Shown piece by piece: positions 1-52,123 of a DNA stretch of 52,123 bases. Position 1 is the first letter of the stretch; every line of letters begins with the position of its first letter. The notes under the pieces are model-generated. The model was given only the letters and a program-made list of their open reading frames with translations, made no database searches and was not told the origin of the DNA. A program made the translations under genes and the position numbers. The DNA is from Pseudomonadota bacterium (lineage in GTDB: Bacteria; Pseudomonadota; Gammaproteobacteria; Burkholderiales; Burkholderiaceae_C), in the NCBI GenBank assembly GCA_020161215.1, contig JAIUOM010000013.1:1-52123 (forward strand). Direction: 5' to 3'.

Positions 1-2986
1 CACCCTCGCCGGCGGCGGCCAGGGGCAGCGCGGCTTCGTCGATGGGCGCGTCTTGCAGCAGCGCGGGCGCGGCCTGCTGGGCGGCGGCCTGCCAAACCTG
101 CTGGCGGCGGTGCCCGGCCAGGGCGCCCAGGGCGTCGGCGGCGGCCAGCAGGTTGGTCTCGCGCAGGGTCAGTGCGGCGCGCCGAGCCAGGTCGGCCACG
201 TCGGCAAACGGGGCTTGCGCGCGGGCCTGGGCGATGCGTTGGGCGGCGGCTGGGTTCAAGCCCTTGATCAGGCGCAGGCCCAGGCGCACGGCCGGGCGCT
301 GGGCGGAAAAATGGTGATCTGACCCCGATAAAGACAAGGGTTCCAGCGCGCAGTCCCAGTGGCTGACGGTGGCGTCGGGGGGGCGCACGGCGACGCCGTG
401 GCGCTGGGCGTCCTGGATGAGTTGCGAGGGGCCGTAAAACCCCATCGGCTGGGAGTTGAGCAGCGCGGCCAGGAAGGCTTCGGGCTCGTGGCACTTGAGC
501 CAGGCGCTTTCGTAGGCGATCAGGGCGAAGCTGTAGGCGTGGCTTTCGGGAAAGCCGTATTCGCCAAAGCCCTTGATCTGCTCGAAGATGCGGCGCGCGA
601 AGTCGGCGCTGTAGCCATGCGCCCGCATGCCTTCGGTCAGGCGCTGCTCAAAGGGCTCCAGCCCGCCCTTGCGTTTCCAGGCCGCCATGGCGCGGCGCAG
701 GCTGTCGGCGTCATCGGCCGAGAAGCCGGCCGCCAGCATGGACAGCTCCATCACCTGTTCCTGAAAGATCGGGATGCCCAGCGTGCGCCCCAGCGCCTGG
801 GCCAGGCGCGGCGGTGCGTCGGGGCGGTCGAGGGTGGAGCGTTCGTAGGTGATCGGCAGGCCGCGCCGGGCGCGCTCGCGCGCCTGCAGGTAGGGGTGCA
901 CCATGCCGCCGCTGATCGGGCCGGGCCGCACGATGGCCACCTGCACCACCAGGTCGTAGAAGGTGGTGGGCTTCAGGCGCGGCAGCATGGACATCTGGGC
1001 GCGGCTTTCGATCTGGAAGGTGCCGACGGTGTCGGCGCGGCGGATCATGGCGTAGGTGGCGGCGTCTTCGCTCTGAATGTCATAGCGTGTGAAGCTGTGT
1101 CCGCGCCGGATGGCGACCATTTCAATGCAGCGGCGCAGGGCGCTGAGCATGCCCAGGGCGAGCACGTCGACCTTCAGCATGCCCAGGGCTTCCAGGTCGT
1201 CCTTGTCCCACTGGATGACCTGGCGCAGCGCCGGGCGCGCGGGCAGCCAGTCGGCCAGGGGGGAGGCGTCGGCGGGGTCGGGCGCCTCGTCCCAGGCGCC
1301 GGTGCCGGGCATGGCCGCCGGCTCCACCGGCACCAGCCGGGTCAGCGCGGTCTGGGTCAGCACGAAGCCGCCGACGTGCTGACTCAGGTGCCGGGGTGTG
1401 CCGCGCAGCTGCCCGGCCAGGTGCAGCCACAGCCGGGCCTGCTCGGCGCCGATCGGCGTGCCCAGCTGCTCGGCCAGCGCGTGCAGGCGCAGGGCGGCCT
1501 GCTCGCCGGGGTGAAAGCGGTGGTGTTCCTTGGCGAAGGCGTCGATCAGTGGCTGTGGCACGCCCAGCGCCTGGCCGACGTCGCGCAGGGCGCTGCGGGT
1601 GCGCCAGCAGATGACGGTGGCGGCCAGGGCGGCGCGCTCGCGGCCGTACTTGGCGTGGATGTACTGGATGACTTCCTCGCGCCGCTCGTGCTCGAAATCG
1701 ACGTCGATGTCGGGCGGCTCGTGGCGGCGCGCGCGGCTGATGAAGCGCTCCAGCAAGGGGTGTGATTTCTCCGGGTCGGCGGCGGTGATGCCCAGGCACC
1801 AGCACACCACCGAATTGGCGGCCGAGCCCCGGCCCTGGCACAGGATGCCGCGCCGGCGCGCCTCGCGCACGATGTCGTGCACGGTGAGAAAGAACATCTC
1901 GTAGCGACACTCGGCGATCAGGGCCAGTTCCTTGTCGATGAAGGCGGCAATGGGCGGCGGCGTGCCGCGGGGGTAGCGCTCGGCCGCGCCCTGCAGGGTC
2001 AGGCGGCGCAGCGTCTGCGTGGGCGTCAGGCCGGGCAGCACGGTTTCTTGCGGGTAGTTGTAACGCAGCTCTTCCAGGCGGAAGCCGCAGCGCGCGGCCA
2101 CGGCCAGCGTGCCGACCAGCAGCGCGGGTGGGTGGATGTGCGCCAGTTGCGGGCGCGGGCGCAGGTGCCGCTCGGCATTGGCTTGCAGCGCAAAGCCGCA
2201 GTCGGCCACCGGACGCCCCAGGCGGATGGCGCACAGCACGTCGTGCAGGCGTTTGGCGCCGCGCGCGTGCAGTTGCACGTCGCCGGCGGCCAGCAGCGGC
2301 CAGCCGGTGGCGGCGCTGGCCTGCCGCAGCTGGGCCAGCCACAACGCGTCGTCGGCGCCGCCGTGCAGCTCGGCGAGCAGGGCCGGCGGCGGCATTCTTG
2401 AGGATTTTTGGGCGGAGGCCGTTGCCAATACAGCCAAGACAGCTATCAAATCAGGAGTTGATTGGGCCGCCCGGTCGGGCGCCCAGAGCAGCACGCAGCC
2501 GTGCAGCGCGGCCAGTGCCTGGGGCAGGGGCGGCAGGCGGTAGTCGCCCTTGGGCGCGGCGCGGCGCGTCAGGGTGATGAACTGGCACAGCTGGCCCCAG
2601 CCGTCCAGGTCGGGCGCCAGGGCCACCAAGGTGCCTTGGTTGGCAAAGCGGAATTCGCTGCCGTACAGCAGCTTCAGGGGCTCGGCGCGCGGCGTGGGCG
2701 GCTGGCGCAGGCACTCGCGCAGCGCGTTCCAGGCGCGCACCACGCCGGCCACCGAGCATTCGTCGGTCAGGGCGAGCGCGGTGTAGCCCAACGTCCAGGC
2801 GCGGCGCACCAGGTCTTCCGGGCTGCTGGCGCCGCGCTGAAAGCTGAAATGGCTCAGGCAGTGCAGTTCGGCGTAGTCGGACGCGTCGTCGGCGGCGACG
2901 GGCGGCGTTGGCGCGCGCGGCGGCAGCGCATGCAGCGTGGCCGACGGGCGGTGTTGTGGCCGGCTTGGGGTGTGCGGCTCAGGCAT
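1..2986 (-). CDS. dnaE2: Error-prone DNA polymerase III alpha subunit DnaE2 (3' end outside window)
   Basis: C-family polymerase of the ImuA-ImuB-DnaE2 translesion cassette, which carries out SOS mutagenesis. The frame is open from ATG 2986 to the window edge, about 995 codons, so the C-terminus is missing. It starts with a PHP domain (YAELHCLSHFSF, then ALALTDECSVAG) and continues with the C-family palm acidic motif PDIDVDF at about residue 425 and the KVDVLALGML region. The start ATG overlaps the imuB stop by 8 bases, suggesting coupled translation. Two stretches look foreign to the family: about 20 residues near 2402-2459 made by a dispersed repeat, and about 12 residues near 302-345. Both keep frame and sit in linkers, so the gene is probably functional. 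Family assignment is firm. Confidence 0.95.
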   Translation of the reverse strand, partial: MPEPHTPSRPQHRPSATLHALPPRAPTPPVAADDASDYAELHCLSHFSFQRGASSPEDLVRRAWTLGYTALALTDECSVAGVVRAWNALRECLRQPPTPRAEPLKLLYGSEFRFANQGTLVALAPDLDGWGQLCQFITLTRRAAPKGDYRLPPLPQALAALHGCVLLWAPDRAAQSTPDLIAVLAVLATASAQKSSRMPPPALLAELHGGADDALWLAQLRQASAATGWPLLAAGDVQLHARGAKRLHDVLCAIRLGRPVADCGFALQANAERHLRPRPQLAHIHPPALLVGTLAVAARCGFRLEELRYNYPQETVLPGLTPTQTLRRLTLQGAAERYPRGTPPPIAAFIDKELALIAECRYEMFFLTVHDIVREARRRGILCQGRGSAANSVVCWCLGITAADPEKSHPLLERFISRARRHEPPDIDVDFEHERREEVIQYIHAKYGRERAALAATVICWRTRSALRDVGQALGVPQPLIDAFAKEHHRFHPGEQAALRLHALAEQLGTPIGAEQARLWLHLAGQLRGTPRHLSQHVGGFVLTQTALTRLVPVEPAAMPGTGAWDEAPDPADASPLADWLPARPALRQVIQWDKDDLEALGMLKVDVLALGMLSALRRCIEMVAIRRGHSFTRYDIQSEDAATYAMIRRADTVGTFQIESRAQMSMLPRLKPTTFYDLVVQVAIVRPGPISGGMVHPYLQARERARRGLPITYERSTLDRPDAPPRLAQALGRTLGIPIFQEQVMELSMLAAGFSADDADSLRRAMAAWKRKGGLEPFEQRLTEGMRAHGYSADFARRIFEQIKGFGEYGFPESHAYSFALIAYESAWLKCHEPEAFLAALLNSQPMGFYGPSQLIQDAQRHGVAVRPPDATVSHWDCALEPLSLSGSDHHFSAQRPAVRLGLRLIKGLNPAAAQRIAQARAQAPFADVADLARRAALTLRETNLLAAADALGALAGHRRQQVWQAAAQQAAPALLQDAPIDEAALPLAAAGEG
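2402..2459 (+). repeat. Comamonadaceae-type dispersed repeat, copy A, inside dnaE2
   Basis: Read on the plus strand this runs from a GGATTTTTG head to an AGCTATCAAATCAGGAG tail, the same architecture as the copies near 44.6, 47.0, 48.2 and 51.2 kb. It shares CCAATACAGCC and CAGCTAT, equally spaced, with the copy in the M16 signal peptide. It is translated in frame within dnaE2 (residues TPDLIAVLAVLATASAQ). Confidence 0.7.
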
Positions 2987-4358
2987 ACAAGCCCTGCAGA
3001 AACCAGCGCGGCGGGGCGGTTGCGGCGTGGGCCGAGCTGGGGCGTTCGCGGTACACCCACAGCAGCTGGCGGCGCGCGCCCTGGGCGATGAAGTAGTCGC
3101 GCGCGGCGGCCTGGCCGGCGTGGCCGGGCAGGGCGCCGCTCCACCAGCCGGCTTCGATGCGGCGCGGGCGCGTCAGCAGGCGCAGCGGCGTGCCGTCGTG
3201 GCAGGGTTGGCCGGCGCGCACGGCCAGCGGGCGCGGCTCGCGCAGCAGCCAGGTGGGGGCCAGGGCGTCGGGCCAGTCGGGGCTGGGCGGCGGCGCGACG
3301 GCGCGTGGCTGGGCGGGCTGCCAGGTCTGCTGCTGCTCGGGTCGGTGGTCGGCGTGTGCATGGGGCTGGCGCAGGCTGTCCGGGCCCAGGCGGGCGGCCA
3401 CGCGCTCGACGAACACGTGCAGCGGCTCGCCGTCGCGCTGGGCGCCCTGCAGCAGGCTGGCGCTGGGGCTTTCCCAGGGTTGGGTCTCGACGGCGCGCAG
3501 GCGCAGCCAGGTGGCCGGCGCCAGCATGGGGGTGTGCGCCAGGCGCTCGGCCAGCAGGCGGGTGAGGTGTTCGATGGACTGGGTCGGCTCGGCGGTGCGC
3601 ACCACCAGCGACTGCTCGGGCGGCAGTTCGCGCCCGTTCAGGCGTTTCAAATCCAGCGTCCAGCCCAGCTCCACGGCCAGCACGCCCTGTTGGCGCGCGC
3701 GCAGCCACAGGCGCAGCGCCGCCAGCAGGCGTCGGGCCGCCCACAGCAGGGCCGGGGCGGTGTCGACGTGGGCGGGCAGTTCCAGCGATTGCTGGAAGCG
3801 CTCGGGCGCTGTCAGCCAGGGATGACGTTCGGGCGCCTGGCCCCAGGCGATGTCGAGTGCGGCGCGCAGCCCGGCGCCAAAGCGCCGCACCAGGGGCGCG
3901 CGCGGCAGGGCGTGCAGTTCGCCCCAGGTGCGCAGGCCCAGCCGGGTCAGCAGCGGCAGGTGGGGGCGGGCGGCGCTGAGGGTGTCCAGCGGCAGATCGG
4001 CCGGGCAGCAGGCCGGCAGCGCGCGCCCGGCGCGGCGCAGGCGCAGGCGCGCCAGGGCCGTGAGGCCGGTGGGGGCGCTGGCCAGTTGCAGCGCGCCGCC
4101 GCTCGGCTCGTCCTGCCGCAAGCGCGCCAGCAAGGCACGCGGGCCGCCCCACAGGCGCAGGCTGGCCGAGGTTTCCAGCAGCAGGGCTTCATCCACCCAG
4201 GCCACGCGTGGCGTAAAGGTGAGCGCCCACCAACCGAGCGCCTCGGGGCTGAAGGCGACGCGGCGGCTGTCGTCCGCCGATGGCGGATCGTCCCCGTTGG
4301 CCAGGGCCTCAGGCGGCCAGTGCAGGGCGATCCAGTGCGAGGAGCGGGACGGGGGCAT
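2979..4358 (-). CDS. imuB: ImuB, Y-family polymerase-like protein of the SOS mutasome
   Basis: ImuB is a catalytically inactive Y-family polymerase homologue that links DnaE2 to the beta clamp and ImuA during translesion synthesis (family knowledge). The 459-residue product starts MPPSRSSHWIALHWPP and contains the little-finger-like region and the Pro/Ala/Arg-rich C-terminal half typical of ImuB. It lies between imuA and dnaE2, overlapping both. I chose ATG 4358; an in-frame TTG at 4397 with an upstream GAGGT is a possible earlier start that would deepen the imuA overlap to 89 bases. No canonical DxDxFY catalytic motif is visible at the N-terminus, as expected for ImuB. Confidence 0.9.
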   Translation of the reverse strand: MPPSRSSHWIALHWPPEALANGDDPPSADDSRRVAFSPEALGWWALTFTPRVAWVDEALLLETSASLRLWGGPRALLARLRQDEPSGGALQLASAPTGLTALARLRLRRAGRALPACCPADLPLDTLSAARPHLPLLTRLGLRTWGELHALPRAPLVRRFGAGLRAALDIAWGQAPERHPWLTAPERFQQSLELPAHVDTAPALLWAARRLLAALRLWLRARQQGVLAVELGWTLDLKRLNGRELPPEQSLVVRTAEPTQSIEHLTRLLAERLAHTPMLAPATWLRLRAVETQPWESPSASLLQGAQRDGEPLHVFVERVAARLGPDSLRQPHAHADHRPEQQQTWQPAQPRAVAPPPSPDWPDALAPTWLLREPRPLAVRAGQPCHDGTPLRLLTRPRRIEAGWWSGALPGHAGQAAARDYFIAQGARRQLLWVYRERPSSAHAATAPPRWFLQGLYA

Positions 4359-5100
4359 GAGAGGTGCCTGGCGCGGCAGGGGCGCGCGTGGGTTCAAAGA
4401 GCAGGACCTCGGCGCTGGCCGGCGGTGCCGCGGCAGAGACCGCCGCGTGCTCGGCGGCCAGCAGGGCGTGCAAGTGCGGCGCCAAGGCCGGCAGCGTCAG
4501 CGGCGTGACCAGAGGGGGGCCGCGCCGCTTGAGGATGTCCACGCGCAGCGCATCGGCCTGATCGGCCATCGCGTGCAGCCGCAGCAGGGCCGGCGAGGCC
4601 GCGCCGGCCGCGCTGTCGGGGCGCAGCGCCAGCAGCAGCACGCGCGCACGCTGCGCCGCCGCCAAGTGCAGGCGGCGCAGTTCGGGCACGCGGGCGCGTG
4701 GCAGCCAGGCCAGCACGGCCGGGGCGTCGGCGCAGCGCAAGGCCTGTTCGGCGCCCCACAGCTGGGCGGCCGGGTTGTCGGCGCGCAGCCACAGCAGGGC
4801 GCTGGCGGCCAGGCCGGCGGCCTGGAGCGCGGGAGCAAAGGGTTCGTGCGGCGGATTGACCAGCACCACGCGGCCGCCCTCGGTCTGCTGGTGCGCGGCC
4901 AGGGCCGGCAGCAGCAGCGGCCAAAGGGGGGTGTCGGCGCTTGGGTGCAGCACTTCGATCAGCGCGCCCAGCGGCCAACCGCCGCCGGGCAGCTCGGCGT
5001 CCAGCGCGGCGTGGCCGCTGGTGAGCACCCGCGCGGGGGCGCTGGCCAAGGCATCGGCGGACCAGAGGTGGGGCGGGAGGGCTGCTTTCTGGGTGGACAT
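4309..5100 (-). CDS. imuA: ImuA, RecA-like SOS mutagenesis protein
   Basis: First gene of the imuA-imuB-dnaE2 cassette. The 263-residue product (start MSTQKAALPPHLWSADALA) has the ImuA/SulA-like RecA-fold pattern, including ELPGGGWPLGALIEVLHP at about residues 34-51 and conserved strands such as RVVLVNPPHEPFAPAL. In characterised systems ImuA modulates RecA and ImuB and is needed for damage-induced mutagenesis. ATG 5100 is chosen because it follows a LexA-boxed promoter at 5115-5150 by only 14 bases. An upstream in-frame extension to 5220 would run through that promoter and is rejected. The 3' end overlaps imuB. Confidence 0.88.
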   Translation of the reverse strand: MSTQKAALPPHLWSADALASAPARVLTSGHAALDAELPGGGWPLGALIEVLHPSADTPLWPLLLPALAAHQQTEGGRVVLVNPPHEPFAPALQAAGLAASALLWLRADNPAAQLWGAEQALRCADAPAVLAWLPRARVPELRRLHLAAAQRARVLLLALRPDSAAGAASPALLRLHAMADQADALRVDILKRRGPPLVTPLTLPALAPHLHALLAAEHAAVSAAAPPASAEVLLFEPTRAPAAPGTSHAPVPLLALDRPALAA

Positions 5101-5114
5101 GGTGGATTCAGTAA

Positions 5115-5130
5115 CTGTATTTTTATACAG
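5115..5130 (-). promoter_or_regulatory. LexA (SOS) box upstream of imuA
   Basis: CTGTATTTTTATACAG is a match to the CTGT-N8-ACAG LexA operator consensus, with the inner TAT/ATA also symmetric. It ends 15 bases from the imuA start codon and covers the predicted -10 hexamer. Confidence 0.9.
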
Positions 5131-5150
5131 TTTTTTGAGGCAGGTGTCAC
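5122..5150 (-). promoter_or_regulatory. Predicted sigma-70 promoter of imuA-imuB-dnaE2
   Basis: On the minus strand GTGACA (5150-5145) and TATAAA (5127-5122) are separated by exactly 17 bases. The -10 lies wholly inside the LexA box, so bound LexA would occlude it directly. Confidence 0.7.
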
Positions 5151-5402
5151 GAGGTTTTTTGATGGAATGCGGTCGGCCGGGAGGTGCGCCAGATGGCGGC
5201 GCGGAACGCCCTCGCACCACGCGCTTCGTTCAGGCAAGCGCAGCTCGCCAGGCTGTCTGGATAAAGCCTGCAGTTGAAAAAATTTACGAAAACACCCGCT
5301 TGGTCCGACCCTGCCGGCTTTCCCCGGCTTGAACCCGAACCGCGCCAGCGCCAGCCCAGGCCCAAACCGGACTATGCTCGCCACCGATCCTCGCGCAGCG
5401 CC

Positions 5403-6584
5403 ATGGCCTCCGACCCCCGCTCTTCCTCCGTCAAGCTTCCCGCCGGCATCTGGGTGCTGGGCTTCGTCAGCCTGCTGATGGACATTTCGTCCGAGATGGT
5501 CCACGCCCTGCTGCCGCTGTTCATGGTCGGCACGCTGGGCGCCAGCGCGCTGGTGGTGGGGCTGATCGAGGGGCTGGCCGAGTCGACGGCGCTGATCGTC
5601 AAGGTGTTCTCGGGCGTGCTCAGCGACCACCTGGGCAAGCGCAAGGCGCTGGCGGTGTTCGGCTACGCCCTGGGGGCATTCACCAAACCGCTGTTTGCCC
5701 TGGCCCCCGGCATCGGCGTGGTGCTGACGGCGCGGCTGCTGGACCGGGTCGGCAAGGGCATCCGCGGGGCACCGCGCGACGCCCTGGTGGCCGACATCGC
5801 CCCGCCCGAGGCGCGCGGCGCGGCTTTCGGGCTGCGCCAGTCGCTGGACACGGTGGGGGCGTTTCTCGGCCCGCTGCTGGCGGTGGGGCTGATGCTGCTG
5901 TGGCACGACGATTTCCGGGCCGTGTTCTGGGTCGCCGTGGTGCCGGGGCTGCTGGCGGTGGCGCTGCTGGTGCTGGGCGTGCGCGAGCCGGCGCGCCCGG
6001 CCGGCAGCGCCCGACTCGGCAATCCGATCCGGCGCGAGAACCTGAGGCGCTTGGGCCGCGCCTACTGGTGGGTGGTGGCGGTGGGCGCGGTGTTCACGCT
6101 GGCGCGCTTCAGCGAAGCCTTTTTGGTGCTGCGCGCGCAGCAGGCCGGCATGGCCGTGGCCTGGGTGCCGCTGGTGATGGTGGCCATGAACCTGGTGTAC
6201 GCGGCCAGCGCCTACCCGTTCGGCAAGCTGTCCGACCGCATCAGCCACCGCGCGCTGCTGGGCGCCGGCCTGCTGGTGCTGGTCGCCGCCGACCTGGTGC
6301 TGGCGCTGGGCCAGCATTGGGGCGCGGTGCTCGCCGGGGTGGCGCTGTGGGGCGTGCACATGGGCATGACGCAGGGCCTGCTGGCGACCATGGTCGCCGA
6401 CACCGCGCCGGCCGATCTGCGCGGCACGGCGTTCGGGTTTTTCAACCTGGTCAGCGGCATCGCCATGCTGGCCGCCAGCGTGCTGGCCGGCCTGCTGTGG
6501 GACCGGCTGGGACCGGCGTTCACCTTTTACGCCGGGGCCGGGTTTTGCGTGCTGGCGGGGGTGGCGCTGTCTGTCCGGAAATGA
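5403..6584 (+). CDS. Major facilitator superfamily transporter
   Basis: Integral membrane protein of about 393 residues with roughly 12 hydrophobic segments and the MFS loop signature between TM2 and TM3 (SDHLGKRKALAVFGY), plus a second-half equivalent (GKLSDRISHRALLGAGLL). The first helix carries WVLGFVSLLMDISSEMVHALLP, a pattern of drug/H+ antiporter-like MFS proteins. Substrate unknown. ATG 5403 is preferred: the frame is open to a TTG at 5274, but the added N-terminus is Arg/Pro-rich and unlike a transporter. The gene is divergent from imuA with about 300 bases between the starts and shows no functional link to its neighbours. Confidence 0.88.
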   Translation: MASDPRSSSVKLPAGIWVLGFVSLLMDISSEMVHALLPLFMVGTLGASALVVGLIEGLAESTALIVKVFSGVLSDHLGKRKALAVFGYALGAFTKPLFALAPGIGVVLTARLLDRVGKGIRGAPRDALVADIAPPEARGAAFGLRQSLDTVGAFLGPLLAVGLMLLWHDDFRAVFWVAVVPGLLAVALLVLGVREPARPAGSARLGNPIRRENLRRLGRAYWWVVAVGAVFTLARFSEAFLVLRAQQAGMAVAWVPLVMVAMNLVYAASAYPFGKLSDRISHRALLGAGLLVLVAADLVLALGQHWGAVLAGVALWGVHMGMTQGLLATMVADTAPADLRGTAFGFFNLVSGIAMLAASVLAGLLWDRLGPAFTFYAGAGFCVLAGVALSVRK

Positions 6585-6610
6585 GCGGCTTGCCCCTCAT
6601 GTGCCAATAG

Positions 6611-6660
6611 AACGGCAGTAGACCAGCGCCCATCCATCCTGTGCAGCTATTATTTTGGAA
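6611..6660 (+). repeat. Dispersed repeat, copy G, at the 3' end of the CoA-transferase gene
   Basis: Contains the CATCCATCCTGTGCAGCTATTATTTT segment in pieces (ATCCTG, then GCAGCTAT), matching the head-to-tail arrangement of the family. The TAA stop of the minus-strand CoA-transferase lies inside it. Confidence 0.45.
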
Positions 6661-7558
6661 GCGTGTACAGCGGAATATCGTGCGCCCGCGCCAGCGCGTC
6701 GAGTTGCTTGCGGGTCTTGCCGGCGGCCCAGGCGGTGATGGCGGCGTGCGATTCGGGCGCGAAGGGCGCGCGCGCGTCGGGCTCGGGCAGGCCGGCCACG
6801 CTGAACAGGGCGCGCGCGAAGTGCGGCTCCAGCGCGGCGATGGCCACGCGCCCGTCCTTGCAAGGGTAGACGCGGTAGCCGGCGTGCGCGCCGCCGACGG
6901 CGCCGGTGGGCAACGTCAGGCCCCAGGTGCGCGGCAGGGCCAGCCATTCGGCGGCCTGCGACAGCGCCACCTGGCGGCATTGGCCGCGCTCGCTGGCGCG
7001 GGCTTGCAGCAGACAGGCCAGAACGGCTTCGCTGGCCATCAGGGCGCCGGCCATGTCGGCCAGCAGCGAGGGCGGCAGGCTGGTGCCGGCGACCAGGCCG
7101 GCTTCGGCCAGGTAGGTCAGATCGTGCCCTGGCTCCTCGGCGCGTTCGCCCGGGGCACCGACGATTTCGACCAGCGACAACTGGGGGTGTGCACGGTGCA
7201 GGCTCTTCCAGCCCAGGCCCAGCTTGAGCAGGGCCGAGGGGCGAAACGAGGTCAGCAGCAGATCGGTCGTGGCCAGTTCCTTGGCCAGGCGGGCCTGGCC
7301 GCGCTCGGTTTTCAAGTCCAGCTGCAGCACGCGGATGTCGGCGTGCAAGGTGGTGTAGGCGCCGATGTCGTACTGGCCCATCGGGTCGCCCGAGATGGGG
7401 CGGCCGGTGGCCGTTTGGCCGGGCCCGGGCGGCTCGATCTTGAGGCAGCGCGCGCCCAGGCCTTGCAGGCGCAGCAGCGCCGCCGGTCCGGGCAGGTTGA
7501 GCGCCAAGCTGACAATGCGCGTGCCGCGCAGGGGTTGAAAGCGGGGGGAGGTGACCAT
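6650..7558 (-). CDS. Short CaiB/BaiF family III acyl-CoA transferase or racemase-like protein
   Basis: Family III CoA-transferase fold (also used by alpha-methylacyl-CoA racemase). N-terminal Rossmann-like part MVTSPRFQPLRGTRIVSLALNLPGPAALLRLQGLGARCLKIEPPG and the central GHDLTYLA motif, whose Asp corresponds to the family's catalytic Asp. At 302 residues it is much shorter than the usual 380-430, and the C-terminal part is abbreviated; it resembles the compact racemase-like subgroup. It stands alone between convergent and tandem neighbours, so no pathway can be assigned. The stop codon falls in a dispersed repeat. The minus-strand start ATG 7558 gives the conserved N-terminus. Confidence 0.85.
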   Translation of the reverse strand: MVTSPRFQPLRGTRIVSLALNLPGPAALLRLQGLGARCLKIEPPGPGQTATGRPISGDPMGQYDIGAYTTLHADIRVLQLDLKTERGQARLAKELATTDLLLTSFRPSALLKLGLGWKSLHRAHPQLSLVEIVGAPGERAEEPGHDLTYLAEAGLVAGTSLPPSLLADMAGALMASEAVLACLLQARASERGQCRQVALSQAAEWLALPRTWGLTLPTGAVGGAHAGYRVYPCKDGRVAIAALEPHFARALFSVAGLPEPDARAPFAPESHAAITAWAAGKTRKQLDALARAHDIPLYTLPK

Positions 7559-7673
7559 CGACCCATCCTATCAAAAATATAGCGCCACGTCTTTATCGGG
7601 CGCCGGGGTGATGGCAATTTAGCGCAAAAGTCGTGGGTGGCCGGCTTTCCGAGAGTGGCCCGGCCGGGTCAGT

Positions 7674-8465
7674 TCACAGCGCCACCAGTTTCAGCCCCGC
7701 GTACCCCAACAGACCGGCCAGCAGGGTGCGCACCAGGCGCTCGGGCGTCTTCACCATCAGGCGGCTGCCCAGCCAAATGCCGGGCAGCGAGCCGGCCAGC
7801 AGCAGGCCCAGCAGCGGCCAGTTGACCGAGCCGATGCTGGCGTGGCCCAGGCCCGCCACCAGGGTCAGCGGCACGGCGTGGGCGATGTCGGCGCCGACGA
7901 TGCGCGGCAGCGGCAGGCGCGGGTAGAGCAGCATCAGCGCCGTCACGCCGATGGCGCCAGCACCCACCGAGGTCAGCGTGACCAGCGCGCCGATCACCGC
8001 GCCCAGCAGCACCGGCAGGGACCAGTGGCGCGCGCGGGTGGGCGGCGTGTCGTCCGCCGCGGCGAGCTGGCGCGGGGTGGCTTTGCGTGCCAGCGCCTTG
8101 TACAGCGTGGCCACCGCCGTCAGCAGCAGGGCGACGCCCAGCACGCTGGTCATCAGCTGTTGCACCACCGGGTCGGCCGCGCCGCGATCGTGCAGCACCC
8201 ACAGCGTGATGAGCGAAGCCGGTACGCTGCCGGCCGCCACCTGGCCCACCACCGGCCAGTCGACCAACCCGCGCCGCGCCAGGCTGACCGAGCCACCGGC
8301 CTTGGTGACGGCGGCGAACAGCAGGTCGGTGCCCACCGCCAGGTGCGGCTTGACGCCAAAGAAGAAGATCAGGATCGGCGTCATCAACGAGCCGCCGCCC
8401 ACGCCGGTCATGCCCACGATGGCGCCGACCCCGAAGCCCGCCAGAACGAATGCAAGAGATTCCAT
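7674..8465 (-). CDS. TauE/SafE family sulfite exporter-like membrane protein
   Basis: 263-residue, strongly hydrophobic protein with about eight predicted helices in two repeats. It opens with MESLAFVLAGFGVGAIVGMT followed by GVGGGSLMTPILIFFFGV, the TauE/SafE (DUF81) signature, repeated in the second half as TSVGAGAIGVTALMLLYPRLP. Members are implicated in export of sulfite, sulfoacetate or similar anions; the substrate here is not deducible. Monocistronic by position. Confidence 0.9.
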   Translation of the reverse strand: MESLAFVLAGFGVGAIVGMTGVGGGSLMTPILIFFFGVKPHLAVGTDLLFAAVTKAGGSVSLARRGLVDWPVVGQVAAGSVPASLITLWVLHDRGAADPVVQQLMTSVLGVALLLTAVATLYKALARKATPRQLAAADDTPPTRARHWSLPVLLGAVIGALVTLTSVGAGAIGVTALMLLYPRLPLPRIVGADIAHAVPLTLVAGLGHASIGSVNWPLLGLLLAGSLPGIWLGSRLMVKTPERLVRTLLAGLLGYAGLKLVAL

Positions 8466-8648
8466 GGGGGGCGACTGTAGGTGGGTCGTTACGACGCAGG
8501 AACGATTTCTTTGTGGGTTGCTTATCGCTGGTGGTTATAAGGCGCCCCCAATCGGGCCGCTTTCCTACGGCGGATGGGGCGGCGGCGGGTTATGGTGAGG
8601 CGTTGGCCCGGGCGGGCCCACACCCCCAACACCACAAGGAGATGCCCC

Positions 8649-8972
8649 GTGATCAAAGCCAGCGTGATGTACCCCTACCAGGAAGGCGCACGGTTCGACC
8701 ACGCCTATTACAAGGACAAGCACATGCACCTGGTCAAGAGGCTGATGGGGCCGGCTTGCCTGTACTACTCGGTTGAAAAGGGCATCGGCGGCGCGGCGCC
8801 GGGCAAACCGCCGCTCTACGAGGCCGTTTGCCACATCCACGCCGAGTCGGTCGAGGCTTTTCTGGCTGCGTTTGGCCCGCACCTGAAGGAGATCTCGGGC
8901 GACGTGCCCAACTTCACCGACATTCGGGCGGTGATGCAAATCAGTGAGGTGATGGTGGAACGGGGGGAGTGA
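8649..8972 (+). CDS. EthD family protein (dimeric alpha/beta barrel, ferredoxin-like fold)
   Basis: 107-residue product with the EthD motif MYPYQEGARFDHAYYKDKHM (roughly residues 7-26) and LVKRLMGP. The GTG at 8649 is chosen because a clear AAGGAG lies 7-12 bases upstream and the protein then begins at the conserved strand VIKASVMYPY. EthD was named from ether-degradation operons; most homologues are small dimeric proteins of unknown reaction. It is isolated here. The stop codon is followed at once by an 11-base C run. Confidence 0.85.
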   Translation: MIKASVMYPYQEGARFDHAYYKDKHMHLVKRLMGPACLYYSVEKGIGGAAPGKPPLYEAVCHIHAESVEAFLAAFGPHLKEISGDVPNFTDIRAVMQISEVMVERGE

Positions 8973-9179
8973 CCCCCCCCCCCGAAGCACCTGCGGCGCC
9001 TCCCCCCAGGGGGCGGGCCGCTTCGGGGCGGCCGTGCGCGGAGGCCCCTGGCGTGGCCCGCTCCACGGCCTTCTGAGAAGGTCGATGCTCCTCGGGGCAC
9101 CTGTGACGAAGGTCAATCGCTTCGGGTGGCCCTTGCCATGACCTGCTTCGCGGCCCGGTGATGCGTTCGGGAGAGTGAT
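8973..9179. other. GC-rich intergenic region with inverted repeats and an 11-C homopolymer
   Basis: Between the convergent EthD and SDR genes. It contains C11 at 8973-8983 and pairs such as CCCCGAAG / CTTCGGGG and CCCCCC / GGGGG that could form bidirectional terminator-like hairpins. No credible coding sequence seen. Confidence 0.5.
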
Positions 9180-9884
9180 TTACAGGCTGCGTGTCAGGCC
9201 GCCGTCCAGGCGCAGGTTCTGACCGGTCATGTAGGCGCCTTCGTCGGAGGCCAGCCAGGCGACCAGCGACGCCACCTCGGCGGCGCGGCCGTAGCGCTGC
9301 ATGGGGATGGCGGCGCGGCGCTCGGCTTTCTCGGGCAGGCTGTCGATGAAGCCGGGCAACACGTTGTTCATGCGGATGCCCTCGGCCGCGTGCTGGTCGG
9401 CGTACAGCTTGGTGAAGGCGGCCAGGCCGGCGCGGAACACCGCCGAGGTGGGAAACACCGGATCGGGCTCCACCGCCGCGAAGCTGGAAATGTTGACGAT
9501 GGCGCCGCCCCGCTGCCGCTGCATCACGGGGGTGACCAGGCGCGTGGCGCGGATCACGTTCATCAGGTACACCTCCATACCGGTGTGCCAGGCCTCGTCG
9601 CCGAGGTCCAGCAAGGCGCCCTTGGGGCCGTGGCCGGCGGAGTTGACCAGCACGTCGATGCGGCCCCAGCGTTGCAGGGCGCCATCGACCAGGCGTTGCA
9701 GATCGGCCGCCGCCAGGTTCGAGCCGGTGACGCCGAAGCCGCCCAATTCGATGCCCAGCGCCTCGCCCTTGCCCGAGGACGACAGCACGCCGACGCGAAA
9801 GCCGTCCGCCGCCAGGCGCCGCGCCGCGTCCGCGCCCATGCCGCTGCCGCCGGCGGTGATCAAGGCGACTTTGTCGGTGTCCAT
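9180..9884 (-). CDS. Short-chain dehydrogenase/reductase (SDR)
   Basis: Classical SDR of 234 residues. Cofactor motif TAGGSGMGADAARRLA near the N-terminus (TGxxxGxG variant with TAGGSGMG), NSAGHG (NNAG equivalent), and the catalytic segment IVNISSF... with Ser, followed by SAVFRAGLAAFTKLYADQ where the usual YxxxK Tyr appears replaced (VFRAG in place of YxASK). The loss of the catalytic Tyr by my reading is odd and may mean altered or absent oxidoreductase activity. C-terminal MTGQNLRLDGGLTRSL is the usual SDR end. Substrate unknown. Confidence 0.88.
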   Translation of the reverse strand: MDTDKVALITAGGSGMGADAARRLAADGFRVGVLSSSGKGEALGIELGGFGVTGSNLAAADLQRLVDGALQRWGRIDVLVNSAGHGPKGALLDLGDEAWHTGMEVYLMNVIRATRLVTPVMQRQRGGAIVNISSFAAVEPDPVFPTSAVFRAGLAAFTKLYADQHAAEGIRMNNVLPGFIDSLPEKAERRAAIPMQRYGRAAEVASLVAWLASDEGAYMTGQNLRLDGGLTRSL

Positions 9885-10039
9885 GGGAAGTCTCCGTGCT
9901 TGGAATGGAAAGCACGAATGCTAAACGCGGGGCGCGGTTCCCACCGTGGCCGAGCGCGGAAAACCCAGCCGGTTGGGTTTGAAAAGCTGGGTTTCGTGCC
10001 TCAACCCAGCCCACCGCGTGGATTTGAGTGGGACGAAAA

Positions 10040-10150
10040 GCCGCGGAGCAGGCCTGCCCAGCGAACGCCGTGGAAGGGCTTGGCCCGTCCACTGGCGTTG
10101 TCCCCCCTCCGGCACGAGAGGGGGGAAGGCGCGCCAGCGCCTCAGGGGGG
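10040..10150 (-). repeat. 111-bp hairpin-rich dispersed repeat, copy 1
   Basis: Aligns without gaps to 30286-30396, with about a dozen differences. It contains three potential stems: AACGCCGTGGA with TCCACTGGCGTT, CCCCCCTC with GAGAGGGGGG, and GGCGC with GCGCC. It lies 9 bases beyond the pobA stop codon. Confidence 0.8.
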
Positions 10151-10158
10151 AGTGCTCC

Positions 10159-11472
<1,314 letters not shown>

Positions 11473-11479
11473 CGCAACC

Positions 11480-12274
11480 ATGTCCACGTCACCCCCACCC
11501 CTGGCCCAGGCCGACACCATTGCCGGCCTGATCAAGGGCATGGCCGTGCTGGAGAGCTTTGGCACCGAGCGCCAGCGCCTGAACGCCACCCAGGCGGCCG
11601 CGCGCGCGGGCCTGACCCGGGCGGCCGCGCGCCGCCACCTGCTGACGCTGGCGCACCTGGGTTACCTGGAGACGGAAGGCGGTGTGTTCTGGCTGGGCGC
11701 GCGTGCGCTGCGGCTGGCCGGGGCGTACCTGGCGTCCTCACGCCTGCCGCGGGCGATTCAGCCGGCGCTGAACCGCCTGGCGGCGCAAACCCAGGACGTG
11801 TATTCGGCGGTGGTGCTGGACGGCGACGAGGTGGTGATCATCGCGCGCAGCGCCGGGCTGGTGAGCTCGGCCGCGTCCTCGCGCTTGCTGGCCTACGGCA
11901 TGCACCTGGGCGCGCGCCTGCCCGCGCACGCCACCTCGACGGGGCGGGTGCTGCTGGCCGGCTTGCCCAAGGCGGCGCTGTCCAGTTGGTTGCGCGGCCG
12001 GCAACTGCCGCGCCTGACCCCGCACACCACCACCGGCCAGCGCGCCTTCCGCGCCTTGCTGACGGAGGTGGCGCACCAGGACTACTGCATGGCCAGCGAC
12101 GAGCACGAGCTGGGCGTGCAAGCCGTGGCGGTGCCGCTGCGCAACGCCCAGGGCGCCACCGTGGCGGCGCTGAACGTGATCGCGCCGCCCGGGCGCTTTG
12201 ACCCGGCGGCGGTGCAAGAGGCGGTGCTGCCGCGCCTGCGCGCGGCGGCCCGGGATCTGCGCGCGGTACTCTAA
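11480..12274 (+). CDS. pobR: IclR-family transcriptional regulator, probable pobA activator
   Basis: 264-residue protein with an N-terminal winged helix-turn-helix (residues about 14-75: AGLIKGMAVLESFG, LNATQAAARAGLTRAAARRHLLTL) and a C-terminal effector domain (IclR type, with DYCMASDEHELGVQAVAVPL). Start ATG 11480 is selected over the upstream frame opening at 11423 because that extension would run through the operator pair. Divergent from pobA; Acinetobacter PobR is an IclR-type activator responding to 4-hydroxybenzoate, so the same role is inferred. The gene symbol is by analogy. The 3' end meets dispersed repeat copy H. Confidence 0.85.
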   Translation: MSTSPPPLAQADTIAGLIKGMAVLESFGTERQRLNATQAAARAGLTRAAARRHLLTLAHLGYLETEGGVFWLGARALRLAGAYLASSRLPRAIQPALNRLAAQTQDVYSAVVLDGDEVVIIARSAGLVSSAASSRLLAYGMHLGARLPAHATSTGRVLLAGLPKAALSSWLRGRQLPRLTPHTTTGQRAFRALLTEVAHQDYCMASDEHELGVQAVAVPLRNAQGATVAALNVIAPPGRFDPAAVQEAVLPRLRAAARDLRAVL

Positions 12275-12275
12275 A

Positions 12276-12340
12276 TTGCTATAAAAAAATTAGCAACAAA
12301 CTCAATTCTGACGCCGGGGTTGGCCGAAAAATTGTCAAAA
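12276..12340 (-). repeat. Dispersed repeat, copy H, downstream of pobR
   Basis: Read on the minus strand it starts TTTTGACAATTTTTCGG and ends in TAATTTTTTTATAGCAA, the head and tail layout of the dispersed repeat family. The TTGCTA/TAGCAA ends are complementary and could form a short hairpin. Confidence 0.4.
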
Positions 12341-12346
12341 CCGCCC

Positions 12347-12493
12347 TCATACCCCCAGGTGCTGGGTCAGCAGTTCCGGGTCGGCCTGAATCCGCTCGGA
12401 GCTGCCTTCGAACACCACCTGGCCCTTGACCAGGATGACGTTGCGGTCGGTGACGCGGGTGACGTGCTTCCAGTTCTTGTCGACGATGATGCT
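12347..12493 (-). pseudogene. 3' remnant of livF (native end left by an insertion)
   Basis: Minus-strand translation gives 48 residues ending in LLTQHLGV and a stop. 42 of the 48 match the C-terminus of the intact livF at 26448-27257, and the first 25 residues are identical. There is no upstream reading frame: similarity ends abruptly at 12493. This is therefore the orphaned end of an ABC transporter ATPase gene. Confidence 0.9.
12432..12493 (-). repeat. Left junction repeat (attL-like) shared with livF
   Basis: 62-bp block identical to 26533-26594 except for one base (G12485 against A26586); the first 53 bases are perfectly identical. It is the last homologous sequence before the island. 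Confidence 0.85.
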
Positions 12494-12535
12494 TGGGAGA
12501 ATGACGTTACAGACGGGCCAGATTTCCTGACTGGG

Positions 12536-13759
12536 TCAGCCAGTGGTGGGAGGACTGGCTCTTTGCCTGAGGAGGGCCCATGCGCATAGGGCGACAGGCA
12601 GAGCGATCAACAGGTAGCTTAGTCTGAAGCTGCCGCTGGTGCCGGCGACCAAGCCGAATACCAAGGGCCCCACCACCACGCCCAGGAATGTGAATGCCAG
12701 GGAACCACCGGTGGCGATGCCGGCGGCCCCCGCAGGGGCCTGTCGAGCGACCTCGGCCAGGTATACCCCGTTCCATCCGGTGGCGGAGGCACCAAACAAC
12801 GCAAGCAGAGCCATCAAAACGACAGAAGGAACATTGGCCTGCAGCAGTCCGGTACCGACCGCGCAGGAAGCCATGATGAGAGCCAGCAATGCCAGCATAC
12901 GCAGTGGTGAAATCCAGCGATCCGCCAGCCAACCCCACAATATGCGTCCCACCACGCCCCCCGTCTGGGATACGGACAAGGCCGCACCCGCAGCGACCAG
13001 CGTCAACCCGAGCTCCGCATTCAGATAGGTCACGAGGTACGCCGCCAAGCACATCTGAAGAGCTGAAAACACGAAAGATACGGCAGCCAAGCGTCTCAGC
13101 TGGCCATCGTGGATGACCAGGCTGATGGGTTGCCAGAGTTGTGAAAAATTGATTCGCCGATCGGGTTGGCGATCGTTGTCCAGATCCCGGCGTATCCACT
13201 CGGCCGCGCAGGCGCAAATCAGGCACGCCGATGCCACGCTCCACAGGGCGGCGCTCGAACCCGCACCCAGGACCATCGGGGGGACCAGGGCGCCGGCCAT
13301 CACGCCACCCAGCGGCACCCCTGTTTGCTTGACGGAGAAGAGGAGTGACGCGCGCCCCGTGGAGGCCGTGGTGCGCACGAGGATGTGAGAGCTTGCCGGA
13401 GTGATCGGGCCATAGCCCAGTCCTATGAGGACGGCGGCGGGTAGCGCAAGCGCCGGCCAGGGCGTGCAGGCAAGCACAATCAGTCCGGCGGCGCAGAGCA
13501 ACAGACCGATCTGGCTCACACGCATGGCACCCCAGCGTAGGACGAACGATCCCGCGCACATGCTGGAGGCCATCGCACCGAGGTAGATCACGGAGACAAA
13601 AAAACCAATCAACGAAACGGATACGCCCATCTGACGCGCCATGGCAGGTGCCATGGCCGGGACTGTCAACACCGCCATCGACACCATGGCTTGAATAGCC
13701 AAAGTTACCCCGAGGACCACCCAGGCACTGGCCGGGCGCGCAGCCTTGTCTTGCGACAT
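12536..13759 (-). CDS. MFS transporter, last gene of the mutase cluster
   Basis: 407-residue membrane protein with about 12 hydrophobic segments; TM1 region SAWVVLGVTLAIQAMVSMAV and an MFS-like GWLADRWISPLRMLALLAL in the second half. The start ATG 13759 follows an AAGGAT ribosome site; the open frame extends to 13834 but the extra 25 residues are polar. It lies 108 bases beyond the Bug receptor gene on the same strand, so it may belong to the mutase transcript, where it would import or export the pathway's acid. The closest analogy is to aromatic or organic acid MFS carriers; no specific substrate is supported. Confidence 0.85.
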   Translation of the reverse strand: MSQDKAARPASAWVVLGVTLAIQAMVSMAVLTVPAMAPAMARQMGVSVSLIGFFVSVIYLGAMASSMCAGSFVLRWGAMRVSQIGLLLCAAGLIVLACTPWPALALPAAVLIGLGYGPITPASSHILVRTTASTGRASLLFSVKQTGVPLGGVMAGALVPPMVLGAGSSAALWSVASACLICACAAEWIRRDLDNDRQPDRRINFSQLWQPISLVIHDGQLRRLAAVSFVFSALQMCLAAYLVTYLNAELGLTLVAAGAALSVSQTGGVVGRILWGWLADRWISPLRMLALLALIMASCAVGTGLLQANVPSVVLMALLALFGASATGWNGVYLAEVARQAPAGAAGIATGGSLAFTFLGVVVGPLVFGLVAGTSGSFRLSYLLIALPVALCAWALLRQRASPPTTG

Positions 13760-13867
13760 GTCGGATCCTTGCCGTTTGCTTTCCTTCACGTACTTGCGTG
13801 AAGCACCAGTGGGCGACGGCATACCCTCTGGCATGGTTTAGGGCAGTGCTCTATTGAACTGAATGAC

Positions 13868-14833
13868 CTAATCCAACTTTGCGCCGGATGCTTTCACGAC
13901 CTCGCCCCACTTCTTGATATCGGCGTGGAGCAAAGCGGCGAACTGAGCAGGGTCGGTGGCGAAGGGCTCCGCACCTTGAGCACCGAACTTGTCGATCACG
14001 TCCTTGGACTTGAGCAACTCATTGACATCCATGTTGATCTTGCGTACCACGGCAGCAGGCGTCTTACCGGGTGCGAATAGGCCGAACCACGGGTTGACGT
14101 CAAAGTCTTTGAAACCGGACTCGGCGATGGTGGGGATGTTCGGAAACGACGGTGAGCGCTTGGCACTGGTGACCGCCAACGGCATCAGTGTGCCCTGCTT
14201 GATGGAGCCGGCTACCGAGGGAAGGCTGGTAAAGACCAGATTGATCCTGCCGCCCATCAGATCCTGCATCGCAGGCGATGCGCCGCGGTACGGCACATGC
14301 ACCAGCTTCACGTTGGCGGCGTCGTTGAACATTTCCCCCAGCAAATGATTCACCGAGCCATTGCCAGCTGAACCAAAGGTCAGCCGCTGCGTTTTTGCCG
14401 CCGTCACCAACTCCGAGACGTTTTTGAATGCAGCGTCAGGCTTGGTCACCATCACAAAGGGAAGGGTGGCGAGGGTGGCCACCGGCGTGAAGTCTTTCTC
14501 GGGATCAAAAGGTAGGTTCTTATAGAGTGAGCCATTGATCGCGTGTGAGCCGACGTAGCTCATTAAAAGCGTGTGGCCGTCCGCGGGGGAGGTCGCTACC
14601 ACCTCCATGCCGACGTTGCCCCCGGCCCCGGAGCGGTTCTCCACGAACACCGTCTGGCCCCATTTCTCGGTCAGCTTCTGAGCGATGATGCGTGCCAATG
14701 TATCGGAGGCGCCCCCGGGTGTTTGTGGCACGAGTATTTTGACCGGGTGTGTCGGATAGTTTTGTGCCACAGCGATCAAGCCGAAGCATGCCAGAAACAA
14801 AGGCAACGTGAACTTTAGGATGGAACGGAACAT
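13868..14833 (-). CDS. Bug/TctC family periplasmic solute-binding receptor (mutase cluster)
   Basis: 321-residue extracytoplasmic receptor of the tripartite tricarboxylate transporter type. Signal peptide MFRSILKFTLPLFLACFGLIAVAQ (read in two parts) followed by the mature start NYPTHPVKILVPQTPGGASD, the family's ligand-carboxylate loop. Further family motifs: VENRSGAGGNVGMEVVA and ADGHTLLM. Start ATG 14833 has an excellent AAAAAGGAG; the frame opens at 14872 but that start would overlap meaB. No TctA/TctB membrane genes accompany it, as is common for Bug proteins in Burkholderiales, which often act as sensors or with unlinked permeases. It suggests the substrate is a small carboxylate. Confidence 0.93.
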   Translation of the reverse strand: MFRSILKFTLPLFLACFGLIAVAQNYPTHPVKILVPQTPGGASDTLARIIAQKLTEKWGQTVFVENRSGAGGNVGMEVVATSPADGHTLLMSYVGSHAINGSLYKNLPFDPEKDFTPVATLATLPFVMVTKPDAAFKNVSELVTAAKTQRLTFGSAGNGSVNHLLGEMFNDAANVKLVHVPYRGASPAMQDLMGGRINLVFTSLPSVAGSIKQGTLMPLAVTSAKRSPSFPNIPTIAESGFKDFDVNPWFGLFAPGKTPAAVVRKINMDVNELLKSKDVIDKFGAQGAEPFATDPAQFAALLHADIKKWGEVVKASGAKLD

Positions 14834-14865
14834 GGGTGTCTCCTTTTTTGGATAAGCGCTGGTGA

Positions 14866-15798
14866 TTACCAACGCGCGAGTTCGCCAAGCACGGCGTCAA
14901 TTTGCTGGGGCATCGGCTTGCTCAAGGTCGACTGATCGAGTCCGGATACGGTTTGCACCAGGCGTCTCTCGACGAGGCGGCGCAGTCGATAGCGGGCTCT
15001 GCCGTCGAGCACCTGTTCTTGGAGACCCTTTTGGATCATCCATGCGTGATGACGATCAATCTCTTGCGACAACGCTGCGATGCTCCCTGGTTGTTGGGAT
15101 GACGTGAGAACGACTGGGGGCCGCCACTCGTTCTCATCCATGCGTGTCATCGCGGCGATGCGCCGTATGTCGGCGACCATCCGTTGAGCCCCGGGGAGAT
15201 CCGCCTTGTTGACCACGTAGATGTCGGCCAACTCCATGATTCCTGCTTTCATGGCTTGAACGGTGTCGCCGCTGTCGGGAAGAAGCACCAGTACCAGTGT
15301 GTCAACCTGCGCGCGCGCGGCGTATTCGGCCTGACCGACACCGACGGTCTCAAGCAGCAGTTCGTCGAACCCGTGCGCGTCCATTGCATCGAGCATTTCT
15401 GGCAAGTTGTCGGACAAGCCATCAGTGGCCGCGCGCGAGCCTATCGATCGGATGTACAGGTCAGCGCTGCCAGGAAGATCGTCCATGCGGATGCGGTCGC
15501 CGAGGATCGCTCCGCCCGACTTCGGGCTGCTCGGATCGACGGCCAACACGCCGACGCGAAGTGGCGTCTTTGACTGTGTTAAGCGGTGAAGCGCCAGTTG
15601 ACCGCAGAGGGTGCTTTTTCCTGCACCCGGGGCGCCGGTTAGGCCAATGCGGAACGCACGGGTCTTTGGCGGTGCCGCGCATGGACGCTGAACCATGTCC
15701 TTGACACTTGCGTTTGCAAGTGCCGTCAACGTTTTTCCTAGCAAGAAACGATCGAGTGGGGCACGCCCGGAGCCCTCTCCGTTGGTTCGGGTCTTCAT
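14866..15798 (-). CDS. meaB: MeaB/ArgK-type G3E GTPase, mutase chaperone
   Basis: 310 residues. P-loop GAPGAGKST, the family's ILGDRIRM segment following VDPSSPKSGG, ETVGVGQAE (switch region) and NKAD base-specificity motif. MeaB proteins use GTP to gate cobalamin delivery to, and protect, B12-dependent acyl-CoA mutases from inactivation. The start ATG overlaps the CoA-transferase stop by 4 bases, making it the fifth gene of a tightly coupled set with both mutase subunits, so it is almost surely dedicated to this mutase. Confidence 0.95.
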   Translation of the reverse strand: MKTRTNGEGSGRAPLDRFLLGKTLTALANASVKDMVQRPCAAPPKTRAFRIGLTGAPGAGKSTLCGQLALHRLTQSKTPLRVGVLAVDPSSPKSGGAILGDRIRMDDLPGSADLYIRSIGSRAATDGLSDNLPEMLDAMDAHGFDELLLETVGVGQAEYAARAQVDTLVLVLLPDSGDTVQAMKAGIMELADIYVVNKADLPGAQRMVADIRRIAAMTRMDENEWRPPVVLTSSQQPGSIAALSQEIDRHHAWMIQKGLQEQVLDGRARYRLRRLVERRLVQTVSGLDQSTLSKPMPQQIDAVLGELARW

Positions 15799-16964
15799 GT
15801 CGATTGGTCTCCGACGGATCGCAGGACAACGTCGCGATGCTCATTCAGAGTCGGCGGCACCAGATAGCGCGGCTGGAAGCCATCAAACCTTATCGGACTT
15901 GCAATTGCACGCAGCGGATAGGGCTCATTGCCCGTTTCATCGGTCAACGGCACAATCATTTGGCGAGAGGCCGTCAGTTCACTGCTCAGGGCTTGCGCAA
16001 GCGTACCTACTTCAGAGGCCACCAAACCAAGTGGCACCAGGCGACGGACCCATTGGGCGGCTGTCGCACCCATCAGCACTTCGCTGATGGCGGCCAGTAC
16101 CGTGTCCCGGTTCCCACGGCGGGCAGCCATGGTGGCGAACTCCGGAGCACTCTCCCATTCTGGTTTTCCAACTTCGGCACAAAATTTGCGCCAGAACTTG
16201 TCGTGCGTGATGAACAGCGTGAGCCATCCTTCCGCCGTGGGGAAAATCTGAGCCGGCACCATGTAAGGGTGCGATGAGTTGGCCAGGCGCTCCATTATTT
16301 CGCCCGCATTCAACGCCGCCCCGGCCAGGTAGTTCAACTGCGACAGCATTACGTCGTACATCGCGACGTCCACCTGGCCACCTTTGCCCTCGACGATCTT
16401 TGCAAGCAGACCCATCGCCGCAACCATGCCGGCCGAGTTGTCGACAGCGGAATAGCCTGCCTTGGTGGGCGGCGCCGATGGGTCGCCGGTCAAGGCCATC
16501 ACCCCCGTGAGTGCCTGGATCACGTAGTCGTAGGCTGGGTTCTCCGCATATGGGCCGTCTAGGCCATACCCCGTGAGCGCGACGCACACAAGCTTTGGGT
16601 TGCAAGCACATAGACTTTCATATGTCAGCCCCAGCTTGCGAATCGCGGATGGTCGCAAATTGGTGATCAGGGCATGCGCGGAGCTCGCAATCTGCTCAAA
16701 TTCTGATCGACCCTGGGGTGTCGCAAGGTCCAGTACCACACTCTGTTTGCTGCGGTTGAGACTCGCAAAATAGGCATTGTGCGGGCCGATGGAGTGGGGG
16801 CTGATTTTTCGCCCTATGTCGCCTTCTGGTGGCTCAATCTTGATGACTTGCGCGCCCATGTCCGCCAGCAGAAGTCCGCAGTAAGGTCCGGCCAACATAT
16901 GACCCACCTCGATGACTCGGAGGCCCGCGAGCGGGCCTTCCTTGTGGGCTTTCGGGTTGTTCAT
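15795..16964 (-). CDS. Family III (CaiB/BaiF) CoA-transferase of the mutase operon
   Basis: Full-length 389-residue family III CoA-transferase. N-terminal LAGLRVIEVGHMLAGPYCGLL and IKIEPPEGD motifs, the catalytic Asp in ENPAYDYVIQALTG, and the typical GGQVDVAMYD. These enzymes move CoA between acids without a ping-pong anhydride intermediate. Here it would load CoA onto the acid or a downstream intermediate, probably from succinyl-CoA or another operon product (inference). Start and stop overlap the neighbouring genes by 4 bases each. CoA-transferases of this type also serve mesaconyl, citramalate, itaconate and oxalate pathways. Confidence 0.93.
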   Translation of the reverse strand: MNNPKAHKEGPLAGLRVIEVGHMLAGPYCGLLLADMGAQVIKIEPPEGDIGRKISPHSIGPHNAYFASLNRSKQSVVLDLATPQGRSEFEQIASSAHALITNLRPSAIRKLGLTYESLCACNPKLVCVALTGYGLDGPYAENPAYDYVIQALTGVMALTGDPSAPPTKAGYSAVDNSAGMVAAMGLLAKIVEGKGGQVDVAMYDVMLSQLNYLAGAALNAGEIMERLANSSHPYMVPAQIFPTAEGWLTLFITHDKFWRKFCAEVGKPEWESAPEFATMAARRGNRDTVLAAISEVLMGATAAQWVRRLVPLGLVASEVGTLAQALSSELTASRQMIVPLTDETGNEPYPLRAIASPIRFDGFQPRYLVPPTLNEHRDVVLRSVGDQST

Positions 16965-17377
16965 GTCAGCGCGACCGCGAGTTGCTGTACCACCGTATCC
17001 AGAGGCATGTCAGCAGTGAATACCGCCGCCACGCCGAGAGCGTGCAGGTGCTCACGGTCCTTGCCAGGGATGGTCCCGCCGACAAACAGCTTGACGCCCG
17101 ACGCGTTGCGTTTGGTCAGTTCCGACACCACGTCGGCTACCAACTCCTTGTGGCTCCCCGACAGAATGCTTAGACCAACGGCGTCAACGCCTTCATCCAC
17201 CGCGACCTGTGCGATCTGATCCGGGCTTCGACGTAGCCCCGTGTAGATGACTTCCGCTCCGGCGTCTCGAAGCGCCAGCGCGATGATCTTCGCACCAATG
17301 TCATGACCATCCAAGCCGGGCTTGCCGACCAGGATGCGGCGCCCCGCAAGAGGCCCTCTGTTGAGTGCTTGGCTCAT
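16961..17377 (-). CDS. B12-binding small subunit of acyl-CoA mutase
   Basis: 138-residue stand-alone cobalamin-binding domain. GKPGLDGHDIGAKIIAL contains the DxHxxG motif whose His coordinates cobalt, followed by the SILSGSH and FVGGTIP loops of the base-off/His-on Rossmann fold. ATG 17377 overlaps the large-subunit stop as ATGA and has AAGGAG upstream; the longer frame to 17461 lies inside the large subunit and is rejected. Together with the large subunit it forms a two-polypeptide mutase like 2-hydroxyisobutyryl-CoA, isobutyryl-CoA and archaeal methylmalonyl-CoA mutases. Confidence 0.95.
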   Translation of the reverse strand: MSQALNRGPLAGRRILVGKPGLDGHDIGAKIIALALRDAGAEVIYTGLRRSPDQIAQVAVDEGVDAVGLSILSGSHKELVADVVSELTKRNASGVKLFVGGTIPGKDREHLHALGVAAVFTADMPLDTVVQQLAVALT

Positions 17378-19008
17378 AAGTTCACTGGCTCCTTGAATTC
17401 GCCCCACTCTTTCTTCAGGCACGCCACCATCTCTCCGACGGTGGCATAGGCATGACAGCAATCCACGAGATAGGGCATGACGTTTTCTGTGTCGTTGGCG
17501 GCGGCCAGCGCGAGCTTTGCCAGCGTTTCATCCACCTTGGCTTGACTGCGCGAATCGAGTGTTCGTTGGAATTTTTCGAGTGCGCGCCCAGCCACGGTAG
17601 GATCAAGCGTGAACACATCGCCGACGCCAATTTCTTCGTCTGGTTTGTGGAAGTGATTCAGTCCCACCACGACGTTCTTGCCGCTGTCGATATCCAGCTT
17701 GCGTCCAAGTCCACGCTCCGCCAGACGGCGCTGAATCCAGCCTTCCTCAATGGCCTTTGTTACGCCACCGTAGGCTTCGATTTCGCTCATGATCGTGAGG
17801 ATCATTTCTTCCATCCGATCCGTGTGTTGCTCCAGCACGTAGCTCCCTCCAAGGGGATCGACGCTGCGGGCGATGCCGCTTTCGTAGGCAACGATCTGCT
17901 GGGTACGCACGGCCAACTCAGCACTGAACTCGGTCGGGATCTGAAAGGCTTCGTCCAGCGCGCAGGTAAATATGGACTGTGCGCCACCAAATACCGCGGC
18001 CATGGTTTCCACTGCCACGCGCACCACGTTGTTGTGGGGTTGAGGGGCCACCAAGGAAGACCCTCCGCAGACGACGCCGAAACGAAAATGCTGCGCCTTG
18101 GGATCGTTTGCTCCGTAGCGTTCCTTCATGAAGCGGGCCCATAAGCGCCGCCCTGCACGGAACTTGGCAACCTCGTCGAAGAAATCCATGTGCACATAGA
18201 AGAAGAACGACAGGCGCTTGGCGAATTTCTCGACATCTCCGCCGCGTCGATTCAGTTCGTCGACATAGGCAAGGCCATTGGCCAGCGTATAGGCCATCTC
18301 TTCCGCTGCCGTTGCACCGGCGTCGCGCACATGCGCGCCAGCAATGCTGATCGGATTGAAGCGTGGCGTGATGTCGTTGGAGTAGAGGATGCTGTCGGCG
18401 ATCAACCTCATCGAAGGGCGAACCGGAAAGATCCAGGTGCCTCGGGCGACATACTCTTTCAGAATGTCGTTCTGAATCGTGCCGGTCAGCTTGGATCTGG
18501 GCACGCCTTGTTTGTCGGCGACCGCCAGATACATGGCGTAGATGATGGCGGCAGTTCCGTTGATCGTGAATGAGGTCGAGATCTTCGAAAGATCCAGGTC
18601 TTTGAAGAGAATCTCCGCCTCAGAAAGGTTGGACAGCGACACCCCTACCTTGCCGATCTCTGGGCGTGCCATGGGGTGTGTAGGGTCGTACCCGCATTGC
18701 GTCGGCAAATCCAGCGCCACGGACAATCCAGTCTGTCCCTGCTTTAAAAGAAACTTGTAGCGCTCGTTGGATTCTTCGGCTGTCCCGAAGCCGGAGTATT
18801 GGCGGATGGTCCACAACCGCCCCTGATAGCCGTCAGGGAAGATGCCGCGGGTGAAGGGGTACTCTCCCGGCTTCCCGATGGCATTTGAGTTGACGACACT
18901 GGCATCGACGTACGGTGGTACTTCGATGCCGCTTCTGCTCACCGTATCCAGTTGTGGATCAGCGGGCACATTGGGCGTGTTCGCCGTGGGGGATTCACGT
19001 GTGTTCAT
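17374..19008 (-). CDS. Coenzyme B12-dependent acyl-CoA mutase, large (catalytic) subunit, substrate unassigned
   Basis: 544-residue TIM-barrel subunit without a fused B12 domain. Around the active site it aligns to Propionibacterium methylmalonyl-CoA mutase with a constant offset of 18: Tyr71 (Tyr89), Ala98 (Ala116), Arg189 (Arg207, substrate carboxylate) and His226 (His244). In 2-hydroxyisobutyryl-CoA mutase the matching residues are Ile90, Asp117, Gln208 and His245, so that function is unlikely. Unlike standard methylmalonyl-CoA mutases, it has TQCGYDPTHP in place of THRGYDSDNP and Leu99 for Phe. Start ATG 19008 overlaps the crotonase stop; the frame opens earlier but within that gene. A carboxylated acyl-CoA (methylmalonyl-, ethylmalonyl-, methylsuccinyl-type or novel) is inferred. 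Confidence 0.93.
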   Translation of the reverse strand: MNTRESPTANTPNVPADPQLDTVSRSGIEVPPYVDASVVNSNAIGKPGEYPFTRGIFPDGYQGRLWTIRQYSGFGTAEESNERYKFLLKQGQTGLSVALDLPTQCGYDPTHPMARPEIGKVGVSLSNLSEAEILFKDLDLSKISTSFTINGTAAIIYAMYLAVADKQGVPRSKLTGTIQNDILKEYVARGTWIFPVRPSMRLIADSILYSNDITPRFNPISIAGAHVRDAGATAAEEMAYTLANGLAYVDELNRRGGDVEKFAKRLSFFFYVHMDFFDEVAKFRAGRRLWARFMKERYGANDPKAQHFRFGVVCGGSSLVAPQPHNNVVRVAVETMAAVFGGAQSIFTCALDEAFQIPTEFSAELAVRTQQIVAYESGIARSVDPLGGSYVLEQHTDRMEEMILTIMSEIEAYGGVTKAIEEGWIQRRLAERGLGRKLDIDSGKNVVVGLNHFHKPDEEIGVGDVFTLDPTVAGRALEKFQRTLDSRSQAKVDETLAKLALAAANDTENVMPYLVDCCHAYATVGEMVACLKKEWGEFKEPVNL

Positions 19009-19823
19009 GCTGTGGTCTTCGTCAAAAGTCGGTCGGCTGCACGCCAGTGCTCGTCGTGAAGCCAAGTGCGCAACAGGTGCTGCTGCTCGACGCTGCGATG
19101 CGCTGCCCATCCGTTGTCAAATCGAGCCGCAATAGCTTGAGCCTTGATTCCACGCAGTACCAGGGGGGGGCAGCGATTCAGGGGGTCTAGGAAGGCGGCC
19201 AGATCGGTGCCCTCGGCACCGTCATGGATGACGGCGTCCGCCAGCCCCCAGCTCATGGCGGTGGTTGCGTCGATCAGTTCAGCGCGACTCATCATGCGCA
19301 TCGCACGTGAGGGGCCGACCAGGCGGAACAGATCTGGCCCGCCACCCCAAGCGGAGGTGATGGCGAGCCTTGCCTGGATATACCCAATCCGCGCATGGTT
19401 GCCTTGCATCCGCATGTCGCATGACAGCGCCAGTTCGGCGCCACCGCCGATTGCGTCGCCATTCAAGTACGCAAGCACCGGCACCGGACACCGCCGAATG
19501 GCGTCCAGCGCACCGCCCGCCTCTTCCATCATGGCCGTCACCGCAGCTTCGTCGCGCACGGCGGACAGCTCGCGGAGATCACCACCGGCAGCGAAATACT
19601 TCTCACCCGCGCCACGAACAACGATGTATCGGGTGCTCTCGCGCTGACCCGCGTGGCGCACCGCCTCCGCCAGTTCAGTCAGAACTGGGCGCGCCAATGC
19701 GTTGTGCTTCGGCTGACGGTTGATGGTGATCCAGACCGCACCGTGCTCACGCTCTTCGATCGTCACGTGCTGCTCACACGGTGCCGGTTTCTGCCGCAGA
19801 TTTGTCTTTTGCATGAGGGTCAT
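19005..19823 (-). CDS. Crotonase-superfamily enzyme (hydratase or decarboxylase-like), first gene of mutase operon
   Basis: 272 residues with the two oxyanion-hole regions of the enoyl-CoA hydratase family (KYFAAGGDL and NGDAIGGGAELALSCD). Glu130 in GGGAEL matches rat hydratase Glu144, but at the fixed 20-residue spacing, where Glu164 should be, there is Gln150 (GYIQARL). Loss of one catalytic Glu is a feature of crotonases that do other chemistry, such as acyl-CoA decarboxylases and isomerases. It heads the operon and overlaps the mutase large subunit by 4 bases. ATG 19823 is used; ATG 19814 is equally possible since neither has a strong ribosome site. Confidence 0.9.
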   Translation of the reverse strand: MTLMQKTNLRQKPAPCEQHVTIEEREHGAVWITINRQPKHNALARPVLTELAEAVRHAGQRESTRYIVVRGAGEKYFAAGGDLRELSAVRDEAAVTAMMEEAGGALDAIRRCPVPVLAYLNGDAIGGGAELALSCDMRMQGNHARIGYIQARLAITSAWGGGPDLFRLVGPSRAMRMMSRAELIDATTAMSWGLADAVIHDGAEGTDLAAFLDPLNRCPPLVLRGIKAQAIAARFDNGWAAHRSVEQQHLLRTWLHDEHWRAADRLLTKTTA

Positions 19824-19858
19824 GGTAGATTTAAGAAAATTCTTAGTAAAGAAAGAAA

Positions 19859-19934
19859 ATTCAAAATACCGAACAAAACTAAATTGAAGGAGGCGTAGTC
19901 TTGAAATTAGATCAAAATGTTCAAAATATCGAAC
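19859..19934. promoter_or_regulatory. Two IclR-type operators, 60 bp apart, at the mutase/regulator divergent promoter
   Basis: GTTCAAAATATCGAAC (19919-19934) is a GTTC-N8-GAAC inverted repeat lying inside codons 7-12 of the regulator gene. ATTCAAAATACCGAAC (19859-19874) repeats it exactly 60 bases upstream. The region between contains the regulator's ribosome site. A further symmetric AAGAAAATTCTT lies at about 19842-19853. Confidence 0.65.
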
Positions 19935-20725
19935 AACTGAGTGCTGGCCCTGAGCCCATTTCTAGATCGGCAGCAAGTGGCACCGCGGTGACCGCGGTGG
20001 AGCGTGTGCTTGATGTGTTCGAAGCCTTTCAGCGGATAAAGAAGCCGCTGTCGTTGACTGGGGTGGCGGAGATCACGGGCATCCCGAAGAGCAGTTGCCA
20101 TGCCATCGTTGGCACGCTCATCGCTCGCGGCTATCTGTATTCGCTGAGTCGCCCGCGTGCGCTGTACCCGACGCGTCGTTTGTTCGACGTGGCGCGTGAA
20201 GTTCAGGCCAACGATCCGTTTGTCGACCATGTCACTCCTTTGCTTGAGAGCCTGCGTGACACCTCGCGGGAGACCGTGATTCTTGGTAAGCGCCAGGGTG
20301 AAGCCGTGATCTACCTGCAGGTCTTTGAGAGTCCTCACTCCATTCGCTATTCGTCGCAACCTGGACAGTTCAAACCGCTGCATTCCAGTGCGATCGGCAA
20401 GGCGCTTCTTGGCAGCTTGCGGGAGTCGGATTTGCGCGCGCAGCTGGTTGGGCGTGACTTTGCTCGCGTGACCTTGTCCACACTGACCGATGCCGATGCG
20501 CTGATCGCGGATGTTCTGGAGGGACGCAAACGTGGTTACTTCGTCACCCGCGGAGAGAACGTGCCGGACGTGTGGGGGGTCTCGGCGTTCTTGAGTGCGT
20601 ACTCAGAAACTTTGGCGGTGGCTATAGCGGGGCCGCGACATCGAATGGAGCACAAGGTACTTGAGCACGCACAGCTGCTGCTGGCCACCTGTGGCGTGAT
20701 TTCCCGTCAGTGGGCTCAGCGGTGA
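19901..20725 (+). CDS. IclR-family regulator of the mutase cluster
   Basis: 274 residues with the IclR winged HTH (about residues 28-85: AVERVLDVFEAFQRIKKPLSLTGVAEITG, SSCHAIVGTLIARGYLY) and effector domain (SSAIGKALLGSL, GYFVTRGENVPDVWGVSAFL). It begins with TTG at 19901, supported by GAAGGAGG seven bases upstream; no ATG fits the conserved N-terminus better. Divergent from the mutase operon with 77 bases between starts and flanked by a repeated GTTC/GAAC operator, one copy within its own 5' coding region, suggesting autoregulation. Effector presumably the substrate or an acyl-CoA intermediate (inference). Confidence 0.92.
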   Translation: MKLDQNVQNIEQLSAGPEPISRSAASGTAVTAVERVLDVFEAFQRIKKPLSLTGVAEITGIPKSSCHAIVGTLIARGYLYSLSRPRALYPTRRLFDVAREVQANDPFVDHVTPLLESLRDTSRETVILGKRQGEAVIYLQVFESPHSIRYSSQPGQFKPLHSSAIGKALLGSLRESDLRAQLVGRDFARVTLSTLTDADALIADVLEGRKRGYFVTRGENVPDVWGVSAFLSAYSETLAVAIAGPRHRMEHKVLEHAQLLLATCGVISRQWAQR

Positions 20726-21612
20726 CAGATGCGGTCGTATCGGATGGCTCTGTGACTCAGACTGATTCGGCCTGCAGCGGGCTTGTCGCCAAAGCTTCGA
20801 TCCATCGCACTCCTTGCGGATCGGGCGATATGGTTTGGCGGACATGGGCGCCTGAGTTTCCAGCCGGTACCGAAAGTCTGGTCCTTCTGATCCATGGCGG
20901 GAGCGGAACCTGGAGGCACTGGCTGCGCAATATTCCGGCGTTGTTGGACGCCGGCCATACCGTGTGGGCTCCAGATTTGCCGGGGTTTGGGGATTCTGAT
21001 GCCCCGCCCGGAAACGGCGATGCGGATTCTGTCGTCGCGCCACTTGTTCAGGGCATGCATCTTTTGTTTGGGGGAAAACCCTGCAGGGTGGTTGCGTTTT
21101 CGTTCGGGTCATTGGTGACAGCCCTGTCGGCGGCGACCCACCCCGAAGTCTTCTCGCGCGCGCTCTTTGTCGGCATGCCGGTCCTGCCATTGCCGCATGG
21201 GCGAGGCATTTCCACACGCAGTTTGCGTAATGTCCATACCGAGATCGAGCGAAACGAAGTCCACCGTGCGAACTTGGCCGCGATCATGATTCATGATCCA
21301 GCGCGCATTGACGACGAAGCAATCCGAATTCAGGCGGCCAGTGCGCCGCTTGATCGCATGCGCAATCGCAAGCTCGTGACGACGGACCTATGCCAGCGCA
21401 CGTTGAAAAAGTTACAAATGGGCTTTGAGTGCGTCTACGGCCAACAAGATGTCCTGTACCGGGATCAATGGAGGCAAGTGCGCCAGGCCGTTGAGACGTG
21501 TTCCACGTCTCAGGGGCTTCATTTCATCGACGACGCCGGTCATTGGGTGCAGTTTGAGCAGGCAGAGCGCTTCAATAAGCAGATGCTGACGTGGCTCAGG
21601 CTTCACTGCTGA
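20710..21612 (+). CDS. Alpha/beta hydrolase co-transcribed with the IclR regulator
   Basis: 300-residue alpha/beta-hydrolase fold protein. Oxyanion motif LLIHGGSGTWRHW, nucleophile elbow AFSFGS (Ser in the S-x-x-S/GxSxG position), and late DDAGHWVQFE with the catalytic His. It starts at GTG 20710, overlapping the regulator's end by 16 bases, so the two are translationally linked. C-C bond hydrolases, esterases and thioesterases share this pattern. In context it may release the pathway acid from an ester or cleave an intermediate (inference). ATG starts further in would remove only leader residues. Confidence 0.85.
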   Translation: MGSAVTDAVVSDGSVTQTDSACSGLVAKASIHRTPCGSGDMVWRTWAPEFPAGTESLVLLIHGGSGTWRHWLRNIPALLDAGHTVWAPDLPGFGDSDAPPGNGDADSVVAPLVQGMHLLFGGKPCRVVAFSFGSLVTALSAATHPEVFSRALFVGMPVLPLPHGRGISTRSLRNVHTEIERNEVHRANLAAIMIHDPARIDDEAIRIQAASAPLDRMRNRKLVTTDLCQRTLKKLQMGFECVYGQQDVLYRDQWRQVRQAVETCSTSQGLHFIDDAGHWVQFEQAERFNKQMLTWLRLHC

Positions 21613-21625
21613 GTCTATGTCGCAC

Positions 21626-21850
21626 CTGAACCGCCCCGGGATTGAACTGATCCCCAGAAGTTGGACGGTCGCGAAAGTGTGGACCTTCTCCTCGGGCAAC
21701 GACCACTGCCGAGCCAGCAGCTTTGCGCCGCCTTCGCCCGCCAAGAAGCTCTGGACAACCACAAGCTTGAACTCAGCTCTGTACTTCTTCATGAAACCCC
21801 TTGAAGTCCGTCCAACTTCTTGGGGTCAGTTCAATCCCGGGGCGGTTCAG
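21626..21850 (-). mobile_element. Internally deleted IS3-family (IS150-like) element with long inverted repeats
   Basis: 225 bp bounded by 43-bp inverted repeats (CTGAACCGCCCCGGG... against ...CCCGGGGCGGTTCAG) that differ at about two positions. The interior on the minus strand from 21792 encodes the first part of an orfA-type transposase, MKKYRAEFKLVVVQSFLAGEG then GAKLLARQWSLPEEKV, before breaking down into the left repeat. No orfB remains, so it is non-autonomous, of MITE-like structure. It sits between the two island modules. No matching 3-bp target duplication is visible. Confidence 0.85.
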
Positions 21851-21870
21851 ACCGCCTGCAGAGCTCATGA

Positions 21871-22890
21871 CTAGGAGCGCGGGCGTAGTTGACCGCACGA
21901 GCCGCCAATGACCAGATCCCATTCCAGCACGACACGTCGTGCTTGTGGTGCAGCCGTTCCCTCGATGCGGTCCAGCATTAGTTGTACGGCAACTTCGGCG
22001 CTGCGGTGATAGTCGTAGCGCAGCGCCGTGACAGGTGGGTACATCAGCTCCAGCTGTTCAGTAGTACCTATACCAATCATTGAGAAGTCGCGCGGTACCT
22101 CTAACCCTCGACCGCGCACAACATGAAGAGCGCCGGACAGCAACTGCGTACCCAGCGCGATGAGCGCGGTGGGCGGCGAGGGTAGCTGTAACATTCTCTG
22201 CACGGGCTCGCGCGACGAAGCTAGCCATGATTCCGGCATGTAGATCAGAGCTGGGTCGAACTGCAGCCCGGCCGCGCCCAGCGCGGCCTTGTAGCCGCGC
22301 AGTTTCTCGCGGCCCGGTGCAAGGTTGGCGCCAGAAACCAACATGGCGATACGCTGGTGACCGAGCGCAAGCAGGTACTCCATTGCCTGATGCATACCAC
22401 CAGCGTGGTTCATCAGTACACAGTCATAATCCTCACCAAGATCGCGTTCGACAATAACTACGGGTAAGGTGGTCTTGCCGAACGGACAGTCAGTCGGGTC
22501 GGGGTACTCGAAGCTAGGTGAGGCGATGATTCCCTCCAGCCGCCGGTTCTCAAAAAAAGCCACCAGTTCGCGATCGCGAGTCGGTCGCTGTGAACTGCCC
22601 ACCAATAAGGAATAACCGGCTGATCTCATCAACTGCTCCACTTCGCTCAAGTGCGCAGCCGGAACTGGATTGGCGATCGTTGGTAGGAGATAACCGATAG
22701 TCTTGCTGCGGCCGGTACGTAGGTGGCGTGCAGTGAAATCTGGTTCGTATCCTAGCGCCGTCACCGCATCGAGTACATGCTTCCGTAGCTCGACGCTAGC
22801 GTAGCCGCTATCGTTGAGTACGCGCGATACGCTACCCACAGAAACGCCAGCGGCGGCTGCAACGTCGCGTACAGAAACGCGTTTAATCAT
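21871..22890 (-). CDS. LacI-family transcriptional repressor of module B
   Basis: 339 residues. N-terminal LacI HTH and hinge (VSVRDVAAAAGVSVGSVSRVLNDSGYAS, cited in parts; ARHLRTGRSKTIGYLLPTIANP) followed by a periplasmic-binding-protein-like sensor domain (GHQRIAMLVSG, IGIGTTEQLELMYPPVTALRYD). Divergent from the Bug receptor/ligase/lyase genes with 126 bases between starts and a LacI-type operator in the gap, so it most likely represses that set until its ligand, perhaps the transported acid, binds. Lower GC than the flanking chromosome. Confidence 0.93.
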   Translation of the reverse strand: MIKRVSVRDVAAAAGVSVGSVSRVLNDSGYASVELRKHVLDAVTALGYEPDFTARHLRTGRSKTIGYLLPTIANPVPAAHLSEVEQLMRSAGYSLLVGSSQRPTRDRELVAFFENRRLEGIIASPSFEYPDPTDCPFGKTTLPVVIVERDLGEDYDCVLMNHAGGMHQAMEYLLALGHQRIAMLVSGANLAPGREKLRGYKAALGAAGLQFDPALIYMPESWLASSREPVQRMLQLPSPPTALIALGTQLLSGALHVVRGRGLEVPRDFSMIGIGTTEQLELMYPPVTALRYDYHRSAEVAVQLMLDRIEGTAAPQARRVVLEWDLVIGGSCGQLRPRS

Positions 22891-22961
22891 GGTTTTCCAG
22901 CATAAAAACGTTCCACAGGATTGCTGTGCGCTGATGAGATCCCTAAACTGAATTCACGCTA

Positions 22962-22975
22962 TGGAAACGATTCTA
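22962..22975. promoter_or_regulatory. LacI-type operator upstream of the module B receptor gene
   Basis: TGGAAACGATTCTA fits the family pattern TGnAAnCGnTTnCA at all but one fixed position. A weaker partner, AAAAACGTTCCA, lies at about 22904-22915 nearer the lacI-type start. Confidence 0.6.
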
Positions 22976-23016
22976 CATTCGGAGCTCTATCAGGCTCCAG
23001 CACAAGGAGAGAAGTC

Positions 23017-23988
23017 ATGCGTTCGCTGATATCTATTTTCATCACCACCGCAGCGCTGGTCGCCGTATCACCCAGTGCCGCAATAGCTCAAGAATGGCCG
23101 AGTCGATCCGTGACTTTTTTGCAGCCCTACGGGCCGGGCACCAATCTGGACGCCATTACGCGTTACCTCGCCACAATCATGGGCGCGCAGTGGAAGCAGT
23201 CAGTGGTGGTGGAGAACAAGGCAGGGGCCAATGGTGTGATCGGCACAGAGCAGGCAGCTCGGGCTCCTGCTGATGGTTACACGTGGCTGTTTACCGGTCC
23301 CGGTCATTTCACCAATGAAGTGCTGATGGGCAGGGTGCCGTTTGATCCGATAAACGACTTTAAGCCTGTAGCGAGACTAGCCAGCGTCATGTTGGTAATG
23401 GTAGTGCCAGCTGATTCTCCGTTCAAATCGGTCGGGGACATCATCGAGGCCGCGAAAAAAAATCCTGGTCGCCTGAGCTACGCATCTGCTGGTAGCGGCA
23501 GCTCTCAACATCTGTCTGCTGCTGCTTTCCAGTATGCGGCCGGTGTGCAGTTCCTGCACGTTCCGTACAAAACGCAGGCAGCTGCGCTGACGGACACGTT
23601 GAGCGGCCGGGTGAGCTTTACCTTCACTGCTCTCGCCACTGCGAAGACCCAGATGGCGTCAGGGCGAATCCGCGCACTAGCGGTCACTGGACCACGCCGA
23701 TCGCAGTCGCTGCCAGAACTTCCCACTGTCGCCGAGTCAGGTTTGCCGGGCTATGAATTCTTCTCGTTCAATGCGGTGTTTGTTCCAGCCGGTACGTCTG
23801 ACGATATCGTGCGCAAATTCTCAGATGCGTTGGCCAGTGCGACTCGAACTGTCCAGTTCACCGAAATGGCTAAGGCGCAGGGATTCGAGAGCGATTTCGC
23901 GGATGTGAAAGCATGGTCGAAGGCGGTGCCGGCCGAGAGTAAGAAGTGGCAGGATCTGATCCGCATCAGTGGAGCGAAGAATGAATAG
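23017..23988 (+). CDS. Bug/TctC family periplasmic solute-binding receptor (module B)
   Basis: 323 residues with a signal peptide (MRSLISIFITTAALVAVSPS then AAIAQ) and mature start EWPSRSVTFLQPYGPGTNLD. Family motifs VVENKAGANGVIGTEQAARAPADGYT and HVPYKTQAAALTDTLSGRV are present. ATG 23017 is preceded by AAGGAGAG; an in-frame opening at 22921 covers the operator and is rejected. The gene overlaps the ligase start by 8 bases, so receptor and enzyme are coupled. Orphan, without TctA/TctB permease genes nearby. Implies a carboxylate substrate for the module. Confidence 0.93.
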   Translation: MRSLISIFITTAALVAVSPSAAIAQEWPSRSVTFLQPYGPGTNLDAITRYLATIMGAQWKQSVVVENKAGANGVIGTEQAARAPADGYTWLFTGPGHFTNEVLMGRVPFDPINDFKPVARLASVMLVMVVPADSPFKSVGDIIEAAKKNPGRLSYASAGSGSSQHLSAAAFQYAAGVQFLHVPYKTQAAALTDTLSGRVSFTFTALATAKTQMASGRIRALAVTGPRRSQSLPELPTVAESGLPGYEFFSFNAVFVPAGTSDDIVRKFSDALASATRTVQFTEMAKAQGFESDFADVKAWSKAVPAESKKWQDLIRISGAKNE

Positions 23989-25621
23989 GCTTCCTGGATA
24001 CCACGCACCCAGTGCCACCATCGACCGTGTGCTGCGCGATCGTAACGCTCAATGGGGCAAAAAAATTTTCCTGACGTGGCTGCAGACTGGCAGCACCCTG
24101 TCGTACAGGCAACTCGACGAGCTTACTCTGCGTGTAGGAGCGGGCATAACCGCTGCAGGGGTATCGGCACGCGGCCATATCGGTGTGTTTATGAATAACT
24201 GTCCAGAGCAGCTGCTGGGCATTCTCGGGCCGGCGCGGGCAGGCTTCGTTTCGGTCCCACTCAACGCGGCTGCCAGGGGGCAGTTGCTGGCGTACTTCCT
24301 GGACCATGCTGACTGTGTCGCGCTGATTGTGGAGGAGGAACTATTGCCGCATTTCTTAGAGATACGTGAGCAAGTGCCGCGTGTGCGGCACGTATTCGTC
24401 GCGCGACCAGATCGTGAGAGGAAGGCGGAGTCTACACCTCAACCTGCTGACATAACCTTGCACGAATTCACAAGCCTGACTACCGCCCCTGCTGCGTTGT
24501 CTGGTGAATCACCTGATTTCAAGGATCTGGCGATGCTCATGTTTACTTCTGGCACTACGGGACCATCGAAGGCGATCATGTACACGCACGCCCAATTTGT
24601 CTACTGGGGCATGGATGTCGCTCACCATCACGAGTACACGTCTGATGATGTGGCTTATGTATTTCTCCCGCTATTCCATGGTAATGCGTTGTTAGGCAGC
24701 ACTATGGGTTCCCTGATGTCTGGTGCGGCCATCGCCCTAGCACCGCGTTTTTCGGTCAATCGCTTCTGGACGCATATCCGCTCAAGCGGTGCGACAGTTT
24801 TTAATGGTGTGGGTGCGGTAACCAATTTCCTATGGAAACTGCCACCATCTCCGACTGATCGAGATCATGCTGTCAGGCGTTGCCATCTGGCACCCGTACC
24901 CAGTTTCGCCCACGAGTTCGAGGCGCGCTTCGGAATGACCGTAATGAGTGCGTTCGGTCTGACCGACTACTGCTTGGGTGCTGCCTACAACACAACAAGC
25001 CCACGAGGCAAACTTGGCTCTTGCGGGCAGGCACGTGCGGGTGTGGAAATACGTATCGTCGACGAGGATGATTTTGACGTGTCGCCCGATACACCCGGCG
25101 AAATCGTCCTGCGTAACAACAATCCTTGGGGCGCTTCGCTTGGCTATTACAAACAGGCCGAGGCCACGGCCGCGAGCCGGCGCAATATGTGGTTCCATAC
25201 CGGAGATCGCGGCCGGATGGACGAGGACGGCTACCTCTGGTACACCGACCGCATAAAGGATGCGATTCGCCGCCGGGGAGAGAATATCTCGGCATTCGAG
25301 GTTGAGGAAGTCATTCGAACTCACCCGGCGGTAGACGATGTCGCGGTCTACCCGGTGTGCGCTGAGACCAGCGAAGACGAAGTGGCCGCTACTATCACCC
25401 TGCGGCCTGGTGCAGCTGAAAGTTTCAGCTATGAGTCATTGCTGATCCACTGCAGCCGAAATTTAGCTTACTTCATGGTGCCACGCTATGTTCAAGTGAC
25501 ACAGAAGATGCCTGCAACGCTGAGCCAGAAGATCGAAAAATATAAGCTGCGCCGCGAGGCGGAAGCCGATCTTTCGGCGCTGTGGGATCGTGAGCGCTCA
25601 GGTGTTCAGGTCACGCGCTGA
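23981..25621 (+). CDS. ANL-superfamily acyl-CoA synthetase (CaiC-like acid:CoA ligase)
   Basis: 546-residue AMP-forming ligase. Motifs: phosphate loop LMFTSGTTGPSKAIMYTHAQ (positions about 187-206), SAFGLTDYC (A5 variant), HTGDRG, the hinge RIKDAIRRRGENIS and a C-terminal Lys in LSQKIEKYKLR. It should activate the imported acid to its CoA thioester with ATP. ATG 23981 lies within the receptor's stop region (ATGAATAG), giving coupled translation; an upstream GTG at 23969 is also in frame. It resembles carnitine/crotonobetaine and other small-acid ligases; the acid cannot be named. Confidence 0.93.
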   Translation: MNRLPGYHAPSATIDRVLRDRNAQWGKKIFLTWLQTGSTLSYRQLDELTLRVGAGITAAGVSARGHIGVFMNNCPEQLLGILGPARAGFVSVPLNAAARGQLLAYFLDHADCVALIVEEELLPHFLEIREQVPRVRHVFVARPDRERKAESTPQPADITLHEFTSLTTAPAALSGESPDFKDLAMLMFTSGTTGPSKAIMYTHAQFVYWGMDVAHHHEYTSDDVAYVFLPLFHGNALLGSTMGSLMSGAAIALAPRFSVNRFWTHIRSSGATVFNGVGAVTNFLWKLPPSPTDRDHAVRRCHLAPVPSFAHEFEARFGMTVMSAFGLTDYCLGAAYNTTSPRGKLGSCGQARAGVEIRIVDEDDFDVSPDTPGEIVLRNNNPWGASLGYYKQAEATAASRRNMWFHTGDRGRMDEDGYLWYTDRIKDAIRRRGENISAFEVEEVIRTHPAVDDVAVYPVCAETSEDEVAATITLRPGAAESFSYESLLIHCSRNLAYFMVPRYVQVTQKMPATLSQKIEKYKLRREAEADLSALWDRERSGVQVTR

Positions 25622-25638
25622 ATACCGTTCGAGGAATA

Positions 25639-26409
25639 ATGATGCGAATTAGAACTCAGCCTACAACTTCTATCGCTACTTCCGATGAGCGCCGCATCTT
25701 GGTCCGTGGACAGGATCTGGTACAGGACCTGATTGGCCAGGTGAGCTTCACCGAGATGTTCCTACTGCAATTGACCGGAAAGCGGCCGCCTAAGGCTCAC
25801 GTCCGTATCCTCGATGCAGTACTGACTACGTTGATGGAGCACGGTATTACACCCAGCGTAATCGCCTCTCGGCTGATTTATCATTCCGCGCCGGACGCAT
25901 TACAAGCAAGCGTTGCCGCAGGTTTGCTGGGTGTGGGCTCCACATTCATCGGCACTATGGAAGGCTGCGCGGCTGATTTGGAAGAGGTCTTGTCGGCACC
26001 GGAAGGTATGGGAGAACGAGCATACGCTATTGTGCAGCGCTACAGGAATTCTGGCAAACCGGTTCATGGATTCGGCCATCCACTCCACAAACCGGACGAC
26101 CCTCGCGCCGCATGTCTGCTGGCCATAGCCGAGAATGAGGGCGTCGAGGGACGCCACATCGCGGCGTTGAGAGTGCTCGCCACACAGGTGGATGAAATCT
26201 ACGGTCACCACATTACGATCAATGCGACAGGCGCTTCTGCAGCACTTCTGGGCGAGATCAATATTCCACAAAAGATAATGCGCGGAGTCGCTGTGGTCAG
26301 CCGATCTGCCGGACTGGTGGGGCACATCTGGGAGGAAAGTCAGAACCCGTCGGCAGCCTTTATTTGGCAAACGGTGGACGAAGCCATTCCTTTTAAAGCA
26401 CAAGACTGA
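25639..26409 (+). CDS. Citryl-CoA lyase-like protein (short citrate-synthase fold)
   Basis: 256 residues, about the length of citryl-CoA lyase and of the citrate-synthase-like domain of ATP-citrate lyase, much shorter than citrate synthase. GFGHPLHKPDDPRA (His147) matches the GFGHR...DPR region of citrate synthase. By eye the other two catalytic positions differ: FIGTMEGCA replaces LHGGANEA (His lost) and ITINATGAS replaces the NVDFYSG Asp with Asn195. It would cleave a 3-hydroxy-3-carboxyacyl-CoA into acetyl-CoA (or a homologue) and a 2-oxo acid, following the ligase. Seventeen bases separate it from the ligase; GAGGAA precedes the start (ATG 25639 or 25642). Confidence 0.85.
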   Translation: MMRIRTQPTTSIATSDERRILVRGQDLVQDLIGQVSFTEMFLLQLTGKRPPKAHVRILDAVLTTLMEHGITPSVIASRLIYHSAPDALQASVAAGLLGVGSTFIGTMEGCAADLEEVLSAPEGMGERAYAIVQRYRNSGKPVHGFGHPLHKPDDPRAACLLAIAENEGVEGRHIAALRVLATQVDEIYGHHITINATGASAALLGEINIPQKIMRGVAVVSRSAGLVGHIWEESQNPSAAFIWQTVDEAIPFKAQD

Positions 26410-26447
26410 TACTGGACACGTACCGTGTTGATCAGAATGCTCCGGTG

Positions 26448-27257
26448 TCACACCCCCAGGTGCTGTGTCATCAACTCGGGCTGTGCACGAATCTGTTCTG
26501 AGCTGCCGTCGAACACCACCTCGCCTTTAACTAGGATGACGTTGCGGTCGGTGACGCGGGTGACGTGCTTCCAGTTCTTGTCGACAATGATGCTGCTGAT
26601 GCCGCTTTGGCGGATGACGTCGCAGATGCGCCAGATCTCGCGCGCGATCAGTGGCGCCAGGCCTTCGGTGGCTTCGTCGAGGATCAGCACGTCGGGGTTG
26701 GTCATCAGCGCGCGGCCAATGGTCAGCATCTGCTGCTCGCCGCCCGACAGCTGCTGGCCACCGTGGTTCAGGCGCTCCTGCAGGCGCGGGAAGGTTTCCA
26801 GCACGCGCTCGTAGGTCCAGTCGCGCTGGCCATGCGTGCCGGCGCGCGCGGCCATCACCAGGTTTTCGCGCACGCTCAGGTTGCCGAAGATGCCACGGCC
26901 CTCGGGCACGTAGGCGATGCCCAGCTGCGCCACCTCGTAGGGCGGGCGCCGGGTCATGGGGCGGCCCTTGATCAGCACGCCGCCGGCGCGCGGCTTGACC
27001 AGGCCCATGATGGATTTCAGCAGGGTGCTCTTGCCCATGCCGTTGCGCCCCATCAGGCCGATGGTTTCGCCGCGCCGCACCTCGAAATGGATGCCGCGCA
27101 GGATGTGGCTGGCACCGTAGTAGGTGTGCAGGTCGATGGCGTGGATCAGCAGTTCCGGATCGCCCTCGGGCCGCGCGGGGGTTTCGCCGTCGCGCGGACG
27201 CGGCGACAGCGGGTTGTTCGGGTCGTCCTGGACGTTGGCGTTGGAGGCGGTGGCCAT
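26448..27257 (-). CDS. livF: Branched-chain amino acid-type ABC transporter ATPase LivF (chimeric 3' end)
   Basis: 269-residue ABC ATPase: Walker A GRNGMGKST, signature LSGGEQQM, Walker B DVLILDEATEGLAP. It has an N-terminal extension of about 35 polar residues before the usual LivF start. The last 85 bases differ from the native tail preserved at 12347-12431, with less GC-rich codons, while the protein end PELMTQHLGV stays intact; the gene thus appears completed by island DNA. ATG 27257 follows the livG stop by two bases, with GAGGAG upstream. Cytoplasmic energiser of the livJHMGF importer; the specific ligand is unknown. Confidence 0.95.
   Translation of the reverse strand: MATASNANVQDDPNNPLSPRPRDGETPARPEGDPELLIHAIDLHTYYGASHILRGIHFEVRRGETIGLMGRNGMGKSTLLKSIMGLVKPRAGGVLIKGRPMTRRPPYEVAQLGIAYVPEGRGIFGNLSVRENLVMAARAGTHGQRDWTYERVLETFPRLQERLNHGGQQLSGGEQQMLTIGRALMTNPDVLILDEATEGLAPLIAREIWRICDVIRQSGISSIIVDKNWKHVTRVTDRNVILVKGEVVFDGSSEQIRAQPELMTQHLGV
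26533..26594 (-). repeat. Right junction repeat (attR-like) inside livF
   Basis: 62-bp block matching 12432-12493 with one mismatch; the first 53 bases are identical. It lies 85 bases from the livF stop, the same distance as in the left remnant. Confidence 0.85.
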
Positions 27258-27259
27258 GT

Positions 27260-28021
27260 TCAGTGCTCCTCGCCAAGGTAGGCCGCTTGCACGCCGCGGT
27301 CGGCGCGGATCGCCTCGGGCTCGCCGCTGGCGATGACCACGCCGTTGACCATCACCGTCAGGTGGTCGGCCAGGGTGAAGATGGCGTCGATGTCGTGCTC
27401 TACCAGCATCATGGCGTGCTGGGCCTTGAGGCGCAGCAGCAAGCCGACCATGCTTTCGGCTTCGGCCACGCCCATGCCGGCCAAGGGCTCGTCGAGCAGC
27501 AGCACCCGCGGCGCGGTGGCCAGGGTCATGGCGATCTCCAGCTGGCGTTGCTCGCCGTGGCTCGCGGCGCCAGCGATCTCGTGGCGGCGCGCGGCGAGGC
27601 CGGCCAGCTCCAGCGCGTGCTCGGCGCGTTCGTTCACCGCGCGGTTGCTGGCGGCGCGGCCGAGCCAGCGCCACGGGTTCCAGGGCTGCTGGGCGGCGCG
27701 CGACTGCGCCGCCAGACGGATGTTTTCCCACACCGTGAAGCTGGGGAAGATGTTGGTCTTCTGGTAGCTGCGGCCCAGGCCCTTGCGCGAGATCTGCTCG
27801 GGCGAGGCGCGGGTGATGTCGTGCCGGCCCAGGGTGATGACGCCGGAGGTGGGCGGCAGATCGCCTGACAGCAGGTTGGTCAGCGTCGATTTGCCGGCGC
27901 CGTTCGGGCCGATCACGCAATGGATGCGGCCCTGCCACAGCTCGACCGACACTTCATTGACGGCCGCCAGGCCGCCGAATTTCTTGGTCAGGTTCCGGGC
28001 GCTGAGCAGCACTTCACTCAT
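27260..28021 (-). CDS. livG: Branched-chain amino acid-type ABC transporter ATPase LivG
   Basis: 253 residues with Walker A GPNGAGKST, the LivG-type long insert, signature ASHGEQRQLEIAM and Walker B RVLLLDEPLAGM, plus the H-loop LVEHDID. It overlaps livM's stop by 8 bases and is followed by livF after two bases, so it belongs to the livJHMGF operon. Pairs with LivF to power uptake through LivH/LivM. Confidence 0.96.
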   Translation of the reverse strand: MSEVLLSARNLTKKFGGLAAVNEVSVELWQGRIHCVIGPNGAGKSTLTNLLSGDLPPTSGVITLGRHDITRASPEQISRKGLGRSYQKTNIFPSFTVWENIRLAAQSRAAQQPWNPWRWLGRAASNRAVNERAEHALELAGLAARRHEIAGAASHGEQRQLEIAMTLATAPRVLLLDEPLAGMGVAEAESMVGLLLRLKAQHAMMLVEHDIDAIFTLADHLTVMVNGVVIASGEPEAIRADRGVQAAYLGEEH

Positions 28022-29042
28022 GACCGCTTCCCTTGCGCGCGCCCAGGCGACTCAGCAACCCCAGCAGGCCGCGCGGCGCGAACACCACCACGCCCACTAT
28101 GAACAGGCCCATCCACAGCTGCCAGTGCTTGCCGATCCTGAAGTCGCCCACGGTGGGCAAATCCTTGAACAGCTCCAGCATGAACTCGAACGCGAAGGCG
28201 CCGACGATGGCGCCGGCGAAGTTGCCCATGCCGCCCAGGATCACCATCATGATGGCGTGCGCGCTCATGTGGAAACCCATCAGCTCGGGGTTCACGAAGC
28301 CGGTCTGCGCGCCCCACAGGTAGCCGGCCAGGCCCGCCAGCGCGCCGGCCAGGGTGAAGGCCGTCAGCTTGTAGCCGAAGCTGCCATAACCCACCGCGCG
28401 CATGCGGTGCTCGTTGACCCGGATGCCCGCCAGCGCCCGGCCGAAGGGGCTCCAGAGCACGCGGCGCAGAAAGGCGTACACGACCAACAAGCAAGCCAGC
28501 ACGAAGTAGTAGAAGGTGCGCTTGTTCTCCAGGTCGACGAAGCCGGCGTCGGGCTTGAAGTAGATGTACACGCCGTCCGAGCCGCCCAGCTTCAGCGCGG
28601 CGTCGCCGAACAGCTTGATCTCCTTGTTGTCGAACACCAGGTAGAACAGCATCTGCGCGAACGCCATCGTCACCATGATGAAGTAGATGCCACGCGTGCG
28701 CACCACGAAGAAGCCGATGATCAACGCCGCCAGCCCCGCCGCCGCCACCGCCAGCGGCATGGACCACCACAGGCTGACCGCCGCGCTGTCGGAGGAGGCC
28801 AGCGCCAGCGCGTAACCCCCCAGGCCAAAGAAGGCAGCGTGGCCCAGCGAGACCAGGCCGGTCACGCCCTGCAGCAGATCCAGGCTCATGGCGAAGATGG
28901 CCAGGATCATCATGCGCGTGACCATCTGCTGGTAGAACTCGCTGCCGAAGAAGGGAAACGCCGCCAGCGCCAGCAGGCCCAGCACCAGCACCAGCTGCAC
29001 GCTGCGGGGCAAGGTCTCGAGGTGGGGTTGCGGAGCGCTCAT
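28014..29042 (-). CDS. livM: Branched-chain amino acid-type ABC transporter permease LivM
   Basis: 342-residue inner-membrane permease with about 8-10 hydrophobic segments and the family pattern GVTGLVSLGHAAFFGLGGYA and the cytoplasmic FGRALAGIRVNEHRMRAVGY EAA-like loop. ATG 29042 gives a normal N-terminus (MSAPQPHLETLPRSVQL). The frame stays open upstream through the 84-bp tandem array, which would add a repetitive Arg/Pro-rich leader; that is considered an artefact of the repeat being a multiple of three. Its ATG overlaps the stop of the array ORF. Confidence 0.94.
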   Translation of the reverse strand: MSAPQPHLETLPRSVQLVLVLGLLALAAFPFFGSEFYQQMVTRMMILAIFAMSLDLLQGVTGLVSLGHAAFFGLGGYALALASSDSAAVSLWWSMPLAVAAAGLAALIIGFFVVRTRGIYFIMVTMAFAQMLFYLVFDNKEIKLFGDAALKLGGSDGVYIYFKPDAGFVDLENKRTFYYFVLACLLVVYAFLRRVLWSPFGRALAGIRVNEHRMRAVGYGSFGYKLTAFTLAGALAGLAGYLWGAQTGFVNPELMGFHMSAHAIMMVILGGMGNFAGAIVGAFAFEFMLELFKDLPTVGDFRIGKHWQLWMGLFIVGVVVFAPRGLLGLLSRLGARKGSGHE

Positions 29043-29383
29043 GAGCCGCCGCCCGGCCGCCCGAAGGCGGCGAAGGCCCCCTCGGGGGGCAGCGAACCAC
29101 ACGAAGTGGGGAGCGTGGGGGCCAATGAGCCGCCGCCCGGCCGCCCGAAGGCGGCGAAGGCCCCCTCGGGGGGCAGCGAACCACAAGAAGTGGGGAGCGT
29201 GGGGGCCAATGAGCCGCCGTCCGGCCGCCCGAAGGCGGCGAAGGCTCCCTCGGGGGGCAGCGAACCACACGAAGTGGGGAGCGTGTGGGCCAATGAGCGG
29301 CCGCCCGGCCGCCCGAAGGCGGCGAAGGCCCCCTCGGGGGGCAGCGAACCACACGAAGTGGGGAGCGTGTGGGCCAGTTTCAT
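29039..29383 (-). CDS. Small repeat-encoded ORF bridging livH and livM (doubtful gene)
   Basis: 114 codons: MKLAH leader and four near-identical 28-residue units (LPTSCGSLPPEGAFAAFGRP core). Its ATG overlaps the livH stop and its TGA overlaps the livM ATG as ATGA, so ribosomes could pass from livH to livM through it. It is entirely made of the 84-bp tandem array. No known domain and no signal peptide. It could be a coding accident of the repeat whose effect is translational coupling rather than a useful protein. Confidence 0.35.
   Translation of the reverse strand: MKLAHTLPTSCGSLPPEGAFAAFGRPGGRSLAHTLPTSCGSLPPEGAFAAFGRPDGGSLAPTLPTSCGSLPPEGAFAAFGRPGGGSLAPTLPTSCGSLPPEGAFAAFGRPGGGS
29041..29376. 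repeat. Four tandem copies of an 84-bp unit filling the livH-livM gap
   Basis: Units start with ATGAGC at 29041, 29125, 29209 and 29293, a constant 84-bp period, with only a few differences between copies. Each holds the palindromic GCCCCCTCGGGGGGC and a CGCC/GGCG-rich stem region. The array occupies essentially the whole intergenic space of the liv operon. Confidence 0.95.
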
Positions 29384-30243
29384 TGCTTGAACAGTCCTTC
29401 AGGTTTCCACAGCAGCACGGCCGCCATCAGCATGTACACCAGCATGCCCGCCACCTGGGGCAGCAGCACCTTGCCGAAGGTGTCGACAAAGCCCACCAGC
29501 AGCGCCGCGATGAGCGCGCCGCGCACCGAACCAATGCCGCCGATCACCACCACCACGAAGCACATGATCAGCACCGACGAGCCCATGCCCGGGTACACGC
29601 TGGAGATGGGCGAGGCGATCATGCCCGCCACCGTGGCCAGCGCCACGCCGATGGCGAACACCACGGCGTGGATCAGCTTGATGTTGATGCCCAGCGACTC
29701 GGTCATGTCGCGGTTGAAGGCGCCGGCGCGGATCTTCATCCCCAGGCGTGTCTTGCCGATCAGCAGGTACAGGCCGATGGCCAGCAGCACGCACACGCCC
29801 ATCATGAACAGGCGGTAGACGGGGTAGGACAGCGTCTCGGTGAGCGGGATCGAGCCGGCCAACGGCGCCGGAATGGTCACCCCGTGCACGTCGTCGCCCC
29901 ACAGCAGCGAACGCATTTCCTCGAAGATGTAGATCAGGCCGAAGGTCATCAGCACCTGGTCGAGGTGGTCGCGGTGGTAGAAGTGGCGAAACAGCACGCG
30001 CTCCAACACCAGCCCGAACAGCACCGACAGCAGCGTGCCGACCGCGATCGCGGCGGTGAAGCTGCCCAACTGGCTTGACAGCGAGAACGCCAGGTACGCG
30101 CCCAGCATGTAGAAGCTGCCGTGCGCCAGGTTCACCACCCCCATGATGCCGAAGATCAGCGTCAGGCCGGCGGCCAGCATGAACAGCAGCAGCCCGTACT
30201 GCACGCTGTTGAGCGTCTGGATCAGGAAAGTGGCGAAGTCCAT
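29380..30243 (-). CDS. livH: Branched-chain amino acid-type ABC transporter permease LivH
   Basis: 287 residues, strongly hydrophobic, with the LivH pattern GLTLIFGIMGVVNLAHGSFYMLGAY near the N-terminus (cited as GLTLIFGIMGVVNLAHGSFY), the GMKIRAGAFNRDMTESLGIN cytoplasmic loop and a final FVVVVIGGIGSVRGALIAAL segment. Forms the transmembrane channel with LivM. It is separated from livJ by 172 bases containing the 111-bp repeat, and its stop overlaps the small array ORF that leads into livM. Confidence 0.95.
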   Translation of the reverse strand: MDFATFLIQTLNSVQYGLLLFMLAAGLTLIFGIMGVVNLAHGSFYMLGAYLAFSLSSQLGSFTAAIAVGTLLSVLFGLVLERVLFRHFYHRDHLDQVLMTFGLIYIFEEMRSLLWGDDVHGVTIPAPLAGSIPLTETLSYPVYRLFMMGVCVLLAIGLYLLIGKTRLGMKIRAGAFNRDMTESLGINIKLIHAVVFAIGVALATVAGMIASPISSVYPGMGSSVLIMCFVVVVIGGIGSVRGALIAALLVGFVDTFGKVLLPQVAGMLVYMLMAAVLLWKPEGLFKQ

Positions 30244-30285
30244 GAGCGAGCGGCCAGAGAAAGAATCAGCCCAATAAATCAGATG

Positions 30286-30396
30286 GCCGCGGAGCAGGCC
30301 GAACCAGCGAACGCCGTGGAAGGGCTTGGCCCGCCCACTGGCGTTGTACCCCTCCGGTACGAGAGGGTGGAAAGCGCGTCAGCGCCTCAGAGGGGT
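30286..30396 (-). repeat. 111-bp hairpin-rich dispersed repeat, copy 2 (livJ-livH gap)
   Basis: Ungapped match to 10040-10150. It lies 19 bases beyond the livJ stop and 42 bases before the livH start, in the same orientation relative to the upstream gene as copy 1. The stems could stabilise the livJ 3' end and lower read-through into livH. Confidence 0.8.
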
Positions 30397-30415
30397 GACA
30401 CCCCTGCCGGTGGTG

Positions 30416-31621
30416 TCATCCTAATTTACAACCGGCCCCCGAATCCGCCAAGGCCTTGGCTGCCACGCCCAGCACTTTATTGTCGCCCTTCTCGACCACG
30501 CGCAGGTAGATGTCCTGCACCGGGTTGTGCGCACGGCTCATGGTCCACTTGCCGCGCGGGCTGTCGATGGAGGCGCCTTCCATGGCTTTGTACAGCGCCG
30601 CCTTCTTGCTCATGTCGCCCTGCACGGCGGCCAGGCCCTGCAGCAGCAACTGGCCGCTGTCGTAGCCCTGCACCGCGTATACGTCGGGCTGCAGCTTGAA
30701 TTCCTTGGCGTAGGCGGTGCGGAACTGCTTGTTGCGCGGCAGGTCCAGCGAATCGGCGTAGTGCAGGGTGGACATCACGCCTTCGGCGGCGGGGCCGGCG
30801 GCGTCCAGCACGCCCTCGGTGAGAAAGCCCGAGCCCCACAGGGGAATCTTGCCCTGCAGGCCGGCGGCGGCGTAGTCCTTCATGAACTTGGCGGCACCGG
30901 CGCCGGCAAAGAAGCAGGCCACGGCGTCGGGTTTGAGGGCCGCGATCTCGGTCAGCAAGGCCTGGAATTCGACGTTCGGGAAGGGCAGGCCCAACTCCTT
31001 GACGATGGTGCCACCGGCCTTGGTGTAGCTTTCCTTGAAGCCCTCGAACGCTTCGTCGCCCGCGGCGTACTTCCAGGTGATCCAGACGGCCTTTTTCAAG
31101 CCCTTGTCCATCATCGGCTTGCCCAGACCCATGGTCGGCTGGCTGTTGGTGAAGCTGGTGCGGAACACGTTGGGCGCGCACAGCGCGCGCGTGGCGGCCA
31201 GCACGCCGGCATTGGGGATGATGCTGAGCACACCGGTGTCGCGCGCGACTTTCTGGATGCCCATCTGCACGCCCGAGTGCACGGTGCCGATGATCACGTC
31301 GACCTTGTCGCGCTGCACCAGTTTTTGTGCGTTCTCGACGCCCTTGGACGGCTCGGACTCGTCGTCCACCTTGAACCACTCGATATCGCGTCCGCCCAGC
31401 TTGCCACCTTTCTCGGCGATGGCCATGCGCACCCCGTTCTCGATGGCCACGCCCAGCTGCGCATAGGTGCCGGTGTAGGGCAACATGAAGCCCACCCTCA
31501 GCTTGCTGCCCTGGGCGCGCGCGATCTCGGGCAACAGCAGGCCGGTGGAGCTGGCGCCAACCACGGCGGCGCTGCGCGAAAGCATGAGGCGGCGGCTGAG
31601 GCCACGGGGTGAAGCGTTCAT
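30416..31621 (-). CDS. livJ: Branched-chain amino acid-type ABC transporter substrate-binding protein LivJ
   Basis: 401-residue periplasmic binding protein. Leader MNASPRGLSRRLMLSRSAAV carries an RR pair, compatible with Sec or Tat export, and the mature part begins near AQGSKLRVGFMLPYTGTYAQ, the type-1 periplasmic-fold start. Family features GKLGGRDIEW and DVIIGTVHSGVQMG follow. First gene of the livJ-H-M-G-F operon. The ligand could be an amino acid, amide or aromatic acid; proximity to pobA before the island inserted (pobR would have been the convergent neighbour of livF) makes aromatic-acid uptake a fair guess only. Confidence 0.94.
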   Translation of the reverse strand: MNASPRGLSRRLMLSRSAAVVGASSTGLLLPEIARAQGSKLRVGFMLPYTGTYAQLGVAIENGVRMAIAEKGGKLGGRDIEWFKVDDESEPSKGVENAQKLVQRDKVDVIIGTVHSGVQMGIQKVARDTGVLSIIPNAGVLAATRALCAPNVFRTSFTNSQPTMGLGKPMMDKGLKKAVWITWKYAAGDEAFEGFKESYTKAGGTIVKELGLPFPNVEFQALLTEIAALKPDAVACFFAGAGAAKFMKDYAAAGLQGKIPLWGSGFLTEGVLDAAGPAAEGVMSTLHYADSLDLPRNKQFRTAYAKEFKLQPDVYAVQGYDSGQLLLQGLAAVQGDMSKKAALYKAMEGASIDSPRGKWTMSRAHNPVQDIYLRVVEKGDNKVLGVAAKALADSGAGCKLG

Positions 31622-31720
31622 CGGGCAACTCCTTTAGATGTCAAGTAATCGAGGCATTGTGAGCCAGTTTCGGCGCCACCGGTCCCCCGGCTTTCCCTAG
31701 CGCGGAGGCTGCCATGCGGC

Positions 31721-31774
31721 CTGAAAACATGAATTAAAATGCCTATTCGCAGGCAGTATAGTTCTTGTTTTCAG
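31721..31774. promoter_or_regulatory. 54-bp AT-rich imperfect palindrome upstream of livJ
   Basis: Concentric arms: CTGAAAACA (31721-31729) with TGTTTTCAG (31766-31774) and GCCT (31741-31744) with AGGC (31751-31754), sharing the same centre. 7 of the 11 intervening pairs also match. It lies 100 bases upstream of livJ in otherwise GC-rich DNA; it may be an operator, or a terminator or small repeat element. Confidence 0.5.
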
Positions 31775-31849
31775 CCCGGAGGCTAGGGTTTACCCAAGGG
31801 CATGAGGGCTGCCGCCGCCCCAGCCGCCCCTGGGCGGGGTGGGCCGAGT

Positions 31850-32941
31850 TCAGACCTGGAACAGCGCGGCCAATTGCTTGCGGTCGCGCCGGTCCTTCCA
31901 GTGCCAGACTTCGCGGCCTTCCAGGCTGAATGGGCCCCAGACGGCGATGCCTTGCCCGTCGCCGCAGCCCATCACACGCAGCCGCGACACATCCAGCGGT
32001 GCCTTGCGGAACGAGCCGCCATCCAGCGCGGTGCGCAGATTGGCTTCCAGCACCGGCCCGACTTCCGGGGGCGCATCCGGAGGCACGATGAACACCTGGC
32101 GGTGGCTGTTGCTCTGCAGGCGGGGGTTGACCAGCGGCTGGCCCAGTTCGTCGGCCTCCAGGCCGGCGTTCAGCAGCCAGGCCGGCAGATCGGCGCCGCC
32201 GGCCACCAGGGGGGCGTCGCACTGCAGGCTGGCGCCACTGGCCAGTTGCAGGCTGGCACCGTCCAGGCTGAGGCAACTGTCTTGCAGCACGGTGATGTGC
32301 AGCGCCTTCAGCCGCGCCAGCGCGCGCCGTTGCAGCGGCGCCGGCTGGTCGCCCAGCAGCGGCGCCTGGCCTGCCACCAGGGTCACCCGGCTGCCGTGCG
32401 GCGCCGTCAGCGCGTGCGCCGCGGCCAGTGCCAGTTCCACGCCGGCCACGCCGTCGCCGATCACGGCCACCTGCAGCGCCCGCTCGCGCGCCAGCGCCAG
32501 CAGTTGCGGCCACAGTTGCACGAAGGTTTCCAGCGGGTGCACGAACAGCGCGTTGCGCCGCGCGCCCGGTATCAGCGCGTCGATCCGCTCGCGGTCGGCG
32601 GCCGGCTCGACATCGATCGACAGCACGTCGTAGCCCAGCGCGTCCTGGCTGGACAGCTGCACCCGGCGTGTCACCGGGTCGAGTCCGAGCACGTGGGCGG
32701 GCACGAACTGCGCGCCGCTGGCTTCGATCAGCGCGTCCAACGGCACCCGGACGTCGTCCAGCGCGTACTCGCCGGCGACGTGGCCGGCCAGCATGCTACT
32801 TTCGATGTAGTGGGGGTGCGACGCGACCAGGCTGATGGACAACTCGCCCGTGCGCTGCCGCGCCAGGCCCTTGAGCACCTGCAAGTGCGATCGACCCGCG
32901 CCCAGCAGAACCAGGTGCTTGCGTGAGGGGTTCACGGACAT
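31850..32941 (-). CDS. FAD/NAD(P)-dependent oxidoreductase of the type fused to or paired with SelD
   Basis: 363-residue pyridine nucleotide-disulfide oxidoreductase family protein. FAD-binding start HLVLLGAGRSHLQVLKGLA, second dinucleotide fold VAVIGDGVAGVELALAAA, and late MGCGDGQGIAVWGPFSLEG. The GAGRSHLQVL opening is typical of the NDH-2-like group found as the N-terminal partner of selenophosphate synthetase (the TIGR03169-type subfamily, from memory). No redox-active CxxC is visible, as in that group. selD itself is in this window at 44.9 kb but not adjacent. Exact electron donor/acceptor unknown. Confidence 0.82.
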   Translation of the reverse strand: MSVNPSRKHLVLLGAGRSHLQVLKGLARQRTGELSISLVASHPHYIESSMLAGHVAGEYALDDVRVPLDALIEASGAQFVPAHVLGLDPVTRRVQLSSQDALGYDVLSIDVEPAADRERIDALIPGARRNALFVHPLETFVQLWPQLLALARERALQVAVIGDGVAGVELALAAAHALTAPHGSRVTLVAGQAPLLGDQPAPLQRRALARLKALHITVLQDSCLSLDGASLQLASGASLQCDAPLVAGGADLPAWLLNAGLEADELGQPLVNPRLQSNSHRQVFIVPPDAPPEVGPVLEANLRTALDGGSFRKAPLDVSRLRVMGCGDGQGIAVWGPFSLEGREVWHWKDRRDRKQLAALFQV

Positions 32942-33250
32942 GGGGCCGAGTGTAGCGTCCTGCCCGGGGCTGGCATCGTCGGGTCAGGCGAACGGGTGTC
33001 GTGGGGCGGCCGCATGAGGAGGGGCTCAAGCATGAGATCGGATTCGGTCGGGCGACTTCTGCGCGGCGCAACCGTCGGAGCGGGCGGTCCGGGTGGACCC
33101 GCACGCCCTCGTCTTCCGGGGTAGGGCTCGCCGGCTCGTACTGGGGCGCCGCTTCCCTGGCGAAGATACTCGTGCCGATCTGTGATTGAATACCGCGCAA
33201 CGCACCACAGCCCAAGCCAGTCTTTCGGTCCCTACAGCCACGGCGTCAAC
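32942..33250. other. Intergenic region between divergent oxidoreductase and sensor kinase genes
   Basis: 309 bases. It should hold promoters for both flanking genes, but I see no strong -35/-10 pair, repeat or credible small ORF. A GTG at 33182 is in frame with the kinase and would add 23 polar residues. Confidence 0.5.
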
Positions 33251-35275
33251 ATGCTTCGATTCATGCTTGCTCACCGTATCGCGCTGCGCAGCTTTCTCAC
33301 TTTTGCTCTCCTCGCGATCTTGCTGCCTATCGTGCTGGCCAGCGGCAGCCTGTTCTACCGCTCGGCCGTCGTGGCGATGGAAGAGTTTGCGTTGCAGTTG
33401 GCCGATGAAGTCTCGGGTCGTGTGCGCGAAAAAGTGGTGTCTTTCTTCGATGTGCCGCAACGGTTGGTGGCTTTCAACGTGGAGCAGGCGCGCGCGGGGC
33501 ATTTGATGGTGCAGCAACCGGATGTGTTGATGCGCCAGTTCATGCTGCAGATCGATCAGCAGCCGCAACTGACCTTTATCTCGATGGGCATGCCCGACGG
33601 CCAGTACTACGCCGGCAGCAGACCACCGCTGGGCGGCGACCGCGCGTTGCGCATGCTGCGCGCCCGAACCGAGGACGGCCGGGCCATGGAAGTGTTGCGG
33701 GTCGACGCCGTAACCCGACAACCCACGTTGATCTCGCGCAGCGAGGTTTTTTTTGATGCGCGCACCCGGCCGTGGTATCGGTCGGCAATGGCCAACGATG
33801 GGATCTCGTGGTACGCCCCCTACCGTTACAAGATCAACGATTCACAGGGCGCGTACGCGGCGATTGGCATGGGTGTTTCCGCCCCGGCGTACTCGCGTGA
33901 TGGCCAATTCGTGGGTGTCCTGACGGCCGATGTGGCGCTGTCTCAACTCAACGAATTTTTGACAACCGTGGCGTCGGAGTCGGGTGGCAAGGCCTTTCTG
34001 GCCGAGGCCTCGGGCGAGTTGCTGGCCATGTCCTCGGACGGGTCATCGGCTGACGTTGCGCCGCTGGCCGAGGGGCATCGCGCGCATATCGATGAAAGTC
34101 ACGATCCGGTGATGCGCGCGTTGGGGCAGTACATTCTGCGCAGCGGTCGAGCCGACGGCAACCACTTCGTGGAGGTGGATGGCGTGCGCCATCTGGCGCG
34201 CTGGTGGACGCACGCCCTGCACCGCGGCCCGGTTCTGACCATGGCCATCATCCTGCCCGAGAGCCGATTCAACACGCCGTTACGCGGCGTGCTCCGCAAC
34301 ACCATCTACACCACGGTGGCGGTCATGTTGGCGTCGGTGCTGTTTTCGTTGTTCGTGGCCAGCCAATTGGTTCGGCCTCTTCGAGTGCTCAGCGATTGGG
34401 CGACTCGCTTGACCCATGCCGACTGGAATGCCACGGCCCCAAAGTCGAGCCGAATTCTCGAGCTGCGGTCACTGGCGGACGCCATGGGCTACATGGCTGG
34501 GCACTTGAAGGAGCAGACCCAGGACTTGGAGCAGATGGTGGCGCGGCGCACGCAGGAGCTGGAACGCGCGGTGGCGTCCACTCAGCAAGCGTTGACCGAC
34601 CAGCGCCACTTCATCGCCATGTTGTCGCATGAGGTGCGCTCGCCGCTGGCGGTGATCAACACGGCCGGGCAGCTGCTGTCACTGCGTTCCAAGGAAGCGC
34701 CGATGCAGCAGGTGCTGGCGCAACGTATCTTGCGGGGGTCCGCGCGCCTGAGCTATTTTTTCGACAATTGTCTGACTCAGGATCGGCTCGACAGCCACAA
34801 TTTCGCGCTGGAGCCCGCGCCGGTTGACGTGGGTGAGCTGTGCCTGTGGGTGACCGAGAACGGTGGGCAGCTTTCCGCCGAGCACCTGCTGCACCTGGAG
34901 GTCGAGCCCGGTCTGTCGTCGCTGAATGGCGATCCGGTGCTGCTGAGGGTGATGCTCATGAACGTGCTGTCCAATGCGTTCAAGTACTCGGAGGGTGGGA
35001 CCACGGTGTCTCTCAGCGTGCACCGTGAGGGGCCAATGTGCCGCTTCACCATCGAGGACGAGGGCCCTGGCATTCCGCTGGAAGAGCGGAGATTGGTGTT
35101 TGAAAAATACTGTCGGGGACGCGCGGCGGAGGGCAAACCCGGTGCTGGGCTCGGGTTGGCCTTGGTGCAACGCATCGTCGAATTGCACGATGGAATGATC
35201 GAACTGCAGGCGCGCCAGCCCCGAGGGACGCGTTTTGTGATCGACATTCCGTTGCTGGTCGGTCCGGTGGCTTGA
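33251..35275 (+). CDS. Membrane sensor histidine kinase with large extracytoplasmic sensor domain
   Basis: 674 residues. TM1 about residues 9-35, a roughly 310-residue periplasmic dCache/PAS-like sensor (WYRSAMANDGISWYAPYRYK is typical of Cache folds), TM2 about 350-375, HAMP-like linker, coiled coil, HisKA with phospho-acceptor His460 (LSHEVRSPLAVI), and HATPase with N box (LMNVLSNAFKYSEGG), G1 (EDEGPGIP) and G2 (GAGLGLALVQRIV). It is followed at once by its response regulator and then an ABC importer, so it probably senses the importer's ligand or a related compound. ATG 33251 chosen so that TM1 is close to the N-terminus. Confidence 0.93.
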   Translation: MLRFMLAHRIALRSFLTFALLAILLPIVLASGSLFYRSAVVAMEEFALQLADEVSGRVREKVVSFFDVPQRLVAFNVEQARAGHLMVQQPDVLMRQFMLQIDQQPQLTFISMGMPDGQYYAGSRPPLGGDRALRMLRARTEDGRAMEVLRVDAVTRQPTLISRSEVFFDARTRPWYRSAMANDGISWYAPYRYKINDSQGAYAAIGMGVSAPAYSRDGQFVGVLTADVALSQLNEFLTTVASESGGKAFLAEASGELLAMSSDGSSADVAPLAEGHRAHIDESHDPVMRALGQYILRSGRADGNHFVEVDGVRHLARWWTHALHRGPVLTMAIILPESRFNTPLRGVLRNTIYTTVAVMLASVLFSLFVASQLVRPLRVLSDWATRLTHADWNATAPKSSRILELRSLADAMGYMAGHLKEQTQDLEQMVARRTQELERAVASTQQALTDQRHFIAMLSHEVRSPLAVINTAGQLLSLRSKEAPMQQVLAQRILRGSARLSYFFDNCLTQDRLDSHNFALEPAPVDVGELCLWVTENGGQLSAEHLLHLEVEPGLSSLNGDPVLLRVMLMNVLSNAFKYSEGGTTVSLSVHREGPMCRFTIEDEGPGIPLEERRLVFEKYCRGRAAEGKPGAGLGLALVQRIVELHDGMIELQARQPRGTRFVIDIPLLVGPVA

Positions 35276-35313
35276 ATGCCTCGCCCTGGACGTATGCGGG
35301 AGGTGCTCATCCC

Positions 35314-36084
35314 ATGATTCACTCCAAGCCCAGCATCGCGATCGTCGAGGACGATGCCGATCAGTTGCACAGCGTTGAGGAGTTCTTGCTCGACTTGGGG
35401 TACAGCGTCTGGGGAGCGTGCAGCGCGGAGGAGTTCTACAAGGGATTTACCGCCCAGCCCGTTGACGTGGTGATCCTGGACCTGGGCCTGCCTGGCGAGG
35501 ACGGGCTCAGCGTGGCCTCGCTGCTCAGGTCCAAGCCCGAGGTCGGGGTGATCATCCTCAGTGCCCGTGATGCGCTCAGCGACAGGCTGGCGGGCATGCG
35601 TGCCGGGGCCGATCGCTATCTCGTCAAGCCGGTCAACTTGCTGGAATTGGCCGCGAACATCGACGCCACGGCAAGTCGTCTTGCGCCCAGGGCGATGGCT
35701 TCGGGCGCGCCGACGGCCGCGACCACCGTGCCTGCGGCGTTGTCCGGGCCATGGGTGCTGGCGATCAAGGATTGGGTGCTGTCTTCCCCCCAGGGCCAGG
35801 GTCTGCGGCTGACCACGCACGAATTCATGTTCCTGCAGCAGTTGATGCGCGCCGACGGCCAGCCGGTGTCCAAGCGCGATCTCGGCACCCATCTGTTTGG
35901 TGCCCGCGCTCAGAACGGCGCGGACCGGCTCAACCTGCTGCTCACGAGGTTGCGCAAGAAGGCGAGCGAGGCGTTTTCCGAACCCCTGCCGGTCAAGACA
36001 TTGCACCAGATCGGTTATGCCTTCACGGCCACGGCACGGCTGGCGCAAGATTCGGCGCCGAGAAGACCGAGTGAGTGGGGTTAA
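35314..36084 (+). CDS. OmpR-type response regulator partner of the sensor kinase
   Basis: 256 residues. Receiver domain with Asp13-Asp14, phospho-acceptor Asp56 (VVILDLGLPGEDG) and Lys105 (LVKP), then a winged-helix DNA-binding domain (TTHEFMFLQQLMRADGQPVS and NLLLTRLRKKASEAF). ATG 35314 is preceded by GGGAGG; the frame also opens at 35272 overlapping the kinase end. Likely activates the adjacent ABC transporter and hydrolase genes (inference). Confidence 0.93.
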   Translation: MIHSKPSIAIVEDDADQLHSVEEFLLDLGYSVWGACSAEEFYKGFTAQPVDVVILDLGLPGEDGLSVASLLRSKPEVGVIILSARDALSDRLAGMRAGADRYLVKPVNLLELAANIDATASRLAPRAMASGAPTAATTVPAALSGPWVLAIKDWVLSSPQGQGLRLTTHEFMFLQQLMRADGQPVSKRDLGTHLFGARAQNGADRLNLLLTRLRKKASEAFSEPLPVKTLHQIGYAFTATARLAQDSAPRRPSEWG

Positions 36085-36194
36085 CCCCGTGTGGTCGTGA
36101 ACTCAAATGAAAGCTAATGAAAGTTCACGAATGAGGTTTCCTGGACACCATGGAGGTGGCATCCATTGATCCCCACCACCTACCGGAGTCCTCC

Positions 36195-37400
36195 ATGCAA
36201 CGTCGCCATCTCCTGCAAGTCTCCGCGCTGAGCGTGCTTTCAGCCTCCGCCGGCCTGGCCCGCAACGCGCTCGCCCAGACTCCGGGTCCCATCCAGTTCG
36301 GTTGCCCGGTCCCGATGTCCGGGCCGTTCGCGGCCAACGGGAAATTCGCCGACATGGGCATGCGTTTGGCCATCGAGCAGTACGGCAAGGCGCTCAACCG
36401 TCCGCTGGCCTACACGCTGCTGGACACCGAGGGCAAGCCCGCCACCGCCGTGCGCAAGGTCCAGGAGGCCGCGCAACAACAGGGCGCCCGTTTCTTTGCC
36501 GGGGGCATCCTGTCGGGGGAAGCCCTGGCCATGGGCAAGGAGGTCGAGAAGGCCGGTGGGCTGTTCGTGACCACGGCGGGCGCCGACGAAATTACCGGCA
36601 CGGACTGCAACGCCGCCACTTTCCGCTGGTCGGTGCCGACGTTTGGCGCCATCGAGCAAACCGTTCGGCCCATGATCGAGGCCATGCCCAAGGCCAAGCG
36701 CTGGTACACCATCACGCCGCAGTACGTGTTTGGCGACGGCTTGCTGTCGGCGGCCAAGAACATCTTCAAGGAAAAAGGCATTGAGCACGTCGGCAACAGC
36801 TACCACTCGCTGACCGAGAAGGAATTCAGCGGCTACATCACCAACGCGCTGAGCGCCAAGCCAGACGTGCTGCTGCTGCTGAATTTTGGCGCGCAATGCG
36901 CCGACACCCTGCGTCAGGCCGTGAGTTTTGGCATGCACAAGAACATGACGATCCTGGTGGCCTGGGCCTCGGGGCTGGAGCAGTTCGAGTCGCTGGGCGC
37001 GGATCTGTGCGACGGCATCTACTTTGGTGCCCAGTACTGGCACACGGTGGACTCGGAGCTCAACCGTGATCTTGTCAAGCGCACCAACGACAAGCTGAAG
37101 ATGAACCCCAACTACAGCCTGGCCGGCTCCTACATCTGCACCAAGCTGCTCATCGACGGGATCATCAAGGCGGGGTCGGTGGAGCAGAAGGCCGTGATCG
37201 CCGCGCTGGAGGGCCACAAGTACCAGGGCTTGACGGGCGAGGAGGAAGTGCGCAAGGCCGACCACCAGGTGCTCAAGAACTACTACCTGCTCAAGGGCAA
37301 GGCCAAGGCCAAGATGAAGAACAAGGACGACTACGTGGACGTGCTTGGCTCGGGCAAATCGTTCCTGCCGATCGATCAGACAGGCTGCAGACGCGCCTGA
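36195..37400 (+). CDS. Liv-type ABC transporter substrate-binding protein (second importer)
   Basis: 401 residues with an RR-type leader (MQRRHLLQVSALSVLSASAG) and mature start near AQTPGPIQFGCPVPMSGPFA, the type-1 periplasmic binding fold. ADEITGTDCNAATFRWSVPT is the family's central hinge region. ATG 36195 is preceded by GGAG. First gene of a five-gene importer set following a two-component system and preceding two hydrolases, so its ligand is probably a peptide-like, amide or carbamoyl compound cleaved by them (inference). Confidence 0.92.
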   Translation: MQRRHLLQVSALSVLSASAGLARNALAQTPGPIQFGCPVPMSGPFAANGKFADMGMRLAIEQYGKALNRPLAYTLLDTEGKPATAVRKVQEAAQQQGARFFAGGILSGEALAMGKEVEKAGGLFVTTAGADEITGTDCNAATFRWSVPTFGAIEQTVRPMIEAMPKAKRWYTITPQYVFGDGLLSAAKNIFKEKGIEHVGNSYHSLTEKEFSGYITNALSAKPDVLLLLNFGAQCADTLRQAVSFGMHKNMTILVAWASGLEQFESLGADLCDGIYFGAQYWHTVDSELNRDLVKRTNDKLKMNPNYSLAGSYICTKLLIDGIIKAGSVEQKAVIAALEGHKYQGLTGEEEVRKADHQVLKNYYLLKGKAKAKMKNKDDYVDVLGSGKSFLPIDQTGCRRA

Positions 37401-37519
37401 GGCACCGCCGCCTGAGATACCCAATATAGGTCCCGCGGAAGGTGCGCGGGGCGCCCGTTTCGTGAGCCGCCGCGGCCCCAGGAGAGGGCTCCGCTGGCGG
37501 TTTTCTGGCTAGGCATTTC

Positions 37520-38380
37520 ATGAATATCTACCTGCTACAGGTCATCAATGGGGTCGGCATTGGCATGCTGTACTTCCTGCTGGCGGTCGGCTTGTCCATT
37601 GTGTTCGGACTGCTCCGATTCGTGAACTTCGCGCACGGCGCGTTCTACTTGTTGGGGGCGTATTTTTGCTACCAGATGACGCGCTGGGGCATGAGCTTCT
37701 GGCTGGCCTTGGTGGTGGTGCCCCTGGCGGTGGGCGGCATAGGCTGGGCGACGGAGAAGCTGATCCTGCGCCATGTGTACGCCACCGACCATGAGTTCCA
37801 CATCCTGGTGACCGTCGGCCTGGCGCTGGTGGTTCAGGAACTGGTGATCCTGCAATGGGGTCCGTTGGGCGATAGCGTGGCCGTCCCGGACGCACTGCAA
37901 GGGGTGGTGATCTGGGGCAATTTCGTGTACCCAAAATACCGGCTGTTCGTGATCGGCTTGACCGCGGTATTGGCCGTCCTGCTGTGGTGGGTGTTGGAGG
38001 GAACACGCCTGGGTAGCGCGGTGCGGGCAGGAAGCGAGTCGACCGAGATGGTTTCCCTGCTGGGCATCAACGTGCTGCGCATCTTCAGCCTGGTGTTCGG
38101 CCTGGGCGCGGCCACGGCGGCGCTGGCGGGGGTGCTGGCGTCACCGATCCGGGGCGCGGAGCCCTTCATGGGCGTGGAGGCGCTCGCAGTGGCCTTCGTG
38201 GTGGTGGTCGTGGGGGGCATGGGCAGCTTCAGCGGCGCGCTGTTGGGCGGGCTGATGATCGGCATCGTGCAAAGCGTCATGAGCACGCTGTGGCCGGAAG
38301 GCGCGCGCCTGATGATCTATGTCGCCATGGCGGCCGTACTGCTGCTGCGCCCGCACGGCCTATTGGGCCGCAAGGAATAG
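37520..38380 (+). CDS. Liv-type ABC transporter permease (LivH homologue, second importer)
   Basis: 286 residues with LivH pattern GLSIVFGLLRFVNFAHGAFY and the EAA-like loop GSAVRAGSESTEMVSLLGIN, ending in GLLGRKE. ATG 37520 at the end of a 119-base gap after the binding-protein gene. The stop codon lies in the first copy of a 15-bp tandem duplication. Confidence 0.94.
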   Translation: MNIYLLQVINGVGIGMLYFLLAVGLSIVFGLLRFVNFAHGAFYLLGAYFCYQMTRWGMSFWLALVVVPLAVGGIGWATEKLILRHVYATDHEFHILVTVGLALVVQELVILQWGPLGDSVAVPDALQGVVIWGNFVYPKYRLFVIGLTAVLAVLLWWVLEGTRLGSAVRAGSESTEMVSLLGINVLRIFSLVFGLGAATAALAGVLASPIRGAEPFMGVEALAVAFVVVVVGGMGSFSGALLGGLMIGIVQSVMSTLWPEGARLMIYVAMAAVLLLRPHGLLGRKE

Positions 38381-38394
38381 GGCCGCAAGGAATA
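38365..38394 (+). repeat. Tandem 15-bp duplication spanning the livH-type stop and livM-type ribosome site
   Basis: GGCCGCAAGGAATAG occurs twice in a row. The first copy encodes the permease C-terminus and stop (GRKE, TAG); the second supplies AAGGA upstream of ATG 38401. Confidence 0.9.
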
Positions 38395-38400
38395 GAGTCC

Positions 38401-39384
38401 ATGAAAAAATACGCCTACTTCCTTCTGGCGGCGCTGGTGGTGCTGGCCATGCCATTGACCATGCAATCGGGGTCCCTGGCCAGCGAGGTGCTGATCTTCG
38501 CGCTCGCCGCCATGGGGTGCAACCTGTTGCTCGGTTTCACCGGTCTGCTGTCGTTCGGGCAAGGCATTTTCTTTGCCTTGGGCAGCTACACCGCCGCCCT
38601 GATGTTGACCCGCTGGCCCGTGCCCATGCCATTGGCGCTGTTGCTGGCCACGGCCATGGGTGCGCTGGGCGCGGCCGTGGTGGGCTGGGTGGCGATCCGC
38701 CAGCGCGGCACGTATTTCGTGATGCTGACGTTGGCCTTCTCGCAGATGTTCTATTTCATCGCGTACACGGCCACCGGTCTGACCGGGGGGGACAACGGCT
38801 TGATGGATATCCCGCGGCCCAACTTGTCGGTGTTGGGGGTTGAGCTGTGGGCACTGGCGTCACCGTGGCAGCTCTACGGTTTTATCGCAGCGATTTTTCT
38901 GCTGGTGTTCTGGCTGTTGCTGAAGGTGTCGCGCTCGACCTTTGGCCGCACCTTGTTGGCGGTGCGCGACAACGAGGAACGCGCGGCCGCCATCGGCTAC
39001 AACCTGAAGCTTCTGAAGTTGCAGGCCTTCGTGATATCAGGGGCTGTCACGGGCCTGGCCGGCGCATTGCACGCCATGATGACGGGCCTTGCGCCGCTGT
39101 CCAACGCCGAATACCACACGAGCGAGATGATTCTTGTGATGACCGTGATCGGCGGCACGGGCAATTTGCTGGCCTCGTTGCTGGGGTCGGCGTTCTACCT
39201 GCTGCTGGCCGATTGGTTGTCCCAGCTCTGGCCGCGCTGGCTGCTGCTGCTGGGGCTGGCCTTGATGGCGGTCAGCTTGTGGATGCAACGGGGACTCTGG
39301 GGTCTCGGTGACTCGATCCTCCAAAAATTGCAAGGTCGGAGAGCGCCTGCCGCCACGGTGGACGCGAAGGGAGAGCAGGCATGA
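38401..39384 (+). CDS. Liv-type ABC transporter permease (LivM homologue, second importer)
   Basis: 327 residues, about ten hydrophobic segments, with LLGFTGLLSFGQGIFFALGSY-type family motif (cited as GFTGLLSFGQGIFFALGSY) and the loop FGRTLLAVRDNEERAAAIGY. ATG 38401 uses the duplicated AAGGA as ribosome site. Its stop overlaps the ATPase gene by 4 bases. Confidence 0.94.
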   Translation: MKKYAYFLLAALVVLAMPLTMQSGSLASEVLIFALAAMGCNLLLGFTGLLSFGQGIFFALGSYTAALMLTRWPVPMPLALLLATAMGALGAAVVGWVAIRQRGTYFVMLTLAFSQMFYFIAYTATGLTGGDNGLMDIPRPNLSVLGVELWALASPWQLYGFIAAIFLLVFWLLLKVSRSTFGRTLLAVRDNEERAAAIGYNLKLLKLQAFVISGAVTGLAGALHAMMTGLAPLSNAEYHTSEMILVMTVIGGTGNLLASLLGSAFYLLLADWLSQLWPRWLLLLGLALMAVSLWMQRGLWGLGDSILQKLQGRRAPAATVDAKGEQA

Positions 39385-40153
39385 CCGCCCACGCCCCGAT
39401 ATTGCTGGAAGCCATCGATGTCGAGAAGTGCTATGGCAAGTTCGCCGCGTTGGGTGGCGTCAACCTGCGGGTGCGCGCCAACACGGTGCACTCCGTCATC
39501 GGGCCCAACGGCGCCGGCAAGACCACCCTGTTTCACATGCTCACGGGCACCAAGGCGGTCAGTGGTGGGCGCATTGTGTTTGATGGACAGGAGGTCACGC
39601 ACGAGCCCGATTACCGGCGCGTGCGGCGCGGCATGGCCCGGTCGTTTCAGGTCACCAGCCTGTTCCTGAGTTTGCCGGTGCGCGAGAACCTGCGCCTGGC
39701 CGCGCAGGGCGTGACACCCAGGCAGGCCCTTAACCCCTGGCATGAACCGGTGGGGCCGCGCGCGCTGTCGCAGGTGGTGGATTCGGTGCTGGCCAAGGTC
39801 GGTCTGGAGCGCATGGCCGGCACCCCGGCCGGCAACTTGTCGCACGGGCAACAGCGCCGGCTCGAAGTGGGCATGGCCTTGGCGGCCCGGCCGAAGGCGA
39901 TTTTTCTGGATGAGCCGACGTCGGGCATGGGCATAGACGATCTGGAAGACATGAAGCAGCTCATCAAGGGACTGCGCGACCAACACACCGTGGTGTTGAT
40001 CGAGCACAACATGAACATCGTGATGGATATATCGGACACCGTCACGGTGATGCAGTTGGGCCGTGTGCTGGCCGAAGGCAAGCCGAACGAGATCCGTGGC
40101 GACGATCGCGTGCGTGCGGCCTATCTGGGCAACATGATCACAGGGGGCAAGGG

Positions 40154-40157
<4 letters not shown>
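39381..40157 (+). CDS. Liv-type ABC transporter ATPase (LivG homologue, second importer)
   Basis: 258 residues with Walker A GPNGAGKTT, signature NLSHGQQRRLEVGM, Walker B KAIFLDEPTSGM and H-loop LIEHNMNIV. Overlaps both neighbours by 4 bases (ATGA), showing tight co-translation. Confidence 0.95.
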
Positions 40158-40855
<698 letters not shown>

Positions 40856-40894
40856 AGGTCGACGATCCGCGACGAACGTACCTGGATTTACGGC

Positions 40895-42382
40895 ATGAAG
40901 CTCTTGATTGCTCGTCTGAACCACGAGACCAATACTTTTTCTCCAGTACCCACGCCGCTGCAGGCGTTCGCACCCGACTACGATGCCGCGGCCTTCCAGG
41001 CCAACGATGGCATGCGCACCGCGATGGCGGCCTACATCGATGCGGCGCGGCGCGTGGGCGCGCAGTGCGTTACCCCGGTGTCGGCCATGGCCAACCCCAG
41101 TGGCCCGGTGCACGCTGCCGCCTACGACGAGCTCACCGATCGCATCGTGGCGGCTGCCGCCGGCTGCGATGCCATCCTGCTGGACTTGCATGGCGCCATG
41201 GTGGCGCAGCATACCCCCGACGGCGAAGGCGATTTGCTGGCTCGGGTGCGCGCCGCGGCGCCCGGTGTGCCCTTGGGCGTGGCGCTGGATTTGCACGGCA
41301 ACCTCACACAGAAGATGGTCGATCACGCCGACGTCATGGTCGGGTTCAAGACCTATCCGCACGTCGACATGTACGAGACCGGCGAGCATGTGGCTCGCCT
41401 GGTGCTGCGGATGCTGCAAGAGGGGCGGCGCCATGCGGTGCGTTGGCGACCGCTGCCTTTGTTGAGCCACACGCTGCGCAGCACCACGCTGGGCGGCGCC
41501 ATGGCCAGGGCGGTGATGGCGGCGCGGCAGGCCGAGCGTGACGGCGTGCCTGCGCTGACGGTTTTCGCCGGCTTCTCGCTGGCCGACATCGAGGCCCCTT
41601 GCATGAGCGTGGTGGCCACCGTGGAGTGCACGCCGCTCGGCGAGGCGCTGTGTGCCGCGGCCCTGGACCGTGTGGCCGAGCTGATATGGGCCGAGCGCGA
41701 GGGTTACGTGTACGCCAGCGAGCCCCTGGCCGAGGCCTTGGCGCGTGCCCAGACGCTGGCGCGTGGCGCGGACAAACCGGTGCTGCTGCTGGACCACGGC
41801 GACAACTGCATGTCGGGCGGGACCTGCGACACCATGGATGTGCTGCAGGCCGCCTGGCGACAAGGCCTCACGGACATCGCCACCGGGCCGCTGTGCGATC
41901 CCGAGGCGGTGGCGCGGCTGGTGGACGCGGGCGTCGGCGCCCGGGTGTCGGTGCGCCTGGGCAACAAGGTGCCGCTGACCCGGCTGGGCCTGACCAAGAC
42001 GCCGGTGCCGGTGCAGGGGACGGTGCGGGCCATCAGCGATGGCCGCTATACCGTGAGCGGACCGATCTACACAGGGCAGCGGTGCGCCATGGGCCGCACC
42101 GTGTGGCTGGACGCGGGCGACACACAGATCGTGGTGACCGAGCAGCCTCACGAGCCCTGGGACTTGGGCGTGTTTTCGTGCGTCGGCCTGGCGCCGAGGG
42201 ACTACCGATTCTTGCTGCTCAAGTCGCGCATGTACTGCCGCCCGGTGTTCGTGCCCTTGTCGGCCGGCTTGGTCGAATGCGACAGCCCCGGCGTCACCAG
42301 TTCCGACTACCGGTTGTTTCCGTTTCAACACCTGCGCCAACCGGTCTATCCGCTGGGCGTCGTGACGAATTTTCCGTCTTGA
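40895..42382 (+). CDS. M81 family metallopeptidase (MlrC-like)
   Basis: 495-residue protein of the DUF1485/MlrC family, zinc hydrolases named for degradation of linearised microcystin. Conserved ligand-bearing segments: RLNHETNTFSP at the N-terminus, LLDLHGAMV, ALDLHGNL and YPHVDMYETG. The C-terminal MlrC_C-like half contains LLDHGDNCMSGGTCD. No signal peptide, so cytoplasmic. Placed directly after an amino acid-type importer and before an M20 amidohydrolase, suggesting a two-step breakdown of an imported peptide-like or amide compound. Confidence 0.92.
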   Translation: MKLLIARLNHETNTFSPVPTPLQAFAPDYDAAAFQANDGMRTAMAAYIDAARRVGAQCVTPVSAMANPSGPVHAAAYDELTDRIVAAAAGCDAILLDLHGAMVAQHTPDGEGDLLARVRAAAPGVPLGVALDLHGNLTQKMVDHADVMVGFKTYPHVDMYETGEHVARLVLRMLQEGRRHAVRWRPLPLLSHTLRSTTLGGAMARAVMAARQAERDGVPALTVFAGFSLADIEAPCMSVVATVECTPLGEALCAAALDRVAELIWAEREGYVYASEPLAEALARAQTLARGADKPVLLLDHGDNCMSGGTCDTMDVLQAAWRQGLTDIATGPLCDPEAVARLVDAGVGARVSVRLGNKVPLTRLGLTKTPVPVQGTVRAISDGRYTVSGPIYTGQRCAMGRTVWLDAGDTQIVVTEQPHEPWDLGVFSCVGLAPRDYRFLLLKSRMYCRPVFVPLSAGLVECDSPGVTSSDYRLFPFQHLRQPVYPLGVVTNFPS

Positions 42383-42404
42383 TTCCGCTACCTGGAGCCC
42401 TCCC

Positions 42405-43667
42405 TTGGACACCCCAACGACACCCGGCATCGAACACCTGCGCGTCAACGGCGAACGCCTGTGGGCTTCGCTGATGGAGCTGGCCCGCATCGGCGGCACG
42501 CCCAAGGGCGGCGTGTGCCGCCTGGCCCTGACCGAGCTGGACAGACAGGGCCGGGATCTGGTGCTCGGCTGGGCGCGCGAGGCGGGAATGAGCGTCACCA
42601 TCGACAAGATCGGCAACGCCTTCATGCGCCGCGCCGGCCGCGACAACCGCCTGCCGCCCATCATGACCGGCAGCCACATCGACACCCAGCCAACCGGCGG
42701 CAAGTTCGACGGCAACTACGGCGTCTTGGCTGGGCTGGAGGTGGTGCGCACGCTCAACGACCACGGCATCGAGACCGAGGCACCGATCGAGGTCGCTTTC
42801 TGGACCAACGAGGAAGGCAGCCGTTTCGTGCCGGTGATGATGGGTTCGGGCGTGTTCGCCGGAGCCTTCACGCTGGCGCACGCCCATGCCGCCACCGACC
42901 TGGACGGCAAGACCGTCCGGGACGAACTCGAACGCATCGGGTACATGGGAAGCGAGGCGCCCGGCGAGCACCCCGTGGGCGCCTATTTTGAAGCCCACAT
43001 CGAGCAAGGCCCAGTGCTGGAGGATCATGGCACGACCATTGGCGTGGTCGAGGGCGGGCTGGGCATTCGCTGGTTCGATTGCACGGTCGTTGGCATGGAG
43101 GCGCATGCCGGCCCCACGCCCATGGGCCTGCGCCGGGACGCCTTGCAAGGCGCCACGCGCATCATGCAAGAGGTGGTCGCCGTCGCGCTGCGCCATCCAC
43201 CCGATGGCCGCGGCACGGTGGGCATGGCGCAGGTGTTTCCCAACAGCCGCAACGTGATCCCGGGCCGGGTCACGTTCAGCATCGACCTGCGCAACAGCTC
43301 CGACGAACGGGTGGACCAGATGGCGGCCGAGGTCAAGGCCTTTGCCGCGCGGGTGGCCCAGGAAAGCGGCTTGGAGGTGCGGCTTGAACAGGTCTCAAGC
43401 TACCCGGCACAACAGTTTCACCCCGATTGCGTGCAGGCCGTGGCCCGTGCCGCCAAGGCCCTGGGCTACAGCCACATGCCCGTCGTCTCGGGCGCGGGGC
43501 ACGATGCGGTCTACGTGGCCAGGCTTGCGCCCACCGGCATGATCTTCGTTCCCTGCAAGGACGGCATCAGCCACAACGAGATCGAGCAGGCCGAGCCCGA
43601 GCACCTCACCGCCGGCTGCAACGTGCTGCTGCACGCCATGCTGGAGCGCGCTCAACAGGGCCGCTGA
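42405..43667 (+). CDS. M20 family Zn-dependent amidohydrolase (carbamoylase/allantoate amidohydrolase type)
   Basis: 420 residues of the N-carbamoyl-L-amino-acid hydrolase group. Metal ligands in GSHIDTQPTGGKFDGNYGV (His, Asp) and TNEEGSRF (Glu-Glu), further His in FEAHIEQGP, the dimerisation-domain GMEAHAGPTPMGLRRDA, and C-terminal SGAGHDAVYVA and CKDGISHNEIE. Start TTG 42405 is used because GGAG lies about 10 bases upstream and the family N-terminus fits. It would hydrolyse a carbamoyl, ureido or related amide, releasing an amino acid. Convergent with ftsY, 13 bases apart. Confidence 0.93.
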   Translation: MDTPTTPGIEHLRVNGERLWASLMELARIGGTPKGGVCRLALTELDRQGRDLVLGWAREAGMSVTIDKIGNAFMRRAGRDNRLPPIMTGSHIDTQPTGGKFDGNYGVLAGLEVVRTLNDHGIETEAPIEVAFWTNEEGSRFVPVMMGSGVFAGAFTLAHAHAATDLDGKTVRDELERIGYMGSEAPGEHPVGAYFEAHIEQGPVLEDHGTTIGVVEGGLGIRWFDCTVVGMEAHAGPTPMGLRRDALQGATRIMQEVVAVALRHPPDGRGTVGMAQVFPNSRNVIPGRVTFSIDLRNSSDERVDQMAAEVKAFAARVAQESGLEVRLEQVSSYPAQQFHPDCVQAVARAAKALGYSHMPVVSGAGHDAVYVARLAPTGMIFVPCKDGISHNEIEQAEPEHLTAGCNVLLHAMLERAQQGR

Positions 43668-43680
43668 TGGCGCCGGGGCG

Positions 43681-44907
43681 TTAACCCACCAGCGCCTGGG
43701 CGAACTCGCGCGCCTTGAAGGTCTGCAGGTCTTCCAACTGCTCGCCCACGCCGACGAAATACACCGGCACCGGCTTTTCGCGCGCGATGGCGCACAGCAC
43801 GCCGCCCTTGGCCGTGCCGTCCAGCTTGGTCACCACCAGGCCGGTCAGGCGCACCGCCTCGTCGAAGGACTTGACCTGGGCCAGCGCGTTCTGGCCGGTG
43901 TTGCCGTCGATCACCAGCAGCACCTCGTGCGGGGCGGTGATGTCGGCCTTGTTGACCACGCGGCGGATCTTGGTCAGCTCCTCCATCAGGTGCTTTTGCG
44001 TGGGTAGGCGCCCGGCCGTGTCCACCAGCACCACGTCCTTGCCGCGCGCGCGGCCGGCGCCCACGGCGTCGAAGGACACGGCGGAAGGGTCGGCGCCCTG
44101 CTGGCTGATGATTTCCACCGCGTTGCGGTCGGCCCACACCGCCAGCTGCTCGCGGGCGGCGGCGCGGAAGGTGTCGGCCGCCGCCAGCAGCACGCTGGCG
44201 CCGGCGTCGGCGAAATGCTTGGTCAGCTTGCCGATGCTGGTCGTCTTGCCGGCGCCGTTGACGCCGGCCACCATGATCACCGTGGGGCGGTACACGCCCA
44301 CCACCAGCGGCTTTTCCAGCGGCGCCAGCATGTCGGCGATGGCGTCGCGCAGCAGCCCCTTGACCTGCGCGGCGTCGGTGGCGCGCTGCTCTTTCACGCG
44401 GCGGCGCAAATCCTGCAGCAGGAATTCGGTGGCCTGCACGCCGGCATCGGCCATCAGCAGGGCGGCTTCCAGGTCTTCGTACAGCGCCTCGTCGATCTTG
44501 GCGCCGGTGAACACGGTGGTGATGCTGCCACCGGTCTTGCGCAAGCCGGTCTTGAGCTTGTCCAGCCAGCCGCCGCGGCTGGGCGAGGCGACGGTTTCCA
44601 GCACCATGTCCGGGTCGGCGCTGGCCGGCAAGGTGGGTTGAGGGTCAAAACTGGGCTTGGTCGGCGTCGAATCTTCCTGAATAGCTATCGAATCAGGAGT
44701 GATTGGCGGTTCGACGGAGGTGGCATGGGCCGGTGGACTGGCCCCCTCGGCATCGCCATCTGGCGCGGCGGCCAGCGCCTGCGCCTCCAGCTCGTCCAGG
44801 CCAAGCTCCGGCAGCGGCTCGGCGGTTGGCGCTGGGGCCGGCGTGGCCTCGGGTGCCGGCGCGGTGGGCGTGTCGGCGGGTTTCTTGCGGCGGAAGATGC
44901 TGAACAT
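43681..44907 (-). CDS. ftsY: Signal recognition particle receptor FtsY
   Basis: 408 residues. Acidic, Pro/Ala-rich A domain (about residues 1-100), N domain helical bundle, then SRP-type G domain with GVNGAGKTTSIGKL (G1), DTFRAAAREQL, DTAGRLPTQ (G3), TKLDGTAKGG (G4) and GVGEQLEDL. GTPase that docks SRP-ribosome complexes at the inner membrane. The A domain carries an in-frame segment (ITPDSIAIQED) derived from a dispersed repeat on the opposite strand. The N-terminal MFSIFRRKKP is the common FtsY start. Confidence 0.97.
   Translation of the reverse strand: MFSIFRRKKPADTPTAPAPEATPAPAPTAEPLPELGLDELEAQALAAAPDGDAEGASPPAHATSVEPPITPDSIAIQEDSTPTKPSFDPQPTLPASADPDMVLETVASPSRGGWLDKLKTGLRKTGGSITTVFTGAKIDEALYEDLEAALLMADAGVQATEFLLQDLRRRVKEQRATDAAQVKGLLRDAIADMLAPLEKPLVVGVYRPTVIMVAGVNGAGKTTSIGKLTKHFADAGASVLLAAADTFRAAAREQLAVWADRNAVEIISQQGADPSAVSFDAVGAGRARGKDVVLVDTAGRLPTQKHLMEELTKIRRVVNKADITAPHEVLLVIDGNTGQNALAQVKSFDEAVRLTGLVVTKLDGTAKGGVLCAIAREKPVPVYFVGVGEQLEDLQTFKAREFAQALVG
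44644..44700 (+). repeat. Dispersed repeat, copy B, inside ftsY
   Basis: Plus-strand order GTCAAAACTGGGCTTGGTCG, then ATCTTCCTGAATAGCTATCG, then AATCAGGAGT matches the head-middle-tail of copies C, D and F. It is antisense to ftsY and translated in its variable A domain. Confidence 0.75.
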
Positions 44908-44928
44908 GGGCTACGTGTCTCTGGGCCT

Positions 44929-46017
44929 TCAGCCCACCACCAGCGGCCGCTCGCCGCGCGCCGTCACCCGCCCGATCACGGCGGCTTGCTCAAAGCCATG
45001 GCGCTGGAAGGTGGCTTGGACCTCGGCCACCGCCTCGGGCGTGCAGGCCACCAGCAGGCCGCCGCTGGTCTGCGGGTCGGTCAGCAGGGCCTGGTCGGCG
45101 GGGGCAAAGCCAGAGGGCAGGGCCACGTCGGCGCCGTAGGCGGCCCAGTTGCGGCCGCTGGCGCCGGTGACGATGCCTTGGGCGGCCAAGTCTCGCGCGC
45201 CGGGCAGCAGGGGCACGGCGGGCCAGTCGAGCTGCACGGTCAAGTTGGCGCCGCGCGCCATCTCCAGCGCGTGGCCAGCCAGGGCGAAGCCGGTGACGTC
45301 GGTCAGGGCGTGCACGCCGGGCAGGGCGGCGAGGTCGGGGCCGGCGGTGTTCAGGCGCGTGGTGTTGGCGATCATCTGGGCGTAGCCGTCGGCACTCAAC
45401 TTCTCTTTCTTGAGCGCAGCCGAATAAATGCCCACGCCCAGCGGCTTGCCCAGCACCAGCACGTCGCCCGCGCGGGCGCCGGCGTTGCGCTGCACGCGGT
45501 CGGGGTGCACCAGCCCTAAGGCCACCAGGCCGTAGATGGGCTCGACCGAGTCGATGGTGTGGCCGCCCGCAATCGGGATGCCTGCCGCGCGGCACACGCT
45601 GGCGCCGCCGTCCAGGATCTTGCCAATCGTCTCGACCGACAGCACGCTGATGGGCATGCCCACCAGGGCCAGCGCCATGATGGGCTGCCCGCCCATGGCG
45701 TACACGTCGCTCAGCGCGTTGGTGGCGGCAATGCGGCCAAAGTCGAACGGGTCGTCGACGATGGGCATGAAGAAGTCGGTGGTGGCCACCAGGGCTTGGC
45801 TGTCGTTCAGGCGGTAGACGGCGGCGTCGTCGGCGGTCTCGATGCCCACCAGCAGCTCGGGCGGCATGGGCAGGCCGCCGGTGCCGCGCAGGATGCTGGA
45901 CAGCACGCCGGGTGCGATCTTGCAGCCGCAGCCGCCGCCGTGCGACAGGCTGGTCAGGCGCGGCTCGGCGGCGCCGGGCACCGGGCAGGAGGAGGGGGCG
46001 GACAGCGTTTCACTCAT
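44929..46017 (-). CDS. selD: Selenide, water dikinase (selenophosphate synthetase)
   Basis: 362 residues. SLSHGGGCGCK holds the catalytic Cys30 and Lys33, matching Cys17 and Lys20 of the E. coli enzyme; it is a Cys rather than a Sec form. DDAAVYRL, TTDFFMPIVDDPFDFGRIAA and NALSDVYAMGG are ATP/metal-binding motifs. Makes selenophosphate from selenide and ATP for Sec-tRNA or selenouridine in tRNA. No selA, selB or mnmH is in the window. A second in-frame ATG at 46026 would add three residues. Gene lies 21 bases before ftsY, an insertion into the usual ftsY/M16 neighbourhood. Confidence 0.95.
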   Translation of the reverse strand: MSETLSAPSSCPVPGAAEPRLTSLSHGGGCGCKIAPGVLSSILRGTGGLPMPPELLVGIETADDAAVYRLNDSQALVATTDFFMPIVDDPFDFGRIAATNALSDVYAMGGQPIMALALVGMPISVLSVETIGKILDGGASVCRAAGIPIAGGHTIDSVEPIYGLVALGLVHPDRVQRNAGARAGDVLVLGKPLGVGIYSAALKKEKLSADGYAQMIANTTRLNTAGPDLAALPGVHALTDVTGFALAGHALEMARGANLTVQLDWPAVPLLPGARDLAAQGIVTGASGRNWAAYGADVALPSGFAPADQALLTDPQTSGGLLVACTPEAVAEVQATFQRHGFEQAAVIGRVTARGERPLVVG

Positions 46018-46057
46018 GGCCGCCATTGTCGTTGATGGGCGCGCGCGGCGCCGGTGC

Positions 46058-46870
46058 TCAGCGCGCGGCGGGGCTGGCCAGCGGCATGCCCAGGCCGGTC
46101 AGCGACCATTCGTACACCCGCGTGTCGGTGCGGAAGGTCCAGATGCGCGCCGAACCGATGTCGATGATCTCGGTCACCATCACGCACCACAGCAGCGCCA
46201 GCAGGATGCCAGGCATGCGGCCCTTGCGGCGGGTCAGGCCAAACTGGTAGCCGACGGCGGCGGTGCCCAGGATGCTCAGCGCCAGCAGCAGCCCGATGAC
46301 CTGCCCCGGCACCCGGTATTCCATGGCCTGGCGCATGATGGTGGAGGCGTCGAAGGCGTTGTTGACCGAATTCATCAGCGAGTTGACGGTCGGCGTGGCC
46401 GATTCGGCGACCCGCAGCTTGACGTTGGCCCAGATCTGGTTTTGCAGCGCCGCCGTCTCGTCGTTGAGCTGGCCGATCATCTGGCTGCCGCCGGGCTCGC
46501 GCACGTAGCGGTAGCGCAGATCCAGGTATTTCTTGAGGTCGGCCACCAGCGCGGGGGCCTGGGCGCCGCCGGCGGCCTCGGCCTGCAGCAGGGCGGTGCC
46601 GATGGCGTTGGCCTCCTGCAGGGTGGCGTTCATGCGCACTTCGTAGCGCGAGGTGGCGGACGAGAGGTTCAGCGCCAGCACAAAGGCCATCAGGCCCAAC
46701 AGGCTGCCCACCACCAGGGCCGCGCCTTCGTCGGAGCCCTCGCCGATGCTCTTGCGCCGGCGCCGGCCGATGCGCAGGCCGAGTTCGTTGGCCGTCAGCA
46801 CCGCCAGCAGCAGGATCCCGAAGAACCCGACCCGGTTGGTGCCCAGAAAATCAGCAAGGTGCTCGAACAT
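46058..46870 (-). CDS. DUF4239-like (bestrophin-like) integral membrane protein
   Basis: 270 residues. TM1 about 14-31 (GFFGILLLAVLTANELGLRI), TM2 about 48-68 (ALVVGSLLGLMAFVLALNL), a long soluble helical region, and two C-terminal helices (VIGLLLALSILGTAAVGYQF and MPGILLALLWCVMVTEIIDI). This layout fits the DUF4239 bestrophin-like family. Function unknown. Upstream of selD on the same strand with 40 bases between, so possibly co-transcribed, though no functional link is evident. Confidence 0.78.
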   Translation of the reverse strand: MFEHLADFLGTNRVGFFGILLLAVLTANELGLRIGRRRRKSIGEGSDEGAALVVGSLLGLMAFVLALNLSSATSRYEVRMNATLQEANAIGTALLQAEAAGGAQAPALVADLKKYLDLRYRYVREPGGSQMIGQLNDETAALQNQIWANVKLRVAESATPTVNSLMNSVNNAFDASTIMRQAMEYRVPGQVIGLLLALSILGTAAVGYQFGLTRRKGRMPGILLALLWCVMVTEIIDIGSARIWTFRTDTRVYEWSLTGLGMPLASPAAR

Positions 46871-47278
46871 ATTGCTTTTCTCGTGTTTTGAGCTGTGTGG
46901 AGAAGCCGCGGCCTGGCCCGCGTGGGTTCGGGCGCCGGCACCTCTGGCGCCCGCCCGTCCTCAGGTCGGCAGGAATCATACCTTTTGGGTTAAGTCGGGC
47001 GGCGACCCGTGGTGGCTTGCCGATCCGCCGCGCGCCGAGCCAGAAAACGGTCATCGGTCGGCGCGTGAACATCCTGGGCAGCTATGAATCCAGGAGCGTT
47101 GAGGTGACAAATTGCCCCGATCGCCGTCCCTGGCGTTGCGTGGCCTGAACGGGGGTGTGACCGATGTCACGCCACGGCGCGCGCGGGCGCGGCGGGCGCC
47201 GCATGCGTGGCACAGTCGCGGCGCGGTGCGGGCGGCGTGCCGCCTGCGCATTTACCCACCGGAAGGACAGGACACGGC
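46871..47278. other. 408-base intergenic region with dispersed repeat copy C
   Basis: Between divergent DUF4239 and MscS genes. Holds repeat copy C at 47042-47098; the rest is GC-rich without a convincing ORF or clear promoter hexamers. Confidence 0.5.
47042..47098 (+). repeat. Dispersed repeat, copy C
   Basis: AGAAAACGGTCATCGGTCGG, CGCGTGAACATCCTGGGCAG, CTATGAATCCAGGAGCG: same order and spacing as copies B, D and F. Confidence 0.75.
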
Positions 47279-48100
47279 ATGAACACCCAGGACATCTGGA
47301 CATTTCTGACCACGCACGGCGTGGAATTCGGCATCAAGCTGGCCACGGCCATCGTCGCCTGGATCATTGGTCGCTGGCTGATCGGCCTGGCCGTGATGCT
47401 GATGGGCAAGGTTTTCGAGCGCGGCGGCAAGATCGACTCGACCCTGGCGCACTACCTGAAGTCGATCACCTCGGTGCTGCTGAACATCGTGCTGATCCTG
47501 GCCATCCTGGACATCTTCGGCGTCAAGACCACCTCGTTCGCCGCGTTGCTGGCCGGCGCCGGCCTGGCCATTGGCGCGGCCTGGAGCGGCATGCTGGGCA
47601 ATTTCGCGGCCGGCGTGTTCATGCAGGTGCTGCGGCCCTACAAGGTGGGCGACTTCATCAGCGCCGGCGGCGTGACCGGCACGGTGACCGAGCTGGGCCT
47701 GTTCGCCACCACCGTCCTCACGCCCGACAACGTCACCACCATCGTCGGCAACGGCAAGGTGTTCGGCGACAACATCCAGAACTTCAGCGCCCAGCCGGTG
47801 CGCCGTGTCGACTGCGTGGCCAAGGTGGCCAACGGCGTGAACCCGCTGGACGCCATCGAGCGCCTGCGCCCGGCGATTGCCGCCATCCCCAACGTGGTCG
47901 CGCGCCCGGCGCCGGACATCGAGATCCTGGAGTTCACGCCCGAAGGCCCCAAGCTGTGCGTGCGCCCCTACACCCACACCGACCACTACTGGCAGGTCTA
48001 TTTCGACACCCACAAGGCCATCGTCGAGACCTTCGGCAAGGCCGGCTACCCGGTGCCCGAGACGCCCCTGGCCTACCGCCAGCTGCCGGCCGGCGGCTGA
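47279..48100 (+). CDS. Small-conductance mechanosensitive channel (MscS family)
   Basis: 273 residues. Three N-terminal helices, the third (pore) helix GAGLAIGAAWSGMLGNFAAG with the alternating Gly/Ala pattern of MscS TM3, then the beta domain (RPYKVGDFISAGGVTGTVTE) and the C-terminal vestibule. An osmotic release valve in the inner membrane. ATG 47279 is preceded by GGAAGGACAGG; a longer in-frame opening at 47207 covers that site. Followed by an intrinsic terminator. Confidence 0.95.
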   Translation: MNTQDIWTFLTTHGVEFGIKLATAIVAWIIGRWLIGLAVMLMGKVFERGGKIDSTLAHYLKSITSVLLNIVLILAILDIFGVKTTSFAALLAGAGLAIGAAWSGMLGNFAAGVFMQVLRPYKVGDFISAGGVTGTVTELGLFATTVLTPDNVTTIVGNGKVFGDNIQNFSAQPVRRVDCVAKVANGVNPLDAIERLRPAIAAIPNVVARPAPDIEILEFTPEGPKLCVRPYTHTDHYWQVYFDTHKAIVETFGKAGYPVPETPLAYRQLPAGG

Positions 48101-48129
48101 CGGCGCGTTGGCCCGCCACCCAGCACCCG

Positions 48130-48149
48130 CCCGCCGTGGCGGGTTTTTT
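48130..48149 (+). terminator. Rho-independent terminator of the MscS gene
   Basis: CCCGC-CGTG-GCGGG stem-loop followed by six T residues, 30 bases past the stop codon. Confidence 0.9.
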
Positions 48150-48210
48150 GTGCCTAAAACCGGCTTCGGCCGGCGCGGAATCTTCCAGATCTGCTATCAA
48201 ATCAGGTGCG
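48150..48210 (+). repeat. Dispersed repeat, copy D
   Basis: GTGCCTAAAACCGGCTTCGG, CCGGCGCGGAATCTTCCAGA, TCTGCTATCAAATCAGGTGC: the family head, middle and tail, starting right at the MscS terminator. Confidence 0.75.
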
Positions 48211-48316
48211 ACTAGGGCCCCTAGGCAGTGCCCCGGCCCGGGCGCGTGGCCGAGCTCGGCCACAATGGGCCGCGCGGCGGGGAACGTTTTCCGGCCTGCG
48301 TCACTCCCACCTCGCC

Positions 48317-49759
48317 ATGACCTTGCCCATGCTTCTTGCCTCTCGCGCCGCGCCGCGCCGCCTGGGGGCCGCCCTGGCCCTGGCCGCCGCCCTGGGCGCC
48401 GCCGCCCCGGCCAGCGCCCAGCGCCCCGCCCCCACGCCGGACACCGCCGCCCAGCAGTTCACGCTGGGCAACGGCCTTTCGGTCATCGTCCAGCCCGACC
48501 ACCGCGCGCCCGTCGCGGTGCACATGCTGTGGCTGCGCGTCGGCGCCATGGACGAGGTCGATGGCACCAGCGGCGTGGCCCATGTGCTGGAACACCTGAT
48601 GTTCAAGGGCACCGACAAGCTCCAGCCCGGCGAATTCTCGCGCCGCGTGGCGGCCCTGGGCGGGCGCGAGAACGCCTTCACCAGCATGGACTACACCGGC
48701 TACTACCAGCAGGTGCCGGCCGCGCGCCTGGCCGAGGTGATGGCGCTGGAAGCCGACCGCTTTGCCCACAACCGCTACAGCGACGAGGAATTCGCCAAGG
48801 AGCTGGACGTGGTCAAGGAGGAGCGCCGCCTGCGCACCGACGACAACCCGCGCGCCCTGCTGGGCGAGCAGCACCGGGCGGCCACCTTCACCGCCTCGCC
48901 GTACCGCCGCCCGGTGGTGGGCTGGATGGGGGATCTGGACGCCCTGACGGCGCAGGACGCGCGCGCCTTTTACCAGCGCTGGTACGTGCCGGCCAACGCC
49001 ACCGTGGTGGTGGTGGGCGACGTCGATCCGCAGGCCGTGCTCAAGCTGGCGCAACAGCACTACGGCGGCATTCCGGCGCGCGCCCTGCCCGTGCGCAAGC
49101 CGCGCCCCGAGCCGCCCCAGCCCGGCCTGCGGCGCGTGCAGGTGAAGGCCCCGGCCGAGCAGGCCGTGGTCTCGCTGGCCTTCAAGGTGCCGAGCATGGA
49201 AAGCCTGGCGCCCAGCCCCGGCAGCGACGACGCCCTGGCGCTGACGGTGCTGTCGGCCGTGCTGGACGGCTACAGCGGCGCCCGGCTGGACCGCGCGCTG
49301 ACGCAAGGGGCCGACCGGGTGGCCGATTCGGCCCATGCCAGCAACGGGCTGTACGGGCGCGGCCCGCAGCTGTTCGTGCTGAGCGGCGTGCCGGCGCCCG
49401 GCAAGACGCCGGCGCAGCTGGAAGCCGCCCTGCGCGAGCAGGTGGCGCGTGTGGCGCGCGAGGGCGTGAACGAGGCCGAGCTGGCCCGCGTCAAGACGCA
49501 GTGGATCGCCAGCCAGGTCTACAAACGGGATTCGGTGATGGGCCAGGCCCAGGAGCTGGGCAGCCTGTGGGTGCAGGGCCTGCCGCTGGACGCCGACGCG
49601 CGCCTGATCGAGCGCCTGCGCCAGGTCACGGCGGCCCAGGTGCAGCGCGTGGCCGGGCAGTACTTCGGCGACGACCAACTGACCATCGCCACGCTCGACC
49701 CGCAGCCGCGCGACCCCCAGGCCAAGCCGCGCGCGGCGCCGGCCGCCCTGCGGCATTGA
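48317..49759 (+). CDS. M16 family zinc metallopeptidase, catalytic partner
   Basis: 480 residues. Signal peptide (Ala-rich leader ending PASAQ), then the inverted zinc motif HVLEH at residues 89-93 (HxxEH) with the distal Glu region LEADRF...VVKEERR. Two M16 domains (insulinase/pitrilysin-like); a periplasmic peptidase is expected. It pairs with the next gene, which lacks the zinc motif, as in the heterodimeric M16B proteases. ATG 48317 is chosen to give a proper signal peptide. Confidence 0.95.
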   Translation: MTLPMLLASRAAPRRLGAALALAAALGAAAPASAQRPAPTPDTAAQQFTLGNGLSVIVQPDHRAPVAVHMLWLRVGAMDEVDGTSGVAHVLEHLMFKGTDKLQPGEFSRRVAALGGRENAFTSMDYTGYYQQVPAARLAEVMALEADRFAHNRYSDEEFAKELDVVKEERRLRTDDNPRALLGEQHRAATFTASPYRRPVVGWMGDLDALTAQDARAFYQRWYVPANATVVVVGDVDPQAVLKLAQQHYGGIPARALPVRKPRPEPPQPGLRRVQVKAPAEQAVVSLAFKVPSMESLAPSPGSDDALALTVLSAVLDGYSGARLDRALTQGADRVADSAHASNGLYGRGPQLFVLSGVPAPGKTPAQLEAALREQVARVAREGVNEAELARVKTQWIASQVYKRDSVMGQAQELGSLWVQGLPLDADARLIERLRQVTAAQVQRVAGQYFGDDQLTIATLDPQPRDPQAKPRAAPAALRH

Positions 49760-49785
49760 CCCGGCACCGCACCTATTTTTCGCCC

Positions 49786-51132
49786 ATGAAAACTCTTAAA
49801 ACCATAGCTGCCCAGGCTGTATTGGCGCTGACAGTCCCCACTTTTGTCGGGCATTCCGCGCACGCCGCCACCGCCATCCAGCACTGGACGCAGCCGAGCG
49901 GCGCGCAGATCTACCTGGTGCAAAGCCCGGCCATCCCGATGCTCGATGTGCAGGTCGATTTCGACGCCGGCGGCCGGCGCGATCCGGCCGACAAGGCCGG
50001 CCTGGCCGACGTCACGGCGCTGATGATGGGCAAGGGCGTGGCGGCGCGGGACGGCCGCCCGGCGCTGGACGAAAACCAGCTGGGTGAGGCCTGGGCCGAC
50101 CTGGGCGCCGGCTTTGGCGCCAACGCCGGCAGCGACCGCATGAGCTTCACCCTGCGCACCTTGACCCAGCCGCCCGAGCTGCTGCAAAAGGCCGTCGAGT
50201 TGGCCGCGCGCGAGATCGGCGAGCCGTCCTGGCCCGAGGCCGTGTGGCGGCGCGAGCGCGAGCGCCTGTCGGCCGCGCTGCGCGAGGCGCGCACCCGGCC
50301 CGGCACCCTGGCCGCCCTGGCCTACGACCACGCGGTGTACCGCCAGCACCCCTACGGGCAGGAAACCTCGCCCGAGACGCTGGCGCGCATCAGCCTGGAC
50401 GACATGCGCGCGCGCCACGCCACGCTGCTGCCCTGCCGCGCCAAGCTGAGCCTGGTCGGCGCCGTGGACCGCGCCCAGGCCGACGCGCTGGCCACGGCGC
50501 TGCTGGCGCGCCTGCCCCAGGGCCAAAGCTGCGCCCCGCTGCCGGCCGTGCCCGAGGTGACGCCGCTGGCCGCGCCGCTGGACGAGCGCATCGCCTTCCC
50601 GTCGGCCCAGGCCCACGTGCTGTTCGGCCAGCCCGGCTACAAGCGCGAGGACCCGGACTTTTTTCCGCTGCTGGTGGGCAACCACATCCTGGGCGGCGGG
50701 GGCTTCACCTCGCGCCTGACCGAGCAGGTGCGCGAAAAGCGCGGCCTCAGCTACAGCGTGTACAGCGGCTTCTCGCCCGGCCTGCACGCCGGCGCCTTCA
50801 CGGTCGGCCTGCAGACCCGCGCCGACCAGGCCGACGAGGCGCTGCGCGTGGCGCGCCAGGTGGTGCGCGACTTCGTGGCCCAGGGCCCGACCGAGGCCGA
50901 GCTGAAGGCCGCCAAGGACAACCTGGTGGGCAGCTTTCCGCTGCGCCTGGACAGCAACCGCAAGCTGCTGGGCAACGTCGCCAACATCGCCTGGCACGAT
51001 CTGCCGCTGGACTACCTGGACCGCTGGACCGCGCGTGTCGACGCCGTGACCCTGCCCGACATCCGCCGCGCCTTCCAGCGCGTGCTGCAGCCCGAACGCA
51101 TGGTCACGGTGGTGGTGGGCGGCGCGCCCTGA
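49786..51132 (+). CDS. M16 family peptidase homologue, non-catalytic partner
   Basis: 448 residues. Signal peptide MKTLKTIAAQAVLALTVPTF followed by VGHSAHA. At the zinc-site position it reads DKAGLADVTALMM, without HxxEH, while the substrate-binding REKRGLSYSVYSGFSPG (Arg/Tyr pair) is kept. So it should be the inactive half of an M16 heterodimer, 26 bases after the catalytic gene. Part of the signal peptide is encoded by the dispersed repeat (opposite orientation), an unusual exaptation. Confidence 0.93.
   Translation: MKTLKTIAAQAVLALTVPTFVGHSAHAATAIQHWTQPSGAQIYLVQSPAIPMLDVQVDFDAGGRRDPADKAGLADVTALMMGKGVAARDGRPALDENQLGEAWADLGAGFGANAGSDRMSFTLRTLTQPPELLQKAVELAAREIGEPSWPEAVWRRERERLSAALREARTRPGTLAALAYDHAVYRQHPYGQETSPETLARISLDDMRARHATLLPCRAKLSLVGAVDRAQADALATALLARLPQGQSCAPLPAVPEVTPLAAPLDERIAFPSAQAHVLFGQPGYKREDPDFFPLLVGNHILGGGGFTSRLTEQVREKRGLSYSVYSGFSPGLHAGAFTVGLQTRADQADEALRVARQVVRDFVAQGPTEAELKAAKDNLVGSFPLRLDSNRKLLGNVANIAWHDLPLDYLDRWTARVDAVTLPDIRRAFQRVLQPERMVTVVVGGAP
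49795..49845 (-). repeat. Dispersed repeat, copy E, inside the M16 signal peptide
   Basis: ATAGCTG-n-CC-AGGCTGTATTGG here matches ATAGCTGTCTTGGCTGTATTGG of copy A read on the dnaE2 sense strand: two blocks, ATAGCTG and GGCTGTATTGG, at the same spacing. Confidence 0.6.
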
Positions 51133-51150
51133 AATCGGCGGCCGCGCCCG

Positions 51151-51220
51151 GATTTTTGAGTCAAAACGACCGTTGGTCGGCGCGGATCAATCCTGAGTAG
51201 CTATTGAAAATATAGCGATC
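51151..51220 (+). repeat. Dispersed repeat, copy F
   Basis: GATTTTTGAGTCAAAACGAC, GGTCGGCGCGGATCAATCCT, GAGTAGCTATTGAAAATATA. The most complete copy, in the convergent gap between the M16 and hemerythrin genes and reaching the latter's stop. TAGCTAT/ATATAGC at the tail is locally symmetric. Confidence 0.75.
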
Positions 51221-51770
51221 AGATGTAACCAAGAATCGTGGGCGGCTGATGCCGCATGTGCAGCGACAGGCCCAGCGCCGCCATGTGGTCGCTGTCGCGG
51301 CCCAGGATGCGCGCCGACAGGGGCAAAAATTCGGCCTCCTCGAACTCGGCATGGGCCTTGTACTGCGCCACCAAACTGGCGATGGCCTGCGGATCGATCT
51401 CCACCGGCTGCCCCTTGGCCAGCTTTTTCAGTTGCGGCTCCAGCGTGCTCCATTGGCGTTCGATGTCGCGGTGCTCGCGCGTCAGCTGATCGACCATCTG
51501 GCGCACCCGATCCAGTTCGGGGCCCGGCTGGGCGTCGCGCAGCACGGCCGGGAACAGCTCGCGCTCCTCGTCCTGGTGGTGCTCGAACGCCGCCGAGCGA
51601 AAAAACCCGACGAACTGCTCGGCGATCTGGCGCGCGCGCTGCGCCGGCGTCAGCAACTCGGGCAGCTCGCCAAACGCATCCAGCTGGCGCAGGATGCCGG
51701 CGTGGCACTGGGAGAAATCGGTCAAGGGCGCGTCGGTGTCGACGGGCGGGCGTTGGGGCGGTGGGCTCAT
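51219..51770 (-). CDS. Hemerythrin HHE cation-binding domain protein
   Basis: 183 residues, mostly helical, with the His/Glu pattern of hemerythrin-like domains: CHAGILRQL, EHHQDEERELFPAVL, REHRDIERQW and AHAEFEEAEFLPLS. Such domains bind a di-iron centre and may sense O2, NO or iron. ATG 51770 follows an AGGAGA ribosome site; the open frame to 51974 is non-coding in character. It is inserted between the M16 pair and rsmD on the opposite strand. Confidence 0.88.
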   Translation of the reverse strand: MSPPPQRPPVDTDAPLTDFSQCHAGILRQLDAFGELPELLTPAQRARQIAEQFVGFFRSAAFEHHQDEERELFPAVLRDAQPGPELDRVRQMVDQLTREHRDIERQWSTLEPQLKKLAKGQPVEIDPQAIASLVAQYKAHAEFEEAEFLPLSARILGRDSDHMAALGLSLHMRHQPPTILGYI

Positions 51771-51961
51771 CGGGGGTCTCCTGGTGTCGGGGCGACTGAA
51801 AGGGTAGACCAAGGTGGGCGTTTTGGGGCATTTGAGGGGCGTCAATCTTTCGGTTTCTTGACTCAGGTCAGGCCAGAACCCTGGCCGGGGCCGGCACGGC
51901 CGGTGCCGTCCGGCGCGGCGCTGAACGGCCCGCGCCGGCCGTGGGGCGCGACAATCCGGCC

Positions 51962-52123
51962 ATGCCCCGTTCACCCGCTCCGCCCGCCGCCCGCCCGGCG
52001 GCCCCGCATGAAGTGCGCCTCATCGGCGGCCAGTGGCGCCGCACGCGCCTGCCGGTGGCCGACAAGCCCGGCCTGCGCCCGACGCCCGACCGGGTGCGTG
52101 AAACCCTGTTCAACTGGCTCGGG
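51962..52123 (+). CDS. rsmD: 16S rRNA (guanine966-N2)-methyltransferase RsmD, N-terminal part
   Basis: 54 codons before the window ends. After a Pro/Ala-rich leader, residues HEVRLIGGQWRRTRLPV and GLRPTPDRVRETLFNWLG match the RsmD N-terminus (IIGGxWRGRKLPV ... LRPTxDRVRETLFNWL). Methylates G966 of 16S rRNA. Following an M16 peptidase pair is its usual place in betaproteobacteria. Confidence 0.95.
   Translation, partial: MPRSPAPPAARPAAPHEVRLIGGQWRRTRLPVADKPGLRPTPDRVRETLFNWLG

Follow-up and report, generated by a model that had tools for sequence, protein, structure and literature searches.

Gene content of the locus

The window, meaning the whole 52,123-nucleotide stretch of DNA analyzed, carries on its minus strand five genes that encode, in 5´ to 3´ order, a crotonase-fold protein, the large and small subunits of a mutase, a CaiB CoA-transferase and a MeaB GTPase (Table 1). 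Four ATGA overlaps, in which the starts of the large subunit, small subunit, CaiB and MeaB genes lie on the preceding stops, join the five. With its MM_CoA_mutase large domain and a B12 domain bearing DxHxxG, the mutase belongs to the B12-dependent acyl-CoA mutase superfamily. The first-pass annotation of this DNA had described the five ATGA-joined genes, followed by genes for a Bug receptor and an MFS carrier, with an IclR regulator gene running divergently; we found all five in place and given the same names by Pfam and NCBIfam, and Pfam matches confirmed the three neighbors.

Table 1. Features at the mutase locus and island boundaries
Feature	Coordinates	Strand	Evidence
MFS carrier	12536..13834	-	PF07690
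TctC/Bug periplasmic receptor	13868..14872	-	PF03401
MeaB-type GTPase	14866..15798	-	PF03308; P-loop and NKAD present
Type III (CaiB) CoA-transferase	15795..16964	-	PF02515, 364 bits; lower than all NCBIfam equivalog cut-offs
Small subunit, B12-binding, with DGHDIG motif	16961..17377	-	PF02310; TIGR00640 above cut-off
Large subunit (544 aa) of B12 acyl-CoA mutase	17374..19008	-	PF01642; TIGR00641 above cut-off; clade and residues
Crotonase-fold protein with Gln for the second catalytic Glu; candidate decarboxylase	19005..19823	-	PF00378
IclR-family regulator, divergent	19901..20725	+	PF01614 and PF09339
Alpha/beta hydrolase directly 3´ of IclR; pathway link uncertain	20830..21612	+	PF12697
147-bp direct repeat, left copy, island boundary	12347..12493		86% identity to 26448-26594
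147-bp direct repeat, right copy, 3´ end of ABC ATPase gene	26448..26594		Repeat comparison

The mutase genes had also been placed on an island, in agreement with a drop in GC content over ~14 kb (about 56-60% inside vs about 62-77% outside), a same-genus genome in which the site is empty and the island absent, and the flanking 147-bp direct repeat. LacI, Bug, CoA-ligase and citryl-CoA-lyase genes at 21871-26409 share the island with the operon; none was seen next to the mutase in relatives with called or annotated genes.

Recurrence of the operon among relatives

A scan of relatives, in which 80 of 595 were kept, showed that the clade to which the mutase belongs is rare, with 16 proteobacterial and 15 actinobacterial rows. 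Duplicates were excluded before counting, namely L002, L089 and L099 (the locus itself), L090 (scores equal to those of L005), and L100-L102 and L114-L116 (genes equal to those of other rows). Seven plasmid records had at least 69% identity, and four of these were examined. Since the same order of the five genes is found again in beta-, gamma- and alphaproteobacteria, the arrangement is not due to chance. A CaiB gene adjoins the mutase in 28 of the 31 clade loci (it is absent from L011, L013 and L107) vs 0 of the 59 other loci of the scan. The crotonase gene is directly upstream in none of the 14 clade B loci with upstream sequence; in Actinobacteria, where no crotonase gene is directly upstream, the cluster includes a luciferase-like oxidoreductase gene.

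Transporter genes near the operon vary from relative to relative: a TctC/Bug gene also adjoins it in L005 and L111, and MFS genes with 35-41% identity are found in L012 and L109. An IclR gene adjoins the operon in many relatives, and an adenosyltransferase gene lies 3´ of MeaB in L008 and L108. Oxygenase, aldehyde dehydrogenase and SDR genes are near the operon in L005 and L010, as are aldehyde dehydrogenase and SDR genes in L107, and their products could supply a carboxylate.

Phylogeny of the mutase large subunit

In trees of the kind suggested by the first-pass annotation, with MCM, ECM, HCM and PCM as references, the large subunit falls in a separate clade, outside all four and outside the ordinary split mutases; the subclade is new, within an enzyme type already known. 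It lies outside the fused-MCM clade in four trees, though an AU test did not formally reject joining the two (p 0.075), nor joining the mutase clade with HCM (p 0.113) or PCM (p 0.06). The mutase scores 539 bits against NF006944, below the cut-off of 876 bits, and the genome holds three other mutase loci, a fused MCM among them. These results accord with the earlier view that this is not a housekeeping MCM, and go against both observations named in advance as refuting it, placement among the characterized MCMs and lack of any other mutase gene. The single ECM row, on a long branch, groups with fused MCM and apart from the mutase clade. The clade is not placed with Xaut_5043, which we take to be pivalyl-CoA mutase (PCM), and does not share its pocket residues. 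Of the rows L103-L105, hit by the phylum search at ~663 bits, two were included in a tree, where both group with HCM. IcmF, on a very long branch in the first tree, was dropped from later ones, and the long rows L152, L158 and L159 were in the second tree but out of later trees, for which the row choice was made after the second tree.

The IaaG-like rows L160, L162 and L163, assigned to IaaG by operon content only, are with moderate support the nearest group, being sister to the mutase clade on a long branch at 92-95 bootstrap (94/86, 92/90 and 95/91* in three trees; 86/94 without 20 singled-out columns). In the L162 operon, the IaaG-like mutase gene lies beside genes for a CaiB protein, an acyl-CoA dehydrogenase, hydantoinases and a Mo-hydroxylase, and operons of this type look like those for indoleacetate degradation (IaaGH, arylsuccinyl-CoA). 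A grouping of the mutase clade with L153-L155 (95/80*, 98/93* and 94/93) was lost upon removal of the 20 singled-out columns (AU p 0.42 for keeping it) and therefore was not relied on. We found no description of the mutase clade in the available text of open-access papers.

Retained and changed residues

Consistent with the methylmalonyl-type residues originally reported, Tyr71, Ala98, Arg189 and His226 align with MCM Tyr89, Ala116, Arg207 and His244 at a constant offset of 18, in a numbering equal to the PDB 1req chain index plus 1. The reported difference at Leu99 likewise stands, with Phe at that position in 76 of 79 outside rows. Tyr89, Arg207 and His244, the MCM substrate-site residues, are all present and, with Gln197, are kept in 31/31 clade rows, so that the substrate likely bears a carboxylate. 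Glu370 also is intact. The best PDB match of the mutase, 4r3u, is an HCM, but that identity was rejected on the pocket, which has Tyr/Ala/Arg at positions 89/116/207 compared to Ile/Asp/Gln in the two HCM rows, upholding the earlier statement that the enzyme is not 2-hydroxyisobutyryl-CoA mutase.

Four changes are fixed across the clade (31/31 rows): Ala stands in place of Tyr243, Gly in place of His328, Val in place of Gln330 and Phe in place of His364, at positions where 73-77 of the 79 rows outside retain the usual residue; Asn366 is replaced by Cys or Ala. In the large subunit encoded here, the five residues are Ala225, Gly311, Val313, Phe347 and Cys349. Some of the near-invariant positions changed presumably are adenosyl contacts. 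These five changes, absent from the first-pass annotation, are stronger than that at Leu99. The mutase clade, 3/3 IaaG-like rows and the single row for ECM all have lost both His328 and Asn366, and since mutases without these two residues have kin with larger substrates, we counted the loss in favor of a bulky substrate. A predicted structure of the large subunit (mean pLDDT 69.5) was set aside; its stretches below 50, at 315-332 and 339-390, hold several of the changed residues.

Regarding the partner enzymes, the first hydratase catalytic Glu of the crotonase is kept in 12/12 proteins and the second is replaced by Gln or His in 12/12; with one of the two missing, the protein probably is not an enoyl-CoA hydratase. 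It may be a decarboxylase of substituted malonyl-CoA, an idea based on the missing Glu and on a motif like that of ECHDC1. The CaiB protein was rejected as an IaaL orthologue given no special likeness (32.5% identity to an IaaL-like protein vs 33.2% to another CaiB).

A candidate route for substituted succinates

The first-pass annotation had proposed a catabolic route for a branched mono- or dicarboxylate. The retained Arg207 and the IaaG-like nearest group favor a substituted dicarboxylic acyl-CoA, and we retain that part of the proposal and not the monocarboxylate. Our preferred reading, to which we give an even chance, is an island-borne catabolic module for a bulky alpha-substituted succinate-type diacid, acting by CoA transfer, B12 rearrangement and decarboxylation. 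We infer the substrate class, reaction direction and decarboxylation as follows. A substituted succinate-type acid would be imported, with Bug and MFS as candidate carriers, and the CaiB transferase would move CoA onto it from another thioester. The MeaB-guarded mutase, large plus small subunit, would then shift the thioester carbon, converting a 2-substituted succinyl-CoA to a substituted malonyl-CoA, from which the crotonase-fold protein would strip the malonyl carboxylate to leave a straighter acyl-CoA for beta-oxidation.

To our knowledge, few acyl-CoA mutase specificities have been established (MCM, ECM, ICM, HCM, PCM, IaaGH and proposed alkyl types), and every one of them gave a route for branched carbon. 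In the clade described here, the mutase is encoded together with a transferase, a chaperone and a candidate decarboxylase of its own and has fixed changes at positions that rarely vary. It would be a testable case of radical enzymes accepting larger substrates, in organisms other than the auxin degraders and anaerobic alkane degraders from which this chemistry mainly has been described. A bolder and more doubtful proposal, which we put forward tentatively, is that it represents an undescribed B12 mutase class with a rebuilt pocket, serving an ATP-free module by which both Proteobacteria and Actinobacteria straighten bulky 2-substituted succinates and which is spreading on islands and plasmids.

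Comparison with known systems and alternative explanations

IaaGH acts on phenylsuccinyl-CoA in the iaa route of indoleacetate degradation in Aromatoleum aromaticum (PMC8360864). As for IaaGH and IaaL, a split mutase here is encoded with a type III CoA-transferase, and His328, Gln330 and Asn366 are lost in both the clade and the IaaG-like rows. In contrast, a crotonase replaces the acyl-CoA dehydrogenase IaaF, the hydantoinase and Mo-hydroxylase genes are missing from the operon, which shares only a CaiB among the partner genes of the mutase, and Tyr243 is changed to Ala only in the mutase clade, a comparison made via L160, L162 and L163. Two papers describe the interconversion of substituted succinyl- and malonyl-CoA by the alkylsuccinate mutases found in anaerobic alkane degraders and, as a proposal, by MatB and ActD (matlystatin and actinonin), with decarboxylation following the mutase step in alkane degraders (PMC9576796, PMC5719088). 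The likeness to the interconversion proposed here lies in the reactions as described, and no glycyl-radical or natural-product genes were seen at the mutase locus.

The E. coli sbm operon (scpA-argK-scpB-scpC) likewise unites four matching functions, a mutase, a MeaB-type GTPase, a crotonase-fold decarboxylase and a CoA-transferase, and together with the retained Arg207, Tyr89 and His244 might suggest a cycle on plain succinate or methylmalonate, in which succinyl-CoA passes via methylmalonyl-CoA to propionyl-CoA and CoA is returned to succinate. We consider this improbable: E. coli ScpA is a fused MCM that sits within the fused-MCM clade and has His328, Gln330, Tyr243 and Asn366, a fused MCM is already present in the genome, and the locus encodes a type III transferase, a different family from ScpC, and a crotonase motif unlike that of ScpB. 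It also seems unlikely that the substrate is ethylmalonate, methylsuccinate or another small malonate or succinate bearing a substituent, converted to or from methylsuccinyl-CoA with the crotonase serving another step. The single ECM row likewise has Gly at 328 and no Asn366, but it keeps Tyr243 and Gln330 and, on its long branch, sits with fused MCM.

That the mutase handles a monocarboxylic acid, as HCM, PCM and ICM do, is very unlikely. HCM shares the split large and small subunits with MeaB and provides the best PDB match, and the AU tests allow grouping with HCM or PCM; however, the HCM, PCM and IcmF rows are without Arg207 and Tyr89, both of which the clade has in 31/31 rows. In Xanthobacter and Methylibium, HCM, with its Ile/Asp/Gln pocket, is accompanied by a CoA ligase, not a transferase. 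Alteration in 31/31 rows of positions near-invariant in the 79 others might also signal a different reaction or another way of using the cofactor, and not a larger substrate. This we regard as highly improbable given that the B12 motif, MeaB, Tyr89, Arg207, His244, Gln197 and Glu370 are intact, that an adenosyltransferase gene follows MeaB in two relatives, and that His328, Gln330 and Asn366 are gone from the IaaG-like rows as well.

A mutase operon on an acquired island

The operon encodes, in order, a crotonase, the large and small mutase subunits, a type III CoA-transferase (CaiB), a MeaB GTPase, a TctC/Bug receptor and an MFS carrier, with ATGA overlaps with the preceding stop at the starts of the large-subunit, small-subunit, CaiB and MeaB genes. 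The B12 motif of the small subunit (DGHDIG) is unbroken, as are the P-loop and NKAD motif of MeaB. GC content is ~56-60% at ~13-26 kb of the window compared with ~62-77% beyond. One of the two same-genus genomes searched (G146) has pobA, and at this locus, L166, pobA/pobR lie ~1.2 kb from an ABC-transporter operon, the same two blocks that flank the stretch in the window. The stretch lies between two copies of a direct repeat that corresponds to the ABC ATPase gene at its end; the copies have one mismatch within their last ~60 bases. The drop in GC, the empty site in L166 and the bounding repeat therefore identify an acquired island of ~14 kb, in line with the first-pass annotation, which had placed the operon on an island; its set of genes joined by ATGA, with a divergent IclR regulator, was likewise borne out by the gene calls and overlaps.

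The ABC ATPase gene end occurs at both island borders, as if the incoming DNA had carried its own copy of it. No integrase was recognised among the island genes, and 21412-21870 had no megablast match in the plasmid collection.

Features of the window and of two further mutase loci
Feature	Position	Remark
Short second CaiB-like protein	6650-7558	off the island; 26.8% to operon CaiB
pobA and PobR/PcaR-type regulator	10159-12274	adjoin island; pair also in same-genus relative without island
147-bp direct repeat	12347-12493 and 26448-26594	127/147 identical
Mutase operon, crotonase to MFS carrier	19823 to 12536	minus strand
Divergent IclR regulator	19901-20725	opposite orientation to operon
ORF	21412-21792	presumably resembles a transposase OrfA remnant
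Second island gene set	21871-26409	LacI-type regulator, TctC/Bug receptor, AMP-forming CoA ligase, short citryl-CoA-lyase-like protein
L003, pivalyl-CoA-mutase-like locus of the genome	388-4271 (contig C36)	
L095, HCM-like mutase locus	2023-8904 (Shinella plasmid)	

The operon mutase belongs to a rare clade

Four loci in the genome carry PF01642: the operon, a fused methylmalonyl-CoA mutase (MCM) on contig C66, an IcmF-type fusion on C183 and L003 on C36. A housekeeping role for the operon mutase was considered and rejected, the genome having the fused MCM besides; the three further loci agree with the first-pass view that it is not a housekeeping MCM. L003 comprises a TetR-like gene, the small and large subunits, and MeaB continuous (by eye) with a thioesterase-like domain in one reading frame, these being separate genes in Xanthobacter. 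Its order resembles Xaut_5041-5045, which we take to be the pivalyl-CoA mutase (PCM) locus, and its mutase clusters with the Xanthobacter counterpart in trees.

Among the 80 of 595 loci kept from a genome-contig scan, relatives with 67-86% identity came from Burkholderiaceae, other Betaproteobacteria, Gammaproteobacteria including Billgrantia, and a Hyphomicrobiaceae MAG, those with 52-58% from Mycobacteriaceae, Actinomadura, Amycolatopsis and an acidimicrobiian MAG, and the remainder were at 53% or less. Plasmid records contributed Diaphorobacter, Sulfitobacter, Paraburkholderia and Marinobacter relatives. The proteobacterial (A) and actinobacterial (B) members formed one clade with an SH-aLRT of 99 in the first tree and bootstrap/SH-aLRT values of 100/97, 98/95 and 98/92 in three later trees (17, 9 and 10 of 31 rows), and the grouping survived removal of 20 singled-out columns (82/79). 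The clade is rare: counting the genome itself, matches were found in 3/200 genomes of the family (E 1e-200), 2/399 of the order (E 1e-170) and, with the clade profile, 7/398 of the phylum (E 1e-190). Four of these seven scored ~970-1010 bits and three ~663 bits; two of the latter, placed in the tree, cluster with 2-hydroxyisobutyryl-CoA mutase (HCM).

Large-subunit residues were compared at alignment positions (MCM numbering) across 31 clade rows, 3 IaaG-like, 3 L153-type and 79 others. Tyr243 is replaced by Ala, Glu247 by Asp, His328 by Gly, Gln330 by Val, His364 by Phe and Asn366 by Cys or Ala in 31/31 clade rows, the original residue being present in 76, 76, 77, 77, 73 and 70 of the 79 others, respectively. 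Erb et al. in 2008 reportedly named changes of such kind as typical of ethylmalonyl-CoA mutase. Tyr89, Ala116, Gln197, Arg207, His244 and Glu370 are unchanged in all 31 rows, extending to the whole clade the Tyr, Ala, Arg and His (89, 116, 207, 244) first noted in the operon mutase; the Leu99 noted with them (position 117) is Leu in 30/31 clade rows versus Phe in 76/79 others. Human Arg-228 (Arg207 here) is described in PMC10356863 as mobile, bonding a corrin side chain or MMAA.

IaaG-like and other relatives

L160, L162 and L163 were reached through a search of 20 genomes, 19 with a match, from the family of L070 (record titled Desulfarculaceae). L162 encodes CaiB, an ETF with an Fe-S domain, an acyl-CoA dehydrogenase, the small and large subunits, hydantoinases A and B and a molybdenum hydroxylase. 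Hydantoinases and the molybdenum hydroxylase are parts of indoleacetate degradation (iaa) operons. As outlined in PMC8360864, which lists sulfate reducers, among them Desulfocarbo indianensis, as carriers, IaaL transfers CoA to give phenylsuccinyl-CoA, the split B12 mutase IaaGH rearranges this to benzylmalonyl-CoA, and IaaF carries out oxidative decarboxylation. Given this description and the gene content of L162, we call these mutases IaaG-like. They also lack His328, Gln330, His364 and Asn366, with replacements differing from those of the clade except Cys366, and retain Tyr243. They joined the clade at 94/86, 92/90 and 95/91 in three trees and at 86/94 without the 20 columns; AU tests in which the clade was placed with fused MCM (p 0.075), HCM (p 0.113) or PCM (p 0.06) instead gave no formal rejection.

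L153, L154 and L155 represent another uncharacterised mutase type, changed at 328, 330, 364 and 366. All three adjoin a CoA ligase gene and a glyoxalase/epimerase-like one; L153 and L154 also have two SDRs, and L155 has a thiolase and a Bug-like receptor. The very divergent mutase of L159 (G966 C100; branch 2.8), without Tyr89, Gln197, Arg207 and His244, is surrounded by several crotonase-like matches. In L095, aminotransferase, B12 protein, MeaB, HCM-like mutase (Val at 89), crotonase and ligase genes lie in a row.

Conserved neighbours and a proposed route

A crotonase gene lies directly upstream in 15/15 clade-A loci with an upstream stretch (L009 is cut) and in 0/14 clade-B loci (L015 is cut). 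At E 1e-10, with unequal flanks and some loci short, CaiB was found nearby in 13/16 clade-A loci (absent from L011, L013 and L107), 15/15 clade-B loci and 0/59 other loci among the 80 of 595 kept. MeaB was found in 14/16 clade-A loci (not in L009 or L110, the wider locus of L092), followed by an adenosyltransferase in L008 and L108. Transporter type differs (Bug, TAXI-TRAP, DctP-TRAP, MFS, ABC). In L107, a type I CoA-transferase gene is found on the opposite strand ~4-8 kb upstream, together with aldehyde dehydrogenase and SDR genes. L005 and L010 both have a 2-oxoglutarate-type oxygenase, aldehyde dehydrogenase and SDR downstream, and 7/9 clade-B loci with genes called have a luciferase-like monooxygenase gene between those for the small subunit and CaiB.

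In the operon crotonase, Gln150 replaces the second catalytic Glu of hydratases (versus 5jbx and 3kqf); across its family this position is Gln in 11/12 and His in 1/12, and the first catalytic Glu is retained in 12/12. E. coli ScpB likewise lacks Glu there, but its motif differs from that of the operon crotonase, whose SAWGG motif presumably resembles that of ECHDC1 (ethylmalonyl-CoA decarboxylase).

The genes match a route of transfer, rearrangement and decarboxylation, in which substrate, direction and decarboxylation are our suggestions: CoA would be transferred onto a 2-substituted succinate, B12 rearrangement would give a substituted malonyl-CoA, and decarboxylation would yield a straighter acyl-CoA. 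The E. coli sbm operon unites the same four functions, for succinate. Like logic is proposed in PMC9576796 for propylsuccinates in an alkane degrader; PMC5719088 proposes it for matlystatin and actinonin, running in the opposite direction and with no decarboxylation.
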